Source: Streptomyces antibioticus (lineage in GTDB: Bacteria; Actinomycetota; Actinomycetes; Streptomycetales; Streptomycetaceae). Taken from it: a DNA stretch of 64,000 nt. The stretch covers positions 841,568-905,567 of the forward strand of contig NZ_KQ948424.1 in assembly GCF_001514065.1 (NCBI RefSeq), in the 5' to 3' direction. Numbering within the stretch: position 1 is the stretch's first letter; each line of letters begins with the position of its first letter. Positions 1 through 64,000 of this stretch are shown piece after piece. A program made the position numbers and the translations under genes. The notes under the pieces were generated by a model. The model was given only the letters and a program-made list of their open reading frames with translations. It searched no databases and was not told where the DNA came from.

Positions 1-699
1 GCCGACCTCGAAGTCCAGGACCTGGACCTCGACCTTGCGCTGCGGAGCGGGCTTGCCCTCGGCCTCGGCGGCCTCGCGGGCGGCCTTCTCCTCGGCCTCC
101 GGGGCGAGCATCTTCACGATCTCGTCCAGGGTCAGCGGGTACGGGTCGTAGGCGTTGCCCACGAAGCCGGTGACGCCGGGGGTGTTGCGGACGACGCCCC
201 AGGACTCGTTCGTCAGGTCCATACGGACGAGGACGTAACCCGGGAGCTTGTTCTGCTTGATCGTCTTGCGGTCGCCGTTCTTGATCTGGACGACCTCTTC
301 CTGCGGCACCTCGGCCTGGAAGATGTAGTCCTCGACGTTCAACGAGACGGCGCGCTGCTCGAGGTTGGTCTTCACGCGGTTCTCGTAACCGGCGTAGGTG
401 TGGATGACGTACCACTCGCCGGGGAGGGTGCGCAGTTCCTCGCGCAGGGCGACGACGGGGTCGACCGGCTCGGCCGGCTCCTCCTCGACAGCCTCTTCCT
501 CGTCCTCGACGTCGCCGCCGGACTCGTCCTCGGCGTCTTCGTCCTCGACGTGGAGGGCGGCTTCCTCGGCGGGGTCGCCCGCCTCTTCATCGGCAGCCTC
601 GACCTCGTCCAGGTCCTCGTCCGCGCCCTCGACGATGTCGAGCTCGTCTTCCACGGACTCGTCCGGCTCGATGGCGTCGTTCAGGTTCTGGTCAGACAC
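1..699 (-). CDS. nusG: Transcription termination/antitermination factor NusG (3' end cut off by window)
   Basis: NusG binds RNA polymerase and couples transcription with translation and Rho. The visible 233 codons start at a GTG (MSDQNLND) and are open to the left edge, so the C-terminal KOW domain lies outside the window. Residues 1 to about 85 are an acidic, Glu/Asp/Ala-rich extension typical of Streptomyces NusG. The NGN core follows, with the recognisable [15 protein letters not shown] segment near residue 95 and [12 protein letters not shown] later. secE lies 81 bp upstream on the same strand, the usual secE-nusG pairing. Identification is firm; only the missing end limits it. Confidence 0.97.
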
Positions 700-780
700 G
701 GTGGCTGCTTCTTCCTGGATACATAGGGGTGGAACATGCGAAAGGGGCGCCGGTAACCACGGCGCCCTATCGCTCTGTGC

Positions 781-1068
781 TCAGCCGAAGACGTACTTGG
801 CAGCGTGGTTGAGTCCATAGTCAATCACGGTGACCAGACCGATCATGACGATCACGAAGACAATCACCACGGTCGTGTAGGTCGTCAGCTGGCTACGCGT
901 AGGCCAGACGACCTTGCGAAGTTCTGCGACGATCTGCCGGTAGAAGATGGCGAGGCGCTTCAGCGGGCCCTTCTTGGCACGCTTGCCACCCTTGCGGGCC
1001 TTCTTCTTCGACTCTTGCGCCTCATCCTGGGCATCAGGCGTATCGATGGAGCCCACGGCGTCCGCCAT
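781..1068 (-). CDS. secE: Preprotein translocase subunit SecE
   Basis: SecE is the small subunit of the SecYEG protein-export channel in the cytoplasmic membrane. The 95-residue product has a basic, Lys-rich N-terminal half (KKKARKGGKRAKKG around residues 21-35). The conserved amphipathic SecE segment follows (AELRKVVWPTRSQLTTYT), then one C-terminal membrane span rich in Val and Ile. Single-span SecE of this size is normal for actinobacteria. It precedes nusG and follows tRNA-Trp on the same strand, the conserved arrangement. Confidence 0.97.
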   Translation of the reverse strand: MADAVGSIDTPDAQDEAQESKKKARKGGKRAKKGPLKRLAIFYRQIVAELRKVVWPTRSQLTTYTTVVIVFVIVMIGLVTVIDYGLNHAAKYVFG

Positions 1069-1176
1069 TCGTCCTCACCTGTTCCCGGGTCGTGGCCGTG
1101 CCGCGCCCGGTCTGAGCCGCACGGCGGTGCATTGCTGTACGTACATGCGCACACATCCTGGCGAAGGTGTGTGTAG

Positions 1177-1249
1177 CAGGGCCGGAGGGACTTGAACCCC
1201 CAACCGCCGGTTTTGGAGACCGGTGCTCTACCAATTGAGCTACGACCCT
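1177..1249 (-). tRNA. tRNA-Trp (CCA anticodon)
   Basis: The minus strand folds as a 73-nt cloverleaf. The 7-bp acceptor AGGGTCG/CGGCCCT has discriminator G, the anticodon loop reads CTCCAAA giving CCA, and the T-arm is GGTTCAAGTCC. The 3' CCA is not encoded. It sits just upstream of secE on the same strand. Confidence 0.95.
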
Positions 1250-1474
1250 TTGTGGTTCCCCCCAAACGTACCGCATCCGCCCGAGTGCTCGGTGTGCACC
1301 GGATGAGTGCGGCCGCTGTGAGGCCAACGAGGTGAGAGTGTACGTGCTCCGGAGCCCAGCGTCGAACAGAAAGGGCCTGTGGGGACCGCGACGGCCGAAG
1401 ATCGTCCTGCCGACGGCCGCTCGGCCGCCGAAGATCACCCAGGCCACCGCGCCAATAGCCCTGTGAATCCGGAC

Positions 1475-1496
1475 GGTTGTTCAGTGGTTGTTCAGT
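1475..1496. repeat. Two tandem copies of an 11-bp direct repeat upstream of the aminotransferase
   Basis: The unit GGTTGTTCAGT occurs twice back to back, about 50 to 72 bp before the aminotransferase start. One helical turn of spacing would suit two protomers of a regulator on one face of the DNA, but no known regulator is recognised. Confidence 0.4.
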
Positions 1497-1546
1497 CTGT
1501 GAAACCCGCGTGCCGGGGGCGTTTCCGGTCTGAAACGATGGGCCCC

Positions 1547-2773
1547 ATGAGCGCTGCAACCTCTCCCACCGAGCGCCGGGTCTCCGCCCGAGTCGGCGCG
1601 ATCTCCGAGTCCGCCACCCTCGCCGTGGATGCCAAGGCCAAGGCCCTGAAGGCCGCCGGGCGCCCGGTGATCGGCTTCGGCGCCGGTGAGCCGGACTTCC
1701 CGACCCCGGACTACATCGTGCAGGCCGCCATCGAGGCCTGCTCCAACCCGAAGTACCACCGGTACACGCCGGCCGGCGGTCTCCCCGAGCTGAAGGCCGC
1801 GATCGCCGCGAAGACGCTCCGCGACTCCGGCTACGAGGTCGACGCGAGCCAGGTCCTCGTCACCAACGGTGGCAAGCAGGCCATCTACGAGGCCTTCGCC
1901 GCGATCCTCGACCCGGGCGACGAGGTCATCGTCCCGGCCCCGTACTGGACGACGTACCCGGAGTCGATCCGTCTCGCCGGCGGTGTCCCGGTGGAGGTCG
2001 TGGCCGACGAGACGACCGGCTACCGCGTCTCCGTCGAGCAGCTCGAGGCGGCGCGCACGGAGAACACGAAGGTCCTCCTCTTCGTCTCCCCGTCCAACCC
2101 GACCGGCGCCGTCTACACCCGCGCGCAGATCGAGGAGATCGGCCGCTGGGCCGCCGAGAAGGGCCTGTGGGTCCTGACCGACGAGATCTACGAGCACCTG
2201 GTCTACGGCGACGCCGAGTTCCACTCGCTGCCGGTGGTCGTGCCCGAGCTGGCCGACAAGACCATCGTCGTCAACGGTGTGGCGAAGACGTACGCCATGA
2301 CGGGCTGGCGCGTGGGCTGGGTCATCGGCCCGAAGGACGTGGTCAAGGCCGCGACGAACCTCCAGTCGCACGCCACCTCGAACGTCTCCAACGTCGCCCA
2401 GGTGGCCGCCCTCGCCGCCGTCTCCGGCGACCTGTCGGCCGTCGAGGAGATGAAGGAGGCCTTCGACCGCCGCCGCAAGACCATCGTGCGGATGCTCAAC
2501 GAGATCGACGGCGTGCTCTGCCCGGAGCCCGAGGGCGCGTTCTACGCCTACCCGTCGGTGAAGGCCCTGATCGGCAAGGAGATCCGCGGCAAGCGTCCGC
2601 AGGACTCGGTCGAGCTGGCCGCGCTGATCCTGGAGGAGGCCGAGGTCGCGGTCGTGCCGGGTGAGGCCTTCGGTACGCCGGGCTATCTGCGGCTGTCGTA
2701 CGCGCTGGGCGACGAGGACCTCGTCGAGGGTGTCAGCCGCATCCAGAAGCTGCTGGCGGAGGCACGGGACTGA
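1547..2773 (+). CDS. aspC: Pyridoxal-phosphate aminotransferase, aspartate aminotransferase type
   Basis: This is a fold-type I, class I/II aminotransferase, probably converting aspartate and 2-oxoglutarate to oxaloacetate and glutamate. The 408-residue product shows the substrate-end motif [15 protein letters not shown] near residue 42 and the [10 protein letters not shown] motif. The PLP-lysine segment is [17 protein letters not shown], with Ala where many relatives have Ser before the lysine. The start [11 protein letters not shown] was chosen over an ATG three codons earlier because family members begin close to it. An 11-bp direct repeat lies upstream and a strong terminator directly downstream. 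Confidence 0.92.
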
Positions 2774-2787
2774 CGTTCCGGTCCGTC

Positions 2788-2823
2788 GGAAGGGGCTCGC
2801 CTTGTGAAAGGCGGGCCCCTTCC
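2788..2823 (+). terminator. Rho-independent-type hairpin after the aminotransferase gene
   Basis: GGAAGGGGC and GCCCCTTCC arms with an internal near-perfect CGCCTT/AAGGCG extension form a long GC-rich stem 15 bp after the stop. As usual in Streptomyces there is little trailing T tract. Confidence 0.8.
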
Positions 2824-2893
2824 TTTGTGCGAGCAAGACCACGTTCGGGGAAAGCGCTACCGGGACGGCGGGGGCGTACGGCAGGATCGGCGA

Positions 2894-3934
2894 ATGGAGC
2901 GTGTACGTGATGTCTCTGAGCTGCCGAAAGCCCATCTGCACCTGCACTTCACCGGGTCGATGCGGCCCGGGACGGTTCTGGAACTGGCCGACAAATACGG
3001 TGTACGACTGCCCGACGCACTGACGGAGGCGCTGACCAGCGGGGAGCCGCCGCGGCTGCGGGCCACGGACGAGCGGGGCTGGTTCCGGTTCCAGCGGCTG
3101 TACGACGCGGCGCGTTCGTGCCTCAGGCGGCCCGAGGACATCCAGCGGCTGGTGCGGGAGGCGGCGGAGGAGGACGTCCGGGACGGCTCGGGGTGGCTGG
3201 AGATCCAGGTCGACCCGACGTCGTACGCCCCACGCCTCGGCGGGCTGATCCCGGCGCTGGAGATCATCCTCGACGCGGTGGAGACCACCTCGCGGGAGAC
3301 CGGGCTCGGGATGCGGGTGCTGGTGGCGGCGAACCGGATGAAGCACCCGCTGGACGCACGGACGCTGGCGCGCCTCGCGGTGCGGTACGCGGACCGGGGC
3401 GTCGTCGGCTTCGGGCTCTCCAACGACGAACGGCGCGGTATGGCGCGGGACTTCGACCGGGCCTTCGCCATCGCCCGGGAGGCCGGGCTGCTGTCGGCGC
3501 CGCACGGCGGGGAGCTGGCCGGTCCGTCGTCCGTACGGGACTGTCTCGACGACCTCGACGCGCACCGGATCGGGCACGGGGTGCGGGCCGCGGAGGACCC
3601 GCGGCTGCTCAAGCGGCTGGCCGACCGGGGTGTGACCTGCGAGGTGTGTCCGGCCTCCAACGTGGCGCTCGGGGTGTACGAGAAGCCGGAGGACGTGCCG
3701 CTGCGGACGCTGTTCGAGGCGGGGGTGCCGATGGCGCTCGGCGCCGACGACCCGCTGCTGTTCGGCTCACGGCTGGCGGCACAGTACGAGATCGCCCGGC
3801 GGCATCACGGTTTCACGGACCGGGAGCTGGCGGAGCTGGCCCGGCAGTCGGTACGGGGTTCGGCGGCGCCGGAGGACGTGAAGGCGAAGCTGCTGGCGGG
3901 CGTCGACGACTGGCTCAGCGGCCCGGTGTCCTGA
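2894..3934 (+). CDS. add: Adenosine deaminase family protein
   Basis: This metal-dependent hydrolase deaminates adenosine or a related purine to the inosine form in purine salvage. The 346-residue product has the TIM-barrel metal motif HLHLHFTGS at residues 13-21, HGGEL near residue 200, HRIGHGVR near residue 222 and GADDPLLFG near residue 281. Together these supply the zinc ligands and catalytic acids of the family. The start MERVRDVSELPK places the first HxH motif where relatives have it, so a longer upstream reading frame is not used. It converges on the next gene with a 20-bp overlap of 3' ends. Streptomyces has several paralogues, so exact substrate is uncertain. Confidence 0.88.
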   Translation: MERVRDVSELPKAHLHLHFTGSMRPGTVLELADKYGVRLPDALTEALTSGEPPRLRATDERGWFRFQRLYDAARSCLRRPEDIQRLVREAAEEDVRDGSGWLEIQVDPTSYAPRLGGLIPALEIILDAVETTSRETGLGMRVLVAANRMKHPLDARTLARLAVRYADRGVVGFGLSNDERRGMARDFDRAFAIAREAGLLSAPHGGELAGPSSVRDCLDDLDAHRIGHGVRAAEDPRLLKRLADRGVTCEVCPASNVALGVYEKPEDVPLRTLFEAGVPMALGADDPLLFGSRLAAQYEIARRHHGFTDRELAELARQSVRGSAAPEDVKAKLLAGVDDWLSGPVS

Positions 3935-4637
3935 GGTCGCGGTCGCGCGGTCCAGGTCCTTTGGGGGCGCCCGGCCTCTTGAAGTGGGCGTAGGGCGGAT
4001 ACGGCTTGAAGCAGATGTCCACCTCCAGCGGGTGCCCGCCGGTCCCGGGCGGTTCGGCGAGCGTGAAGGCCGTCATGAACGCCATGTGCCCCTTGGCGGC
4101 GTGCTTCTGAAGCGGTCCCCAACCGGCCGCGTAGGCGAACGCGGTGGCCATCTCGACGAAGAGGTCCCTGGTACCGAAGAGGAAGAGCGTCCGCGCGTGG
4201 GTGGCGTGCCGCAGCTCGTCCCGGGCGTCCGCGTGGGACCGGCGGGTGCGCCAGGACTCCATGTCCCGCGCGGTGCGGGCCTCGTCGGTGCGTACGGTCA
4301 GCGGGGTGCCGTGGATGAGGCGGCGGCGCAGCTCGGGCCATCGGCTCGCGCGGAGGCCGGCGCTGTCGTGGGCCAGGACGAGGTCGACGCGCTCGCCCCA
4401 GCCCTCGTCGGGCGGGACGCCGTCGCGCAGTGGGACGTGGACGATCGTGTGGCGCGAGTAGGCGGCGAAGGAGAACAGGCCCGCGAGCCGGTTCAGCCCG
4501 TCGTGATCACCGAGGAGCAGGCCGATCGGCTCGGGGGCGCTCAGCGAGGTGTGGCGGAGGGGGGTGCGGGGGCGGACGACGCGGTGGAGGTGGGGGCCGA
4601 TGCGGGGGGTGTACTCGGTGAGTCTCAGGCGCATCAC
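3915..4637 (-). CDS. Conserved hypothetical protein
   Basis: I do not recognise a family for this 240-residue protein. It starts with GTG or the adjacent ATG (MRLRLTEYTPRIGPHLHRVV). It has no signal peptide or membrane span, is rich in Arg, His and Trp, and contains a Phe/Tyr/Pro-rich C-terminal segment (CFKPYPPYAHFKRPG). Coding bias matches its neighbours. It faces adenosine deaminase convergently and is followed upstream by the 8-bp repeat block next to murB. Confidence 0.7.
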   Translation of the reverse strand: MMRLRLTEYTPRIGPHLHRVVRPRTPLRHTSLSAPEPIGLLLGDHDGLNRLAGLFSFAAYSRHTIVHVPLRDGVPPDEGWGERVDLVLAHDSAGLRASRWPELRRRLIHGTPLTVRTDEARTARDMESWRTRRSHADARDELRHATHARTLFLFGTRDLFVEMATAFAYAAGWGPLQKHAAKGHMAFMTAFTLAEPPGTGGHPLEVDICFKPYPPYAHFKRPGAPKGPGPRDRDLRTPGR

Positions 4638-4690
4638 TCAAGCGTTCCGGGCGGGTGCTGGGGGCGGCAACTGAGATTCCGTGCGACTGC

Positions 4691-4794
4691 GGGATCGCGG
4701 GACTACGGGACTGCGGGACTGCGGGACTGCGGGACTACGGGACTACGGGACTACGGGACTACGGGACTACGGGACTACGGGACTACGGGACTAC
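4691..4794. repeat. 8-bp tandem repeat array next to the murB stop codon
   Basis: Twelve near-perfect copies of GGGACTAC (three read GGGACTGC) run from 4699 to 4794, with degenerate copies before 4699. The last copy supplies the CTA that is the murB TAG stop on the minus strand. Because the unit is not a multiple of three it cannot be extending a protein, and it behaves like a replication-slippage array. Confidence 0.9.
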
Positions 4795-5846
4795 AGGGTC
4801 ACGCCTACCGTCACCGGTTCGTTGACGAGGGTGACGCCGAAGGTGCGGTGCACTCCGGCGACGACCTCGCGGGCGAGGGCGAGGAGGTCCTCCGTGGTCG
4901 CCTCGCCGCGGTTGGTGAGGGCGAGGGTGTGCTTGGTGGAGATGCGGGCGGGGCCGGTGCCGTAGCCCTTGGTGAAGCCGGCCTTGTCGATCAGCCAGGC
5001 CGCGGAGGTCTTGGTGTGGCCGGGTCCTGCGGGGTAGGCGGGCGGTTCGGCGTCGGGGCCGAGGTGCTGCTTCACGCGCGCGTGGAAGGCCGCGAAGTCG
5101 GTGTCGCTGAGGATCGGGTTGGTGAAGAACGAGCCGGCCGACCAGGTGTCGTGGTCGTCGGGGTCGAGGACCATGCCCTTGCCGGAGCGCAGCTTCAGTA
5201 CGGTCGCGCGGGCGTCGGCGAGGGGGACGCGGTCGCCGGGTTCGACGCCGAGGGCCCGGGCGGTCTCGGCGTACTTGAGGGGCGCGGAGAGACCGCCGGC
5301 GTCCTCGAGCTCGAAGCGGACGCGGAGGACGACGTACCGGTCGGGGTCGGCCTTGAAGCGGCTGTGGCGGTACGAGAAGGCGCAGTCGGCGTTGGCGAGG
5401 GTGACGGTGTCGCGGGTGACGCGGTCGTAGGCCGTGACGTGGGTGATCGTGGAGGCGACTTCCTGGCCGTAGGCGCCCACGTTCTGGATGGGGGTGGCCC
5501 CGGCGGAGCCGGGAATGCCGGCGAGGCACTCGATACCGGCGAGTCCGGCGTCCACGGTGCGGGTGACGGCGTCGGTCCAGACCTCACCGGCGGCGAGCTC
5601 CAGGTGGGTGCCGTCGAGTTCGATGCCCTTGGTGGCGATCAGGAGGGCGGTCCCGTCGAACCCCTTGTCGCCGATGACGAGGTTCGATCCACCGCCGATG
5701 AGCAGGAGCGGTGTACCGGTCTCGTCGGCCTCGCGGACGGCTGCGATCACCTCGGCGTCGGTGGTCGCGGTGACCAGGCGGGTGGCGGGGCCGCCGAGAC
5801 GGAAGGTGGTGAGCGGGGCGAGGGGGGTGTCGTGTCGTTCCTGCAC
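4791..5846 (-). CDS. murB: UDP-N-acetylenolpyruvoylglucosamine reductase (MurB)
   Basis: MurB is the NADPH- and FAD-dependent enzyme that reduces enolpyruvyl-UDP-GlcNAc to UDP-MurNAc in cytosolic peptidoglycan precursor synthesis. The 351-residue product shows TTFRLGGPA near residue 13, the FAD loop LLLIGGGSNLVIGDKGF, GIECLAGIPGSAGATPIQNVGAYGQEV, and SAGSFFTNPIL near residue 236 holding the Ser that acts as proton donor. The C-terminal substrate loop is also present. The ATG start MQERHDTPLAP fits family length. An 8-bp repeat block abuts the stop. Confidence 0.96.
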   Translation of the reverse strand: MQERHDTPLAPLTTFRLGGPATRLVTATTDAEVIAAVREADETGTPLLLIGGGSNLVIGDKGFDGTALLIATKGIELDGTHLELAAGEVWTDAVTRTVDAGLAGIECLAGIPGSAGATPIQNVGAYGQEVASTITHVTAYDRVTRDTVTLANADCAFSYRHSRFKADPDRYVVLRVRFELEDAGGLSAPLKYAETARALGVEPGDRVPLADARATVLKLRSGKGMVLDPDDHDTWSAGSFFTNPILSDTDFAAFHARVKQHLGPDAEPPAYPAGPGHTKTSAAWLIDKAGFTKGYGTGPARISTKHTLALTNRGEATTEDLLALAREVVAGVHRTFGVTLVNEPVTVGVTL

Positions 5847-6067
5847 GGGTCAAGGGTACGTGGGCGCTGCCGCTGGGCTGAGCGTGGTGCGGTGCGGTGC
5901 GGTTCGGTGCGTTGGGGGTCGGGGCCGCGCCGGGGGGTGTCCGTCCTCGGAACGGCGCGGAATCGGTCACCTATAAAAGGGCGCCCGTGTTGACGCGCCA
6001 ACCGCTGCGGGCGGACACCCCCCGACACGTCCCCTCACCGCCGTACCCGGGTGCGGGTAACGTCCCC

Positions 6068-6110
6068 AGGGGCGCGGGGAACTGCGCGACCAGCCACGGC
6101 GGTGCCGCAC
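6068..6110 (+). repeat. Dispersed GC-rich intergenic repeat, copy 1
   Basis: The block AGGGGCGCGGGGAACTGCGC followed by GACCAGCCACGGCGG matches a repeat I remember as common between genes in Streptomyces. Its first 21 bp recur exactly, inverted, at 45547-45567, and its two halves recur at 49071-49141. Confidence 0.75.
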
Positions 6111-6119
6111 CCGCCCACG

Positions 6120-6155
6120 GCGAAGGGCCCCACCCTCGGGGGCGGGGCCCTTCGC
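6120..6155 (-). terminator. Terminator hairpin of the TetR-MFS transcription unit
   Basis: Arms GCGAAGGGCCC and GGGCCCTTCGC form a perfect 11-bp stem immediately after the MFS stop codon on the minus strand. Confidence 0.8.
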
Positions 6156-6161
6156 TCATGT

Positions 6162-7604
6162 TCAGGCCGCGATCGTCTCGCGCACCGGCGCCGTCTCCTC
6201 CGCCACCGACGCGTCCATCGCCCGCCGCCGCGGAATCACCAGCGCCGCAATCCCGGCGAGAGCGACGACACCGGCCCCGGTCACCAACGCCGGCCGCAGG
6301 CCTTCGACGAACGTCTGGCCGGTCTCGTAGCCACCCTGCGCCGAGAAGATCGACCCCATGATCGCGATCCCCAGCGCGCCGCCCACCTCGCGCAGCGCGT
6401 TGTTCGCCCCGGAAGCGATCCCCTGCTCCGAGCCCCGCACGCTGGACATGACCAGGTTGGAGGCGGGAGCGAAGAACAGCCCCATGCCGATTCCGCTGAT
6501 GATCAGTCCGGGCAGCTGGACGCTGTACGACGCGTCGACGGTGATGACCGACGCCAGGTATGCCAGTCCCGCCGCCTGGAAGAAGAGGCCGGTGGCGACG
6601 ACGGGGCGGCCGCCGATCCGGTCGGAGAGGATGCCGGCGATCGGGGCGACGAGCATCGGCATGCCCGTCCACGGCAGCATCCGCAACCCCGCCTCGGTGG
6701 GCGAGTACCCGAGCACTCCCTGCATGTACTGGCTGAGCAGGAAGATCGACCCGAACATGCCCAGGAACATCAGCAGACTGGCCGCGTTGATGCCGGAGAA
6801 GGCCCGCGAGCGGAACAGCCGCATCGGCAGCATGGGGTTCTTGGCGCGGGTGCTGTAGATCACGAAGCCGGCGAGGAGGGCGGCCCCTGCGAACAGGGCC
6901 GTGAGGACCAGGCCGTCCGTCCAGCCGTCCGCCGGGCCGCGGACCAGGCCGTAGACGATCCCGAAGAGCCCGCCGCTGGCGAGCAGCGTGCCGGGGATGT
7001 CGAGCGGGGCGCCCGTGCCGTACGACTCGGCGAGGCGGAGGCGGGCCAGGGGCAGCAGGGCGACGCCCAGCGGAACGTTCAGCCAGAAGATCCACTGCCA
7101 GGAGATGTGCTCGGTCAGGCTCCCGCCGATCAGTGGTCCGGAGGCCACGGCGAGTCCGTTCACCGCGCCCCAGATGCCGTACGCCATCCCGCGCTTGGCG
7201 GCGGGCACGGCTGCGGTGAGGAGGGTGAGGGTGAGCGGCATCATGATGGCCGCGCCGACGCCCTGGACTGCGCGGGCCGCGATGAGGCTGTCGATGCCGG
7301 GCGCGAGGGCCGCTCCCGCGGAGGCGGCGGTGAAGATCGTGATGCCGGTGAGGAAGAGCCGTCGACGGCCGAAGCGGTCGCCGAGGGCCGCGCCGAACAT
7401 GAGGAGGACGGCGAAGGTGAGGGTGTAGGCGCTCACCGTCCATTCCAGGTCGTGCAGCCCGCCCCCGAGATCCTTGCGGATGGAGGGCAGGGCGGTGGTG
7501 ACGACGAGGTTGTCGAGGGCCGCCATGAATCCGGCGACGCTGGTGATGACGAGGGCCCAGACCGTTCCCCCGCGTGACGTCCTGTCTGCGACTTGCTGTG
7601 ACAT
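6162..7604 (-). CDS. MFS multidrug exporter, DHA2 (14-span) family
   Basis: This 480-residue integral membrane protein is a proton-driven drug exporter of the EmrB/QacA type. Many hydrophobic spans are evident. Motif A appears as GDRFGRRRLFLTG after span 2 and a second copy as ILSDRIGGRPVV. WQWIFWLNVPLGV is the family hallmark near span 5. It starts with ATG 77 bp after the TetR gene on the same strand. An inverted repeat resembling the TetR operator lies just upstream, so local repression is likely. Substrate cannot be deduced. Confidence 0.88.
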   Translation of the reverse strand: MSQQVADRTSRGGTVWALVITSVAGFMAALDNLVVTTALPSIRKDLGGGLHDLEWTVSAYTLTFAVLLMFGAALGDRFGRRRLFLTGITIFTAASAGAALAPGIDSLIAARAVQGVGAAIMMPLTLTLLTAAVPAAKRGMAYGIWGAVNGLAVASGPLIGGSLTEHISWQWIFWLNVPLGVALLPLARLRLAESYGTGAPLDIPGTLLASGGLFGIVYGLVRGPADGWTDGLVLTALFAGAALLAGFVIYSTRAKNPMLPMRLFRSRAFSGINAASLLMFLGMFGSIFLLSQYMQGVLGYSPTEAGLRMLPWTGMPMLVAPIAGILSDRIGGRPVVATGLFFQAAGLAYLASVITVDASYSVQLPGLIISGIGMGLFFAPASNLVMSSVRGSEQGIASGANNALREVGGALGIAIMGSIFSAQGGYETGQTFVEGLRPALVTGAGVVALAGIAALVIPRRRAMDASVAEETAPVRETIAA

Positions 7605-7624
7605 AGCTCCCCCAGAGCCTAGAT

Positions 7625-7642
7625 AGTTATGGATTACTAACT
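7625..7642. promoter_or_regulatory. Candidate TetR operator before the MFS gene
   Basis: The dyad AGTTA..TAACT (minus strand AGTTAGTAATCCATAACT) shares the AGTTAGT half-site with the stronger dyad at 8259-8280. It lies about 20-40 bp before the MFS start codon. Confidence 0.5.
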
Positions 7643-7680
7643 TTCGCGCTCACGAAAAGGCGCCGACGACGCCTCGCGAC

Positions 7681-8250
7681 TCACTTCCGCAGCCGGCCCG
7701 TGTCCCGCGCCGACGGGTACATCCCCTCCCACACCCGGTGCTCGGGCGGAAACCCCATCGCGACCAGGCAGTTGATGAGCATCCCGTACGCCAGAAAGTT
7801 CGTCGTCTCGCCCGCGTCGGCGCCCAGCGGCAGATGGACCGTGTCCCACAGCCGCATCCAGCCCTCCCGCACGGCCGCCCCGAACTCGTGGTCGCCCTCC
7901 TCCTCGGCGGCGCCGACGGCGACGTACATCTGCATCTGCATCAGCAGCCGCTCCGGATGCTCCGCGATGACCTTGGTGTACGCGTTCGCCATGGCATGCA
8001 GGGCCTCTTCGCCCCGGAGCCCCTCGGCGGCCTCGTCGAAGGTGCGGATCGTTTCCTCCACACACCGCGCCGCCGCCGCCAGGAAGATCGCCTTCTTGCC
8101 GGGGAAGAGCCGGAAGAGATACGGCTGCGAGACCCCGACCCGCTTGGCGATCGCCTCGGTCGAAGTGCCGTGGTAACCGCCACGGGCGAACTCGATCGTC
8201 GCCGCGCGGATCACGCTCTCGCGCCTCTCCTCTGCGCTCATCCTGACCAT
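7681..8250 (-). CDS. TetR/AcrR family transcriptional regulator
   Basis: The 189-residue repressor has an N-terminal helix-turn-helix (residues 10-55: RRESVIRAATIEFARGGYHG, then AIAKRVGVSQPYLFRLFPGK), the canonical TetR pattern with the recognition helix around SQPYLFRLF. The C-terminal ligand domain is less conserved. It lies 5' of the MFS exporter gene on the same strand. Matching inverted repeats before both genes suggest it controls itself and the exporter in response to an unknown compound. Confidence 0.9.
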   Translation of the reverse strand: MVRMSAEERRESVIRAATIEFARGGYHGTSTEAIAKRVGVSQPYLFRLFPGKKAIFLAAAARCVEETIRTFDEAAEGLRGEEALHAMANAYTKVIAEHPERLLMQMQMYVAVGAAEEEGDHEFGAAVREGWMRLWDTVHLPLGADAGETTNFLAYGMLINCLVAMGFPPEHRVWEGMYPSARDTGRLRK

Positions 8251-8258
8251 GCCCAGTA

Positions 8259-8280
8259 AGTTAGTACTTAATCACTAACT
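8259..8280. promoter_or_regulatory. Inverted-repeat operator upstream of the TetR gene
   Basis: Perfect 7-bp arms AGTTAGT and ACTAACT are separated by 8 bp, 9 bp before the TetR start. This is an unusually AT-rich island in GC-rich DNA, as expected of a TetR autoregulatory operator. Confidence 0.7.
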
Positions 8281-8315
8281 ACGTCAAGGGGTTGCGCGGC
8301 GGGAGAAGAGAACAG

Positions 8316-8350
8316 GTAAGGGGCGCCCCGCCATGGAGGGCGCCCCTTAC
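8316..8350 (-). terminator. Terminator hairpin downstream of hadB
   Basis: Perfect 13-bp arms GTAAGGGGCGCCC and GGGCGCCCCTTAC lie 15 bp beyond the hadB stop on the minus strand. Confidence 0.8.
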
Positions 8351-8365
8351 TCGGCATGCTGTCCG

Positions 8366-8794
8366 TCAGGCCAGCCGTACGACCGCCCGGGACATCCCCA
8401 GCACCTTCTGCCCGGCACTGGTCGCGGTCAGGTCCACCCGGACCGTGTTGTCGTCGAGCTTGGCCGCGACCTTGCCGCTGACCTCGATCACGGCGCCCTG
8501 GTCGTCGTTCGGGACGACGACGGGCTTGGTGAAGCGGACGCCGTACTCGGCGACGGCCGCCGGGTCGCCGACCCAGTCCGTCACCACGCGGATCGCCTCG
8601 GCCATGGTGAACATGCCGTGCGCGATGACGTCCGGCAGTCCGACCTCCTTGGCGAACTTCTCGTTCCAGTGGATCGGGTTGAAGTCCCCGGAGGCGCCCC
8701 CGTACTGGACGAGGGTGGCACGGGTCACGGGAAAGGTCTGGGCGGGCAGCTCGGTGCCGACCTCGACGTCGTCGTATGCGATCTTCGCCGTCAT
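8366..8794 (-). CDS. MaoC-family hydratase/dehydratase, HadB type
   Basis: This hot-dog-fold enzyme subunit probably dehydrates (3R)-hydroxyacyl thioesters together with the preceding HadA-like subunit. The 142-residue product begins MTAKIAYDDVEVG; an AGGAAG ribosome site supports this start over one four codons upstream. The catalytic hydratase-2 signature is visible as the Asp-His pair in YGGASGDFNPIHWNE, followed by GMFTMAEAIRVV. It lies 8 bp after the HadA-type gene and forms a two-gene unit with it, ended by a strong hairpin. Mycobacterial HadAB work in mycolic acid synthesis. Streptomyces lacks mycolates, so the acyl substrate here is unknown. Confidence 0.88.
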   Translation of the reverse strand: MTAKIAYDDVEVGTELPAQTFPVTRATLVQYGGASGDFNPIHWNEKFAKEVGLPDVIAHGMFTMAEAIRVVTDWVGDPAAVAEYGVRFTKPVVVPNDDQGAVIEVSGKVAAKLDDNTVRVDLTATSAGQKVLGMSRAVVRLA

Positions 8795-8802
8795 CGTCTT
8801 CC

Positions 8803-9255
8803 TCACGCCTCCTCGGCCGCGCGCGCGACGAGCTTGGTCCAGGCGGTCACGACGTGCTCGCCGGCCTCGTCGTGGACCTCGCCACGGATGTCCAGGATGT
8901 CGTTGCCCGCCAGGGACTTGATCGCCTCGATGGTGGAGGTGACCGTCAGCCGGTCACCCGCGCGGACCGGGCGGGTGTAGGCGAACTTCTGGTCGCCGTG
9001 CACCACGCGGCTGTAGTCAAGACCCAGTTGCGGATCGGCGATGACCTGGCCCGCGGCCCTGAAAGTGATCGAGAACACAAAGGTCGGCGGAGCGATCACA
9101 TCGGCGTGACCGAGCGCCTTGGCAGCGTCCGGGTCGGTGTACGCCGGGTTGGCGTCCCCCACGGCCTCCGCGAACTCACGGATCTTCTCCCGGCCCACCT
9201 CATAGGGGTCGGTGGGCGGGTAGGTCCGCCCCACGAAGGACTGGTCGAGCGCCAT
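8803..9255 (-). CDS. MaoC N-terminal-domain dehydratase, HadA type (UPF0336)
   Basis: This 150-residue hot-dog-fold protein is the partner subunit of the following MaoC protein. The start MALDQSFVGRTYPPTDPYEV is preferred because relatives begin at this point and the upstream codons look non-coding. VGDANPAYTDPDAAKALG and APPTFVFSITF match the FAS1-type dehydratase domain, which supports substrate binding but lacks the catalytic Asp-His pair of HadB. It is the first gene of the pair and follows rpmG after a terminator. Confidence 0.85.
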   Translation of the reverse strand: MALDQSFVGRTYPPTDPYEVGREKIREFAEAVGDANPAYTDPDAAKALGHADVIAPPTFVFSITFRAAGQVIADPQLGLDYSRVVHGDQKFAYTRPVRAGDRLTVTSTIEAIKSLAGNDILDIRGEVHDEAGEHVVTAWTKLVARAAEEA

Positions 9256-9318
9256 GGACTCGGCACCTCCTGATCGCTGGGTCATCGCTGGGTACTGGCC
9301 GGTATTGGCCCATGAACG

Positions 9319-9359
9319 ACGCGAGGCCGCCCCCCTGACTGCTGGGGGCGGCCTCGCGT
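9319..9359 (-). terminator. Terminator hairpin after rpmG
   Basis: Perfect 16-bp arms ACGCGAGGCCGCCCCC and GGGGGCGGCCTCGCGT enclose a 9-nt loop, 12 bp past the rpmG stop on the minus strand. Confidence 0.85.
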
Positions 9360-9370
9360 ACGAGCCTGAT

Positions 9371-9535
9371 TTATCGCGTTTCGCGGTGCGCGGTGTGCGC
9401 GTTGCAACGCGGGCAGTGCTTCTTCATCTCCAGTCGGTCCGGGTTGTTACGCCGGTTCTTCTTGGTGATGTAGTTCCGCTCCTTGCACTCCACGCAGGCC
9501 AGCGTGATCTTCGGGCGGACGTCGGTGGCAGCCAC
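9371..9535 (-). CDS. rpmG: 50S ribosomal protein L33 (zinc-binding form)
   Basis: The 54-residue product starts with GTG ([20 protein letters not shown]). It carries two CxxC pairs, CVEC near residue 14 and CPRC near residue 42, which mark the zinc-containing C+ form of L33 in the large ribosomal subunit. The basic [15 protein letters not shown] core is typical. It follows tRNA-Thr and tRNA-Met on the same strand, a conserved actinobacterial order, and ends at a strong hairpin. Confidence 0.96.
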
Positions 9536-9625
9536 GTGAGTGCTCCTTGACGAACGGATAGGACTGATTTAACGCAAAGAAGAGTAGCCGATCGAAGGAC
9601 CGACCCCACAATCGGCTACTGTCAG

Positions 9626-9698
9626 TAGCGGTGACCGGACTTGAACCGGTGACACAGCGATTATGAGCCGCTTGCTCTACCGACTGAGCTACACCGCT
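9626..9698 (-). tRNA. tRNA-Met (CAT anticodon), elongator type
   Basis: A 73-nt cloverleaf with acceptor AGCGGTG/CACCGCT, discriminator A, anticodon loop CTCATAA and T-arm GGTTCAAGTCC. The fully paired first acceptor base pair argues against the initiator form. Confidence 0.93.
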
Positions 9699-9744
9699 GA
9701 GATGCGATCCGTCCCCGCCTTGCGACGGGAACCTCACACACCAG

Positions 9745-9817
9745 AGCCCCAATACGGAATCGAACCGTAGACCTTCTCCTTACCATGGAGACGCTCTGCC
9801 GACTGAGCTATTGGGGC
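9745..9817 (-). tRNA. tRNA-Thr (GGT anticodon)
   Basis: A 73-nt cloverleaf with acceptor GCCCCAA/TTGGGGC, discriminator T, anticodon stem TCTCC/GGAGA and loop ATGGTAA, giving GGT. It is 46 bp upstream of tRNA-Met and probably cotranscribed with it and rpmG. Confidence 0.93.
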
Positions 9818-10066
9818 GAGCGATGAAGACATTACACGGTCCGTGGCGGTTCACCCAAATCCGTTTCGCGGCCCCGCCCGCACCCCCTCCGGCGCCCTTC
9901 CCACCAGCCTCGAAGGCCCCTCCCGTACGGCGGACCGCACCCGGACCACATCAGTACGACTATTGCGCTCCTCCGCGCCGTGAGCGGATCGCCACCCTAG
10001 GCTCGACTCACTCTGCGTGATCTTGCGTCCCCGCCACGAGCCTTGACCTTGAGCCCCTGGAGCGCG

Positions 10067-11320
10067 ATGCCCGACAGCCAGCCGCAGCCGCCCCCCTCGT
10101 CGTCCTCGTCCGGCGCCCCCGACACCACCTCACTGCTGCTGTGCGGGGCACGGCTGACCGACGGCAGGACCGTGGACGTACGGCTCGGCGGCGGGCTCAT
10201 CGAGGCGGTGGGCACGGCGGGCAGCCTGGCGGGCGGCACGCGCGCGTGCGGGACACGTGTGGACCTGAACGGCTATCTGCTCCTCCCGGCCCCCGCCGAG
10301 CCGCACGCCCACGGCGACACCGCCCTCTCCGCCGACACCGGCGGGCCGGTCTCGTACGACCCCCAGGACGTCCAGCGCCGCGCCACCGAGGCCGCGCTGC
10401 TCCAACTCGGGCACGGCGCAACCGCGTTGCGGGCCCAGGTGCGGGTGGGCGACGTCCAGGGGCTGGGCGCGCTGGCCGCCGTGCTCCAGGCCCGGCGTTC
10501 GCTGCGCGGGCTCACCGAGCTGACGGCGGTGGCGATGCCGCGGCTGCTGACCGGCGTGGCCGGGGCGGAGGGGCTCGCGATGCTGCGGGACGCGGTGAAG
10601 ATGGGCGCCTCGGTGGTCGGCGGCTGCCCCGACCTCGACCCGGACCCCACCGGCTATGTCCAGGCGGTCCTGGAGGTGGCCTCCGAGCACGGCTGCCCGG
10701 TCGACCTCCACACGGACGCCGGCGACCCCGCCCGCCTGTCCCGCCTGGCCGCCATGGCCGGCGGCCTGCGTCCCGGCGTCACCCTGAGCCCCTGCGGCAG
10801 CCTCGGCCGCCTCCCCGCCGAGCTCACCTCCCGCACCGCCGACCAGCTCGCCGCGGCCGGCGTGACGGTCGTATGCCTGCCGCAGGGCGGCTGCGGGGGC
10901 GTGGAGCGGCGCGGCACGGCTCCCGTACGGCTGCTGCGCGCGGCCGGTGTGCGGGTGGCGGCCGGGAGCGGCGCGCTGCGGGACGTGTCCAACCCGGTGG
11001 GCCGCGGGGACCCGTTGGAGGCGGCGTACCTCCTGGCCTCGCGGCACGGCCTGCGTCCCGAGGACGCGTACGACGCCGTCAGCGTGTCCGCGCGCGCCGT
11101 GCTGGGGCTGCCCGAGGTCCGCGTGGAGGCCGGTTTCCCGGCCGAGCTGCTCGCGGTGCGCGGGGAACGGCTGGCAGGGGCGCTGTCGCTCGCCTACAGC
11201 CGCATCGTGGTCCATCGGGGGCGGGTGGTGGCGCGGACGAGCGCGGTACGGGAGTTCTGCGACTCGGCGGCCGCTGTGGAGTTGGGGTTGCCTCGGCAGG
11301 GGCGGGTTGAGCCGTCTTAG
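10067..11320 (+). CDS. Amidohydrolase-superfamily protein related to cytosine deaminase, with altered active site
   Basis: The 417-residue product has the layout of cytosine deaminases: a beta-sandwich N-terminus, the first metal motif as EPHAHGD near residue 86 (HxH kept), VDLHTD near residue 219, and a late segment GSGALRDVSNPVGRGDPLEA. In active CodA enzymes the second motif continues HxxE, a later His follows, and the last segment has a metal/catalytic Asp (GHDD). Here those positions read HTDA, SPCGS and GSGA, so three expected catalytic residues appear lost. It may be inactive, or act on another substrate. The start follows a CTGGAGCG site, and the N-terminus is Pro/Ser-rich. It stands alone between the tRNA pair and an NAD(P)-binding protein gene. 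Confidence 0.75.
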   Translation: MPDSQPQPPPSSSSSGAPDTTSLLLCGARLTDGRTVDVRLGGGLIEAVGTAGSLAGGTRACGTRVDLNGYLLLPAPAEPHAHGDTALSADTGGPVSYDPQDVQRRATEAALLQLGHGATALRAQVRVGDVQGLGALAAVLQARRSLRGLTELTAVAMPRLLTGVAGAEGLAMLRDAVKMGASVVGGCPDLDPDPTGYVQAVLEVASEHGCPVDLHTDAGDPARLSRLAAMAGGLRPGVTLSPCGSLGRLPAELTSRTADQLAAAGVTVVCLPQGGCGGVERRGTAPVRLLRAAGVRVAAGSGALRDVSNPVGRGDPLEAAYLLASRHGLRPEDAYDAVSVSARAVLGLPEVRVEAGFPAELLAVRGERLAGALSLAYSRIVVHRGRVVARTSAVREFCDSAAAVELGLPRQGRVEPS

Positions 11321-11664
11321 GGCCGCTGGGGGCGCTCGGGCCGCTGGGGGCGTGACCGTGGGGGTGGGCGGCGGAGGCGCGGGGGTCTCGGGCGGGCGTG
11401 AGCGGGAGTGGCGACGGGGGCAGGGGGCCTCGGGTGGGCGTGAGCGGGAGCGGCGACGGAGGCGCGGGGACCTCGGGCGGGCGTGAGCGGGAGCGGCGGT
11501 AGTGGCGGGTGCCGATTCGGCTTGGCCGAGGGGGCGGCGGATGCCGTCGTGAAGGTCGGGGCGGAGCTCAACTCCCCCGGCCGGCGCGGTCGTACGTCTG
11601 ATACGACCCCGTGCCGAACACGGTCGTACGGCGGATGTCGGCGTACGGGCGTACGGTCGAAGAC
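11321..11664. other. Intergenic region with imperfect about 42-bp repeats
   Basis: No gene is supported in these 344 bp. Three imperfect repeats carrying GGGCGTGAGCGGGAG at 11394, 11436 and 11479 occupy about 11383-11500. The remainder before the next gene probably holds its promoter, but no consensus is clear. Confidence 0.6.
11383..11500. repeat. Three imperfect tandem repeats of about 42 bp
   Basis: Copies share CTCGGGCGGGCGTGAGCGGG followed by AG(T/C)GGCGACGG, with a few substitutions. There is no coding signal; it lies just after the amidohydrolase-like gene. Confidence 0.7.
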
Positions 11665-12321
11665 ATGCGCATCGTCATCGCTGGTGGTCATGGTCAGATC
11701 GCGTTGCGGCTGGAGCGCCTGCTCGCCGCGCGCGGGAATGCGGTCGCGGGCATCATCCGCAAGGCGGAACAGGGCGACGACCTGCGGGAAGCCGGTGCCG
11801 AACCGGTCCTGCTGGATCTGGAGTCGGCCTCCGTCGAGGAGGTCGCGGCCCATCTCCAGGGCGCGGACGCGGCGGTCTTCGCGGCGGGCGCGGGACCGGG
11901 CAGCGGCGTGAACCGCAAGAACACGGTGGACAAGGGTGCCGCGGTGCTGTTCGCGGACGCGGCGGTCCGGGCCGGTGTACGGCGTCACGTGGTCGTGTCG
12001 TCGATGGGCGCCGATCCCGAGCACAAGGGGGACGACGTCTTCGACGTCTACCTGCGCGCCAAGGGCGAGGCCGACCAGTACGTCCGCAGCCTCGACGCCC
12101 TGGACTGGACGATCCTGCGCCCCGGCCAGCTCACGAACGACGCCGGCACCGGTCTCGTACGTCTGGAGGCCCACACCGGCCGTGGCCCGATCCCGCGCGA
12201 CGACGTGGCCGCCGTCCTGGCGGAGCTGCTGGAGACTCCGGCGACGGCCGGCCTGACCCTGGAGCTGATCAGCGGGTCGGTACCGGTGGCGGTGGCGGTG
12301 AAGTCGGTGGCCGGGAACTGA
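11665..12321 (+). CDS. NAD(P)-binding protein, atypical short-chain dehydrogenase (SDR5/NmrA-like)
   Basis: The 218-residue protein is a single Rossmann domain. The dinucleotide motif is GGHGQIA at residues 7-13, YLRAKGEADQYVRS near residue 130 carries the Tyr-x3-Lys pair, and DWTILRPGQLTND is the typical NmrA/SDR5 C-terminal segment. Such proteins are NAD(P)H-dependent reductases or redox sensors; no substrate can be assigned. The ATG at 11665 places the glycine motif at the right distance. It stands alone. Confidence 0.82.
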   Translation: MRIVIAGGHGQIALRLERLLAARGNAVAGIIRKAEQGDDLREAGAEPVLLDLESASVEEVAAHLQGADAAVFAAGAGPGSGVNRKNTVDKGAAVLFADAAVRAGVRRHVVVSSMGADPEHKGDDVFDVYLRAKGEADQYVRSLDALDWTILRPGQLTNDAGTGLVRLEAHTGRGPIPRDDVAAVLAELLETPATAGLTLELISGSVPVAVAVKSVAGN

Positions 12322-12395
12322 GGGCGAGAGGCTGGGGGCGGAGGTGTCTGCGGGGCCGAGGGGCGGCAGGCGCGGGGCCGTGGCCGTGGCCGTGA

Positions 12396-12608
12396 CTAGA
12401 ACAGCTGCATCTGCCCCGGGAACTCGGGAACGGCGTAACCGTCCAACGCGGGCTGCGCGGCTCCCAGTTGGGCATGTCGGCGGGAGCCCGCGCAGGAAGT
12501 GAGTTCGCCGCTCTCCCGGGCCCCGGGCGGGTCGTGCCGCGCGAAGCGCCCGGCGACCACGGCGATCTCGCGCTGACATTCGGGGCAGTTTCTGCGACGG
12601 CTGGACAT
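12396..12608 (-). CDS. Small conserved hypothetical protein with a CxxC motif
   Basis: This 70-residue protein starts [20 protein letters not shown]. Cys8 and Cys11, a nearby His and Cys39 could form a small zinc site. There is no signal peptide or membrane span. It is transcribed toward the NAD(P)-binding gene, with coding bias on this strand. Function unknown. Confidence 0.6.
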
Positions 12609-12695
12609 GTGGTCAGTGTGCCCCGGACGAGCGCTCGCCCCACATCGTGAGGCACATCACCACTCGCCTTCCCCACGATCCCCAGGCATACGAAG

Positions 12696-12737
12696 AGACC
12701 CCCTCCGCCCTGCGTTTCCGCAGTTCGGAGGGAGTCT
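12696..12737 (-). terminator. Hairpin following tRNA-Tyr
   Basis: A long stem AGACCCCCTCCG pairs with CGGAGGGAGTCT, with an inner CTGCG/CGCAG stem on a TTTC loop. It starts 10 bp beyond the tRNA 3' end and fits a tRNA terminator. Confidence 0.7.
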
Positions 12738-12746
12738 GCCTTCATG

Positions 12747-12828
12747 TGGCGGCGCCAGGATTCGAACCTGGGAAGGCGAAGCCGGCAGATTTACAGTCTG
12801 CTCCCTTTGGCCGCTCGGGCACACCGCC
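12747..12828 (-). tRNA. tRNA-Tyr (GTA anticodon)
   Basis: An 82-nt class II tRNA with acceptor GGCGGTG/CGCCGCC, discriminator A, anticodon loop CTGTAAA, a variable arm and T-arm GGTTCGAATCC. Confidence 0.95.
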
Positions 12829-13065
12829 GGGGTTTGCTGCCCTTCGAACCGCTTTTCGGCGGTGCTCCGTGGCAACGACGTAAACAATACCCGATGGAGA
12901 GGGGTGCTTCGCCACCCGATTGATCAGCGCTCGGGGGACGCCGGGTGGCTAGGCTTGTCCGGATGCGGCCCGGGAACTGTGCCCGGCTCGGCGGCAGCTC
13001 CACGCACGCCGAAACGCACCCGGTACGCACCCCGATACGCACCCCGATACAAGGAGCCACAGGAC

Positions 13066-13554
13066 ATGGCCGACTCCAGTTTCGACATCGTCTCGAAGGT
13101 CGAGCGGCAGGAGGTCGACAACGCCCTCAACCAGACCGGCAAGGAGATCTCCCAGCGCTACGACTTCAAGGGCGTCGGCGCCTCCATCTCGTGGTCCGGC
13201 GAGAAGATCCTGATGGAGGCGAACTCCGAGGACCGGGTGAAGGCCGTTCTCGACGTCTTCCAGTCCAAGCTGATCAAGCGCGGCATCTCGCTGAAGGCCC
13301 TGGACGCCGGCGAGCCGCAGCTGTCCGGCAAGGAGTACAAGATCTTCGCGTCCATCGAGGAGGGCATCTCCCAGGAGAACGCGAAGAAGGTGGCGAAGAT
13401 CATCCGCGACGAGGGCCCGAAGGGCGTGAAGGCCCAGGTCCAGGGCGACGAGCTGCGCGTCAGCTCCAAGAGCCGCGACGACCTTCAGGCCGTCATCAGC
13501 CTGCTCAAGGGCAAGGACTTCGACTTCGCCCTCCAGTTCGTGAACTACCGGTAG
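13066..13554 (+). CDS. YajQ family nucleotide-binding protein
   Basis: The 162-residue product matches YajQ proteins over its whole length: [20 protein letters not shown] at the start, SQRYDFKG near residue 28, and LQFVNYR at the very C-terminus. YajQ folds as two RRM-like domains. Some members bind c-di-GMP or RNA, but the role in Streptomyces is not settled. An AAGGAG ribosome site lies 9 bp before the ATG, and a perfect terminator follows the stop. Confidence 0.93.
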
Positions 13555-13592
13555 TCCACGGCCGGTTCACGGCCCCTGGCATGCCGCACGAG

Positions 13593-13625
13593 GAAGGGTG
13601 GGCACCTGGCCGGTGCCCACCCTTC
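13593..13625 (+). terminator. Terminator hairpin after the YajQ gene
   Basis: Perfect 14-bp arms GAAGGGTGGGCACC and GGTGCCCACCCTTC enclose a 5-nt loop between two convergent genes, so it may serve both. Confidence 0.85.
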
Positions 13626-13654
13626 TCGCCTGCTGGCTGCGGTCCGGGGGTGGA

Positions 13655-13921
13655 TCAGTCGCGCGAGTTGCCGAACAGGATGCGGTAGCCGATCAGGAGC
13701 ACGAGAGAGCCTCCGATCGCCGCAGCCCAGGTCGTGCCGTCGTAGAAGTCCTTCGTGATCGGGTGGTCCAGCCAACGGGCCGAGATCCAGCCACCGATGA
13801 ACGCGCCCGCGATGCCGATGAGGGTCGTGCCGATGAAGCCGCCCGGGTCGCGGCCCGGCAGCAGGAACTTGGCGATGGCTCCGGCCAGAAGCCCCAGGAT
13901 GATCCAACCGACGATGCTCAT
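13655..13921 (-). CDS. GlsB/YeaQ/YmgE family (transglycosylase-associated) membrane protein
   Basis: This 88-residue small membrane protein has three hydrophobic helices rich in Gly and Ile. It starts MSIVGWIILGLLAGAIAK and has PGRDPGGFIGTTLIGIAGA in the loop between helices 1 and 2, the family signature. Members are associated with general stress in other bacteria; the biochemical role is unknown. It converges on the YajQ gene. Confidence 0.9.
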   Translation of the reverse strand: MSIVGWIILGLLAGAIAKFLLPGRDPGGFIGTTLIGIAGAFIGGWISARWLDHPITKDFYDGTTWAAAIGGSLVLLIGYRILFGNSRD

Positions 13922-14110
13922 GCCCTGAACCTGCCCTTCCGCGCTGTGCCTGCACTGTTCCGGCCCTGTGATCTACGTCCGGTCGGACTGTGCGCCTGGG
14001 CGGCTGCCCGGGTGCGTCCCGCTTCGGCGGCAGCGCGAGTTCGTGCCGTGTTGATGAAGAGGACGTCACGGGGGCACCGGTTGGTTGCACTGATCAGTAG
14101 GGTGCGGCGC

Positions 14111-15382
14111 ATGGCACCTTCCCCACCCCGTCCCGGCTCGGATGCGGAACTGCGACGCACCCTCGGCGTGGGCGACGCCGTCGTCATCGGGTTGGGCTCG
14201 ATGGTCGGTGCCGGCATCTTCGCCGCGCTCGGCCCCGCGGCGCACGCCGCCGGTTCCGGGCTGCTGATCGGGCTGGCGGTCGCCGCGGTGGTCGCCTACT
14301 GCAACGCCACCTCGTCGGCACGGCTGGCCGCACTGTATCCGGCTTCCGGCGGCACGTATGTGTACGGCAGGGAGCGGCTCGGTCCTTTCTGGGGTTATCT
14401 CGCGGGCTGGTCGTTCGTGGTCGGGAAGACAGCCTCCTGCGCGGCGATGGCGCTCACCGTGGGCGCGTACGTCTGGCCGGGGCAGGCGCACGCCGTGGCG
14501 GTCGCGGCCGTCGTGGCGCTGACCGCGGTGAACTACGGCGGTGTTCAGAAGTCCGCGCTGCTCACGCGGGTGATCGTGGCGGTCGTGCTCGCTGTCCTCG
14601 CTTCCGTCGTGGTCGTGTGCCTGGGGTCGGGGGCTTCCGATGCCGGGCGGCTGGGCAGCGGGGCCTCGGGCGGTGCGGATGGCGTGCTGGAGGCCGCCGG
14701 TCTGCTGTTCTTCGCGTTCGCGGGGTATGCGCGCATCGCGACCCTCGGGGAGGAGGTGCGGGACCCCGCACGCACCATCCCCCGCGCGATCCCGCTGGCT
14801 CTGGGGATCGCGCTGGCCGTGTACGCGTGTGTGGCGGTGGCTGTCCTCTCTGTGCTGGGGGCCGAGGGTCTCGGGCAGGCCGGTGCACCGCTGACCGACG
14901 CCGTGCGGGCGGCCGGGGTGCCGGGGCTGGTGCCGGTGGTCCGGGTCGGCGCTGCCGTGGCCGCGCTGGGCTCGCTGCTCGCGCTGATCCTGGGTGTCTC
15001 ACGGACGACGCTGGCCATGGCGCGTGACCGGCATCTGCCTGGCGCCCTGGCGGCTGTGCACCCGCGTTTCCAGGTGCCGCACCGGGCGGAGCTGGCCGTG
15101 GGCGCGGTGGTCGCGGTGCTGGCCGCCACGGTGGACGTGCGGGGCGCTATCGGGTTCTCCTCCTTCGGTGTGCTGGCGTACTACGCGGTGGCCAACGCCT
15201 CGGCCTGGACGCTCGATTCGGCTCCGGCGGCACGGGCGGTGCCGGCGGTGGGGCTTCTCGGATGCGTGGTGCTGGCGTTCGCGCTGCCGGGGGTGTCGGT
15301 GGTCGTGGGCGCGGGTGTGCTGGTTGTGGGTGTGGTGGCGTACGGCGTGCGGCGACGGGTGGGTGCGGCGTCGCGGGAGTAG
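14111..15382 (+). CDS. APC superfamily amino acid permease
   Basis: The 423-residue protein has about twelve hydrophobic spans. Span 1 is VGDAVVIGLGSMVGAGIFAAL, whose broken GSMVGAGIF segment is the APC substrate-binding motif, and span 6 contains FFAFAGYARIATLGEEV. It probably imports an amino acid or amine by proton symport across the cytoplasmic membrane. The ATG start MAPSPPRPGSDAELRR leaves a short cytoplasmic tail before span 1. An in-frame ATG about 28 codons upstream is less likely, being rich in Arg and lacking a ribosome site. Confidence 0.87.
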   Translation: MAPSPPRPGSDAELRRTLGVGDAVVIGLGSMVGAGIFAALGPAAHAAGSGLLIGLAVAAVVAYCNATSSARLAALYPASGGTYVYGRERLGPFWGYLAGWSFVVGKTASCAAMALTVGAYVWPGQAHAVAVAAVVALTAVNYGGVQKSALLTRVIVAVVLAVLASVVVVCLGSGASDAGRLGSGASGGADGVLEAAGLLFFAFAGYARIATLGEEVRDPARTIPRAIPLALGIALAVYACVAVAVLSVLGAEGLGQAGAPLTDAVRAAGVPGLVPVVRVGAAVAALGSLLALILGVSRTTLAMARDRHLPGALAAVHPRFQVPHRAELAVGAVVAVLAATVDVRGAIGFSSFGVLAYYAVANASAWTLDSAPAARAVPAVGLLGCVVLAFALPGVSVVVGAGVLVVGVVAYGVRRRVGAASRE

Positions 15383-15838
<456 letters not shown>

Positions 15839-16237
15839 CTACCAGCCCGACGACGCGAACGGCTTGTCGGTCGAGACGATTTCGCGGCCCAGCGGGAACA
15901 GCGACACCGGGATCAGCTTGAAGTTGGCGATGCCGAACGGGATGCCGATGATCGTGACGCACAGCAGGAGTCCGGTGACGATGTGGCCGAGAGCCAGCCA
16001 CCAGCCCGCCAGGATCAGCCACAGCACGTTGCCGATGCAGGACGGGGCGCCGGCGTCGCGGCGCTCGACCGTCGTGTACCCGAAGGGCCACAGGGCGTAG
16101 ATGCCGATGCGGAAGGCTGCGATGCCGAAGGGGATGCCGATGATCGTGATGCACAGCAGCACGCCGGCGGCGAGATAGCCGAGGAACAGCCAGAAGCCGC
16201 TCAGGACGAGCCATATGACGTTCAGGATTGTCTTCAC
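15839..16237 (-). CDS. YccF domain-containing membrane protein
   Basis: The 132-residue protein contains two copies of the YccF domain. Each has a hydrophobic stretch ending in the hallmark [10 protein letters not shown] (near residues 31-40 and 92-101), and [11 protein letters not shown] and [11 protein letters not shown] mark the two starts. Function is unknown; the protein is an inner-membrane protein. Its GTG start overlaps the htpX stop codon as GTGA, so the two genes are translationally coupled. Confidence 0.9.
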
Positions 16238-17097
16238 TGGTGGCGACCTGCCATCTTCTCGAGGCGGGCAATGCGTTCCGCCATCGGCGGGTGCGTGGAG
16301 AACATCTTCGAGAATCCCTGGCCCGGGCGGAAGGGGTTCGCGATCATCATGTGGCTCGCGGTCTCGATGCGGGGCTCCGGGGGCAGCGGCAGCTGCTTGG
16401 TGCCGATCTCGAGCTTGCGCAGCGCGCTGGCCAGGGCCAGCGGGTCCCCGGTGAGTTGGGCGCCGGAGGCGTCGGCCTCGTATTCGCGGGAGCGGCTGAT
16501 GGCCAGTTGGATGAGGCTCGCGGCGAGCGGGCCCAGGATCATGATGAGCAGCATGCCGAAGATGCCGGGGCCGTCGTCGTCGCTGGAGCGGCCGACCGGG
16601 ATCAGCCAGGCGAAGTTGACCAGGAACATGATCACAGAGGCGAGGGCTCCGGCGACCGACGAGATCAGGATGTCGCGGTTGTAGACGTGACTGAGCTCGT
16701 GGCCGATGACGCCACGCAGTTCGCGCTCGTCGAGGATGCGCATGATTCCTTCGGTGCAGCAGACCGCGGCGTTGCGCGGGTTGCGGCCCGTGGCGAACGC
16801 GTTGGGTGCCTCCGTCGGCGAGATGTACAGGCGCGGCATGGGCTGGCGGGCCTGGGTGGAGAGTTCTCGGACCATGCGGTACAGCGCGGGGGCCTCGAAC
16901 TCGCTGACAGGGCGGGCGCGCATCGCGCGTAGCGCCAGCTTGTCGCTGTTCCAGTACGCGTACGCGTTGGTGCCCAGGGCGACCAGGACCGCGATCACGA
17001 GCCCCATGCGGCCGAAGAAGCTGCCGATGACGATGATGAGTGCGGACAGTCCCCCGAGGAGTACTGCGGTCCTGAGCCCGTTGTGCCGGCGGTGCAC
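16234..17097 (-). CDS. htpX: Membrane zinc metalloprotease HtpX
   Basis: HtpX (M48B) degrades misfolded membrane proteins with its active site at the cytoplasmic face. The 287-residue product has two N-terminal spans (residues 10-55), the zinc motif HELSH at about residues 131-135 followed by VYNRDI, two further spans, and [17 protein letters not shown] supplying the third zinc ligand Glu. The GTG start (MHRRHNGLR) has a GGAGG site. It is coupled to the YccF gene downstream. Confidence 0.95.
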
Positions 17098-17284
17098 GGT
17101 ACGCCCTCCAAGTCGTGCAGCAGGGGAACCCTTTGCTTGCTGATCTGCGGTCCTTCTGGTGTATGTCCAGTGGACCCTCCCGTTCTGGTCAACGCCAGGC
17201 GAGAGCCGCTAGTTCCCTTGTGCGTGCGGGGCGGGGTGTGAGCCGTCCGGGTGAGAGCCCGGAAGCGGCCTGGTCGCGCCGCGG

Positions 17285-17325
17285 GTGGGTGCCTTCAGAA
17301 GAGTGGTGGGTGCCTTCAGAAGAGT
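17285..17325 (-). repeat. 21-bp tandem duplication spanning the nuoN stop
   Basis: Two copies of GTGGGTGCCTTCAGAAGAGT are offset by 21 bp. The copy nearer the gene contains the TGA stop of nuoN, and the other lies just beyond it. Confidence 0.9.
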
Positions 17326-18827
17326 CCGGTGTCGGCGAAGCGCAGGACCAGTTGGGGAGCGCCCGACAGGGCGATGCCGAGGACGCCGGTGAGGGCGAGT
17401 GCGGCGGTGAGGGGCGCGGGGACCCTGTGGCGTACGGCTTCGCCCTCGGGCGCGCGGAACAGCAGCGCCGTCCACTGGAGGTAGTAGTACAGCGCGATCA
17501 CGACGTTGGCGGCCATGACCACGGCGAGCCAGCCGAGGCCGGCGTCGACGGCGGCGGAGAAGACGGTGACCTTGGCGAAGAGGCCGATGATGCCCGGCGG
17601 GAGTCCGGCGAGGCACAGCAGGAAGAACGCCAGGAGGAGCGCGGCGAGGGGGTTGGTGGCGTAGAGGCCCCGGTAGTCGCTGACGCGGTTGCGGGCCTTC
17701 GTACGGCCCACCAGTGCGGCCACCGCGAAGGCACCGAGGTTCACGGCGGCGTACATGAGGGCGTAGGCGACGGTGGAGCCGATGGAGTGCTCGGCGTCGT
17801 CGGAGTAGGCGGCCGCGGCGATCGGCACCAGGAGGTAGCCGGCCTGGCCGACGGAGGACCAGGCGAGGAGGCGTACGGCGCTGTACGCGCGCGTGGCCTG
17901 CTGTCGGAGGGCTCCGACGTTGCCGACGGTCATGGTGAGGGCGGCCAGCGCGGCCAGTGCCGGGCCCCAGACGTCGGCGTACGAGGGCAGGGCGACGACG
18001 GTGAGGAGGATCAGGCCGGAGAAGCCGACCGCCTTGCCGACGACCGACAAGTAGGCGGCGATCGGGAGAGGCGCCCCTACGTAGGTGTCCGGAACCCAGA
18101 AGTGGAAGGGCACGGCGGCCGTCTTGAAGGCGAAGCCGATGAGGGTGAGGACCACGCCGGTCTGGGTGAGGGTGTGGAGCTGGCCGTCGACGTGCTGGAT
18201 GCGGTCGGCGATCTGGGTGAGGTAGAGGGTGCCTGTGGAGGCGTACACGAAGCTGATGCCCATGAGGCTGACCGCGGTCGCGGTGACCGAGGACAGGAAG
18301 AACTTCAGGGCCGCTTCCGAGGACTTGCGGTCGCCTTGGCGCAGGCCTACGAGGGCGAACGCCGGCAAGGAGGCGACTTCCAGGGCGACGATCAGGGTGG
18401 CCAGGTCGCGGGAGGCGGGCAGGAGGGCGGCACCGGCGGCGGAGGAGAGCAGCAGGAACCAGTACTCCCCTTCGGGGAGTCCCTTGTCGGCATCCTTGAG
18501 GGCCGTGACCGACAGGAGGGCGGCCAGCAGCGCTCCGCCGAGCACCAGGAGCTGGAGGACGAGGGTGAAGCGGTCCGCGGTGTAGCTGCAGACGTCGGCT
18601 TGGCCGGACAGGCAGAAGGTGGCTCGGTCGGCGTCCAGGAGGGGCAGCAGCATGAGCGCGGAGGCGGCCAGGCCCGCGACGGACAGCCAGCCGAGCAGTG
18701 CCTTCTTCGCGTCACCGACGAAAAGATCAGCTACGAGGACGACGAGGCCGACGACTGCCGTGATGGCGGGCGGTGCGATGGCGAGCCAGTCGACCGACTG
18801 GACGAGGTTCGCGGCCAGGGAGCTCAT
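17316..18827 (-). CDS. nuoN: NADH-quinone oxidoreductase subunit N
   Basis: NuoN is an antiporter-like proton-translocating membrane subunit of complex I. The 503-residue product has about 14 hydrophobic spans, the conserved GFAFKTAAVPFHFWVPDTY segment (Lys and His of the proton path), and LLAWSSVGQAGYLLVPI. Its ATG start overlaps the nuoM stop by four bases. It is the last gene of the ten-gene operon running down from nuoA at 27825. Confidence 0.94.
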   Translation of the reverse strand: MSSLAANLVQSVDWLAIAPPAITAVVGLVVLVADLFVGDAKKALLGWLSVAGLAASALMLLPLLDADRATFCLSGQADVCSYTADRFTLVLQLLVLGGALLAALLSVTALKDADKGLPEGEYWFLLLSSAAGAALLPASRDLATLIVALEVASLPAFALVGLRQGDRKSSEAALKFFLSSVTATAVSLMGISFVYASTGTLYLTQIADRIQHVDGQLHTLTQTGVVLTLIGFAFKTAAVPFHFWVPDTYVGAPLPIAAYLSVVGKAVGFSGLILLTVVALPSYADVWGPALAALAALTMTVGNVGALRQQATRAYSAVRLLAWSSVGQAGYLLVPIAAAAYSDDAEHSIGSTVAYALMYAAVNLGAFAVAALVGRTKARNRVSDYRGLYATNPLAALLLAFFLLCLAGLPPGIIGLFAKVTVFSAAVDAGLGWLAVVMAANVVIALYYYLQWTALLFRAPEGEAVRHRVPAPLTAALALTGVLGIALSGAPQLVLRFADTGLF

Positions 18828-20398
18828 CGGGTGCCTCCTGCGAGGAGCTGCTGCACGGCCGGGTCGGTCAGACCCAGGAGGGCCTTGGGCCACAGGCCGG
18901 CTACGACGGTGAGGGCGACGAGCGGCGTCCAGGCCGCGAACTCGTACGCGTGGACGTCGGCGAGCTTCGGCGCGTCCTGCGGTACGGCGCCCATGCAGAC
19001 GCGGCGGACCACGGCGAGGAGGTAGGCGGCCGTGAGGAGGGTGCCGAAGGCCGCGATCGCCATGAAGGTGAGGAAGGCGGGGCGGCTGAGGTCGTCGGCG
19101 GGGTCGAACGCGCCGAACAGGGCCAGCATCTCGCCCCAGAACCCGGCGAGTCCGGGCAGGCCGAGGGAGGCGACCGCGGCGAACGCGAGCAGGCCGCCGA
19201 GGCGTGGGGCCTTGCCGTAGAGCGCGGCGCCGGTCTGTTCGGCGAGGGTGTCGAGGTCGGTGGTGCCCGTGCGGTCCTTGAGGGCTCCGACCAGGAAGAA
19301 GAGCAGGCCGGTGATGAGGCCGTGGGCGATGTTGGCGAACAGGGCGCCGTTCACGCCGGTCGGGGTCATGGTGGCGATGCCGAGGAGGACGAAGCCCATG
19401 TGGCCGACGGAGGAGTACGCGATGAGGCGCTTGAGGTCGCCCTTCGCGCCCTGCTTGGCGAGGGCCAGGCAGGCCAGGGACCCGTAGATGATCCCGACGA
19501 CGGCGAAGGCGGCGAGGTAGGGCGCGAAGTCGGCGAAGCCGTCGGGCGCGATCGGCAGCAGGATCCGGACGAACCCGTACGTGCCCATCTTCAGCAGAAC
19601 GCCGGCCAGCAGGACCGAGCCGACGGTCGGCGCGGCGGTGTGGGCGTCGGGCAGCCAGCTGTGCAGGGGCCACATCGGGGTCTTGACCGCGAGTCCGAGC
19701 CCGATCGCCAATACTGCGATGACCTGCACGGATGTGGTCAGCGACCGGCCGTTGTCAGTGGCGAGTGCCACCATGTCGAACGTGCCCGCCTTGATTCCGA
19801 TCAGGAGCAGGCCCAGCAGCATGACGACCGAACCGAGCAGCGTGTACAGGATGAAGCGCCAGGCGGCCGCGGTCCTGCCCTCGCCGCCCCAGCGGGCGAT
19901 GAGGAAGTACATCGGGATGAGCACCATCTCGAACGCCAGGAAGAACAGCAGCAGATCGAGGACGGCGAAGGTCGCGAGAGTGCCGGACTCAAGGACGAGC
20001 AGGAGGGCGACGAAGGCCTTCGGGGTGGGGCCCGCAGGCATCTTGAAGTACGAGTAGAGCGCGCAGAGGAAGGTCAGCAGCGCGGTCAGGACCAGAAGGG
20101 GGAGGGAGATGCCGTCGATGCCGAGGTGGATGCGCACGTCGAGTGCGGGGATCCAGCTGATGTCGGTCGTGGCCTGCATCTTCGACGGATGGTCGTGGTC
20201 GAAGCCGAGCGCGAGGACGATCGCGGCGACGAGAATCGCGCCGGTCACCGTCACCCCGTGCCGGAGGACGGCCTGCTCGGGCGACTTTCCCTTCAGTCCG
20301 GGCGGGGCGGGCAGCAGAGCGGCGACGGCGCCGAGGAGCGGGCCGACGACGACGAACGCCAGAAGAAACTGCATCACGGACTCGTTGATACCGATCAC
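18824..20398 (-). CDS. nuoM: NADH-quinone oxidoreductase subunit M
   Basis: NuoM is the second antiporter-like subunit of the membrane arm. The 524-residue product has about 14 spans, KTPMWPLHSWLPDAHTAAP carrying the conserved Lys, LLKMGTYGFVRI, and AYSSVGHMGFVLLGI. The GTG start at 20398 lies 6 bp after nuoL; an internal ATG eight codons on (MQFLLAFVV) is an alternative. It overlaps nuoN downstream. Confidence 0.95.
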   Translation of the reverse strand: MIGINESVMQFLLAFVVVGPLLGAVAALLPAPPGLKGKSPEQAVLRHGVTVTGAILVAAIVLALGFDHDHPSKMQATTDISWIPALDVRIHLGIDGISLPLLVLTALLTFLCALYSYFKMPAGPTPKAFVALLLVLESGTLATFAVLDLLLFFLAFEMVLIPMYFLIARWGGEGRTAAAWRFILYTLLGSVVMLLGLLLIGIKAGTFDMVALATDNGRSLTTSVQVIAVLAIGLGLAVKTPMWPLHSWLPDAHTAAPTVGSVLLAGVLLKMGTYGFVRILLPIAPDGFADFAPYLAAFAVVGIIYGSLACLALAKQGAKGDLKRLIAYSSVGHMGFVLLGIATMTPTGVNGALFANIAHGLITGLLFFLVGALKDRTGTTDLDTLAEQTGAALYGKAPRLGGLLAFAAVASLGLPGLAGFWGEMLALFGAFDPADDLSRPAFLTFMAIAAFGTLLTAAYLLAVVRRVCMGAVPQDAPKLADVHAYEFAAWTPLVALTVVAGLWPKALLGLTDPAVQQLLAGGTR

Positions 20399-20404
20399 GC
20401 CTGC

Positions 20405-22399
20405 TCACGCTCCCGTGGCGACGAGGACTGCGGCGACCACCAGGACGACGGTGCCGGCGAGCAGCGCGCTCACATAGGTCTGCACATTGCCGGTCTGGGC
20501 CCGCCGTACGGCCCAGCCGAGCGCCCGGGGCGTGGCTCCCGCGCCGCGTACGTAGGTCTCGACGACCTCGCGGTCGAGGAAGCGGACGAGAGTGGCGGCG
20601 GCCTGGACCGGGCGGACGAAGAGGGCCGAGTAGACGGCGTCGAGGTGGAAGCCGACGGCCGCGTGCCGATGCAGCGGGCCGAGGAGGAGCCGGCCGGGGT
20701 CGGCGGGGTCGGGCGCGTAGGCGATGTCCCCGTACGCCGGCTCGTGGCTGGCGATGGCCTCGGCCTCGACGAGGGCGGCGTCGCCCTCCGGGTGGGCGGC
20801 GACCGCGCCCAGCGGCACGCGAGCCGCGAGCGCGGTGGTGTGCCGCCAAGCGGCGTAGGTGACGATGCCGCCGACCAGGGCGACGCCCGTGCCGACGACG
20901 GACGTGGTCAGAGTCGGGGTCAGGTCGCGGCCGTCGAACCAGTCGGGCAGCACGCGGTAGGCGAGTCCGCCGACGGCGAGGGACGGGACGGCGAGCACCC
21001 ACAGGACCACGTTCATGGTGAGGGGCTGGCGGCCGTGGTCGGGGGCCTCGGCGCCCTGGCCGTAGAAGGCCAGCAGCCACAGGCGCGTCGCGTAGGCCGC
21101 CGTGAGCAGGGCCGTGAGCAGGCCCGCGACGAGGACGAGCCAGCCCGCTGCGCCGGGGGCGTGCTCGGTGTGGCCGGTGGCGACGTGCTCGGCGGCGCCG
21201 AGGACGGACTCCTTGGAGAAGAAGCCGCTGAACGGCGGGATCGCGGCGAGCGCGAGGAGTGCCACGGTCATCGTCCAGTAGGCGTCGGGCACGCGGTCGC
21301 GCAGGTGGCCCATGCGGGACATGGCGGCCAGTGAGTTGGTGCCGGCGGCGTGGATGATCACGCCGGCCGCGAGGAACAACAGCGCCTTGAAAGCGCCGTG
21401 CGACAGGAGGTGGAAGACGGCGGCACCGCGGTCGCCGACGGCGAGGGCGCCGGTCATGTAGCCGAGCTGGCCGATGGTCGAGTAGGCGAGAACGCGCTTG
21501 ATGTCGTCCTGGGCGAGCGCGGCGAGCGCCGAGCCCGTCATCGTCACGGCGGCCATGACGGCGAGGACGACCATCGCGGCCTGCGAGGCCTCGAAGACAG
21601 GGAGGAGACGGGCGACGAAGTAGACACCGGCGGCCACCATCGTCGCGGCGTGGATCAGCGCGGAGACGGGCGTGGGGCCCGCCATCGCGTCCGGGAGCCA
21701 GGTGTGCAGCGGGAACTGCGCCGACTTACCGGCCACCCCCGCGAGGAGCAGCAGGGCGATCAGGGTCGGGTGGTCCAGTCCCCCGCCAGCGACGGCGTCG
21801 AGCACCTTCGTGATGCGGAACGACCCGGCGTCGGTGGCCAGCGCGAACAGGCCGATGAGGAAGGGCACGTCGCCGAGCTTGGTGACGAGGAAGGCCTTGA
21901 TGGAGGCGGCGCGGGCCTCCGGGGTCTCCCAGTAGTGGCCGACCAGGAAGTACGAGCAGATGCCCATGACCTCCCAGCCCACCAGCAGCACCATCAGGTC
22001 GCCGGAGTAGACGACGAGGAGCATCGCGGAGGTGAAGAGGGAGACCAGGGCCGCGTACGACGGGTAGCGCGGGTCGTCGCGCAGATAGCCGGTCGAGTAG
22101 ATCTGCACGCAGCTCGCGACGAGTCCCACCAGAACAGCGACGAGGGCGGCGAAGCCGTCGATGTGCAGGGCGAGTTCGATCGGGATCGAGCCGGTGGGCG
22201 TGAGCTCGGTGGCGGCGTTCACGGCCTCGTCCCCGCCCTGGCGTACGGCGACGATCGCGGCCAGTACGAGGGAGGCGAGCGTCGGCAGTACCGCCAGCGG
22301 GCGGATGAACCCTGGTGCCGTGCGCCCCAGGAGCAGGCCGGCGGCCGCGCCCAGGAACGGAAGGAGGGGGACGAGGACGGCGAGGGTGGTGGTGGTCAC
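20405..22399 (-). CDS. nuoL: NADH-quinone oxidoreductase subunit L
   Basis: NuoL is the distal antiporter-like subunit with the long lateral helix. The 664-residue product shows [52 protein letters not shown] and [11 protein letters not shown], all standard NuoL motifs, and a long C-terminal region including the lateral-helix part. The GTG start overlaps the nuoK stop (GTGA). Confidence 0.96.
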
Positions 22400-22782
22400 G
22401 CGGTGGCCTCAGCCTTCTCGGCCGCGGTGGCGTCGCCGTCGGAGTCGGCGCCTTCGGGCTCGTGGCCCTCGGCGGTGTCGCGGAGCTTGTCGATGTCCGA
22501 GGTGCCGCGGTTGCGGTAGACGGCGAGGACGATCGCCAGGCCGATGCCGATCTCGGCGGCGGCGATGGCGATGGTGAACAGGGTCAGGGCCTGGCCGGAG
22601 TGCAGCGTCTCCTCGGCGGTCCGGCTGAGCCAGACGTCGAAGGCGACCAGGTTGAGGTTGACGGCGTTGAGCATCAGCTCGACCGACATCAGGACCAGGA
22701 TCGCGTTGCGGCGGGCGAGGACGCCGTACAGGCCGGTGCAGAAGAGGAGAGCGGAGAGCACGGCGGGATAGGCGAGGTGCAT
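22396..22782 (-). CDS. nuoK: NADH-quinone oxidoreductase subunit K
   Basis: NuoK is a small three-span subunit of the complex I membrane arm. The 128-residue product shows [20 protein letters not shown] with the conserved Glu, then [12 protein letters not shown] and [20 protein letters not shown]. It is longer than the usual 100 residues because of an acidic tail (about residues 103-128). Its ATG overlaps the nuoJ stop in a TGATG arrangement. Confidence 0.95.
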
Positions 22783-23456
22783 CAGCGGGCACCTCCCGGC
22801 TCGGTCGACTCGGTTCCCGAGGTCGGCACTTTTCGCTCGATCCGGTGATTGCGGGAATCCGGGACGGATGGGGAACCACCGGACACGGCCCGGGAGTTCA
22901 CAGGGGGCGAGGCCGACTCCGCCTTCGCCTTGCGGGACAGGACGATCGCGCCGACCAGCGCCGCGAGGAGCAGGACGGAGAGGGCCTCGAAGGGGAGCAC
23001 CCAGTTCTGGAAGAGGCTCGCTCCGGTGGCCTCCGTCGAGCCGGCGGCGGGGCCGTCCAGATCGACCCAGGTCGTGCGGAAGGCGTCGACGACGACCCAG
23101 ATCAGGGCGGCGGCCGAGGCGACGGCGACCGTGAGGGCGGCCCAGCGGTTGCCGGAGTCGGCGTCCGGAGAGCGGCCGATGGGGGCCTTGGTGAGCATCA
23201 GACCGAAGAGGAGGAGCACAACGACGGAACCGACGTAGATGAGGACCTGCACCCAGGCGATGAACTCGGCCGTGAGAAGGAGGTATTCGACGGCGAGACC
23301 CCCGAGGGTCACCACCAGCCACAGGGCGGCGTGCACCAGCTGCCGGGTGGTGACGGTGACGAGGGCCGCGCCGAAGGTCACCAGGCCGACGAGGAGGAAG
23401 GCGATCTCCACACCGGTCGGGGAGAGGAAGCCGTGCGTTTCGGCGGCGAGACTCAC
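22782..23456 (-). CDS. nuoJ: NADH-quinone oxidoreductase subunit J
   Basis: NuoJ is a five-span subunit with the mobile third helix of the proton pathway. The 224-residue product includes [20 protein letters not shown] and [21 protein letters not shown], the conserved signature. The GTG start ([15 protein letters not shown]) overlaps the nuoI stop. The last 35 residues, rich in Ser, Pro and Arg, are not typical of the core family. Confidence 0.95.
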
Positions 23457-24001
23457 GACTCTCCCTCCTGCTGCTCCGCCTGGGCGGCCAGCTTCTCGGC
23501 CGTCTTGCGGGCGGCGGCGATCTCCTTCGGCTCCTCGGCGGCGGGGTCGAGGGCCGGCGGGGCCGGGACGGTCCACATCCACTCGCGGAGCTTGTCCCGC
23601 TCGTGGGTGAGGTCGCGGATGTCGGTCTCGGCGTACTCGAACTCCGGCGACCAGAACAGGGCGTCGAAAGGACAGACCTCGATGCAGATACCGCAGTACA
23701 TGCACAGGGAGAAGTCGATTGCGAAGCGGTCGAGGACGTTGCGGCTGCGCTCGCGGCCACCGGGGGCGGCGGGCGGGACCGTCTCCTTGTGTGAGTCGAT
23801 GTAGATGCACCAGTCCGGGCACTCCCGGGCGCAGAGCATGCAGACCGTGCAGTTCTCCTCGAACAGGCCGATGACGCCGCGGGTGCGGGGCGGGAGGTCG
23901 GGCTGGACGTCGGGGTACTGCTCGGTGACGGTCTTCTTCGTCATCGTGCGGAGGGTGACGGCCAGGCCCTTGGCGAGGCCGCTGCCAGGAATGGGGGCCA
24001 T
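23453..24001 (-). CDS. nuoI: NADH-quinone oxidoreductase subunit I (two 4Fe-4S clusters)
   Basis: NuoI carries clusters N6a and N6b, passing electrons toward NuoB. The 182-residue product has [15 protein letters not shown] and [12 protein letters not shown], two complete CxxCxxCxxxCP motifs, and a Lys/Glu-rich C-terminal tail. The ATG ([12 protein letters not shown]) is 2 bp from the nuoH stop. In this reduced operon it is the only 8Fe ferredoxin-like subunit, so it is the likeliest entry point for electrons if a soluble donor is used. Confidence 0.95.
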
Positions 24002-24003
24002 GG

Positions 24004-24972
24004 TTACTGGATCACCACCTTGACGATGCCGGTGAGGGCGATCTGGGCGAGAGAAAGGGGGACGAGGAGGGTCCAGGAGAACTTCTGGAGCTGGTCCTCG
24101 CGCAGACGGGGGTAGGTCACGCGGAGCCAGATCACGACGAAGGCGAGGACGGCCGTCTTCAACAGGGTCCACACCCAGCCGAGGCCGTCGGCGCCCCAAG
24201 GGCCGTGCCAGCCGCCCAGGAAGAGGACGGTGGTCAGGCCGCACAGGACGATGATCCCGGCGTACTCGGCGAGCAGGAACAGGGCGAAGCGGAGGCCGGT
24301 GTACTCCGTGTAGGCGCCGAAGATGATCTCCGAGTCGGCGACGGGCATGTCGAAGGGCGGGCGCTGGAGTTCGGCGAGGCCGGCGACGAAGAAGACGATC
24401 GCGCCGACGATCTGCCAGGGCAGCCACCACCACTCGAAGGCGTCGACGATGCCGGGGAGGGAGACCGTGCCGGCCGCCATCGCGACGGAGGCGGCGGTCA
24501 GCAGCATCGGGAGTTCGTAGGCGAGGAGCTGAGCGGCGGTGCGGAGGCCGCCGAGAAGGGAGAACTTGTTGGCGGAGGCCCAGCCGGCCATGAGAGAGCC
24601 GAGGACGCTCACGCCCATGACGGCCAGGACGAAGAAGATGCCGGCGTCGATGACCTCGCCGACGGCGCCCTCGCCGGGGCCGATGGGGATGGCCAGGAGG
24701 ACCAGGAGGTAGGGCAGGAGGGCTACGGCGGGGGCGAGTTGGAAGATGCGGCGGTCGGCGCCCGCGGGTACGACGTCTTCCTTTTGCGCGAACTTCACGC
24801 CGTCCGCGACGAGTTGTGCCCAGCCGTGGAAGCCACCGGCGTACATGGGACCGAGGCGGCCCTGCATGTGGGCCATGACCTTGTGCTCGGTCTGGCCGAC
24901 GATCAGGGGGAAGGTGAGGAAGACGACGAAGACGATCAGGAGTCGCAGGGCGACGTCGAGAGCGTCGTTCAC
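24004..24972 (-). CDS. nuoH: NADH-quinone oxidoreductase subunit H
   Basis: NuoH is the membrane subunit that forms the quinone chamber with NuoB and NuoD. The 322-residue product shows [19 protein letters not shown] and [16 protein letters not shown] with the conserved acidic residues, and [15 protein letters not shown]. The GTG start overlaps the nuoC stop. All expected motifs are present, although NuoD is not encoded here. Confidence 0.95.
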
Positions 24973-26804
24973 TGCGGGCCTCCTGCGGGGTCTTCGGGGG
25001 TGTTGCGGGTGTGGGGGGTATTGGGGGAGCTAGGGGCGTCAGGGGTACCGGGAGAGTCGGGGGCTTCGGTGGTGCCGGGAGACTCTGGGGCGCCGGAAGA
25101 CGCGGGGTGGCCGAGAGGCTCGGGGTCGCCGACGGGGGTGTCGCGTGTCTCCGGACCTTCGGGCGCCGCTTCGGGGACGGGAGACTGATCAGCCTGTGCC
25201 TCGGGGCCCGGACCCGGCTCGGGTGTCGGGCGCGGTTCGGCCTCGGACTCCGGGCGCGGTTCGGACTCCGCCGCCGAAGCCGATCCGGACGGCCGCTCCG
25301 ACTCCGGGCTCGGTCCTGACACCGACTCCGGTGACGGCTCCGGGCGCGACTTCGATTCCGGTTGCGGTTGCGGCTCAGTTCCTGGCCGCTGATCGGCGCC
25401 GGATTCCCCGCCGGCGTCCGTCCCAGGCTCCGCGCCCCTTCCGGTGTCGGACTCGGCGTCCCGCCCGGATTCGGGTTCGTCGAAGGCTGGGCGGGCGTGG
25501 TGCCACGGGGCGTCGGCACTGCGAGGAGCACGCGAGGTGGGCTTCGGGGGCGTGGCGGCCGGGATCGGCTCATCGGCCGGTGCGGTGCCGGAGGGTGTGG
25601 TGCCGGGTGCGGAGGCCTGGCTGGCGGAGCCTTCCGAGGCGCTGCGGCGCGGAACGGCGGTGGAGTCAGTGCCGGTGCCCGGGGCGTCGGTGGCCGAGCC
25701 CTCGCTCGGAGTGTCGGCGCCCCCGGCTGCCGTCTGGCTCGCCGAGCCTTGGGCAGCCGTACGCGACCGGCGCGGGCCGGCAGCAGGAGTGGCCGGTACC
25801 GCCGACGTCTCCGTCTGGCTCGCCGAACCCTCCGCCGCCGAACGCGAGCGGCGCGGACCGGCAGCCGAAGCACCCGGCGCCGCCGACCCCTCCACCTGAC
25901 TCGCCGAACCCTCCGCCGCCGAACGCGACCGACGCGGACCGGCAGCCGAAGCACCCGGCGCCGCCGACCCCTCCACCTGACTCGCCGAACCCTCCGCCGC
26001 CGAACGCGACCGGCGCGGACCAGCAGCCGAAGTACCCGGCGCCGCCGACCCCTCCACCTGGCTCGCCGAACCCTCCGCCGCCGAACGTGACCGGCGCGGG
26101 CCGGCAGCCGAAGTACCCGGCGTCTCCGTCTCCTGGCTCGCCGAACCCTCTGATGCCGTGCGGGTTCGGCGGGTGGGGCGTTCGGTTGTCGGTCGTGGGC
26201 CTGTTGTGCGGGTGGGGCGGGCCGGGGCGGGGGGGAGTTGGCCCTTTTGGGGGCCCCAGTCGTTGGGGTCGGGGACGCCTGGGGGGAGCATCTGGCGGCG
26301 CTTGGGGCCGCCGTGGTCGGACTCGCCCGGTTCCTTCGCGCCGGGCCAGGCCTTGGCGACGCGGGCGGCCAGGACGAAGTCCTTGCGGAGGGGGTGGCCT
26401 TCGAAGGTTTCCGGAAGGAGGAGGTGGTCCAGGGCCGGGTGGCCCTCGAAGACGACGCCGAACATTTCGTGCGTCTCGCGTTCGTGCCAGGCCGCGCCGG
26501 CGAAGACGTGGACGGCGGTCGGCAGGGTCGGGGACTCGTGCGGGACCGTCGTCCGCAGAAGGAGGCGGCGTACCGGGGAGAGGGCGGCGACATGGGCGGC
26601 GACGCGGAAGCCGGTGCCGGGTTCGTCGACGGCGCTGAGCCAGTCGAAGTAGGTGCAGCCCAGTTCGTCGCGGGCCGTCTGGAGGGCGGTGGTCCAGGAG
26701 GCCGGTGGGACATCGACGGTGAGGACGTCGTAGGACTCCTCGGCGGTGGCGTCGGGGCCGAAGAGTTCCTCGGTGGGGGCGGGCAGCCAGCCGGTCGTGG
26801 TCAT
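24969..26804 (-). CDS. nuoC: NADH-quinone oxidoreductase subunit C with a giant low-complexity C-terminal extension
   Basis: Residues 1 to about 165 are a recognisable NuoC domain: [20 protein letters not shown], then [20 protein letters not shown] and EGHPLRKDF, the NuoC signature. NuoC normally ends near 160-240 residues, but this protein is 611. From about residue 190 it becomes Pro/Ser/Glu/Ala-rich and probably disordered. Five copies of a 27-residue unit beginning [15 protein letters not shown] start at residues 235, 262, 289, 316 and 343; an acidic Pro-Glu-Ser tail follows to the end. The frame stays open, so it is a true fusion-like extension and not a frameshift. The ATG overlaps the nuoB stop, and nuoH overlaps its end. 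No NuoD is present. Confidence 0.88.
25698..26102 (-). repeat. 81-bp tandem repeats inside nuoC
   Basis: Five copies of an 81-bp unit encode the 27-residue repeat. The central three are nearly identical at the nucleotide level, which suggests recent duplication or gene conversion. Confidence 0.9.
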
Positions 26805-27430
26805 CGTTCCTCCCCCGGGGTGGGAGAGGGGGCCTGCAGCAGGCCGCTCTGGAGGGCGGCCGGGGAGGGGCGTGCGGCGGTGCCGTTGCCGTACCGCTCC
26901 CCCAGCGACTCGCGGGCGATCTTCTCCTGGAGCTTGAGGATGCCCTGGAGCAGCGCCTCGGGGCGGGGCGGGCAGCCGGGGACGTAGACGTCGACGGGGA
27001 TGATCTGGTCGACGCCCTTGGTGACGGAGTAGGAGTCCCAGTACGGGCCGCCGCAGTTGGAGCAGGCGCCGAAGGAGATGACGTACTTGGGTTCCGGCAT
27101 CTGTTCGTAGAGGCGCTTCACGGCGGGAGCCATCTTGTCCGTCACCGTGCCCGACACCACCATGAGGTCGGCCTGCCTCGGGCCCGGCGCGAAGGGGATG
27201 ACGCCGAGGCGGATGAAGTCGTGGCGGGCCATCGACGCGGCGATGAACTCGATCGCGCAGCAGGCGAGGCCGAAGTTGAAGACCCAGAGCGAGTAGCGGC
27301 GGCCCCAGTTGAGGACCACCTTCATCGGCTCGGGGGCCAGGCGGGCGAGGGCGCCCAGGCGCTTGGGCTCCGGCAGGAGCACGGGCTCCGGCGAGGTCGG
27401 GTCGGGAGTCACGTTCGGCGTCACGTCCAT
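26801..27430 (-). CDS. nuoB: NADH-quinone oxidoreductase subunit B (N2 cluster)
   Basis: NuoB carries the terminal 4Fe-4S cluster N2 at the quinone site. The 209-residue product has [10 protein letters not shown] (tandem Cys), [16 protein letters not shown] and [14 protein letters not shown], the four-cysteine set. A 27-residue C-terminal extension is Pro/Ser-rich. The ATG overlaps the last 10 bp of nuoA. Confidence 0.96.
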
Positions 27431-27825
27431 GTCAGGACGCCCTTCTTGTAGGCGTACAGCAGGCCCACGGCCAGGAAGCCGAGGAAGATGAACATCTCGA
27501 CGAGGGTGGTGGCGCCGTAGCCGGGGGCGGCGAAGATCGTGGCCCAGGGGAACAGGAAGATCGAGTCGACGGCGAAGATGACGTAGAGGAAGGCGTAGAC
27601 GTAGTAGCGGACCTGGGTGTGGGCCCAGCCTTCGCCGACGGGGTCGACGCCGCACTCGTAGGTCAGGAGTTTCTCCGGGGTGGGAACCACCGGGCGCAGC
27701 AGTCGTCCGGCGCCGAAGGCGACCGCGACGAACAGCACGCCGACGACGGCGAGCAGCCCGACGACGGAATACGACTGGAAGTAGTCCGAGTAGTCCGACG
27801 CCACGACAGTGGTCGGTTCTCGCAC
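27421..27825 (-). CDS. nuoA: NADH-quinone oxidoreductase subunit A
   Basis: NuoA is a three-span membrane subunit at the quinone chamber. The 134-residue product shows [20 protein letters not shown] with the conserved Cys loop, [21 protein letters not shown], and a C-terminal span. The start is GTG ([16 protein letters not shown]). It is the first gene of the operon; the promoter must lie in the 205 bp shared with the divergent sensor kinase gene. Confidence 0.95.
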
Positions 27826-28030
27826 GTCCGCCCCTCGCTCCCTGTGATCTACGTCGTTCGACGATCTGTACGCACGGGAGTCTAGGGCCTGCTAAAGAAC
27901 GCGTAAGCAGCCCGTCACCGCTTGAGATGCCTGTACGAGAGAGGAAGGGGGGCAGGGTGGGGTTTTCCCCCGGGTGGCGCGGCGGTCCGCCTCATGGCGT
28001 CGCGGCGCGCCGCGCGGCACGCTAACCCAT

Positions 28031-29257
28031 ATGACCGAACGCCCCAGCCCTTCACCGGCCACGACCTACCGGGACGACGCCTTCGACGGCCGGCCCGAGC
28101 CCCTGCCGCCCGTCCGGTTCGCCTACGACGCGCACACCTGGAAGGAGATCACGCATCTCCTGTTGAACTTCCCGGCGGCGTTGCTCGGGTTCGTGTACGT
28201 CACGACGGTGCTGTTCACCGGTTTCGGGATGACCGTGACGGTGGTCGGGTTCCCGTTGCTGGCGGCCGGGCTGATGGGGGCGCGGAAGCTGGGTGCGCTG
28301 GAGCGGCGGCGGGCCCGGGCGCTGCTCGGGGTGCGGATCGACGAGCCGAGTCCGCTGCCGCTGAGGGCCCGCAATGCGGGTCTCTTCCAGAAGCTGTGGA
28401 TGATGCTGAAGGATCCGGTGGGCTGGCGGACGGTGCTGTACGACTTCATCCGGCTGCCCTGGGGCATTCTCACCTTCACTGTCACGCTGACCTCGCTGTT
28501 CGTGCTGTGGCCGGTGCTGCCGTACCTGGCGCGGGGGCTGACCAACGCCGACCGGGCGATGGTGCGGGGGCTGCTGTCGCCGTCGGACGAGCTGGAACGT
28601 CGTATCGCGGAGCTGGAGTCGGACCGCGGGGTCGTGGTCGACACGGCCGCGGCGGATCTGCGGCGGATCGAGCGGGATCTGCACGACGGGGCGCAGGCCC
28701 GGCTGGTCAACCTCGCCATGGGTCTTGGGCTGGCGAAGGAGAAGCTGCTGGAGGACCCGGAGTACGCGCAGGCGATGGTCGCGGAGGCGCACGGCGAGGT
28801 GAAGCTGGCGTTGCAGGAGCTGCGGGATCTGGCGCGCGGGATCCATCCCGCGGTGCTGACGGACCGGGGACTGGACGCGGCGCTGTCGTCGGTGGCGTCG
28901 CGGTGCACGGTGCCGGTGAAGGTGACCGCCGACCTGGACTCCCGGCCGGCCGCGGCGATCGAGGGCATCGCCTACTTCACCGTCTCCGAGCTGCTGCAGA
29001 ACATCAGCAAGCACAGCGGGGCGAGGTCGGCGTCGGTGGAGGTGTGGCGGTCGGGCGACCGGTTGCTGATCCAGGTGTGGGACGACGGCCGGGGCGGCGC
29101 CCGGCTCGACGGCGGCACCGGCATGCGGGGGCTCGCGGAGCGGCTGGACGCCGTCGACGGGTTGTTCGTCATCGACTCACCGGTGGGCGGGCCCACGACG
29201 GTGACGGCGGAGCTGCCTTGGCGGGACCGGTCGGCGCAGGACGCCCCTCGGGGATAG
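28031..29257 (+). CDS. Sensor histidine kinase, NarL-type, copy 1
   Basis: A 408-residue membrane sensor kinase. Residues 30-180 form the actinobacterial 'Sensor' domain with about four hydrophobic helices. The HisKA_3 dimerisation domain carries the phospho-acceptor His in ERDLHDGAQARLV (about residue 220). The HATPase domain has N-box SELLQNISKHS, G1 DDGRGG and G2 GMRGLAERL. Upstream frame codons lack coding character, so the ATG at 28031 is used. The next gene is a close paralogue, and the likely response regulator is at 32341. The signal sensed is unknown. Confidence 0.92.
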   Translation: MTERPSPSPATTYRDDAFDGRPEPLPPVRFAYDAHTWKEITHLLLNFPAALLGFVYVTTVLFTGFGMTVTVVGFPLLAAGLMGARKLGALERRRARALLGVRIDEPSPLPLRARNAGLFQKLWMMLKDPVGWRTVLYDFIRLPWGILTFTVTLTSLFVLWPVLPYLARGLTNADRAMVRGLLSPSDELERRIAELESDRGVVVDTAAADLRRIERDLHDGAQARLVNLAMGLGLAKEKLLEDPEYAQAMVAEAHGEVKLALQELRDLARGIHPAVLTDRGLDAALSSVASRCTVPVKVTADLDSRPAAAIEGIAYFTVSELLQNISKHSGARSASVEVWRSGDRLLIQVWDDGRGGARLDGGTGMRGLAERLDAVDGLFVIDSPVGGPTTVTAELPWRDRSAQDAPRG

Positions 29258-29411
29258 ACCGGGGACAGGGCGGCGATCGGGAAGGTAGGGAAAACCCCCC
29301 TTCCAAGACGCCGACGGCCTCCATGGTCCGCTGACCTGCGGTCGAGCAGGGTGGAGCTACGAAAGCAACCGGTACGACACCCAGGCGCGGGACGAGAGAA
29401 GGACGACGCCG

Positions 29412-30749
29412 ATGGCCACGGATTACGGACAGAGCTACGGGTTCCTGGAGGAGCCGCGGCGGCGTCGGCTGCCGGCCGGGCTGCGGGCGCCGTTCGAGGG
29501 GCGCACCTGGCGCGAGTTCGGATATGTGCTGCTCAGCCTGCCGGTCAGCATCCTGCTGTTCACGTACGGCGTCACGATGGTCTCGATCGGTGCCGGGCTG
29601 CTGGTGACGTTCCTCGGGGTTCCGGTGCTGGCGGCGGGGCTGGCCGGGTGCCGGGGGTTCGGGGCGCTGGAGCGGGCGCGGGCGCGCGGGCTGCTGGGGC
29701 TCGACGTCGCCGACCCGGAGCCGCTCAGGATGCGGGGGCACGGGTTCCTGGCGTGGATGGGGGCCGTGCTGAAGAGCGGTACCTCGTGGCGGGCGCTGCT
29801 GTACTCGGTGATCCAGTTGCCGTGGTCGGTGTTCTCGTTCGTGGTCGCGGTCAACTTCTGGGCGTACGGATGGGCGCTGCTGACGTATCCGCTGTGGTTC
29901 TGGCTGTTCCCGGCGTACGGCGGGCAGGACGGGCTTCAGCTCTACGGCGACGAGACGCATCACATCTATCTCGACAACCCCTTCGAGATCGGTGTGACGG
30001 CGTTGGTGGGGCTGTTGTTCACGCTGGCCACACCGTGGATCGTGCGGGCGCTGACGCAGGTCGACCGGGTGCTGGTGCACGGGCTGCTGGGGCCCTCGCG
30101 GCTGGCGACGCGGGTGGTGGAGCTGGAGTCGGACCGGGGGGTCGTGGTGGACACGGCGGCGGCGGATCTACGGCGGATCGAGCGCGACCTGCACGACGGG
30201 GCGCAGGCCCGGCTGGTGGCGCTGGCGATGGATCTGGGGCTGGCGAAGGAGAAGCTGACGGAGGATCCGGAGGCGGCGGCGCGGATGGTGGACGAGGCGC
30301 ACGGTGAGGTGAAGACGGCGTTGCAGGAGCTGCGGGATCTGGCGCGCGGGATTCATCCGGCGGTGCTGACGGACCGGGGGCTGGATGCGGCGCTGTCGGC
30401 GGTGGCGTCGCGGTGCACGGTGCCGGTGCAGGTGGAGGTGGACCTGGTGGAGCGGCCGGCGCCGGCGATCGAGGGGATCGCGTACTTCACGGTGTCGGAG
30501 CTGTTGCAGAACATCAGCAAGCACTCGCGGGCGACGTGGGCGGGGGTGGATGTGTGGCGGGTGGAGAGCCGGCTGATGTTGCAGGTGGTGGACAACGGGG
30601 TCGGGGGCGCTGACACGGCCGCGGGGTCCGGGCTGGCGGGGTTGGCTGAGCGGCTCGATGCGGTGGACGGGATTCTGGTGGTGGATTCGCCGGTGGGGGG
30701 GCCTACGCGGATCACTGCGGAGTTGCCTTGGCGGGGGGAGCGGGGGTGA
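29412..30749 (+). CDS. Sensor histidine kinase, NarL-type, copy 2
   Basis: A 445-residue paralogue of the preceding kinase. The catalytic half is nearly identical (ERDLHDGAQARLV, LRDLARGIHPAVLTDRGLDA, SELLQNISKHS, DNGVGG, GLAGLAERL). The N-terminal 'Sensor' domain differs and includes an extra segment (GGQDGLQLYGDETHHIY) between spans, so it may sense a different signal. It starts with ATG after a GAAGG site and ends just before a dispersed repeat. Tandem duplication of the kinase is clear at DNA level. Confidence 0.92.
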   Translation: MATDYGQSYGFLEEPRRRRLPAGLRAPFEGRTWREFGYVLLSLPVSILLFTYGVTMVSIGAGLLVTFLGVPVLAAGLAGCRGFGALERARARGLLGLDVADPEPLRMRGHGFLAWMGAVLKSGTSWRALLYSVIQLPWSVFSFVVAVNFWAYGWALLTYPLWFWLFPAYGGQDGLQLYGDETHHIYLDNPFEIGVTALVGLLFTLATPWIVRALTQVDRVLVHGLLGPSRLATRVVELESDRGVVVDTAAADLRRIERDLHDGAQARLVALAMDLGLAKEKLTEDPEAAARMVDEAHGEVKTALQELRDLARGIHPAVLTDRGLDAALSAVASRCTVPVQVEVDLVERPAPAIEGIAYFTVSELLQNISKHSRATWAGVDVWRVESRLMLQVVDNGVGGADTAAGSGLAGLAERLDAVDGILVVDSPVGGPTRITAELPWRGERG

Positions 30750-30774
30750 GGTGACGGGGGTGGGGGTTCGCGTC

Positions 30775-30930
30775 CAGTGGTTTCGCCCCCGCCGCCCCTA
30801 CCCGTCCCATCCTCCAGGGGCTGCCGCCCCTTCGACCCCGCGTCCCTGGGGGCTGCCGCCCCCAGACCCCCGCTTCGGCCCCGAAAGGGCCTCGTCCTCA
30901 AACGCCCCCAGAGGGGGCGCCCCCAGACGG
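30775..30930. repeat. GC-rich intergenic repeat of Streptomyces type, reaching into the next gene
   Basis: The block beginning TTTCGCCCCCGCCGCCCCTA and containing two variants of GGGGCTGCCGCCCC, CTTCGGCCCC and CTCGTCCTCAAACGCC matches a repeat I remember from many Streptomyces intergenic regions. It contains the stop codon of the minus-strand quinone oxidoreductase gene. No second copy is present in this window. Confidence 0.65.
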
Positions 30931-32100
30931 GCTGGCTGACGCGTCCACCCTCAGGACCGTCTTACCCCTGTTGCGGCCCTCCCCCAGGAGGCGGTGGGCC
31001 TTCGCCGCCTCGGTCAGGTCGTGTTCCTCCGTGATGTCCAGCCGTACCGCTCCCTCGGCCGCCAGGTTCAGTGCGTTCAGGGCGTGGGTGCGCAGGGTTT
31101 CGGGGGCCCGGCGGGCCAGGTCGCCGATGTTGTAGCCGGTCAGGGTGCGGTTGTTCTTCCAGAGGGGGAGGACCCGGAGGTGGAGGTCGGGGTGGCGGGC
31201 GGCCTCCCCGTAGACCGCGACCCGGCCGAAGGGGGCCAGCACGTCGAGGCTCGCCAGGCGGGTCGGCCCGCCCACCGGGTCCAGTACGACGTCGACGCCG
31301 CGGCCCGAGGTCGCCGCCGTGACCGCCGCCGGGAAGCCGTCCCGGACGAAGACCTCGTCGTAGCCGAAGGCGGCGCGGGCGTAAGCGGCCTTCTCCGGGG
31401 TGCTCACCGTGCCGTACACCGCCCGCGCTCCCAGCGCCCGGGCCAGCTGCGCCGCCACGCCTCCGACACCGCCCGCGGCGGCGTGGATCAGGACCGTGTC
31501 GCCGGGCGCGAGGCGGGCCGCCCCGGCCAGGACGCCGTACGCCGTGGTCAGTACGAGCGCGGCGGCGCCGCCGGTGCGCAGGTCGAGGGCGTCGGGGAGC
31601 GGGAAGGCGAAGGCGGCCGGGACGACGACGTACTCGGCGTAGCCACCGCCGTCGGGGAGATACGAGGCGACCCGGTCCCCGACGGACACGCCCGCAGCCG
31701 CCCTTGCCCCGACAGACCTGTCCGCAGTCGCCCTTGCCCCGACAGAACCGTCCGCAGCCGCTCTCTCCCCGACAGACCCGTCCGCGGCTGCCCTCGCCCC
31801 GACCGACACGTCCGACGCCGCCGCCGACGCCGCCGACGCGCCCGACACGTCCGCCGCCGCCCTCTCCCCCACCGGCGCCCTCTCCCCCACCGCGGCCACC
31901 ACCCCCGCCGCCTCCAGCCCCGTCACCGTCTCCCCCTCCGGTTCGCCGAAGTCTCCGAGGCGGTGCTGGATCTCCCCGTAGTTGACCCCGGCGTACGCGA
32001 CGCGGAGGAGGATCTCGTCGGGGCCCGGGGTGGGGGTGGGGAGGTCGACGAGGTGCAGTACCTCCGGTCCGCCGGTCTTGCTGAACGCCATCGCCCGCAC
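30898..32100 (-). CDS. Zinc-independent quinone oxidoreductase (medium-chain dehydrogenase) with internal decapeptide repeats
   Basis: This 400-residue NADPH:quinone reductase-type enzyme has the N-terminal catalytic domain start (residues 1-70: GVNYGEIQHRLGDF and VTGLEAAGVVAAVGE). The Rossmann motif IHAAAGGVGGVAAQLARALG lies near 208, and DVVLDPVGGPTRL near 270. No zinc-ligand set is evident. Between the canonical VAAVGE and VGDRVASYLP, where relatives have about ten residues, lies an Ala/Gly/Ser insertion of about 65. It contains four to five copies of a 10-residue unit like DGSVGARAAA, ending in the genuine VSVGDRVA. The C-terminal tail after GKTVLRVDA is encoded by a dispersed repeat. Start is ATG; the divergent neighbour is the response regulator. 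Confidence 0.85.
   Translation of the reverse strand: MRAMAFSKTGGPEVLHLVDLPTPTPGPDEILLRVAYAGVNYGEIQHRLGDFGEPEGETVTGLEAAGVVAAVGERAPVGERAAADVSGASAASAAASDVSVGARAAADGSVGERAAADGSVGARATADRSVGARAAAGVSVGDRVASYLPDGGGYAEYVVVPAAFAFPLPDALDLRTGGAAALVLTTAYGVLAGAARLAPGDTVLIHAAAGGVGGVAAQLARALGARAVYGTVSTPEKAAYARAAFGYDEVFVRDGFPAAVTAATSGRGVDVVLDPVGGPTRLASLDVLAPFGRVAVYGEAARHPDLHLRVLPLWKNNRTLTGYNIGDLARRAPETLRTHALNALNLAAEGAVRLDITEEHDLTEAAKAHRLLGEGRNRGKTVLRVDASASPSGGAPSGGV
31675..31890 (-). repeat. 30-bp tandem repeats inside the quinone oxidoreductase gene
   Basis: Four to five copies of a 30-bp unit, each beginning GTCCG on the plus strand, encode decapeptides of the form [D/G]xSVG[A/E/D]RxAx. They are direct expansions of the sequence encoding the normal VGDRVA motif. 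Confidence 0.88.
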
Positions 32101-32340
32101 AGGGCCTCCCCCTCGCCCGCCGGGCGCCTCCCGCCCGTGACGTAGGCGCGAACCATCCCCTGATCTGCCTGCATTCCCTGCCCATCCGCCACCCTGGCAC
32201 TTTTCACACCCCGTTCATCGGCCCCGAATCCCGTCGCTCCGGCACGAGTCCGTGGGAATACTGGAATGCTGGACTTTGCCTCGTCGGGGAGACGGGTGCG
32301 GAGTCGGGCTGTCGGGGGGCCGAGGATCGTGGAGGACAGG

Positions 32341-33000
32341 GTGCGGGTGGTCATCGCCGAGGATTCAGTGCTGCTCAGGGAAGGGCTGACCCGGCTGCTG
32401 ACCGATCGTGGGCTTGATGTCGTCGCGGGGGTGGGGGACGGCGAGGCGCTGGTCAAGACCATCACCGAGCTCGACGCCCAGGGCGAGCTGCCGGACGTGG
32501 TGGTGGCGGATGTGCGGATGCCTCCCACGCACACCGACGAGGGGGTGCGGGCCGCCGTGCAGCTGCGCAAGGCCCATCCCCGGCTCGGGGTGCTCGTGCT
32601 GTCGCAGTACGTCGAGGAGCGGTACGCGACCGAACTTCTCGCCGGGTCCAGCCGTGGCGTCGGCTATCTGCTCAAGGACCGGGTAGCCGAGGTGCGTGAG
32701 TTCGTGGACGCGGTGGTACGGGTCGCCGAGGGCGGTACGGCGCTGGACCCGGAGGTCGTCGCGCAGTTGCTGGGGCGCAGCCGCAAGCAGGACGTGCTCG
32801 CGGGACTCACCCCGCGGGAGCGGGAAGTGCTGGGGCTGATGGCCGAGGGACGGACGAACTCGGCGATCGCCCGGCAGCTGGTGGTGAGCGACGGGGCGGT
32901 GGAGAAGCACGTCAGCAACATCTTCCTGAAGCTGGGGCTGTCTCCGAGTGACGGGGATCACCGTCGGGTGCTCGCGGTCCTCACCTATCTGAACTCCTGA
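32341..33000 (+). CDS. Response regulator, NarL/FixJ family
   Basis: This 219-residue DNA-binding regulator starts at GTG 32341 (MRVVIAEDSVLLREGL), with a GGAGG site at proper distance. The receiver domain occupies residues 1-115, with phospho-acceptor Asp in VVVADVRMPP and Lys in YLLKDRV. A LuxR-type helix-turn-helix follows (LTPREREVLGLMAEGRTNSA, VEKHVSNIFLKLGL). It is the natural partner of the two sensor kinases upstream, although a minus-strand gene separates them. Confidence 0.93.
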   Translation: MRVVIAEDSVLLREGLTRLLTDRGLDVVAGVGDGEALVKTITELDAQGELPDVVVADVRMPPTHTDEGVRAAVQLRKAHPRLGVLVLSQYVEERYATELLAGSSRGVGYLLKDRVAEVREFVDAVVRVAEGGTALDPEVVAQLLGRSRKQDVLAGLTPREREVLGLMAEGRTNSAIARQLVVSDGAVEKHVSNIFLKLGLSPSDGDHRRVLAVLTYLNS

Positions 33001-33003
33001 TGA

Positions 33004-33020
33004 GCTGACACCGTGTCAGC
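33004..33020. promoter_or_regulatory. Perfect palindrome between the response regulator and korA
   Basis: GCTGACAC-C-GTGTCAGC has 8-bp arms around one base, 4 bp past the response regulator stop. It is too short-looped for a good terminator and could be an operator. No regulator can be named. Confidence 0.4.
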
Positions 33021-33265
33021 CATATGGGTGTAGCGGTCAGCGAGGCCGGCACCGAAGGCAGAACCGAACGGGAGCACTGCGCGTCTTGTAGGGAAGCGCC
33101 GGGGGGCGAGTAAATCATGACAAGTCAGGGCGACAGGGCGTCTCAAAATCGTGTCCATCATGCGATTGGCCACAGGAAGGCGACCCTTACGGACGTAGGG
33201 TTGATCCAGGGAAGGCCTGCGGGAAGGCCTGTCCCGGACAGCCGCCTCGAGGGAGGTCCAGTTCA

Positions 33266-35194
33266 GTGACCAGCCAGGTCAGTAGCCCAGCGGAGCAGGC
33301 CGACGAAGCCGTCGTGGGAGAGCAGCGCAAAGCAGCAGGAACGAAGGACGTCCGCCGCCTCGACCGGGTGATCATCCGCTTCGCGGGGGACTCGGGCGAC
33401 GGTATGCAGCTCACCGGCGACCGCTTCACCTCCGAAACGGCCTCCTTCGGCAATGATCTGTCCACTCTCCCCAACTTCCCCGCCGAGATCCGGGCGCCTG
33501 CCGGAACACTGCCGGGTGTCTCCTCCTTCCAGCTGCACTTCGCCGACCACGACATCCTCACTCCGGGTGACGCGCCGAACGTCCTGGTGGCGATGAACCC
33601 GGCCGCCCTCAAGGCCAACATCGGCGATCTGCCACGCGGCGCCGAGATCATCGTCAACACCGACGAGTTCACCAAACGGGCGATGCAGAAAGTCGGGTAT
33701 TCCGAGAGTCCCCTGGAGGACGGGTCGCTCGACGGGTACAGCCTCCACCCTGTACCGCTGACGACACTCACGGTGGAGGCACTGAAGGAATTCGACCTGT
33801 CCCGCAAAGAGGCCGAGCGCAGCAAGAACATGTTCGCGCTCGGCCTCTTGTCGTGGATGTACCACCGGCCCACCGAGGGCACGGAGCGGTTCCTGGCCTC
33901 GAAGTTCGCCAAGAAGCCCGAGATCATGAAGGCGAACCTCGCCGCCTTCCGCGCGGGCTGGAACTTCGGCGAGACGACCGAGGACTTCGCGGTCTCCTAC
34001 GAGGTCGCCCCGGCGGCCACCGCCTTCCCGGTCGGCACCTACCGCAACATCTCCGGGAACCTGGCGCTGTCCTACGGACTGATCACCGCGTCCCGCCAGG
34101 CGGACCTGCCGCTGTATCTGGGCTCGTACCCGATCACCCCGGCGTCCGACATCCTGCACGAGCTGAGCAAGCACAAGAACTTCGGTGTCCGCACCTTCCA
34201 GGCGGAGGACGAGATCGCCGGCATCGGTGCGGCGCTGGGCGCGGCGTTCGGCGGTGCGCTGGCGGTGACCACGACGAGTGGTCCGGGGGTGGCGCTCAAG
34301 AGCGAGACGATCGGTCTCGCGGTCTCCCTGGAGCTGCCGCTGCTCGTCATCGACATCCAGCGCGGCGGCCCGTCGACCGGTCTGCCGACCAAGACCGAGC
34401 AGGCGGACCTGCTCCAGGCGATGTTCGGCCGCAACGGCGAGGCGCCGGTCCCGATCGTCGCGCCCCGCACCCCGGCCGACTGCTTCGACGCGGCACTGGA
34501 GGCGGCCCGCATCGCGCTGACCTACCGCACCCCGGTGATGCTCCTGTCGGACGGCTACCTGGCCAACGGCAGCGAGCCCTGGCGCATCCCGGAGCTCGAC
34601 GAACTCCCGGACCTGACCGTGCAGTTCGCGCAGGGACCGAACCACACCCTGGAGGACGGCACCGAGGTCTTCTGGCCGTACAAGCGCGACCCGCAGACCC
34701 TGGCCCGCCCCTGGGCGGTCCCCGGAACGCCGGGCCTCGAACACCGCATCGGCGGCATCGAGAAGCAGGACGGCACGGGCAACATCTCCTACGACCCCGC
34801 CAACCACGACTTCATGGTCCGCACCCGGCAGGCCAAGATCGACGGCATCGACGTACCCGATGTCGAGGTCGACGACCCGCACGAGGCGCGCACGCTGGTG
34901 CTGGGCTGGGGATCGACGTACGGCCCCATCACCGCCGCCGTCCGCAGACTGCGCGCGGCCGGCGAGCCCATCGCGCAGGCCCATCTGCGCCACCTCAACC
35001 CCTTCCCGCGGAATCTCGGCGCGGTTCTGCAGCGCTACGACAAGGTGGTGATCCCCGAGATGAACCTCGGGCAGCTCGCCACGCTGATCCGGGCGAAGTA
35101 CCTGGTCGACGCCCACTCGTACAACCAGGTCAACGGAATGCCGTTCAAGGCCGAACAGCTCGCCACGGCTCTCAAGGAGGCCATCGATGGCTGA
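33266..35194 (+). CDS. korA: 2-oxoacid:ferredoxin oxidoreductase, alpha (fused gamma-alpha) subunit
   Basis: KorA with KorB oxidatively decarboxylates 2-oxoglutarate (or another 2-oxoacid) to the acyl-CoA and reduces ferredoxin. The 642-residue product begins with the gamma domain (residues 30-210: IIRFAGDSGDGMQLTGDRF, NFPAEIRAPAGTLPGVSSFQ). The pyrimidine-binding alpha domain follows (GSYPITPASDILHELSKHK, FQAEDEIAGIGAALGAAFGG, TTTSGPGVALKSE). The GTG start has a GGGAGG site. The stop overlaps korB by 8 bp. No dedicated ferredoxin gene is adjacent. Confidence 0.94.
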   Translation: MTSQVSSPAEQADEAVVGEQRKAAGTKDVRRLDRVIIRFAGDSGDGMQLTGDRFTSETASFGNDLSTLPNFPAEIRAPAGTLPGVSSFQLHFADHDILTPGDAPNVLVAMNPAALKANIGDLPRGAEIIVNTDEFTKRAMQKVGYSESPLEDGSLDGYSLHPVPLTTLTVEALKEFDLSRKEAERSKNMFALGLLSWMYHRPTEGTERFLASKFAKKPEIMKANLAAFRAGWNFGETTEDFAVSYEVAPAATAFPVGTYRNISGNLALSYGLITASRQADLPLYLGSYPITPASDILHELSKHKNFGVRTFQAEDEIAGIGAALGAAFGGALAVTTTSGPGVALKSETIGLAVSLELPLLVIDIQRGGPSTGLPTKTEQADLLQAMFGRNGEAPVPIVAPRTPADCFDAALEAARIALTYRTPVMLLSDGYLANGSEPWRIPELDELPDLTVQFAQGPNHTLEDGTEVFWPYKRDPQTLARPWAVPGTPGLEHRIGGIEKQDGTGNISYDPANHDFMVRTRQAKIDGIDVPDVEVDDPHEARTLVLGWGSTYGPITAAVRRLRAAGEPIAQAHLRHLNPFPRNLGAVLQRYDKVVIPEMNLGQLATLIRAKYLVDAHSYNQVNGMPFKAEQLATALKEAIDG

Positions 35195-36266
35195 GACGTC
35201 CACGGAAGGCACGGGCACGATCGAGGCGCTCTCCCTCGTCCCCAAGGCCGAGGGACGCCAGGCGATGAAGGACTTCAAGTCCGACCAGGAGGTCCGCTGG
35301 TGCCCCGGCTGCGGGGACTACGCGATCCTCGCCGCCGTCCAGGGCTTCATGCCCGAACTCGGCCTCGCCAAGGAGAACATCGTCTTCGTCTCCGGCATCG
35401 GCTGCTCCTCCCGCTTCCCGTACTACATGAACACGTACGGCATGCACTCCATCCACGGCCGCGCACCCGCCATCGCCACCGGACTGGCCACGTCCAGGCG
35501 GGACTTGAGCGTGTGGGTGGTCACCGGTGACGGGGACGCCCTCTCCATCGGCGGCAACCACCTGATCCACGCCCTGCGCCGCAACGTGAACCTGAAGATC
35601 CTCCTCTTCAACAACCGGATCTACGGCCTGACGAAGGGGCAGTACTCCCCCACTTCGGAGGTCGGCAAGATCACGAAGTCGACGCCGATGGGTTCGCTGG
35701 ACGCGCCCTTCAACCCGGTGTCGCTGGCGATCGGCGCGGAGGCCTCCTTCGTCGCCCGGACGGTGGACTCCGACCGCAAGCACCTCACCTCGGTCCTGCG
35801 GGAGGCTGCCGCCCACCCGGGCACGGCACTGATCGAGATCTACCAGAACTGCAACATCTTCAACGACGGCGCCTTCGAGGTCCTGAAGGACAAGCAGCAG
35901 GCGGAGGAAGCGGTGATCCGCCTCGAACACGGGCAGCCGATCCGCTTCGGCGCGGACGGCGCGAAGGGTGTCGTACGGGACCGTCTGACGGGTGATCTGA
36001 AGGTGGTGACGGTGACGCCGGAGAACGAGGCGGACGTCCTGGTCCACGACGCCCACGCGGCGTCCCCGACCACGGCCTTCGCCCTCTCCCGCCTGGCCGA
36101 CCCGGACACCCTGCACCACACCCCGATCGGTGTGCTGCGCTCCGTGGACCGCCCGGTGTACGACACACAGATGGCGGACCAGCTCGACACGGCGATCGAA
36201 CAGAACGGCAAGGGGGATCTGGCGTCGTTGCTGGCGGGTGGGGACACCTGGACGGTGGTGGGCTGA
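35187..36266 (+). CDS. korB: 2-oxoacid:ferredoxin oxidoreductase, beta subunit
   Basis: The 359-residue beta subunit binds thiamine pyrophosphate and a 4Fe-4S cluster. It shows WCPGCGDYAIL near residue 37, VSGIGCSSRFPYYMNTYG, and the TPP motif VTGDGDALSIGGNHLIHALR through FNNRIYGLTKGQYSP. It overlaps korA and ends before a strong hairpin. The 2-oxoglutarate preference is inferred from family resemblance. Confidence 0.94.
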   Translation: MAETSTEGTGTIEALSLVPKAEGRQAMKDFKSDQEVRWCPGCGDYAILAAVQGFMPELGLAKENIVFVSGIGCSSRFPYYMNTYGMHSIHGRAPAIATGLATSRRDLSVWVVTGDGDALSIGGNHLIHALRRNVNLKILLFNNRIYGLTKGQYSPTSEVGKITKSTPMGSLDAPFNPVSLAIGAEASFVARTVDSDRKHLTSVLREAAAHPGTALIEIYQNCNIFNDGAFEVLKDKQQAEEAVIRLEHGQPIRFGADGAKGVVRDRLTGDLKVVTVTPENEADVLVHDAHAASPTTAFALSRLADPDTLHHTPIGVLRSVDRPVYDTQMADQLDTAIEQNGKGDLASLLAGGDTWTVVG

Positions 36267-36288
36267 CCGGCACTCCCCAGCACAGCCG

Positions 36289-36322
36289 AAGGGCCCGGAC
36301 GCGACTTGGCGTCCGGGCCCTT
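36289..36322. terminator. Terminator hairpin between korB and the convergent small gene
   Basis: Perfect 14-bp arms AAGGGCCCGGACGC and GCGTCCGGGCCCTT, 22 bp after korB and 5 bp from the end of the opposing gene, so probably bidirectional. Confidence 0.85.
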
Positions 36323-36326
36323 GGCG

Positions 36327-36515
36327 TCAGACGTCGGGGATGTCCCGCTTGGCCCGCAGCAACGTCTCCCGCGTGATGACGACGATGCGCTCGTAATCGG
36401 CCCGAGCCGCGTCGTCGGGAAGCAGAGCGTCCAGTTCCTCGGTCCGATCCGTCCCGATGACGGCGAAGCTTCCGTCACTCAGTTCGAAGAGGTCGGGGCA
36501 CGTCGTGTCAGTGAC
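36327..36515 (-). CDS. Small hypothetical protein
   Basis: Starting at GTG 36515 the product is 62 residues (MTDTTCPDLFELSDGSFAVI). This compact acidic form resembles small Streptomyces proteins of unknown function. The frame is open to 36653, and the upstream 46 codons may be a longer N-terminus or the remnant of a preceding gene. It has one Cys, no signal peptide and no membrane span. Start choice is uncertain. Confidence 0.55.
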   Translation of the reverse strand, partial: VTDTTCPDLFELSDGSFAVIGTDRTEELDALLPDDAARADYERIVVITRETLLRAKRDIPDV

Positions 36516-36718
36516 ACTTCCCCGTTGGCGTGGTGAGTCGCCGATGCGTCGGAGGATACGGACGGCAGGGTAATCGTTGCGCACTCGGAGAGCCTCTTCG
36601 ACGAGATGGGGCCATAGTCGTCTCACACAACCGGCGCCGGTTCCCCAAGACACGTCATTTTAAACGGAGTTAGACCTTGAGGGTGAAGACTTCTGCTACT
36701 TGGGGTGAAAGTGATCCC

Positions 36719-37228
36719 TCAGGTCGACGGAGCCTCAGGGTACGCTACGACCCACCACTCCTCGGGCTCCTCACGAAGTCCTTGCACCACCACATCCACC
36801 GCCTCCCCCACCCGCGCCTCCAGCGATTCAGGGGGCAAGCTCCTGCGATGGTCGCGGGTCAGTTCCCAATAGCGATCGAAGATCGAGTTCCGGCACAACA
36901 CCCGCAGGTGGCCCATCAGTTCGTTCCATGTCATGGCCTCCACTCGATGGTGAAGCACCATGCCGTGGTACTGCGCATTGACGTGGATCATCTGACGGCG
37001 CTCGCGCTCCGTGAGGCCCGAGAGGATGCTGACGGCATCCGCCAGAGCGGGGTCTGCCATTCTGCGCTCCATCTGCTCGACCGAGATGCGATGCAGCTGG
37101 ATCAAATTGGCGTGCTTGATCTCCTTGGCGAGAAGGGTCAGCTGCTGGAGCAGTTGCTCCGTCAGTTCCTCTGACCTCTCGCCCACTGCTGAATCGTTCC
37201 CTCGCGCATCCGGATTCTCTGTGGCCAA
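36719..37228 (-). CDS. DUF6082 family protein
   Basis: The 169-residue product appears to be a DUF6082 protein, a Streptomyces family of unknown function. Signature segments are ERRMADPALADAVSILSGL, RRQMIHVNAQYHGMVLHHRV and LRVLCRNSIFDRYWELTRDH. It is probably all-alpha and cytoplasmic, with no N-terminal span, unlike many family members. The TTG start at 37228 is uncertain. Base composition here is less GC-rich than the neighbours, which suggests acquisition. Confidence 0.65.
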   Translation of the reverse strand: MATENPDARGNDSAVGERSEELTEQLLQQLTLLAKEIKHANLIQLHRISVEQMERRMADPALADAVSILSGLTERERRQMIHVNAQYHGMVLHHRVEAMTWNELMGHLRVLCRNSIFDRYWELTRDHRRSLPPESLEARVGEAVDVVVQGLREEPEEWWVVAYPEAPST

Positions 37229-37453
37229 TGCGAACCCCCGAGTCAGGCGTGCGGGCGCCGGTCAGCGGCTCACCTGGGCCGACGCACGGTTGGGCACAAC
37301 GCCCCGCCCCCAGCATGCCGGGCGGATCAAGTCGGCGCGGAGGCGGAAAGGGGGCGCATGGATGGACGTACCGCTCGCATCGACCAACGCCCTGACATGT
37401 ATGTGCCCGGCGAGCGCCGCCCGCATTCGTTCAATCGGGCTCCACCCCACGCA

Positions 37454-37888
37454 TCAACCCTGCTCAGAGCCCGCTTTCCGCGCGTCGTACACCTCTCGCG
37501 CCTCCTGCACCGCGCCCATCCGCCGCTCCGTCCACACCGCAAGCCCCCGCACCTGCTCCGCCGCCTCGCGGCCCAGGTCGGTGAGGGAGTAGTCGACCCT
37601 CGGGGGGATCACCGGGTGGGCGTCGCGGTGGATCAGGCCGTCGCGTTCCAGGGTCTGGAGGGTCTGTGTCAGCATTTTCTCGCTGACGCCCCGGCCGTAG
37701 CCGCTGACCGCGCGGCGCAGTTCGCTGAAGCGGTACGGGCGGTCCAGAAGCTCGATGAGGATCAGGACACCCCAGCGGCTGGTGACGTGTTCCATGACGA
37801 GGCGGTACGGGCACATCGCCTCGGGGTTCGTCTCGGCGTTCGTCCCGGTGCTCGTCTCGCGATTCACCTCTGTAGCACTTACTGCCAT
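37454..37888 (-). CDS. HxlR family winged-helix transcriptional regulator
   Basis: The 144-residue product has the HxlR domain: AMCPYRLVMEHVTSRWGVLI with the Cys used for redox sensing in relatives, RFSELRRAVSG, and VSEKMLTQTLQTLERDGLIH as the winged-helix core. It is divergent from the NAD(P)-binding gene at 37980. A perfect AAGTACC/GGTACTT dyad in the 91-bp gap makes that gene and itself the probable targets. Confidence 0.92.
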   Translation of the reverse strand: MAVSATEVNRETSTGTNAETNPEAMCPYRLVMEHVTSRWGVLILIELLDRPYRFSELRRAVSGYGRGVSEKMLTQTLQTLERDGLIHRDAHPVIPPRVDYSLTDLGREAAEQVRGLAVWTERRMGAVQEAREVYDARKAGSEQG

Positions 37889-37890
37889 GC

Positions 37891-37917
37891 AAGTACCTTA
37901 CTTCAAAGTGGGTACTT
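37891..37917. promoter_or_regulatory. HxlR operator candidate in the divergent promoter
   Basis: Perfect 7-bp arms AAGTACC and GGTACTT lie 13 bp apart, 3 bp upstream of the HxlR start codon. The AT-rich spacer includes CTTACTT half-site-like sequence. HxlR dimers bind such GTAC-containing dyads. Confidence 0.7.
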
Positions 37918-37979
37918 TCCAGCAGTTAGCGCTTCTCCTACGGTTAGTGCATCCGCACCCCACAAGGAGAACGCAGATC

Positions 37980-38834
37980 ATGAGCATCGTCGTCACCGGA
38001 GCCAACGGCCACCTGGGCCGCCACGTCATCGAGCAGCTGCTGGAGAAGGTGCCGGCCGACCAGGTCACCGCGGTCGTGCGCAGCGCGGAGAAGGGCGCCG
38101 ACCTCGCCGCGAAGGGCGTGAAGCTCGCCGTCGCCGACTACAACGCCCCGGAGACGTTCGACACCGTCTTCGCCGCCGGCGACAAGGTGCTCCTCATCTC
38201 CGGCAGCGAGGTCGGCAACGACCGCCCCGGCCAGCACACGGTCGTGATCAACGCCGCCAAGGCCGCCGGCGTCGCCCTGCTCGCCTACACCAGCGCCCCC
38301 GGCGCCCTCACCGCCGCGCTCGCCGACGACCACCGCGCCACCGAGAAGGTGCTCCTCGCCTCCGGCCTGCCCTACGTACTGCTGCGCAACGGCTGGTACC
38401 ACGAGAACTACACCGAGAACCTCGGCCCGGTCCTGGAGCACAACGCCGTCGTCGCCGCCGCCGGCGAGGGCCGGGTGTCCTCCGCCGCGCGCGCCGACTA
38501 CGCCGCCGCCGCGGTCGCCGTCCTCACCGGCGAGGGGCACGAGAACAAGACGTACGAGCTCGGGGGCGACACCGCGTGGAGCTTCGCCGAGTACGCGGCC
38601 GAGCTCAGCAAGCAGACCGGCAAGGAGATCGCCTACAACGACGTGCCCGCCGAGGTCCTCGTCGGCATCCTTACCGGTGCCGGGCTGCCCGAGCCGGTCG
38701 CCGCGGTCTTCGCCGGTGTGGACGTCTCCATCTCCAAGGGCGAGCTGGTCGTCGACTCCGGTGACCTCTCCCGCCTGGCCGGCCGCCCCACCTCGCCGAT
38801 CTCCGACGCGATCGCCGCCGCGCTCAAGGGCTGA
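37980..38834 (+). CDS. NAD(P)H-binding quinone reductase-like protein (QorB/NmrA type)
   Basis: The 284-residue product is an atypical SDR. Its Rossmann motif is VVTGANGHLGRHVIEQL at residue 4, the substrate side includes YTSAPGALTAALADDH and LRNGWYHENYTENL, and DVSISKGELVVDSGDLSRL lies at the C-terminus. This pattern belongs to QorB-type NADPH:quinone oxidoreductases, which together with HxlR regulators respond to electrophiles. It starts with ATG after an AAGGAG site. Confidence 0.88.
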   Translation: MSIVVTGANGHLGRHVIEQLLEKVPADQVTAVVRSAEKGADLAAKGVKLAVADYNAPETFDTVFAAGDKVLLISGSEVGNDRPGQHTVVINAAKAAGVALLAYTSAPGALTAALADDHRATEKVLLASGLPYVLLRNGWYHENYTENLGPVLEHNAVVAAAGEGRVSSAARADYAAAAVAVLTGEGHENKTYELGGDTAWSFAEYAAELSKQTGKEIAYNDVPAEVLVGILTGAGLPEPVAAVFAGVDVSISKGELVVDSGDLSRLAGRPTSPISDAIAAALKG

Positions 38835-38853
38835 CACCGCCGAAAGGCTCCCA

Positions 38854-38901
38854 CCCCCGCCTGTCATGACCGTATGGCGATACGGGCATGACAGGCGGGG
38901 G
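38854..38901 (+). terminator. Very long terminator hairpin
   Basis: CCCCCGCCTGTCATG pairs perfectly with CATGACAGGCGGGGG, with a nested CCGTAT/ATACGG stem on a 4-nt GGCG loop. It lies 20 bp after the QorB-like gene. Confidence 0.85.
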
Positions 38902-38949
38902 CGCTCGGCGTTACCTTCTTGCAGGCGACGAACGTGAGAAGGAGGGCCC

Positions 38950-39951
38950 GTGACCGGGAAGCCGAGCGGTGAGCGGCGTACAGGACTGCTGAACGGCTTC
39001 GCGGCGTACGGGATGTGGGGGCTGTTCCCCCTGTACTTCCCGCTGCTCAAGCCCGCCGGGCCGTTCGAGGTGCTGGCCCACCGGATGGTGTGGTCGCTGC
39101 TCGTCGTGGTCCTGGCCCTGGTCGTGCTGCGCCGCTGGAGGTGGGCCGGCGAGCTGCTGCGCCAGCCCCGCCGGCTCGCGCTGATCGCGGTCGCCGCGGC
39201 CGTCATCGCCGTCAACTGGGGCGTCTACATCTGGGCCGTGAACAACGACCGGGTCGTCGAGGCCTCGCTCGGCTACTTCATCAACCCGCTGGTCACCATC
39301 GCGATGGGTGTCCTGCTCCTCAAGGAGCGGCTGCGGCCCGTGCAGTGGGCGGCGGTCGGGGTCGGCGCCGGTGCGGTGGTCGTGCTCACGGTCGGGTACG
39401 GGCGGCCGCCGTGGATCTCGCTGATCCTCGCCTTCTCCTTCGCCACGTACGGCCTGGTGAAGAAGAAGGTCAACCTCGGCGGGCTGGAGTCGCTGGCCGC
39501 CGAGACCGCGCTCCAGTTCCTGCCCGCGACCGGCTATCTGATCTGGCTGGCCTCGCAAGGCGACGCCACCATCCTCACCGAGGGCCCCGGCCACGCCGCG
39601 ATGCTCGCCGGGACCGGCCTGGTCACCGCGCTCCCCCTCATCTGCTTCGGCGCCGCCGCGATCCGCGTGCCGCTGTCCACGCTGGGTCTGCTCCAGTACC
39701 TGGCGCCGGTCTTCCAGTTCCTGCTCGGCGTCCTCTACTTCGGCGAGGCCATGCCGCCCGAGCGCTGGGCGGGCTTCGCGCTGGTCTGGCTGGCGCTGTC
39801 GCTGCTGACCTGGGACGCCCTGCGCTCGGCCCGCAGGCTGAGGGCGGAGATCAACAGGCCCGCCACCACCGTCGCGCCCGGCACCACGAGCGCCACGCGG
39901 ACGGCCGAGACCGTCGCCGCCACACCCGACCCGGTCGACGCCAAGCCGTAG
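38950..39951 (+). CDS. rarD: EamA family transporter, RarD type
   Basis: The 333-residue membrane protein has ten hydrophobic spans in two EamA halves. AAYGMWGLFPLYFPLLKPAG near the start and HRMVWSLLVVV, NWGVYIWAVNNDRVVEASLG and GYFINPLVTI are RarD hallmarks. RarD proteins are drug/metabolite superfamily carriers with no proven substrate. The GTG start sits directly behind a GGAGGG site. The C-terminal tail from about residue 305 is Thr/Ala-rich, and its last codons run into a 33-bp tandem repeat. Confidence 0.9.
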   Translation: MTGKPSGERRTGLLNGFAAYGMWGLFPLYFPLLKPAGPFEVLAHRMVWSLLVVVLALVVLRRWRWAGELLRQPRRLALIAVAAAVIAVNWGVYIWAVNNDRVVEASLGYFINPLVTIAMGVLLLKERLRPVQWAAVGVGAGAVVVLTVGYGRPPWISLILAFSFATYGLVKKKVNLGGLESLAAETALQFLPATGYLIWLASQGDATILTEGPGHAAMLAGTGLVTALPLICFGAAAIRVPLSTLGLLQYLAPVFQFLLGVLYFGEAMPPERWAGFALVWLALSLLTWDALRSARRLRAEINRPATTVAPGTTSATRTAETVAATPDPVDAKP

Positions 39952-40093
39952 ACGCCGGTCACCGTCTTCGACGCCAAGCCGTAGACGCCGGTCACCGTCT
40001 TCGACGCCGAGCCGTAGACGCCGGTCACCGTCTTCGACGCCGAACCGTGGACACCGGTCACCGCCGTCGACGCCGAGCCGTGGACGGCGCTCA
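39936..40093. repeat. 33-bp tandem repeat, five copies, at the rarD 3' end
   Basis: Copies of CGACGCCAAGCCGTAGACGC followed by CGGTCACCGTCTT begin at 39936, 39969, 40002, 40035 and 40068. They are increasingly divergent, and the first contains the rarD stop codon. Confidence 0.9.
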
Positions 40094-40303
40094 CCACCGA
40101 GATCCCGGTCGCCGAGGCGAACTGCGTCAGCGCGGTCAGCAGTCGGCTGCCGAGCCCCTGCCCGGCGTCGCCCACCCCCTCGGTCGCAGCGATCATCAGC
40201 GGACCGTGCAGCCGGTGGTGCCGTCGCGTGAGGTGTGCGACGCGCGCACCACCGAGGCCCTTTAGGACAGTCCCTGGCCGCAGCCGGCGCTATAAGTGGC
40301 CGC
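39952..40303. other. Region of 352 bp without an intact gene
   Basis: It contains most of the 33-bp repeat array (39936-40093), a possible acetyltransferase remnant on the minus strand and the promoter region of the VOC gene. Confidence 0.55.
40094..40259 (-). pseudogene. Possible remnant of a GNAT acetyltransferase
   Basis: The minus strand reads GLGGARVAHLTRRHHRLHG and then AATEGVGDAGQGLGSRLL. The last part resembles the acetyl-CoA loop (Q/R-x-x-G-x-G/A) of GNAT enzymes, preceded by a His-rich strand typical of actinobacterial members. No start or C-terminus is present; the frame runs into the 33-bp repeats. This is a weak identification. Confidence 0.35.
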
Positions 40304-41877
<1,574 letters not shown>

Positions 41878-41898
41878 CTGGTCCTGTCGCCCACCCGG

Positions 41899-43272
41899 CT
41901 ACTGGCTGAGCTTGCGGGCGCGTTCGGCGAGGCGGTTCATACGGGCGTGGGCGGACTCCAGCTGCTCGATGTCCTCGGCCGCCGGACCGTCCTCGCGCGT
42001 CAGCTCCGTCCACAGCCCGATCAGGTCCACGCCCATGCGCAGGCCCAGCTCCGGGTCGCGTACGGCACGCCAGGCGGTCGCCGCGCTCTGGACGTTGCCG
42101 TACGCGGCCTCGGCGTCCCGGGTGCGGCGGCGGGTCCTCGCCAGGTCGAGGGAGAGTCCGAAGGCGCGCACCGGCTCACCGGCCAAGTAGGCGATGTACG
42201 CGGTGAGTTCGAGCAGCCGCAGCACCTCGGGGTGCTCCGCGCCGAGCGCGCCGGTGGCCTGCGCCACGGTCTGCTCGGACAGCCGCGCGGCCTCCTCCGT
42301 CCGGCCCTCCTTGACCGCCTCGTTGATCCGGGCCATCGGCTCGGCGAGCATCGCGGTGCCGCCACCGTCGTAGGCGGTCGCCGGATCGTCCCCGAGCACC
42401 GCCTCGGCGACGGCGTCGAAGCCGCGCGGCGGGGTGGGCTTGGGGTCGGGGTCGTCGAGACGGGCGGACGCGCCGAGGTCGAGGACGGGCTTGGGCGCGG
42501 AGGGCACGGCGGGCACGAAGGGCGCGGAGGCCGGCCGGGGTTCCGCGTCGGCCGGGGATGCGTCGGTCCGCGGTGCGTCCATCACCGGCGGGGGGCCGAA
42601 CTGTCCCGTCGGGGGTGCGACCGTGCCGGGCGCCGCGTTCTCCACCCACTCGGGTACGGCCCGCAGCCGGAACGTCGGCACGGCATCGCGCGGCGCCTGC
42701 TCCCCGCCCTCCGCCTCCCCGTCCGTCGCGGCCTCCTCCGGGAGGGAGCGCAGAAGGAAGGTCGCCGGCTCGGAGGGGGCGCGAAGAAGATGAGTGGGCT
42801 TGTCGCGCCGGGGCTCGTCATCGGCCATGGGTGCGGGGGCGGGCGCGGGTGGTGCGACGGGCGCCGGGGCCGGCTCCTCCTGCCCCGCAGCGGTCGGCCA
42901 CGCCGTCCGTCCCACCCCGGCCGGCGGGGCCGTGGGCCGCGGCTCCGCCGTGAACTGGCTGGAACCGTCCCGCTCGATCCGCAGGGCGACGACATAGCCG
43001 ATGCGCTCGTCGCGGACCGTCGCGTGGACGGGGTGGCCGGTGGCGAGGGCGATGCGGTGCAGGTGGTTCAGGACGGTGTGCTGGATCTCCTCGCCCGCGA
43101 CCCCGCCGACCGGCACTCCGCCGACCGTGGCACCGCCGGGTCCGACCAGCACGTCGAGCGGCGCCGCCGTGAACACGGCACCCTGCTGTTCCCGCTTCTC
43201 ACGGCCAAGTCGCGACATCGTTCCCTCACTCGGTGCGTCGGGGAGTGGGCGGACGGCGTGTTCGCGTTCCAT
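41899..43272 (-). CDS. TPR-containing hypothetical protein
   Basis: The 457-residue protein begins at ATG 43272, preceded by a strong GGAGGGAG site. A more upstream GTG at 43356 is less likely. Residues about 30-110 form a compact domain (LDVLVGPGGATVGGVPVGG). Residues 115-305 are Pro/Ala-rich and probably disordered. The C-terminal 150 residues are helical TPR-like (EEAARLSEQTVAQATGALGA, LLELTAYIAYLAGEPVRAFG). No enzyme motif is seen. It is divergent from the P-loop DUF6668 gene, and the two probably act together. Confidence 0.65.
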   Translation of the reverse strand: MEREHAVRPLPDAPSEGTMSRLGREKREQQGAVFTAAPLDVLVGPGGATVGGVPVGGVAGEEIQHTVLNHLHRIALATGHPVHATVRDERIGYVVALRIERDGSSQFTAEPRPTAPPAGVGRTAWPTAAGQEEPAPAPVAPPAPAPAPMADDEPRRDKPTHLLRAPSEPATFLLRSLPEEAATDGEAEGGEQAPRDAVPTFRLRAVPEWVENAAPGTVAPPTGQFGPPPVMDAPRTDASPADAEPRPASAPFVPAVPSAPKPVLDLGASARLDDPDPKPTPPRGFDAVAEAVLGDDPATAYDGGGTAMLAEPMARINEAVKEGRTEEAARLSEQTVAQATGALGAEHPEVLRLLELTAYIAYLAGEPVRAFGLSLDLARTRRRTRDAEAAYGNVQSAATAWRAVRDPELGLRMGVDLIGLWTELTREDGPAAEDIEQLESAHARMNRLAERARKLSQ

Positions 43273-43442
43273 GGTGCTCCCTCCGGCCGTCGGCCTTCCG
43301 CTCCCCGGCGTCAAGAGCCGGTCGTACACGTACTGTTGAGTAGTCTCTCCGCTCACTCCCGGTACTCACGTCACCGTGGCGTCACAGACTCGTCCCAGGC
43401 GGGCCGGGCCGGCCGGGAGAGACCTCGGGAAGGAGACCTTAC

Positions 43443-43943
43443 GTGCAGCAGGGACCGGAGATCTGGATCCGCGGGCCGGTGGCCGTACCGCAGGACCCAC
43501 CGCCGGAGCCCTCCCCTGCCGGCACGGCGCGGCGCTTCTCCTGGGTCGGCACCCACGGCGGGGCCGGCACCTCCACTCTCTCATTCGTCTACGGCGGCCA
43601 CGACTGCGGCCGGGACTGGCCCGGCCCCGCCGATCCCGCGTCGGTGCTGCTCGTGGCCCGCACCCATGCGGCCGGGCTGGCCGCCGTGCTGGGCACCCTG
43701 GAGGTCTTCCGGCGCGGCGCGGCTCCGCAGGGGCTCGACCTCGACGCGGTGGTGCTGGTCGCGGACGCGCCGGGGCGGCTTCCGAAGCCGCTCGCCCAGC
43801 GGGTCAAAGTCATCGAGTCGGTGATCGACGTGTACCGGGTGCCGTGGGTCCCGGCCTGGCGGCTCGGCGACCTGTCCGGGCATCCGCCGCGCGAGACGGC
43901 GTCGCTGGCCCGGCTGACGGGCGCGGCCGGGCGGGGGCACTGA
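43443..43943 (+). CDS. DUF6668 family P-loop protein
   Basis: The 166-residue product has a deviant Walker A-like loop GTHGGAGTSTL at about residues 37-47, as in ParA/MinD-like ATPases but shortened. VVLVADAPGRLP and DVYRVPWVPAWRL segments match my memory of DUF6668 proteins, often found near type IV-secretion-like genes. The GTG start has a GGAAGGAG site. It ends inside a 20-bp repeat. Function is unknown, and the P-loop suggests nucleotide binding. Confidence 0.65.
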   Translation: MQQGPEIWIRGPVAVPQDPPPEPSPAGTARRFSWVGTHGGAGTSTLSFVYGGHDCGRDWPGPADPASVLLVARTHAAGLAAVLGTLEVFRRGAAPQGLDLDAVVLVADAPGRLPKPLAQRVKVIESVIDVYRVPWVPAWRLGDLSGHPPRETASLARLTGAAGRGH

Positions 43944-43998
43944 GGCGCGGCCAGGGGCACTGAGGCGCGGTCAGGGGCTCTGAGGCGCGGCGGGCGGG
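43939..43998. repeat. 20-bp tandem repeats over the DUF6668 stop
   Basis: Three imperfect 20-bp units ACTGAGGCGCGG(C/T)CAGGGGC begin at 43939, 43959 and 43979. The first contains the TGA stop of the DUF6668 gene. Confidence 0.85.
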
Positions 43999-44024
43999 GG
44001 CACTGAGAAGAAGCCCCTTGGACA

Positions 44025-44061
44025 ATTACTTGCGCGCGCATATGATGCAGGTGCAGGTAAT
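44025..44061. promoter_or_regulatory. Imperfect dyad upstream of the FMN reductase gene
   Basis: ATTACTTGCGCGCGCAT and the right-hand ATGCAGGTGCAGGTAAT are inverted copies matching at 13 of 17 positions around a 3-bp centre, 30-66 bp before the start. It may be a MarR/HxlR-type operator; the regulator is not in view. Confidence 0.5.
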
Positions 44062-44091
44062 CGTCGTACGCCACTACCGCCTGGAGTCCTC

Positions 44092-44676
44092 ATGCCCCGC
44101 AGCTTCCTGTTTCTCCTGGCCAGCAGCCGCAGCGACGGCAACACCGAGCTGCTGGCCCGGCGCGCCGCCGAGCAGCTGCCCGCGGACGTCGAGCAGCGCT
44201 GGATCGACCTCGCGAAGCATCCGCTGCCCGACTTCGAGGACCTGCGGCACGACAGCGACCATGTGCGGCCGAAGGACGGGAACACGGGTCTGCTCTTCGA
44301 CGCCACGATCGCCGCGACGGACATCGTGATCGCGTCGCCGCTGTACTGGTACTCGCTCTCCGGCCAGGCCAAGCGCTACCTCGACTACTGGTCGGGCTGG
44401 CTGCGCACCCCCGGCGTCGACTTCAAGGCGACGATGGCGGGCCGCACCCTGTGGGGCGTCACCGCGCTCGCCCACGAGGAGTTCGAGGTCGCCGACCCGC
44501 TGGTGGGCACCCTCAACAACTCGGCGGCGTACATGCGGATGCGGTTCGGCGGAGTGCTGCTCGGCAACGGCAGCAAGCCGGGGGACGTGCTGCGGGACAC
44601 GGAGGCGCTGGCGCGCGCGAAGACGTTCTTCGCACAGGAGGCACCGCTCGCCCGCTTCCCCTACGAAGAGGCCTGA
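44092..44676 (+). CDS. Flavodoxin-like NAD(P)H-dependent FMN reductase
   Basis: This 194-residue flavodoxin-fold protein has the N-terminal FMN phosphate loop ASSRSDGNTELLARRAAEQL. IASPLYWYSLSGQAKRYLDYW near residue 83 is typical of NADPH-dependent FMN and azo-reductase relatives. It probably reduces quinones, nitro or azo compounds in the cytoplasm. It converges on the ABC permease gene with almost no gap. Confidence 0.88.
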   Translation: MPRSFLFLLASSRSDGNTELLARRAAEQLPADVEQRWIDLAKHPLPDFEDLRHDSDHVRPKDGNTGLLFDATIAATDIVIASPLYWYSLSGQAKRYLDYWSGWLRTPGVDFKATMAGRTLWGVTALAHEEFEVADPLVGTLNNSAAYMRMRFGGVLLGNGSKPGDVLRDTEALARAKTFFAQEAPLARFPYEEA

Positions 44677-44677
44677 G

Positions 44678-45595
44678 CTACGCCGTGATGTCCTTCGTCG
44701 TGAACCTCGCCCACGCCGCCGAGCCGAACACCGCCGCGTACAGGGCCTGGAGGCCGAGGTTCTTCTGGAGGTCGTCCCAGTAGACGGGCTCGCGCATGAG
44801 GTCGGCGAAGGACAGCCAGTAGTGCGAGAAGAAGTACGGCTGGAGCGCGTGCAGTTGGGGGATCTGGTCGAGGATCTGGACCGTGATGAGCAGGCCCACG
44901 GTCGTCGCCATCGCCGCGATGCCGCTGCCGGTGAGCGTCGAGACGAACAGGCCGAGGGCCGCCACGCCGGTCAGTGACGCGGCGACGACCAGGGCGATGA
45001 GGAAGGCCCGGCCCAGCCCTTCGGCGAAGGTGATCCGCGTACCGGAGATGGTCGTCAGATCGCCCAGCGGGAAGAGGAGGGCTCCCACCGCCAGCGCGGA
45101 GATCGCCACGACCAGGGTGGCGACGACGCAGAACGTCATCACCGTCGCGTACTTGGTCAGCAGCAGACGGGTGCGGCCCGCCGGGGCGACGAGCAGATAG
45201 CGCAGGGTGCCGGCGTTGGCCTCGCCCGCGATCGCGTCGCCTGCGATCACGCCGATGGCCATGGGGAGGAAGAAGGGGAGGGTGGCCGCCAACGCCGTGA
45301 ACACCAGGAAGAGGCCGTTGTTGGTGACCTGGGAGATGAAGGCGGGGCCCTCTCCGCCGCGACCCTGTCCCACGCCGCCGCCGTCGCTGGTCTCGATCTT
45401 GATAGCGATGCCTACGAGGATGGGGACGGCGGCGAGGACCGACAGCAGGGCGAGGGTGCGCCAGCGGCGGAAGGTGGTGAGCAGTTCGTTGGCGAAGAGG
45501 GTGCCGCGGAGGGTTCTACGGCGGCTGACGGTTGGTGGGGGCTGAGCGCGCAGTTCCCCGCGCCCCTGAAAAGCCTTCAGCTCAGCCGGCGACAT
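44678..45595 (-). CDS. ABC-2 type transporter permease
   Basis: The 305-residue permease has six hydrophobic spans and pairs with the upstream ATPase gene, which its ATG overlaps by 14 bp. GEANAGTLRYLLVAPAGRTR is the cytoplasmic coupling segment of ABC-2 exporters, and spans near residues 45-65, 93-115, 150-180 and 200-230 are clear. Its first 18 residues are encoded by a copy of a dispersed intergenic repeat (45547-45567). Together with the LolA-like protein it forms a three-gene export unit. Confidence 0.87.
   Translation of the reverse strand: MSPAELKAFQGRGELRAQPPPTVSRRRTLRGTLFANELLTTFRRWRTLALLSVLAAVPILVGIAIKIETSDGGGVGQGRGGEGPAFISQVTNNGLFLVFTALAATLPFFLPMAIGVIAGDAIAGEANAGTLRYLLVAPAGRTRLLLTKYATVMTFCVVATLVVAISALAVGALLFPLGDLTTISGTRITFAEGLGRAFLIALVVAASLTGVAALGLFVSTLTGSGIAAMATTVGLLITVQILDQIPQLHALQPYFFSHYWLSFADLMREPVYWDDLQKNLGLQALYAAVFGSAAWARFTTKDITA
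45547..45567 (-). repeat. Dispersed GC-rich repeat, copy 2, inside an ABC permease gene
   Basis: These 21 bp are the exact reverse complement of 6068-6088. On the minus strand they encode part of the ABC permease N-terminus (FQGRGELRA). Confidence 0.85.
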
Positions 45596-46550
45596 CAAAA
45601 CCCTCCCCCGTCAGAGCCACGAAGGCCTCTTCCAATGACGCTCGTTCGACCGCGAAGCCTCGGACTCGTACCCCCGCCTCCACCAACGCGGCGTTGATGT
45701 CCGCCAGTTCGCCCTCCGGTGGCTCTGTCGTCACGCGGTCTTCCGTGATGACCACGTCCGCCGCTCCCTGTTCCTTCAGGACCCTCGCCGCCTCCCCCGT
45801 GTCCGGCGTCGTCACCACCAAGCGGCCCTTGGCCGCCAGGTCGGTCACCGGGCCCTGGGTGATCAGGCGTCCCTGGGCCATCACCGCCGCGTGCGTGCAG
45901 ACCTGCTCGATCTCGTCGAGGAGGTGGGAGGAGAGAAAGACCGTGGTGCCGTCGGAGGCCAACTCGCGGACCAGGGAGCGGATTTCGCGCATGCCCTGGG
46001 GGTCGAGGCCGTTGGTCGGTTCGTCAAGGACCAGGAGTTTGCGGGGTTGGAGCAGGGCTGATGCCAGGCCCAGGCGCTGTTTCATGCCCAGCGAGTACGC
46101 CTTCGCCTTCTTGCCGGCCGCCGCCGACAGGCCCACCCGGTCCAGGGCCGAGGCGACGCGGGCGCGCCGGGTGCGGGGGTCTGCGGTCGGGTCGGCGGCG
46201 TCGTAGCGGATCAGGTTGTCGCGGCCGGAGAGGAAGCCGTAGAGGGCCGGGCCCTCGATCAGCGCGCCCACGTGCGGGAGTACGGCCCGGGTGGCGCGCG
46301 GCATGGGGCGGCCCAGGACGCGGGCCGTGCCCGAGGTGGGCTCGATCAGGCCCATCAGCATGCGGATGGTGGTCGTCTTGCCGGAGCCGTTGGGGCCGAG
46401 GAAGCCGAAGACGCTGCCCGCCGGGACGGTCAGGTCGAGACCGTCGACGGCGAGCTGCCCGCCGCGGTAGCGCTTGGTGAGCGCGCGGGTGTGGATGACG
46501 CTGTCACCCGCGCCCTCGGGATGCGGCTCCGTGGCGGGCGGTTGGTCCAT
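45582..46550 (-). CDS. ABC transporter ATP-binding protein
   Basis: This 322-residue ATPase is probably an exporter subunit with the following permease. It has Walker A FLGPNGSGKTTTIRM near residue 53, Q-loop LMGLIEPTSGT, signature YSLGMKQRLGLASAL, Walker B KLLVLDEPTNGLDPQGM, and switch His LSSHLLDE. A C-terminal segment (VERASLEEAFVALTGEG) is typical of the drug/Na-export subfamily. It is the second gene of three, 39 bp after the LolA-like gene. Confidence 0.93.
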   Translation of the reverse strand: MDQPPATEPHPEGAGDSVIHTRALTKRYRGGQLAVDGLDLTVPAGSVFGFLGPNGSGKTTTIRMLMGLIEPTSGTARVLGRPMPRATRAVLPHVGALIEGPALYGFLSGRDNLIRYDAADPTADPRTRRARVASALDRVGLSAAAGKKAKAYSLGMKQRLGLASALLQPRKLLVLDEPTNGLDPQGMREIRSLVRELASDGTTVFLSSHLLDEIEQVCTHAAVMAQGRLITQGPVTDLAAKGRLVVTTPDTGEAARVLKEQGAADVVITEDRVTTEPPEGELADINAALVEAGVRVRGFAVERASLEEAFVALTGEGFDVAG

Positions 46551-46589
46551 CGGCTCCCTCGATTCGTCCCCGGGCAGTGCGTACGGCGG

Positions 46590-47792
46590 CTACTGCGCCG
46601 CGTCCGCCGCCTTCACCAGCGCGTCCTTGGTCACGGCACCGACGTAGACCTTGCCGTCGTCCGTGATCAGGGCGTTGATCAGCCGCGTCTTGAAGACGGT
46701 GCCCTCGCCGAACTTGCCGCTCGCCTTGTCGCCGAGCGAGTCGAGGAAGCCGCCGAAGTCGCCGCCGACCTCGGAGCCGGACGGGATGCCCTGGCCGCCG
46801 GTGTCGAAGCTGGCGATGGAGTCCCAGCCGTCCCCGATGACGTTCAGCCCGTCGAGGCCGTCGAGACCGCTGAGCCCCTCCGGTCCGCGCTTGTCCCGCG
46901 GGGCGGCGGTGCTGTCGCTGTCCTCCTCCGTGACCTTCGCGCCCTTCGGCGGGGTGAAGTCGAAGGTGGACGCGGCCGGCTTGGCGAAGCTGACCTGGGT
47001 GAAGCCGGCGTCGACGACGGCCGTACCGCCGCTCGACGGGGTCAGCGTGAACTTCAGCGGCAGCCCGGTCCTGGCGTCCACGGCGACGGTGATCTGGCCG
47101 ATCGTGGACCCGTCGTCCTTGGGCTTGATGACGAGCCGGTACGCGTCCCGGCCGGCCACCTGCGCGGTGCCGTCGACCGTGACGGACGTGGTGTCGTCGA
47201 CCGCCTTGAGAGCCTCGTCGGCGAAGTCCTTGGGCGTGGCCGGCGCTTCCTCGTCGTGCTTCGCGCTCTCGTCGGCGGTGCCGTGGAAGACCTCGTTGGA
47301 CTTGCTGTCGTAGCCCCAGACGTCCTTGCCGTTGTGGATGAGGCTGTACTCGGCCGCGTCCTCCAGGACCGAGACCTTCTGCTTGTCGGGGCCGTCGGAG
47401 GCGACGCGCAGGGTGTGGGTGCCGGTGGCGAGTTCGGTCAGCTTGGTGGAGGGGTCGGCGGACGACCCGTCACCGCCGGAGCGTGAACCGCCGCCTGTGA
47501 AGGCGTCACCGAGGCCGCCGAAGTCGGGCAGCCCTAGATCCGTGGTGATCTTCACGGTGCCGGACAGCTGCTGTACGTCCGACGCGGCGATCTTCTCGAT
47601 GAGTTCCTGTGCGCTGATCTTCGGCAGGTCGGGGTCGCCGGAGTCGGCGAGTGCCGGGACGAGCCCGATGGTCGCCGCGGCCACCCCCACGACCGCGACC
47701 GGGACGACGTACCGCGCGGCCTTGCGTCGCCCGGCGCGCAGGTCGTCGGCTTCCGCCGCGAGCGTGCTGTCGTCGGATTCGTACGGTGCCAT
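46590..47792 (-). CDS. LolA-like / DUF2092 lipoprotein-carrier-type protein
   Basis: The 400-residue protein begins MAPYESDDSTLAAEADDLRA and has one N-terminal span (about residues 26-48), so it is membrane-anchored with an extracytoplasmic body. DALVKAADA, KDDGSTIGQITVAVDARTG and PLKFTLTPSSGGTAVVDAGF fit the LolA-fold half-barrel seen in actinobacterial DUF2092/outer-membrane-carrier-like proteins, some of which regulate sigma-factor stress. Two linkers are Gly/Ser- and Leu-rich. It is first of the three-gene export unit. The start has a GGAGG site. Confidence 0.72.
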   Translation of the reverse strand: MAPYESDDSTLAAEADDLRAGRRKAARYVVPVAVVGVAAATIGLVPALADSGDPDLPKISAQELIEKIAASDVQQLSGTVKITTDLGLPDFGGLGDAFTGGGSRSGGDGSSADPSTKLTELATGTHTLRVASDGPDKQKVSVLEDAAEYSLIHNGKDVWGYDSKSNEVFHGTADESAKHDEEAPATPKDFADEALKAVDDTTSVTVDGTAQVAGRDAYRLVIKPKDDGSTIGQITVAVDARTGLPLKFTLTPSSGGTAVVDAGFTQVSFAKPAASTFDFTPPKGAKVTEEDSDSTAAPRDKRGPEGLSGLDGLDGLNVIGDGWDSIASFDTGGQGIPSGSEVGGDFGGFLDSLGDKASGKFGEGTVFKTRLINALITDDGKVYVGAVTKDALVKAADAAQ

Positions 47793-48057
47793 GTGTGCCT
47801 TACCTCCGTCGTCGGCGGCGGCGTCCTCTGAGGCTCCCCCTCTTGGGAGGTGCTCACTCGTCCATCCCGTAGCCGCCATTCTCACCCGAATCGGTGAGGA
47901 TTGGTGTTTTCCCGTGGTTCCCATCTGACCAAATCGGCGGGGCCCGGGCGTCAGCCCGCGGGCTCAACTCCGTGTACACCTGGGGTATGACACACGGAGG
48001 CGGCGCCTCCCCCGACCCGTAAGGGTTGGACGGAAGACGCCGCTCCGGTCGTGCCCG

Positions 48058-48948
48058 TCAGTCGCGCAGGAACACGTAGTCCGCGTGGTACGGCACCCCG
48101 ACGATCTCCCCCGGTGTGCAGGAGCCGGCCGGGGCGACACCGCCGACGGTGTTGAGCCGCAGGATCTCGGTCGTACGGGCCAGCAGGCCGTGGTGCTTGC
48201 CGGACTGAGTGGCCTTCAGGTCCAGCTCGGCGATGTTGCCGTCGCCGTTCGGGGTCCGGGACAGGACGGCGCCGGTGACCGCGCTGCCGTCGGGCGCCAC
48301 CCACTGCGGCGTGCCGGAGTTGGGGGCCACGAACGAGTGCGCGATACGGCCGCCGAGCACGGCGCTGACGTCCCGTTGGGCGAACGCGTAGCCACCGCCC
48401 GTGGCCGCCTTGCACTCGTAGATCTGCTTGCCCTTGACCACGGACGCCTGGAAGTTCTTCAGCGCGCCACGGAAGTCGAACCCGGCGACGGTGACCTTGT
48501 GGAGCTGCCCGCGGACGGCACCGGCGGGGAACTGCTTGGTGTGCAGGTTGGCGTAGAACGACCCCGGGTCGGACTTCAGCGCGTCGAGCAGCGCCGCGTC
48601 CTTCACCGTCACCGTGCCGGTGACGCTGTGCCGCTTGGCCTTGCCGAGCACCTTCGTGAAGTCGACCTTGACGCCACCGTTGGTCCCCTTGGCGCCCTGG
48701 TGGATGTGCAGGGCGGTGGGCCGGTCGAGCCCCCGCCACTTCACGGCGACGGAGACCTGGTCCCCGTCCACCTTGACGAACTCCAACGCGGCCCCGTCCG
48801 CGTCCCCGGCGGGCACCTCGTTGGCGCCGCGCAGGCTGGTGGCTAGGACGGTGGCGGGTTCGGTGGTGTTCCCGCCGGTGGCGAAGGCCGAGCCGGGAAC
48901 ACCGGCAACGGCCAGGACCACAGCACTGACGATCAGCGTCTTACGCAT
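48058..48948 (-). CDS. Secreted CHRD-domain protein with C-terminal DUF3455
   Basis: The 296-residue precursor has a signal peptide (residues 1-27, ending GSAFA). Residues about 40-145 form a CHRD domain with the family phrases SLRGANEVP, ALHIHQGAKGTNGGVKVDF and ANLHTKQFPAGAVRGQL. Residues about 155-296 resemble DUF3455: GKQIYECKAATGGGYAFA, GTPQWVAPDGSAVTG and TVGGVAPAGSCTPGEIVG. Both domains are extracytoplasmic with no known activity. The internal ATG at 48948 is used because it starts a proper signal peptide. Confidence 0.8.
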   Translation of the reverse strand: MRKTLIVSAVVLAVAGVPGSAFATGGNTTEPATVLATSLRGANEVPAGDADGAALEFVKVDGDQVSVAVKWRGLDRPTALHIHQGAKGTNGGVKVDFTKVLGKAKRHSVTGTVTVKDAALLDALKSDPGSFYANLHTKQFPAGAVRGQLHKVTVAGFDFRGALKNFQASVVKGKQIYECKAATGGGYAFAQRDVSAVLGGRIAHSFVAPNSGTPQWVAPDGSAVTGAVLSRTPNGDGNIAELDLKATQSGKHHGLLARTTEILRLNTVGGVAPAGSCTPGEIVGVPYHADYVFLRD

Positions 48949-49024
48949 GAACTCGTCTCCCCGTTGAGAAGAGCCGACACCCCCTGCGCCGGCTTCCGAG
49001 GAGACATACGGGTCAATTCCTAGA

Positions 49025-49039
49025 CTGGACTCAGTCCAG
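49025..49039. promoter_or_regulatory. Perfect dyad before the CHRD gene
   Basis: CTGGACT-C-AGTCCAG has 7-bp arms and lies 77-91 bp upstream of the CHRD start. Flanking TTCCT/AGGAA extends the symmetry. Possible operator or promoter-associated element. Confidence 0.4.
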
Positions 49040-49070
49040 GAATGTGACACGGGTCACACTGACGCCGCCA

Positions 49071-49141
49071 AGGGGCGCGGGGCTGCATCGATTTGCGGCT
49101 ACCGCCGCGTGGGCGCGACCAGCCACAACGAACCCGCAGAC
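49071..49141 (+). repeat. Dispersed GC-rich repeat, copy 3 (longer variant)
   Basis: AGGGGCGCGGGG is followed by a 30-bp insert (CTGCATCGATTTGCGGCTAC...), then GCGCGACCAGCCACAACG. The two ends match copy 1 at 6068-6097, so this appears to be the longer form of one family. Confidence 0.75.
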
Positions 49142-49166
49142 GGCATCGCACCCCAAGCCGCAGAAC

Positions 49167-50177
49167 CTACCCCGCCCGATGCACCACGGCGTCACAAAGC
49201 TCCGTCAGCGCAGCCTTCGCATCGCACTCCGGCAACGGAGCCAACGCAGCCCGCGCCTCCTCCGCGAAGCGCACCGTGTCCCGCCGAGCCTGCTCCAGCG
49301 CAGGATGCGCCCGCAGCGCGGCCAACGCCTCAGCGAGCCGCTCGTCGTCCGCGAGGTCGGAGTCCAGCAGCTCGCACAGCGCCGCGTCCTCGGCCAGCCC
49401 CAGCCGCGCGGCCCGCTCCCGCAGGCGCAGCACCGGCATCGTGGGGATGCCCTCGCGCAGGTCCGTGCCGGGCGTCTTGCCCGACTCGTGACCCTCGGAG
49501 GCGATGTCGAGGACGTCGTCCGCGAGCTGGAAGGCGACGCCCAGCCGCTCCCCGTACTGGGTGAGCACATCGACCACCGACTCGTCGGCGCCCGCCATCA
49601 TCGAGCCGAACCGGCAGGAGACGGCGATCAGCGAGCCGGTCTTGCCGGCGAGGACGTCGAGGTAGTGCTCGACCGGGTCGCGGCCGTCCACCGGCCCGGC
49701 GGTCTCCAGGATCTGTCCGGTCACCAGCCGCTCGAACGCCTCGGCCTGGATACGGACCGCCTCGGGCCCGAGGTCGGCGAGGATCTGCGAGGCGCGGGCG
49801 AAGAGGAAGTCGCCGGTGAGGACGGCGAGGGAGTTGCCCCAGCGGGCGTTCGCGCTGTCCACGCCCCGCCGGACGGCCGCCTCGTCCATGACGTCGTCGT
49901 GGTAGAGCGTCGCCAGGTGGGTCAGCTCGACGACCACCGCCGAGGGCACCACTCCGGGCGCATAGGGGTCACCGAACTGGGCAGTGAGCATCACGAGAAG
50001 CGGCCGGAAGCGCTTGCCGCCCGCACGGACGAGGTGCTGTGCGGCCTCCGTGATGAAGGGGACCTCGCTCTTGGTCGCTTCGAGCAAACCCTCCTCGACA
50101 GCAGCCAATCCGGCCTGGACATCGGCTTCGAGAGCCTGGTCCCGCACGCTCAGCCCGAACGGCCCGACGACGGTCAC
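49167..50177 (-). CDS. Polyprenyl diphosphate synthase (trans-isoprenyl, long-chain)
   Basis: The 336-residue enzyme condenses isopentenyl diphosphate units, probably making the menaquinone side chain. The first Asp-rich motif is in THLATLYHDDVMDEA near residue 90, the second in AFQLADDVLDIASEGHESGK near residue 218. GGKRFRPLLVML and GKTGSLIAVSCRFG segments are also present. It starts at GTG 50177. Related synthases often lie near nuo genes in Streptomyces; this gene is on the same strand as the reduced nuo operon but far from it. Confidence 0.92.
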   Translation of the reverse strand: MTVVGPFGLSVRDQALEADVQAGLAAVEEGLLEATKSEVPFITEAAQHLVRAGGKRFRPLLVMLTAQFGDPYAPGVVPSAVVVELTHLATLYHDDVMDEAAVRRGVDSANARWGNSLAVLTGDFLFARASQILADLGPEAVRIQAEAFERLVTGQILETAGPVDGRDPVEHYLDVLAGKTGSLIAVSCRFGSMMAGADESVVDVLTQYGERLGVAFQLADDVLDIASEGHESGKTPGTDLREGIPTMPVLRLRERAARLGLAEDAALCELLDSDLADDERLAEALAALRAHPALEQARRDTVRFAEEARAALAPLPECDAKAALTELCDAVVHRAG

Positions 50178-50384
50178 GAGGGGTCTCCTGTCTGCTGGTG
50201 TCTTCTGGCGATTACGCGGTATGTCGATAGGTCGCTGCCTTCACTCAAGTCAGCGTATCCGGTCACCTTTCGATCACCGTCGCCCCCCACCCGTGCAGCG
50301 GGGGCGGTATCGGATCACGGCCGGTATGTTGCTGATCACCTGAAAAGTACGGATATCCGTCGACTCACCCGGAAGCAGTAGAGC

Positions 50385-51887
50385 GTGTCTCGAACCACCG
50401 TCGATGTCGACCCCGGAAACCAGCCGCCTCCCGAGGACGACACCGCCTTCTTCGGCCAGCCGAAAGGCCTGCTCACCCTCTCCGGTCTGGAGGTCTGGGA
50501 GCGCTTCTCGTTCCTGGGCATGCAGGCCATCCTCGTCCTGTACTTCGCCGATTCGGTGGCGCACGGGGGCATGGGCATGGCGGCCGGAACCGCCGCCTCC
50601 GTCTCCGCGGCCTACGGCACCCTCGTCTACCTGGTCTCCGTCGCCGGCGGCTGGCTCGCGGACCGCATGCTCGGCTCGTACCGCGCCGTGCTGTGGGGCG
50701 GGATCCTGATCGCCTGCGGCCACTACTCCATGGCGGTGCCGACCGCGACCATGACCTGGGTGGGCCTGGGGCTCATCAGCGCGGGAACGGGTCTGCTCAA
50801 GCCCAATGTGGCCACCATGGTCGGCAAGCTCTACCGGACCGACGACGAGCGGCGGGACGCCGGGTTCGCGCTCTACTACATGGCGATCAACATCGGTGCC
50901 TTCGCGGGCCCGCTGATCACCGGCTGGCTCGGCGACCACAAGGGCTGGCACTGGGGTTTCTCGGCCGCCGCGATCGGCATGACCTTCGGCCTGGTCCAGT
51001 ACGTCGCCGGGCGCCGTCACCTGGCCGGGCGCAGGCACGCGGCGGAGTTCGCCCTCGCGCCGGATGCCATGCGGCGCGCGGTGCGGCTGATCGTCGTAGG
51101 CGTCGTCGTGGTGGGTGTGGTCGCCACCGCGCTCGCCCTGGCCGGCTGGCTGACCATGGACCGGTTCGTCGATCTGCTCACGCTGATCTCGGTGATCGCG
51201 CCGGTCGTGTACTTCGCGGTGATGTTCCGCAGCCCCCGGGTCACCGCGGAGGAGCGGGGCCGCCTGAAGCCGTACGTCGTCCTCTTCCTGGCCTCTACGG
51301 TCTTCAACTTCATCCTCTTCCAGGCCTACTCGACGATGATGCTGCTGGCCTCGACGAACGCCGAGACCACGATCCTCGGCTTCGACTTCCCGGCCAGCTG
51401 GTACGCCTCCGCGCTCGGCGCCTTCGAGGTCGGGCTCGCGCCCTTCGTGGCCGGTCTGTGGGTGCGGATGGGGCGCGGCCAGCCGCATGCCTCCAACAAG
51501 ATCGCCATCGGGGTGGTCCTGGGCGGGCTGTCGTTCCTGCTGATGGTCCTGCCGACCTCCGGGCACTCCTCCGACGACTACCTCATGTCCGCCTGGTGGA
51601 TCGTCGGGTCCTATCTGCTCCTGGGGCTCGGCGACATCCTGCTGGAGACCTCGGGCATGTCGGCCACCACCAAACTCGCCCCGGCCGCCTTCTCCAGCCA
51701 GACCATGTCCCTCTGGTTCCTGTCCCTCGCCCTCGCCAACGGCATCCAGGCGCAGACGGTGAAGCTCTACGACGACGTCTCCCACCCGGCCTACTTCGGC
51801 GTCAACGGCGCGATCACGGTGGCCGCGGGCCTCGCGGTGATGGCCGCGGCGCCCTGGCTGCGCCGCACCATGCACCCCGTCCACTGA
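50385..51887 (+). CDS. POT/PTR-family proton-dependent oligopeptide transporter
   Basis: The 500-residue membrane protein has 12 to 14 spans. Motifs are EVWERFSFLGMQAILVLYF (the ExxER proton motif) and GTGLLKPNVATMVGKLY followed by GFALYYMAINIGAFAGPLI (PTR signatures). It imports di- and tripeptides with protons. It starts with GTG. A CocE-type hydrolase follows after 10 bp, so peptide or ester uptake and hydrolysis are probably linked. Confidence 0.93.
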   Translation: MSRTTVDVDPGNQPPPEDDTAFFGQPKGLLTLSGLEVWERFSFLGMQAILVLYFADSVAHGGMGMAAGTAASVSAAYGTLVYLVSVAGGWLADRMLGSYRAVLWGGILIACGHYSMAVPTATMTWVGLGLISAGTGLLKPNVATMVGKLYRTDDERRDAGFALYYMAINIGAFAGPLITGWLGDHKGWHWGFSAAAIGMTFGLVQYVAGRRHLAGRRHAAEFALAPDAMRRAVRLIVVGVVVVGVVATALALAGWLTMDRFVDLLTLISVIAPVVYFAVMFRSPRVTAEERGRLKPYVVLFLASTVFNFILFQAYSTMMLLASTNAETTILGFDFPASWYASALGAFEVGLAPFVAGLWVRMGRGQPHASNKIAIGVVLGGLSFLLMVLPTSGHSSDDYLMSAWWIVGSYLLLGLGDILLETSGMSATTKLAPAAFSSQTMSLWFLSLALANGIQAQTVKLYDDVSHPAYFGVNGAITVAAGLAVMAAAPWLRRTMHPVH

Positions 51888-51897
51888 GGTCACAGCG

Positions 51898-53934
51898 ATG
51901 AGCCTGCACATCCGTACGTCCTTCCCCTACGAGACGACCCACGAGGACCTGCGCATCCCGCTTCCGGACGGGACGCAGCTGTACGCGCGCGTGTGGCGGC
52001 CGCTCACCGAAGAACCGGTACCCGCTCTGCTCGAATACCTGCCCTACCGCCTGACCGACTGGACCGCGCCCCGCGACTTCCAGCGCCATCCCTGGTACGC
52101 GGGCCACGGCTATGCCTCCGTGCGCGTGGACGTCCGCGGGCACGGCAACAGCGGCGGTCTGCCGACGGACGAGTACTCGGCGACGGAGCTGGCCGACGGG
52201 GTCGAGGTGGTCGACTGGCTGGCGGCGCAGCCCTGGTGCGACGGCAAGGTCGGTATGTTCGGGATCTCCTGGGGCGGCTTCAACTCCCTCCAGATCGCGG
52301 CCCTCGCACCCGAGCCGCTCAAGGCGGTCGTCACGGTCTGCTCCACGGACGACCGCTATGACAACGACGTGCACTACATGGGAGGTTCCGTCCTCGCCGT
52401 CGACATGCACGCCTGGGCCGCGACCATGCTGGCCTTCGTCTCCCGGCCGCCGGACCCCCAGTACGCGGGCCTGGCCTGGCGGGACATGTGGCTCAAGCGC
52501 CTGGAGCACGTCGACCCGTTCATCCACACCTGGCTGGACCACCAGACCAGGGACGCCTACTGGCGGCACGGCAGCGTCTGCGAGGACTACGGCGCGATCG
52601 ACGCGGCGGTCCTGGCGGTGGGCGGCTGGCACGACCCGTACCGGGACACGGTGCTGAGGCTGGTAGAGCATCTGCCGCCGGACCGGGTCCGCGGGCTGAT
52701 CGGCCCCTGGTCCCACCAGTACCCCGACCGCGGGCTGCCGCCGGGCCCGGCGATCGGCTTCCTCCAGGAGACCCTGCGCTGGTGGGACCAGCACCTCAAG
52801 GGCGTCGACACCGGTGTCCTGCGCGAACCCCTGCTGCGGGCCTGGGTCAGCGACTCCCACCGCCCCGCCACGGTCTACGACACACTCCCCGGCCGCTGGG
52901 TCGGCGAGCCGGCCTGGCCCTCCCCCCACGTCACGACGGTCTCGTACGGCCTCCAGGGCGCCCCTGCCCTCGTCCGCTCCCCGCAGCACACGGGCGTGGA
53001 CGCCGGGCGTTTCTTCCCGTTCGGGAACGAGGCCGACCTGCCGCCGGACCAGCGGGAGGAGGACGCCCGGTCGGCCTGCTTCGAGTTCGCGGTGGGTGAG
53101 GAGACGTGGGTGCTGGGGCGGCCCCGGGTGCGGTTGCGGGTGACGTGCGAGGTGCCGCGCGGACAGGTGATCGCACGGCTCTGCGATGTGGCACCGGACG
53201 GGTCGTCGACGCTGGTCACCCGGGGCGTGCTGAACCTGTCGGCGCGGCACGGGCGGGACCGGGCGGTGCCGTGGGAGCCGGGGGCGACCGGGGAGGTCGT
53301 CGTCGAGCTGAACGGCATCGGGCATGTCTTCCCGCCCGGGCACCGCATCCGGCTCGCGGTCTCCTCCGCGTACTGGCCGTGGATCTGGCCGCAGCCCGAG
53401 TCCGAGGCCGGCTTCACGCTGGACCCGGCGGGCAGCTTCCTCGAACTGCCCGTCAGGACACATGACGTGAGCTCGGGCTCGGAATCGGGCTCGGACTCGG
53501 GCTCGGACTCGGGCATCGGCTTCGGTGAGCCCGAGCAGGCGGAGCCCCTGGGCGTGAACCACCCGGCCACCCTCGACGAACCCCGCCCCGAGCGGCTGGT
53601 CGTGCGGGATGTGGCCAAGGGCGAGTGGCGGCTGGAGGTCGACCCGCGCTACGGCGGCACCCGCTTCTACCCCGACGGCCTGGAGTTCACCGAGGACGCG
53701 CTGGAGACGTACACGATCCAGGAGGCGGACCCGCTGTCGGCCCGCGCCCGCTCGGACTGGTCGATCCGGTTGCACCGGCCGGAGCTGGGCTGGGACACCA
53801 CCGTCCGCACCCGCTCGGAGATCACCTGCGAGGCGGCCGCGTTCCTGACCTCCAACGAGGTGATCTGCACCGAGGGCGGCGAGGTGGTGTTCCACCGGAC
53901 CTGGGAGAAGCGGATTCCACGGACCGCCGGTTAA
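51898..53934 (+). CDS. CocE/NonD family hydrolase (X-Pro dipeptidyl-peptidase-like)
   Basis: The 678-residue alpha/beta hydrolase has the nucleophile elbow GMFGISWGGFNS (Ser124), Asp in GGWHDPYRDT near residue 243, and His in GPWSHQYPDRGLP. A C-terminal jelly-roll X-Pro domain (GVLNLSARHGRD, FPPGHRIRLAVSS) is present. Enzymes of this kind cleave acylated dipeptides, esters or cephalosporin side chains. An insertion of about 15 Ser/Gly/Asp residues (GSDSGSDSG near residue 530) separates the last two segments. It is in an operon with the peptide transporter. Confidence 0.9.
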   Translation: MSLHIRTSFPYETTHEDLRIPLPDGTQLYARVWRPLTEEPVPALLEYLPYRLTDWTAPRDFQRHPWYAGHGYASVRVDVRGHGNSGGLPTDEYSATELADGVEVVDWLAAQPWCDGKVGMFGISWGGFNSLQIAALAPEPLKAVVTVCSTDDRYDNDVHYMGGSVLAVDMHAWAATMLAFVSRPPDPQYAGLAWRDMWLKRLEHVDPFIHTWLDHQTRDAYWRHGSVCEDYGAIDAAVLAVGGWHDPYRDTVLRLVEHLPPDRVRGLIGPWSHQYPDRGLPPGPAIGFLQETLRWWDQHLKGVDTGVLREPLLRAWVSDSHRPATVYDTLPGRWVGEPAWPSPHVTTVSYGLQGAPALVRSPQHTGVDAGRFFPFGNEADLPPDQREEDARSACFEFAVGEETWVLGRPRVRLRVTCEVPRGQVIARLCDVAPDGSSTLVTRGVLNLSARHGRDRAVPWEPGATGEVVVELNGIGHVFPPGHRIRLAVSSAYWPWIWPQPESEAGFTLDPAGSFLELPVRTHDVSSGSESGSDSGSDSGIGFGEPEQAEPLGVNHPATLDEPRPERLVVRDVAKGEWRLEVDPRYGGTRFYPDGLEFTEDALETYTIQEADPLSARARSDWSIRLHRPELGWDTTVRTRSEITCEAAAFLTSNEVICTEGGEVVFHRTWEKRIPRTAG

Positions 53935-54133
53935 CTGCCAGTTGGGGTTTGATTGCCCGATTTGCCGCTCTCGTTCTCGACGGTGAGTTGGCTCACTTCA
54001 CCCTGCCCTCACCCTGTCCGAAAACCCCGGAATTCCGGGGCGCGCAAGCCGGACACCAAGGTCAACAGGTGCGATCTGTGAATCCGGTACTTGTTTCGGA
54101 CATGTGCAGTCGCATACGTTCCGGGCCCGGGTG

Positions 54134-54324
54134 GACGCCGAATCCTGCCGCCGCCCGTAGACCGCTCACCTCACGCAGAGAACTTCACGGCAGGAGCGGG
54201 GGACCCAGGTAAGTCGCCGGGCCGGACGTCTTCGGACATACCGGTACGGCTCGGGGTGAAGTCATGCCTTCTTCGGCATGGCCGGGCAGCTCCCGCCCGA
54301 ACCCGACAGCTCACCTCGCAGGCG
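54134..54324 (+). ncRNA. ydaO/yuaA-type c-di-AMP riboswitch
   Basis: The leader contains the conserved blocks of the family in order: GCCGAATCCTGCC near 54138, GGCAGGAGCGGGGGACCCA at 54189, GGGGTGAAG near 54254, then CCCGAACCCGACAGCTCACC ending in GGCG. Similar leaders precede resuscitation-factor and SLT-domain wall hydrolase genes in Streptomyces, where c-di-AMP lowers expression. This fits the gene directly downstream. Confidence 0.85.
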
Positions 54325-54342
54325 CCGGAGAGGAACTTCGTC

Positions 54343-54789
54343 ATGCGTCTGTCCCGCAAGCTCGCCGTCACCGGTGCCGCCGTCGCCGCACTCGCCTTCC
54401 CCGTCGTCGGCGCGACCACCGCCTCCGCGGCCACCACGACCACGGTCACCGCCGCCTCGCTCGGCTACTCCGACACCCTCGACGGCTGGATCCGCGCCTC
54501 GCTCCAGGTCATGGCGCAGAACGGCATTCCCGGCACGTACGACGGCATCTACCGCAACGTCATCCGCGAGTCCTCGGGCAACCCGTACGCCATCAACAAC
54601 TGGGACTCCAACGCCGCCGCGGGCACGCCCTCCAAGGGCCTGCTCCAGGTGATCGACCCGACGTTCAACGCCTACCACGTGGCCGGCACGTCGTGGGACT
54701 CCTACGACCCGGTCGCGAACATCACCGCGGCCTGCAACTACGCGGCCGCGGTGTACGGCTCGATCGACAACGTGTACGGCGCCTACTGA
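54343..54789 (+). CDS. Secreted SLT-domain lytic transglycosylase-like protein
   Basis: The 148-residue precursor has a signal peptide (residues 1-29, ending TTASA) and a small SLT domain. The catalytic Glu lies in VIRESSGNPYAINNWDSNA and the substrate cleft in SKGLLQVIDPTFNAY. It probably cleaves peptidoglycan during growth or spore germination. The ATG has a GGAGAGG site. A c-di-AMP riboswitch lies in the leader, linking expression to wall and osmotic state. Confidence 0.9.
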   Translation: MRLSRKLAVTGAAVAALAFPVVGATTASAATTTTVTAASLGYSDTLDGWIRASLQVMAQNGIPGTYDGIYRNVIRESSGNPYAINNWDSNAAAGTPSKGLLQVIDPTFNAYHVAGTSWDSYDPVANITAACNYAAAVYGSIDNVYGAY

Positions 54790-54820
54790 GGCCTGCCGAG
54801 GGCTGCCGCCGACTGGCGGG

Positions 54821-54840
54821 AAGGCTGCTTGAACAGCCTT
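54821..54840 (+). terminator. Short hairpin between two convergent genes
   Basis: AAGGCTG pairs with CAGCCTT across a 6-nt loop, followed by TCACC. It lies 31 bp after the SLT gene and 11 bp from the HAD gene stop, so may serve both. Moderate strength. Confidence 0.5.
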
Positions 54841-54850
54841 TCACCGAGGC

Positions 54851-55657
54851 CTAGTTGAAGAGTCTTTCGAGGACGACGGCGATGCCGTCGTCCTCGTTCG
54901 ACAAGGTCACCTCGTCGGCCACGGCCTTGAGTTCGGGGTGGGCGTTGGCCATCGCGACGCCGTGGGCCGCCCAGTCGAACATGGGGATGTCGTTGGGCAT
55001 GTCACCGAAGGCGAGGGTGTCCCGCGGGCCCAGACCGAGGTGCTCGGCGGCCAGCGCGAGGCCCGTCGCCTTGGTGATGCCGCATGGCTGGAGTTCGACG
55101 GTGCCGGGGCCCGACATCGTCACCGTCGCGAGGGAACCGACGACTCCGCGCGCGGTCGCCGCCAACTCGTCGTCGGACAGGGCCGGGTGGCGCAGCAACA
55201 CCTTGCTGATCGGCTCGCACCACAGGTCGTCGCGGCGGCCCACCCGCACGGCGGGCAGGGTCGGGTGCGGCATCAGATACCCCGGCTCGATGAGCGTGAG
55301 CCCGTCGACCCCGTCCTGGTCCACGGCCGCGTACACCTGCCCCACCTCGGCCTCGATCTTGCCGAGCGCGGTCTCGGCCAACTCCCGGTCCAGGGTGACC
55401 GACCACAGCAGACGGTCCGCGCCGGCGTCGTAGACCTGCGCGCCCTGTCCGCACACCGCGAGCCCGGTGCTGCCCAGGTCGTCGAGGAGTGGCCGCACTC
55501 TCGGGGCCGGTCGGCCGGTCACCACCAGATGCCGGGCCCCGGCCGACGTCACCCGCGCGAGTGCGGCGAGCGATCGGTCGGAGAGTGTGTCGTCGCCCCG
55601 GAGGAGGGTTCCGTCCAGGTCAGTGGCGACGAGTGAATATGCGGTGGGTGCGGCCAT
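54851..55657 (-). CDS. HAD superfamily hydrolase, Cof type
   Basis: The 268-residue phosphatase has the nucleophile motif VATDLDGTLLRGDD at residue 10, HLVVTGRPAPRVRPLL near residue 43, and FGDMPNDIPMFDWA near residue 228 as motif IV. The IIB-type cap lies between. Cof-type HADs dephosphorylate sugar phosphates, FMN or related compounds; no specific substrate can be named. The ATG at 55657 starts MAAPTAYSLVATD. Confidence 0.9.
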   Translation of the reverse strand: MAAPTAYSLVATDLDGTLLRGDDTLSDRSLAALARVTSAGARHLVVTGRPAPRVRPLLDDLGSTGLAVCGQGAQVYDAGADRLLWSVTLDRELAETALGKIEAEVGQVYAAVDQDGVDGLTLIEPGYLMPHPTLPAVRVGRRDDLWCEPISKVLLRHPALSDDELAATARGVVGSLATVTMSGPGTVELQPCGITKATGLALAAEHLGLGPRDTLAFGDMPNDIPMFDWAAHGVAMANAHPELKAVADEVTLSNEDDGIAVVLERLFN

Positions 55658-55791
55658 GATCAGAGAATACGGATGGAATCCCCCGCCGACTCGACGCGAA
55701 CCGGACGGCCGCACCTTTCACATCCGTTGACAGCGGCTCCGGTTGGGAGTTGAGCCGCGTACCGTCGGTCCGTGGGTGAGATGCTCACGGG

Positions 55792-56397
55792 GTGACCGAT
55801 CACCCGGAGACCTTCCTGAACCATCTGCGGACGGCCGCGGTCGGCATCCTCGAACGCTTCCCCGAGCAGCTCAAGCCCGAGATCTACGCCCTGTCCTTCC
55901 GCATCTGGCGCATCGACGGCGACGACCGCCACCCGTACGTGGCCATCGGCTACAACACCGAGAGCCAGTACGAGCGGGAGAAGTACCCGGGTGACGAGGG
56001 CGAGGTCCGCTGGAACTACGCCTACTGGCTTCTCGACGGCTTCGAGATGCTCGGCAACATCCCAGAGGACCCGGTGGGCAGCCGGGTGTACGTGGCGGAG
56101 GTCAAGCGGCTCGGTGCCTGGTACGACGGCGAGTTCGACCTCGACCGGGTCCTGGACGACGACGACCTCCGCGCCCGCACCGACCTCCTCCGCCTTCATT
56201 TCTACGACGCCGTCATCGACCTCGCCCGCCACCTCCACGCGGACGGGGTGATCGAGAAGACCCTCGGCCGCCCGCTCCCGGTCGTCGTCTTCGACATGGA
56301 GTGCCCCGGCTGGGAGGCGCACGCGACGGAGTACGCCAACCCGCCGGAACTGATCGAGGAGTTCATGGCGTGGCTGCGGGAGGCCGGGGAGATCTGA
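55792..56397 (+). CDS. Conserved hypothetical protein
   Basis: I do not recognise this 201-residue protein. It is acidic and aromatic-rich, probably mixed alpha/beta and cytoplasmic, with segments RIWRIDGDDRHPYVAIGYN and RWNYAYWLLDGFEMLG. It has no signal peptide. Starts with GTG after TGCTCACGGG. The coding bias matches Streptomyces. It lies between the HAD gene and the FAD-enzyme gene, convergent with the latter. Confidence 0.7.
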   Translation: MTDHPETFLNHLRTAAVGILERFPEQLKPEIYALSFRIWRIDGDDRHPYVAIGYNTESQYEREKYPGDEGEVRWNYAYWLLDGFEMLGNIPEDPVGSRVYVAEVKRLGAWYDGEFDLDRVLDDDDLRARTDLLRLHFYDAVIDLARHLHADGVIEKTLGRPLPVVVFDMECPGWEAHATEYANPPELIEEFMAWLREAGEI

Positions 56398-56407
56398 TCC
56401 GACGGCC

Positions 56408-57604
56408 CTACCCGTGGGCCGCCGCCAGATGCCGCGCCAGCCTCGGTGAGGCGAACTCCGTGCCGCACACGAAGCGCATCACGGGTCCGTACGACGACGC
56501 CGACGGCAGGCCCGTGAAGTACAGGCCCGGCACCGAGGAGACGTATCCGGCGCCGAGCCTGGGCGCGCCGCGGCTCACCGCGAGCCGGGTGCGGAGTTCG
56601 GGGCCGAGGAAGTCCATCGCGGCGAGATCGACGCGGTAGCCGGTCGCGGCGATGACGTGGTCGGCGGTCAGGCGTTCGGTGCGGCCGGTGTGGGTGAGGA
56701 CGGACAGCGACGGGTGGCCGTCCTCGGTGTCGGCGTTGAGGACGCGGCGGACCTCGCTGACTTGGACCTTGTCCTCGAAGCGGTCGCGCAGCCACCAGGC
56801 GCCGAGTGGACCGAGGACGCGGCGGACCAGGTAGTGGCGGGCCCCTGCCGGGAGGCGGCGGTAGGGGTGCGGGTAGTAGCTGAGCGCCCACAGGGACCAG
56901 GCGCGGCCGAACGGGGACTCCGGGCGCAGCCGGGGCTGCTTCCAGGGCGGGGCCCCGAAGGCGACGCTGCCCCGGCCCCGCGCCACGACCCTGACCTGGG
57001 CACCGGCCTCCGCCGCGAGGGCCGCCGTCTCCAGCGCGGACTGGCCGGCCCCGACGACGATGAGTTCGCGGCCGGAGAAGCGGCTGAGGTCGTGGTGCTG
57101 GGAACTGTGGGAGACCGGGCCGGTCGGGCTGGGTCCGTCGGGCAGGGTCAGCTCCGGGGGCAGGTGCGCGAGGCCCGCGAGCCCGGTGGCGACGACCACC
57201 GCGCGGGCGCTGAACGACTCGCCCGAGTCCAGCTTCAGTTCGAAGCCCTGGCTCTTGTGGTGGTCGACGGACACGACCCGCACCCGCTCCAGCTCGGGCA
57301 CCAGCTTCTGCTGGAACCACTCGCCGTAGGCGATGAAGGTCTCCACGGGGATGATGTCCTCGTCCGTCACCAGCCGCGGTATGCCCGCCGCGTCGCAGTA
57401 GTCGACCAGGGTGTGGCCCGGCTGCGGGGCGTCGAGGCTGGAGGCCACCGGGGTGGACTTGAGGAGCATGCCGGCGGGCATGTGGTCGCGCCAGCTCACC
57501 ATGGGTTCGCCGAAGACGCGGACAGGGATGCCGCGGGCCCTGAGATGTGCGGCGGTCGACAGCCCGTAGGGCCCGGCGCCGATGACTGCGACTGGTCGGA
57601 TCAC
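56408..57604 (-). CDS. FAD-dependent oxidoreductase, flavin-monooxygenase-like
   Basis: The 398-residue protein has an N-terminal FAD Rossmann motif VIGAGPYGLSTAAHL at residue 6. A second dinucleotide motif ELIVVGAGQSALETAALAAE lies near residue 184, for NADPH, and VIAATGYRVDLAAMDF near residue 322, the ATGY stretch of N-hydroxylating and Baeyer-Villiger relatives. It probably oxidises a small molecule using O2 and NADPH. It begins with GTG. The ATP-grasp gene is 27 bp upstream on the same strand, so both should be cotranscribed and act together. Confidence 0.85.
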   Translation of the reverse strand: MIRPVAVIGAGPYGLSTAAHLRARGIPVRVFGEPMVSWRDHMPAGMLLKSTPVASSLDAPQPGHTLVDYCDAAGIPRLVTDEDIIPVETFIAYGEWFQQKLVPELERVRVVSVDHHKSQGFELKLDSGESFSARAVVVATGLAGLAHLPPELTLPDGPSPTGPVSHSSQHHDLSRFSGRELIVVGAGQSALETAALAAEAGAQVRVVARGRGSVAFGAPPWKQPRLRPESPFGRAWSLWALSYYPHPYRRLPAGARHYLVRRVLGPLGAWWLRDRFEDKVQVSEVRRVLNADTEDGHPSLSVLTHTGRTERLTADHVIAATGYRVDLAAMDFLGPELRTRLAVSRGAPRLGAGYVSSVPGLYFTGLPSASSYGPVMRFVCGTEFASPRLARHLAAAHG

Positions 57605-57631
57605 GAAGTCCCTCCCCAGGACATCACTGCG

Positions 57632-58942
57632 TCACTTCGTGGTGGTGCCGTTGGTGCCTTTGGTCTCTCCATGGCCGGCGGCGCCGCGGTGGTTGGCCCG
57701 CCACAGCTGATACAGGTGCTTCGCGCCCGGTCGTACGAAGCGCGCGAGCATGGTGAGGAACGGCAGCGGGTCGTCACCCGCGAACCAGGCCAGCTCGGTC
57801 CCGCTCGCCCGCCCGGGCGCGTGCGGCGTCGTATAGCCGCTGCGGCGGTAGGCGAGGAGGGCGGGCAGGTCGATGTTCTCCACGATGTACCGGTGCCCGG
57901 CCCGCTGTTCCCCCTCCGGAACGGAGCGGCCGGTCAGATCCAGGTGCAGGGCGCGGACGACGTCCACCCCCGACTCGTTCTCGAAGAGCCGGAACTGGGC
58001 GCCCATGCGGGGGTTGAAGTCGAGGAGCTTGTACAGGCCGTCGCGCCGGTCGAAGCGCAGGTCCAGATCGATGATTCCGGTGAAGCCGATCTGTTTGATG
58101 AAACGCGCGGCGAGATCCGCGAGTTCCGGGTTGTCGACGACGTACGCGTTCGCCGTCATTCCGGCGTGCGGCGGCCAGGAGCGGACCTTCACGCCGGTGA
58201 ACATCGCGAGCGGGGTGGAGTCCGCGTCGAAGTAGGCGTGCACGATCCAGTCCTCGGCGTCCTCCCGGGGCAGGTACTCCTGGAGGATCACCGCGGGCTG
58301 CTCGCCCCAGTCACGGGCGAGGGCGAGCAGCCCTTCCCGGGTGCCGATCCGGGTCGTGCCGTTGACGGCCGGCCGGGTGCGCCGTACGAACGCCTCCCGG
58401 TTCTTGGCCACCACCGGGAAGCGGGCCTTGTCGGCGAACGCGACGATGTCGTCGTAGGACTGCGGGAAGGCGGCCGTCGGGCTGGGTATGCCGTGTTCCA
58501 CGCAGAGTTCGTGCAGCCCCTGTTTGCTGGCCAGCCGGCGCGGCAGGCCGCGCTCGACCGGCGGCACGAGGAAGCGGGCGCCGAGTTCGACGCGGTGCTC
58601 GGCGATCAGCACCGCGGCCTCCTCGTCGGTGGGCACCAGGACGGCGGGCCGTCCGATCCTGCGGCCGATCCTGAGCAGGCCCGCGACGAGCCGCTCCGGC
58701 TCCTCCGTCCCCGTCGTCGGCCAGACGAAGGCCTTTTTGAGGTAACGGGACGTTGCGGCGGGTGTGTAACGGTCCTCCGTGATCGCATACATCGGGACGC
58801 CGAGACGGCCCAGGCTGCGGATCGCGCCGACCCCGCCGTGGTGCAGCGGATAGTCGCCGAACTTCACGATCAAGCCCGGTACTTCTCTGTCGGGCTCGAA
58901 CGGCACACGCACGTCTGCACTCCTGGCCACGGGTCCCCCCAC
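57632..58942 (-). CDS. ATP-grasp family ligase
   Basis: The 436-residue enzyme has an N-terminal domain (LIVKFGDYPLHHGGVGAIRS). The ATP-grasp core follows: FPVVAKNREAFVRRTRPAV supplies an ATP lysine, LQEYLPREDAEDWIVHAYFD follows, and LLDFNPRMGAQFRLFE carries the metal-binding Asp/Asn. Such proteins ligate a carboxylate to an amine or thiol. The start at GTG 58942 (MGGPVARSADVRV) may really be a GTG a few codons on. It leads the two-gene unit with the FAD enzyme. Confidence 0.82.
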   Translation of the reverse strand: MGGPVARSADVRVPFEPDREVPGLIVKFGDYPLHHGGVGAIRSLGRLGVPMYAITEDRYTPAATSRYLKKAFVWPTTGTEEPERLVAGLLRIGRRIGRPAVLVPTDEEAAVLIAEHRVELGARFLVPPVERGLPRRLASKQGLHELCVEHGIPSPTAAFPQSYDDIVAFADKARFPVVAKNREAFVRRTRPAVNGTTRIGTREGLLALARDWGEQPAVILQEYLPREDAEDWIVHAYFDADSTPLAMFTGVKVRSWPPHAGMTANAYVVDNPELADLAARFIKQIGFTGIIDLDLRFDRRDGLYKLLDFNPRMGAQFRLFENESGVDVVRALHLDLTGRSVPEGEQRAGHRYIVENIDLPALLAYRRSGYTTPHAPGRASGTELAWFAGDDPLPFLTMLARFVRPGAKHLYQLWRANHRGAAGHGETKGTNGTTTK

Positions 58943-59149
58943 GTGTCCCGTCTACGGAACGGCCCCATCCCGCCCGTTGTCCCCAAAGGAAGCTAAGCCG
59001 GAATTGCCGCCTCCGACCGATGCTTATCAGGACATTGCTAACTCTTTAGGCACTGCCGAGACAGGCAACTCGGCCGTAACGTGTGGCGCGACCACATGCG
59101 TTACGCAGTGTTCCGACCTACGAAGCGATGGAGAGCGAGGCAGCACCCC

Positions 59150-60376
59150 ATGCCCCCCTTCGATCTGCCCGAGGGCGACCCCTTCGGCCCGCACAACCTC
59201 CCCTACGGCGTCTTCTCCGCGCCCGGCTCCTCCGACCGGACCGTCGGCGTCCGCCTCGGCGACCACGTCCTCGACGCGGGCGCGGCGGCCCTGGCGCTGG
59301 GCTCGCCGTACGCCTCCCTCCTCGCCCGGCCCTCGCTGAACCCGCTGCTCGCGGCCGGCCGCACCGCCTGGTCGGACGTCCGGCGTGCGCTGACGGCGTG
59401 GGTGACGGTGCCGGCCCATCAGTCCGCCGTCGCGGAGTTCCTGCACCCCCTGTCGTCCGTGACCCTGCACCTCCCCTTCGAGGTCGCCGACTACGTCGAC
59501 TTCTACGCCTCCGAGAACCACGCCCGGAACGTCGGCCAGATCTTCCGGCCCGACGCCGCGGACTCCCTCACCCCCAACTGGAAGCACCTCCCCATCGGCT
59601 ACCACGGCCGCTCGGGCACGGTCGTCGTCTCCGGCACCGAGGTCGTACGCCCCTCCGGGCAGCGCAAGGCCCCCACCGACCCCGCGCCGGTCTTCGGCCC
59701 CTCGGTGCGCCTGGACATCGAGGCGGAGGTCGGCTTCGTGGTCGGCACACCGTCCCCCATGGGCTCCCCGGTGGCCCTGGCCGACTTCCGGGACCACGTC
59801 TTCGGCCTCTGCCTGCTCAACGACTGGTCGGCGCGTGACATCCAGGCCTGGGAGTACGTCCCCCTCGGCCCCTTCCTCGGCAAGTCCTTCGCCACGTCCG
59901 TGTCGGCCTGGATCACCCCGCTCGACGCGCTGGAGGAGGCCCGGGTGGCGCCGCCCGCGCGGACGCACGAGCTGCTTCCGTACCTCGACGACACCGGCGC
60001 CGACGCCGAACCCGGCGGCTACGACCTCCGGATCTCCATCGCCGTCAACGGCCATGTCGTCTCCGAACCCCCCTTCTCCTCCATGTACTGGACGGCCGCC
60101 CAGCAGTTGGCCCACATGACGGTCAACGGGGCGTCCCTGCGCACCGGCGACCTCTACGGCTCCGGCACGGTGAGCGGCCCCGCGGAACGGGAGCGCGGCT
60201 CGCTCCTTGAGCTGACCTGGAACGGTCGGGACGCCCTCGAACTCCCCGACGGCAAGCGGACGTTCCTGGAGGACGGTGACGTGGTGACCCTCTCGGCGTG
60301 GGCCCCGGGACCGGACGGGGTACGGGTCGGGCTGGGCGACGTGGTGGGGCGGGTCGTGGGGCAGGCCTTGGGATAG
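59150..60376 (+). CDS. fahA: Fumarylacetoacetase
   Basis: The 408-residue enzyme cleaves fumarylacetoacetate to fumarate and acetoacetate, the last step of tyrosine degradation. Motifs are YVDFYASENHARNVGQIFRP, GYHGRSGTVVVSGTEVVRP, and SARDIQAWEYVPLGPFLGKS, with metal ligands (Asp, Glu) and the Tyr/Lys of the active site in place. The start MPPFDLPEGDPFG fits family length; upstream frame codons are not used. It stands alone. Confidence 0.94.
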   Translation: MPPFDLPEGDPFGPHNLPYGVFSAPGSSDRTVGVRLGDHVLDAGAAALALGSPYASLLARPSLNPLLAAGRTAWSDVRRALTAWVTVPAHQSAVAEFLHPLSSVTLHLPFEVADYVDFYASENHARNVGQIFRPDAADSLTPNWKHLPIGYHGRSGTVVVSGTEVVRPSGQRKAPTDPAPVFGPSVRLDIEAEVGFVVGTPSPMGSPVALADFRDHVFGLCLLNDWSARDIQAWEYVPLGPFLGKSFATSVSAWITPLDALEEARVAPPARTHELLPYLDDTGADAEPGGYDLRISIAVNGHVVSEPPFSSMYWTAAQQLAHMTVNGASLRTGDLYGSGTVSGPAERERGSLLELTWNGRDALELPDGKRTFLEDGDVVTLSAWAPGPDGVRVGLGDVVGRVVGQALG

Positions 60377-60602
60377 AGGGCGTCATGGGGAACCGAGGGA
60401 CTCGAGGGTGAGTTGAGGTGACGGGCAGGGGTGCCGTCCAGGTCTGCCATGTGCCGCCCGGCGCCGTCATACTGACGGCGGCGGACGGTGTGCACAGCAG
60501 CCGGCACGCCCCCGCACCACCCCGTACGACCGCGCACGACCCGCACCCCCCGTCGCGCGCCCTCGCCGCCCCATACGCCGACCAGGATCCGGAGCCCGTG
60601 GC

Positions 60603-61544
60603 ATGACTGTCTGCCTGCTCCTGCTGAGCGCCGTCGCCCTGACGGCCGCCCTTCCGGTGCCGCGCGCGCTGACCCGGGCCGACTGGCCCGAGCGGGAGCC
60701 CGTGGTCGCGCTGTGGGTGTGGCAGTGCCTGGTCGCCACGGTGCTGATGTGCAACCTGACCGCCCTGGTCCTGGGCGCGGCCGCCGTCTTCCGCACGGTC
60801 CGCGACCATGTCTTCGCCCCGGCTCCCCCGGCCGTGACCGCCGCGTACGACCTGTCCGCCGCCCCGGCCTGGGCCACCGTCCTCACCCTGCTGCTGGCCT
60901 GCGGCGCGGCCTGGACGACGGCGATGCTGGCCCGCGAGCTGGTCGAGGCCCGTCGGCGTCGCGGCCGGACGAGGGCGCATCTGCGCGAGCGCGCCCCCGA
61001 ACTCCCCGGCGGCCTGGAGAAGGCCGCGCGCGGCCCGCTGCTGGTGCTGGAGGACGAGTACCCCGACGCCTGGTGGATGCCGGGCAGCCCGCCGCAGCTG
61101 GTGGTGACGACCGGGGCGCTGCACCGCCTCACCGACGTACAGCTGGACGCCGTCCTCACTCATGAGCGCGACCACGCCCGCGCCCACCACGACTGGCTGC
61201 TGCACCTGTCGACGGCCCTGGCGACCGGCTTCCCCCGGATCCCGCTCTTCGCCCACTTCTGCGAGCAGACCCACCGCCTGGTGGAGCTCGCCGCGGACGA
61301 CACCGCGTCCCGTCGCTGCGGCCATCTGACCACCGCGCTGGCCCTGATCGAGCTGAACCAGCACCGGGGCGTCCTGTCCTGCGCGTCCAGCCACCGGCTG
61401 CTGGGCGAGCGGGTGGACCGGTTGCTGGAGCCTCGGCCCCGGCTGGGGCGCAGGCACCGGGCGGTCACGGCCACGGTGGCGGGGCTGGTGCCGTTGCTGC
61501 CGTTGCTGATCGTTTTCGGGCCGGGGTTGAGCGCGTTGGCGTAG
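60603..61544 (+). CDS. M56 family membrane zinc metallopeptidase (BlaR1-like)
   Basis: The 313-residue protein has three or four spans: residues 5-20, 38-62, 93-112 and 285-305. HERDHARAHHDW near residue 188 carries the HExxH-type zinc motif, and ELAADDTASRR follows as third-ligand region. M56 peptidases next to BlaI genes act as beta-lactam sensors, but no BlaI gene is adjacent here. ATG start. Confidence 0.82.
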   Translation: MTVCLLLLSAVALTAALPVPRALTRADWPEREPVVALWVWQCLVATVLMCNLTALVLGAAAVFRTVRDHVFAPAPPAVTAAYDLSAAPAWATVLTLLLACGAAWTTAMLARELVEARRRRGRTRAHLRERAPELPGGLEKAARGPLLVLEDEYPDAWWMPGSPPQLVVTTGALHRLTDVQLDAVLTHERDHARAHHDWLLHLSTALATGFPRIPLFAHFCEQTHRLVELAADDTASRRCGHLTTALALIELNQHRGVLSCASSHRLLGERVDRLLEPRPRLGRRHRAVTATVAGLVPLLPLLIVFGPGLSALA

Positions 61545-61669
61545 CCGGGGTGGCAGAACTCCCCCGAGGGCCTCTGAAACCGCAGGTCAGCGGCCGATTC
61601 AGGAGCGGCGGGAGTGGCGCAACACTCTCGCAACACCCCATTCCCCACCCCCTCGGTATGGTTCCCGCC

Positions 61670-62458
61670 ATGCCTCCTTCCGACCGCATCCGCGACCACG
61701 CCGGCCAGGGCGCGACCACCGTCGCCGCCCACCGCGTGCGGCGTCGGCTGCGCGCGGACCAGGCGCGGCAGCTCGCCGATCTCCTCCGCCACCAGCTCCT
61801 GTCCGGCGGCTTCGAGGACGGCACGCTCCCGCACGAGACGACCCTCGCCACCGACTACCGCGCCTCCCGCAACACGGTCCGCCAAGCCCTGGACCTGCTG
61901 CGCGCCGAAGGCCTCGTCGAACGCCTCCCCGGTGTCGGCACCGTGGTCGTCGCCCAGAAGTACCCCCACGGCCTCGACCGTCTGATGGGCCTCGCGGAGA
62001 CCCTGCGCGAACACGGCACCGTCACCAACGAGGTGCGCACGATGGGCCCGGCCCCGGCACCGCACCCGGTCGCCGAACGCCTCCATGTCCCACCCGGCAC
62101 CGATGTCCTCTACATCGAACGCCTCCGCCGCCTCAACGGCCTCCCCCTCTCCCTCGACCTCACCTACATCCCGCTCGACATCGGCACCGCCCTGCTCGGC
62201 GCCGACCTGGAGAACACCGACGTCTTCCGGCTCCTGGAGTCGATCACCGGCCAGGGACTCGGCCATGCCGAGATCACCCTGGAGGCGGTGAACGCGGACG
62301 CCCACTCCGCCGCCGTGCTCGAAGCCCCGCGCGGCGCGGCCGTCCTGATGCTGGAGCGCCTGACGCATCTCGCCGACGGCCGCCCCGTCGACCTGGAGTT
62401 CATCCGCTTCCGCGGCGACCGCATCACGATGAGCGGCCTGCTGCACCGGTCCCTCTGA
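61670..62458 (+). CDS. GntR family transcriptional regulator with UTRA domain
   Basis: The 262-residue regulator has the winged helix near residues 25-90 (LADLLRHQLLSGGFEDGTLP, YRASRNTVRQALDLLRAEGL, RLPGVGTVVVAQ). The C-terminal two-thirds form an UTRA ligand domain (VLYIERLRRLNGLPLSLDLT, GQGLGHAEITLEAV). It is 62 bp before the ferredoxin gene on the same strand and probably controls that operon. The ATG at 61670 (MPPSDRIRDHAG) is preferred; another ATG lies 12 bp upstream. Confidence 0.9.
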   Translation: MPPSDRIRDHAGQGATTVAAHRVRRRLRADQARQLADLLRHQLLSGGFEDGTLPHETTLATDYRASRNTVRQALDLLRAEGLVERLPGVGTVVVAQKYPHGLDRLMGLAETLREHGTVTNEVRTMGPAPAPHPVAERLHVPPGTDVLYIERLRRLNGLPLSLDLTYIPLDIGTALLGADLENTDVFRLLESITGQGLGHAEITLEAVNADAHSAAVLEAPRGAAVLMLERLTHLADGRPVDLEFIRFRGDRITMSGLLHRSL

Positions 62459-62520
62459 CCACCCCTCTCCTTTCCGAGCCGAACTTTTCCCTTCCGAGCT
62501 GGACCTTCCTGGAGACAGCC

Positions 62521-62748
62521 ATGCCCTTGGCGCCCCAGCGGGCCGACGTGCCCGTGACCATCGACGAGTCGAAGTGCATCGACGGCTGCACGCTCTGCGT
62601 CGACATGTGCCCGCTGGACTCCCTCGCCATCGACGAGAGCAGCGGCAAGGCCTACATGCACGTCGACGAGTGCTGGTACTGCGGCCCGTGCGCGGCCCGC
62701 TGTCCCACCGGAGCCGTCACGGTCAACATGCCCTATCTGCTCCGCTGA
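62521..62748 (+). CDS. Ferredoxin with two 4Fe-4S clusters
   Basis: This 75-residue ferredoxin has CIDGCTLCVDMCPLDSLAI and CWYCGPCAARCPTGAV, two full CxxCxxCxxxCP motifs. It could donate electrons to a flavoprotein encoded downstream outside the window. It is 15 bp before the substrate-binding protein gene. It resembles the small iron-sulfur subunits linked to fumarate-reductase- or APS-reductase-like flavoproteins. Confidence 0.92.
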   Translation: MPLAPQRADVPVTIDESKCIDGCTLCVDMCPLDSLAIDESSGKAYMHVDECWYCGPCAARCPTGAVTVNMPYLLR

Positions 62749-62763
62749 GAGGTCCCGACTCCC

Positions 62764-64000
62764 ATGAAGAACAAGGCAGTTGCCGCAGCCGCCCTCCTGC
62801 TGCTCGCACCCCTGACGGCCTGCGGCGGCAACGCGGCAGCCGGTGACGGCTCCACGGTCACCGTGACCGTCGGCTACCAGTCCAGGACCATCAACACCGT
62901 CACCGCCGGAACCCTCCTCCGCTCCCTCGGCTCCTTCGAGAAGGAGCTGAACGCCCTCGGCGACGGCAAGACCTACAAGGTCGACTGGCAGGACTACGCG
63001 ACCGGCGCCCCGATCACCGCCCAGATGACCGCCGGGAAGATCGACATCGGTTCGATGGGCGACTTCCCGCTCCTCATCAACGCGGCCCGCGGCAAACAGC
63101 TCGGCAAGCCGACCCACCTGGTCTCCGTCACCGGCTACAACCTCCGCGGCGGCCTCAACACCATCGTCACCCCGCCCGGCTCCAAGCTGGCCACGCTGAC
63201 CGACCTGCGCGGCAAGAAGGTCTCCACCAGCGTCGGCTCCGCCGCCGACGGCACCCTCGTACGGGCCCTCCAGCGTGCCGGCCTCGACCCGGACAAGGAC
63301 GTCGAGAAGCTCAACCAGCAGCCCGCGGTGGGCGCTTCGGCCCTGTCGGCGGGCAGCGCGGACGCGCTCTCCCAGTTCGTCGCCTGGCCCGGCCTGCTCA
63401 CCTACCAGCGCAAGGCCAAGGCCCTCTACGACGGCGCCCAGTTGAACCTCCCCACCTTCCACGGCGTCACCGCCCGCGAGGACTTCGCGCGGCAACGCCC
63501 CACCGTCCTGGAGGCCTTCCTCAGGGCACAGGCCGAGGCCACGGACTACCTGAACGACCACCCCGTCGACGCCGCCGAGAAGGTCGCGAAGGCCACCGGC
63601 CTGCCCGCCGAGGTCGTCTACCTCTACAACGGCGCCCACGGCATCGCCACCTTCGACCCCGCGATCAAGCCCCAGCTGGTCTCCGCCCTCAAGGACGACG
63701 TCACGATCCTGAAGTCGGCCAAGCTGACCGGCGACATCGACGTGGACGCCTTCGTCGACGACCGGTACGTCAAGAAGGCCCTCGGCACGTCGTACGCCGA
63801 GCACCTCACCGCCGCTCCGCCCGCCGCCGCGAGCGAGGTCTGGCCGAAGGGCGCCTCCGCGACCCGCTCCTTCAAGACGCCCGCCCGACTCCTCGCGTAC
63901 GTCTCGGCCCACCAGGACGGCATCCGCGCCGCCTACGTCCCCGACGCCACCACCGGCACTCTCTGGTTCGCCGACAAGGCGGTCTGGGTGGCCGACGGCG
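62764..64000 (+). CDS. ABC transporter substrate-binding lipoprotein, sulfonate/nitrate/taurine type (3' end cut off)
   Basis: At least 412 codons are open to the right edge. The lipoprotein signal is residues 1-20 with lipobox LTAC and mature Cys20. The periplasmic-binding body shows TVTVGYQSRTINTVTAG, TAGKIDIGSMGDFPLLINAA and TDLRGKKVSTSVGSAADGTL, which fit the SsuA/TauA/NMT1 fold. The ATG is at 62764. After residue 350 an Ala/Pro-rich part (AAPPAAASEVWPKG) leads to a segment of uncertain relation near the edge. The ATPase and permease are expected downstream. Confidence 0.85.
   Translation, partial: MKNKAVAAAALLLLAPLTACGGNAAAGDGSTVTVTVGYQSRTINTVTAGTLLRSLGSFEKELNALGDGKTYKVDWQDYATGAPITAQMTAGKIDIGSMGDFPLLINAARGKQLGKPTHLVSVTGYNLRGGLNTIVTPPGSKLATLTDLRGKKVSTSVGSAADGTLVRALQRAGLDPDKDVEKLNQQPAVGASALSAGSADALSQFVAWPGLLTYQRKAKALYDGAQLNLPTFHGVTAREDFARQRPTVLEAFLRAQAEATDYLNDHPVDAAEKVAKATGLPAEVVYLYNGAHGIATFDPAIKPQLVSALKDDVTILKSAKLTGDIDVDAFVDDRYVKKALGTSYAEHLTAAPPAAASEVWPKGASATRSFKTPARLLAYVSAHQDGIRAAYVPDATTGTLWFADKAVWVADG

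Follow-up and report, generated by a model that had tools for sequence, protein, structure and literature searches.

The nuo2 cluster and the nuoC2 gene

The window, that is, the whole 64,000-nucleotide stretch of Streptomyces antibioticus DNA analysed here, holds a cluster of complex I genes (nuo2) on its minus strand. The cluster comprises nuoA2, nuoB2, nuoC2 and nuoH2 to nuoN2; none of the NADH module genes E, F and G was seen in it, as read from the list of open reading frames. The genes are as follows.

27421..27825, minus strand: nuoA2 (open reading frame and matches in relatives; no family scan)
26801..27430, minus strand: nuoB2 (PF01058; start read from the sequence), whose stop overlaps the nuoC2 ATG
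24969..26804, minus strand: nuoC2 coding sequence, 611 aa (open reading frame and PF00329)
24004..24972, minus strand: nuoH2 (PF00146), whose GTG overlaps the nuoC2 TGA
23453..24001, minus strand: nuoI2, with both four-cysteine motifs (read from the sequence)
17316..23456, minus strand: nuoJ2, nuoK2, nuoL2, nuoM2 and nuoN2 (nuoK2 by PF00420; the others by sequence and order)

The nuoC2 frame runs unbroken from the ATG at 26804 to the stop at 24969. Residues 30–148 match PF00329 (Complex1_30kDa) with an E-value of 1.5e-33 and 116.4 bits, which passes the curated cut-off of 22.5, and 16 NCBIfam NuoC models match as well, every one of them under its cut-off (e.g., TIGR01961, 93.8 vs. 122.45). The NuoC domain is followed by a conserved hinge and then by about 420 residues rich in P, A, S, G, E, T and R; an 81-bp tandem array lies in this part of the gene, and the end of the protein is acidic. 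Residues 166–611 (446 aa) consist of 17% P, 17% A, 14% S, 11% G, 9% E, 9% T and 8.5% R. An earlier note on this DNA had described a NuoC domain and a repeat-rich tail of this length in one frame, ending in an acidic segment; the description is correct, its coordinates are exact, and the strand is minus. The parts of the gene, all on the minus strand, are listed below.

26313..26804, minus strand: NuoC core, residues 1–164 (PF00329 at residues 30–148)
26241..26312, minus strand: conserved hinge, residues 165–188 (pN/pS 0.007 in 19 close pairs, from residue 171; PPGVP also found outside the family)
25734..26122, minus strand: 81-bp tandem array, 4.8 copies, in 27-residue units with one motif A each (TRF)
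26133..26168, minus strand: motif A copy 1, residues 213–224 (pattern)
26058..26093, minus strand: motif A copy 2, residues 238–249 (pattern)
25977..26012, minus strand: motif A copy 3, residues 265–276 (pattern)
25896..25931, minus strand: motif A copy 4, residues 292–303 (pattern)
25815..25850, minus strand: motif A copy 5, residues 319–330 (pattern)
25734..25769, minus strand: motif A copy 6, residues 346–357 (pattern)
25617..25649, minus strand: degenerate motif A, residues 386–396 (pattern)
25473..25520, minus strand: motif B, residues 429–444, with the sole Trp of the tail (Trp-anchored comparison)
24972..25472, minus strand: acidic C-terminal segment, residues 445–611 (composition, charge)
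24979..24984, minus strand: AGGAGG in the final nuoC2 codons, likely the nuoH2 ribosome site (read from the sequence, six bases before the nuoH2 GTG)

TRF gives the array a match rate of 90% and a score of 589, the highest among the ten rows with a score of at least 80 in the window; the copy number comes from a 29-contig draft. The pattern RxRxxxxGSASQ occurs in the tail in six copies plus the degenerate one. The nearest named relative, Streptomyces sp. Act143 (L033, core 96% identical), reveals the same architecture with four copies of motif A, separated by less alike stretches. Judged by this comparison, motif A seems to have expanded locally and recently into the five 27-residue units of the window. 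A search with the array as a whole did not find it elsewhere in the S. antibioticus genome (next best E 0.03). Past its single Trp the tail is net negative, and the charge asymmetry about this residue was matched by 1 of 20000 permutations.

Several other candidates were rejected. The C-terminal sequence AGGPQ that recurs among relatives is accounted for by the likely nuoH2 ribosome site AGGAGG in the final nuoC2 codons together with the overlap of the two genes, and it is not taken as a protein motif. The tail is not a decayed NuoD of the kind found in NuoCD fusions: the 611 residues give no PF00346 match at E 0.1, and an intact NuoD2 exists. In a plasmid search, none of 155 records covers 80% of the query, and all are below 60% identity.

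Coding capacity and distribution of the tail

The tail frame is coding. In 13 disjoint pairs of close relatives, spacer differences at codon positions 1, 2 and 3 amount to 0.136, 0.105 and 0.232 per codon, respectively, and 61 of the 65 gaps in whole-gene nucleotide alignments of the same pairs are multiples of three. The earlier note had allowed for the repeat block being an assembly artefact. This is rejected as a class, since the same kind of tail recurs in independent genomes, single-contig ones among them. A strain-specific oddity is likewise rejected, as the tail runs through the family.

An orthologue-level NuoC2 match is present in 145 of 150 Streptomyces genomes. This count leaves out a match in G017 (7e-21) that looks like a NuoC1 paralogue; the clear misses are G001, G102, G135 and G139. 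In the family sample, NuoC2 was found in 59 of 61 genomes and 15 of 17 genera; the family is called Streptomycetaceae on the ground that the named records are nearly all Streptomyces. Outside it, NuoC2 occurs in many Actinomycetes and in 13 of the 15 searched members of the order.

The 156 family loci yield 135 unique complete proteins, the remainder being truncated at contig ends or duplicates. The earlier note had proposed to compare tail length and repeat number across Streptomyces genomes: past the PPGVP hinge, 130 intact family tails measure 91–547 residues (median 286.5), none of these intact-frame proteins ending sooner, and motif A is present in 1–8 copies. The hinge is shared with NuoC2 outside the family, where 31 complete proteins end 6–96 residues past PPGVP (median 23) and motif A is found in 0 of 31. 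Seven NuoC1 proteins, including one from this genome, end without a tail. With the tail in the family and short ends outside, the tail looks like a family gain, and it would have been gained once, in the family ancestor.

Left out of the charge, pN/pS, frame and family-length counts are L025, L249 and L266 (off-frame), L234 (tail replaced) and L093 (runs into downstream genes). The off-frame tails of L025 and L266 have motifs A and B in other frames, through either a sequencing error or a genuine change of frame; L249 looks off-frame too, and no motif was seen in any of its frames. In genome G012 (L234, L270, L295), nuoC2 is broken within the tail, the core entering a frame that is DnaQ-like by eye, while motifs A and B turn up some 650 kb away in a stretch ahead of nuoH2, through an inversion or a misassembly.

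Conserved motifs and drifting spacers

The 331 distinct copies of motif A give the consensus RRxR[ST][AV]x[EQD]GS[AV]SQ. The search pattern itself imposes two of the R and the G, S and Q; at positions that it leaves free, the preceding R is kept in 99% of the copies and the S before Q in 89%. The motif is present in 131 of the 135 unique complete family proteins, and the four that lack it are the off-frame L025, L249 and L266 and the tail-replaced L234. All fourteen non-Streptomyces genera of L250–L269 possess it (19 of 20 loci, the miss being L266, with the motif in another frame). Motif B, that is, DAPW and its neighbours, is found in 126 of 135 proteins. It is absent in L267–L269, which are the three deepest family members fetched, in L231 and in five off-frame or broken tails.

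Exactly one Trp occurs in 125 of 130 tails, with none in four and two in one. Anchored on this Trp, D at −3 and A at −2 are each kept in 124 of 125 tails and P at −1 in 125 of 125. Synonymous change is ongoing around it (pS 0.19–0.55), and beyond about −8 and +11 pN approaches pS. In 19 close pairs, pN/pS is 0.17 for the core, 0.007 for the hinge, 0.12 for the motifs and 0.50 for the spacers; these pairs share members and the motifs were marked by pattern in one member per pair, and the 13 disjoint pairs agree. The values at pattern-located motifs (B 0.12, A 0.32) are biased by the pattern, and the Trp-anchored and close-pair tests are relied on instead. Conserved motifs amid fast-changing spacers are what a disordered scaffold with short linear motifs displays. 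It is well supported by these comparisons that NuoC2 bears a conserved, motif-bearing arm, which suggests a role in docking and not junk.

The charge layout recurs among relatives. All 126 tails carry a net negative charge past motif B, and 119 of them a net positive one before it, if a weak one (median +0.05 per residue). In 98 of the 126 tails, fewer than 1% of 500 permutations reach the observed charge split about motif B. AlphaFold, run with an alignment of near relatives, gives no secondary structure after residue 183, with a mean pLDDT of 49.7 and the core modelled badly too. Because the model is poor everywhere, the disorder rests mainly on composition, and the tail is probably disordered.

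NuoD2 and the composition of the complex

The earlier note had seen a cluster that lacks both the NADH module and NuoD. The former part stands; the latter does not, as a complete nuoD2 is found on a different contig (L145, 6771–8183, minus strand, PF00346, protein P0002). Of 47 genomes with NuoC2 that were searched for NuoD2, 45 have it. The 47 comprise 27 of the 51 class genomes outside Streptomyces that carry NuoC2, 13 Streptomyces and seven from the order; the two misses, G112 and G294, are both drafts. In all 45, nuoD2 lies apart from nuoC2, at its closest about 87 kb away on a shared contig (places compared by hand). Given an intact NuoD2, no NuoD replacement is needed. The suggestion that the tail tethers a substitute for NuoD or for the NADH module has against it that NuoC2 outside the family, where nuoD2 is displaced too, has no such tail.

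NuoI2 holds two 4Fe-4S cysteine motifs. In the part consulted of a published account (PMC3765725), Streptomyces is credited with nuoA2, B2, D2 and H2–N2, contiguous save for nuoD2 and apparently in one operon, and nuoC2 is not named there. By its gene content, Nuo2 is an 11-subunit complex I (A2, B2, C2, D2, H2–N2) without the NADH module.

Among 74 NuoC2-negative genomes, five divergent full-length NuoD2 relatives with 40–49% identity were found (G311, G325, G342, G389 and G408, which have no close NuoC2 match). The 74 were taken from 86 class genomes without a NuoC2-grade match; nine of the 12 left out are less than 90% complete. A PF02636 methyltransferase gene (L145, 5742–6806, plus strand) is convergent with nuoD2 (6771–8183, minus strand). 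Matches lie near nuoD2 in 13 of 30 loci, ten of them within the first 12, which are all Streptomyces; PF02636 is presumably the family of the assembly factor NDUFAF7.

The korAB neighbourhood

Upstream of nuo2, the window carries genes for a 2-oxoacid:ferredoxin oxidoreductase.

33266..36266, plus strand: korA and korB, 2-oxoacid:ferredoxin oxidoreductase (Pfam; TIGR03710, TIGR02177)

KorA scores above the TIGR03710 cut-off, and KorB is just under that of TIGR02177 (248 vs. 262). The two genes are divergent from nuoA2 at a distance of 5.4 kb, and two histidine kinases, a response regulator and a dehydrogenase-like open reading frame lie in between. Besides the window, ten of the 19 nuo2 neighbourhoods that were fetched contain korA/korB, and seven of these ten come from outside the family. 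Several of the other neighbourhoods end too early to show the pair; L274, L279, L284 and L288 extend about 6–9 kb upstream of nuoA2 and do not contain it. This linkage ties nuo2 to ferredoxin metabolism, with ferredoxin as a putative donor. Outside the family, nuo2 is retained in relatives that lack the arm, and in seven fetched cases korAB is retained as well. The arm is therefore not needed for the use of ferredoxin; it would tune such use and not enable it.

Of the intervening genes, the two neighbouring histidine kinase-like frames (27974–29257 and 29412–30749) are similar, the second being assigned by family scan, as is the LuxR-type response regulator (32266–33000). Histidine kinase/regulator matches recur beside nuo2 in several family genomes. 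The zinc-binding dehydrogenase-like frame (30898–32100, minus strand) contains an in-frame 30-bp tandem array of 4.9 copies (31677–31822); nuoC2 is thus not the only gene in which repeats have grown in frame. Other tandem arrays in the window lie at 39935–40095 (33 bp × 4.9) and 4685–4794 (8 bp × 13.5).

Comparison with other complex I systems

NuoC2 has the core domain of the complex I 30 kDa subunit (PF00329) and the same gene position between nuoB and nuoH, and it differs in adding the tail of about 420 residues. As far as the consulted parts of the literature go, 11-subunit complexes I without the NADH module (PMC11238625; cyanobacterial NDH-1) share the set A–D plus H–N, with E, F and G likewise missing from the nuo2 cluster. 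In the present case, however, nuoD2 is displaced, the NuoC tail is long, and the donor is putative. Of the complex I chains with solved structures, the best match is mycobacterial NuoC for NuoC2, mycobacterial NuoI for NuoI2 and Thermus NuoD for NuoD2; NdhJ, NdhI and NdhH score lower, so that the solved structures nearest to Nuo2 are not those of the ferredoxin-dependent NDH-1.

In cyanobacterial NDH-1, which also has no NADH module, the counterparts are NdhI for NuoI, NdhH for NuoD and NdhJ for NuoC. The portions consulted of two structural reports (PMC6992706, PMC7021789) show ferredoxin docked at the basic pocket that NdhI and NdhH provide, and NdhO docked on NdhJ, NdhK and NdhN. The NuoC2 arm would, like NdhO, NdhS and NdhV, serve ferredoxin access at the peripheral arm, although those are separate subunits. 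The alignment of the ferredoxin-contact lysines K315 and K321 of NdhH with R304 and K310 of NuoD2 (positions counted by eye) was not used, because NuoD1 seems to be basic at one of those positions.

Possible role of the arm

We tentatively favour, at somewhat less than an even chance, a docking function: the NuoC2 arm of the 11-subunit Nuo2, gained in the family ancestor and disordered, may provide multivalent docking for a soluble acidic partner, with ferredoxin and KorAB as the first candidates. The ancestral NuoC2 would have acquired a C-terminal arm in which fast-drifting spacers bear one to eight basic motifs RRxRSxxEGSASQ, mostly one aromatic motif DAPW...PAF and an acidic end. Copy number would shift by tandem duplication and loss, and the motifs would be held by selection. 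NuoC belongs to the peripheral arm of complex I, and capture of a soluble acidic partner from there is the most likely use; a basic, multivalent arm attached to NuoC2 would be suited to enriching ferredoxin or its reductase locally, and the acidic end could fold back onto motif A as a competitor. Of this reading, the analysis shows the coding frame, the conservation, the motifs, the charge layout, the limit to the family, the eleven genes and the korAB neighbourhood; the single gain, the disorder, the binding, the identity of the partner and ferredoxin as the donor are our inference. The proposal in the earlier note that the tail binds a soluble donor is accordingly the favoured candidate reading, on indirect grounds. 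A stricter version, in which this built-in arm captures the electron donor itself (ferredoxin/KorAB), evolved once in Streptomycetaceae and is tuned by repeat number, is rather doubtful.

The tail may instead be neutral: the stop would have shifted, leaving the frame open as far as the nuoH2 ribosome site, and slippage, in a genome rich in GC, would have filled and lengthened it, with constraint confined to the last codons. The wide range of lengths (91–547 residues), the spacer pN/pS of 0.50, the further tandem arrays in the window, one within the dehydrogenase frame, and the explanation of the AGGPQ end by AGGAGG and the gene overlap all fit such a history. It does not fit that motif A is kept in 131 and DAPW in 126 of 135 proteins whose cores are 61–100% identical to that of the window, that the motifs have a pN/pS of 0.12, or that intact-frame family proteins never end less than 91 residues past the hinge. 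For the motifs, neutrality is largely refuted; for the spacers it could hold; as an account of the whole tail we regard it as very improbable. A sorting or assembly function, whereby the tail would hold NuoC2 together with NuoD2, the product of a distant gene, and apart from NuoD1, is unlikely: the separation of the two genes in all 45 genomes with NuoD2 (about 87 kb at the closest on a shared contig) and the PF02636 methyltransferase beside nuoD2 in 13 of 30 loci speak for it, but nuoD2 is equally displaced outside the family, where NuoC2 has no tail.

The charge blocks might also bring complexes together or to a site in the hypha. The charge split is consistent with such clustering, being so strong in 98 of the 126 tails that fewer than 1% of 500 permutations reach it, and repeats suit multivalency; however, the other 28 tails fail the charge test, and clustering leaves the residue-by-residue conservation of motifs A and B unexplained, which makes it quite unlikely. 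RRxR[S/T] could serve as a kinase substrate in a phosphorylation switch, the residue after the third R of RRxR being S in 64% and T in 32% of the 331 distinct copies. The literature search, as far as its sources were available, found no phosphosite data, and we give this switch little credence. As for the docking function, a conserved NuoC2 arm in an easily grown genus offers a pull-down handle for finding the donor of a complex I.

Long extensions in NuoC and other proteins

The arm would be a clear bacterial example of a region, probably disordered, that retains its motifs while its length and spacers drift. The noncatalytic region of RNase E, as described in the parts consulted of PMC4435900, is similar in being a mostly disordered C-terminal part with conserved microdomains with which partners associate. 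RNase E is a different enzyme, and the NuoC2 partner is putative.

In the portions consulted of the literature on Streptomyces nuo genes, nuoC2, nuoD2, 11-subunit complex I and NuoC extensions, no description of the NuoC2 tail was found; judged by titles, the name nuoC2 occurs in work on Liberibacter and Sinorhizobium. SCO4601, which we take to be the S. coelicolor name of nuoC2, returned no paper in the literature search. Long NuoC extensions are not unheard of. For instance, the NCBIfam NuoC model NF005832 (PRK07735.1), whose host group is presumably Bacillus, has about 300 positions outside the domain, but at the N-terminal side: NuoC2 matches it at profile positions 304–424 of 430.
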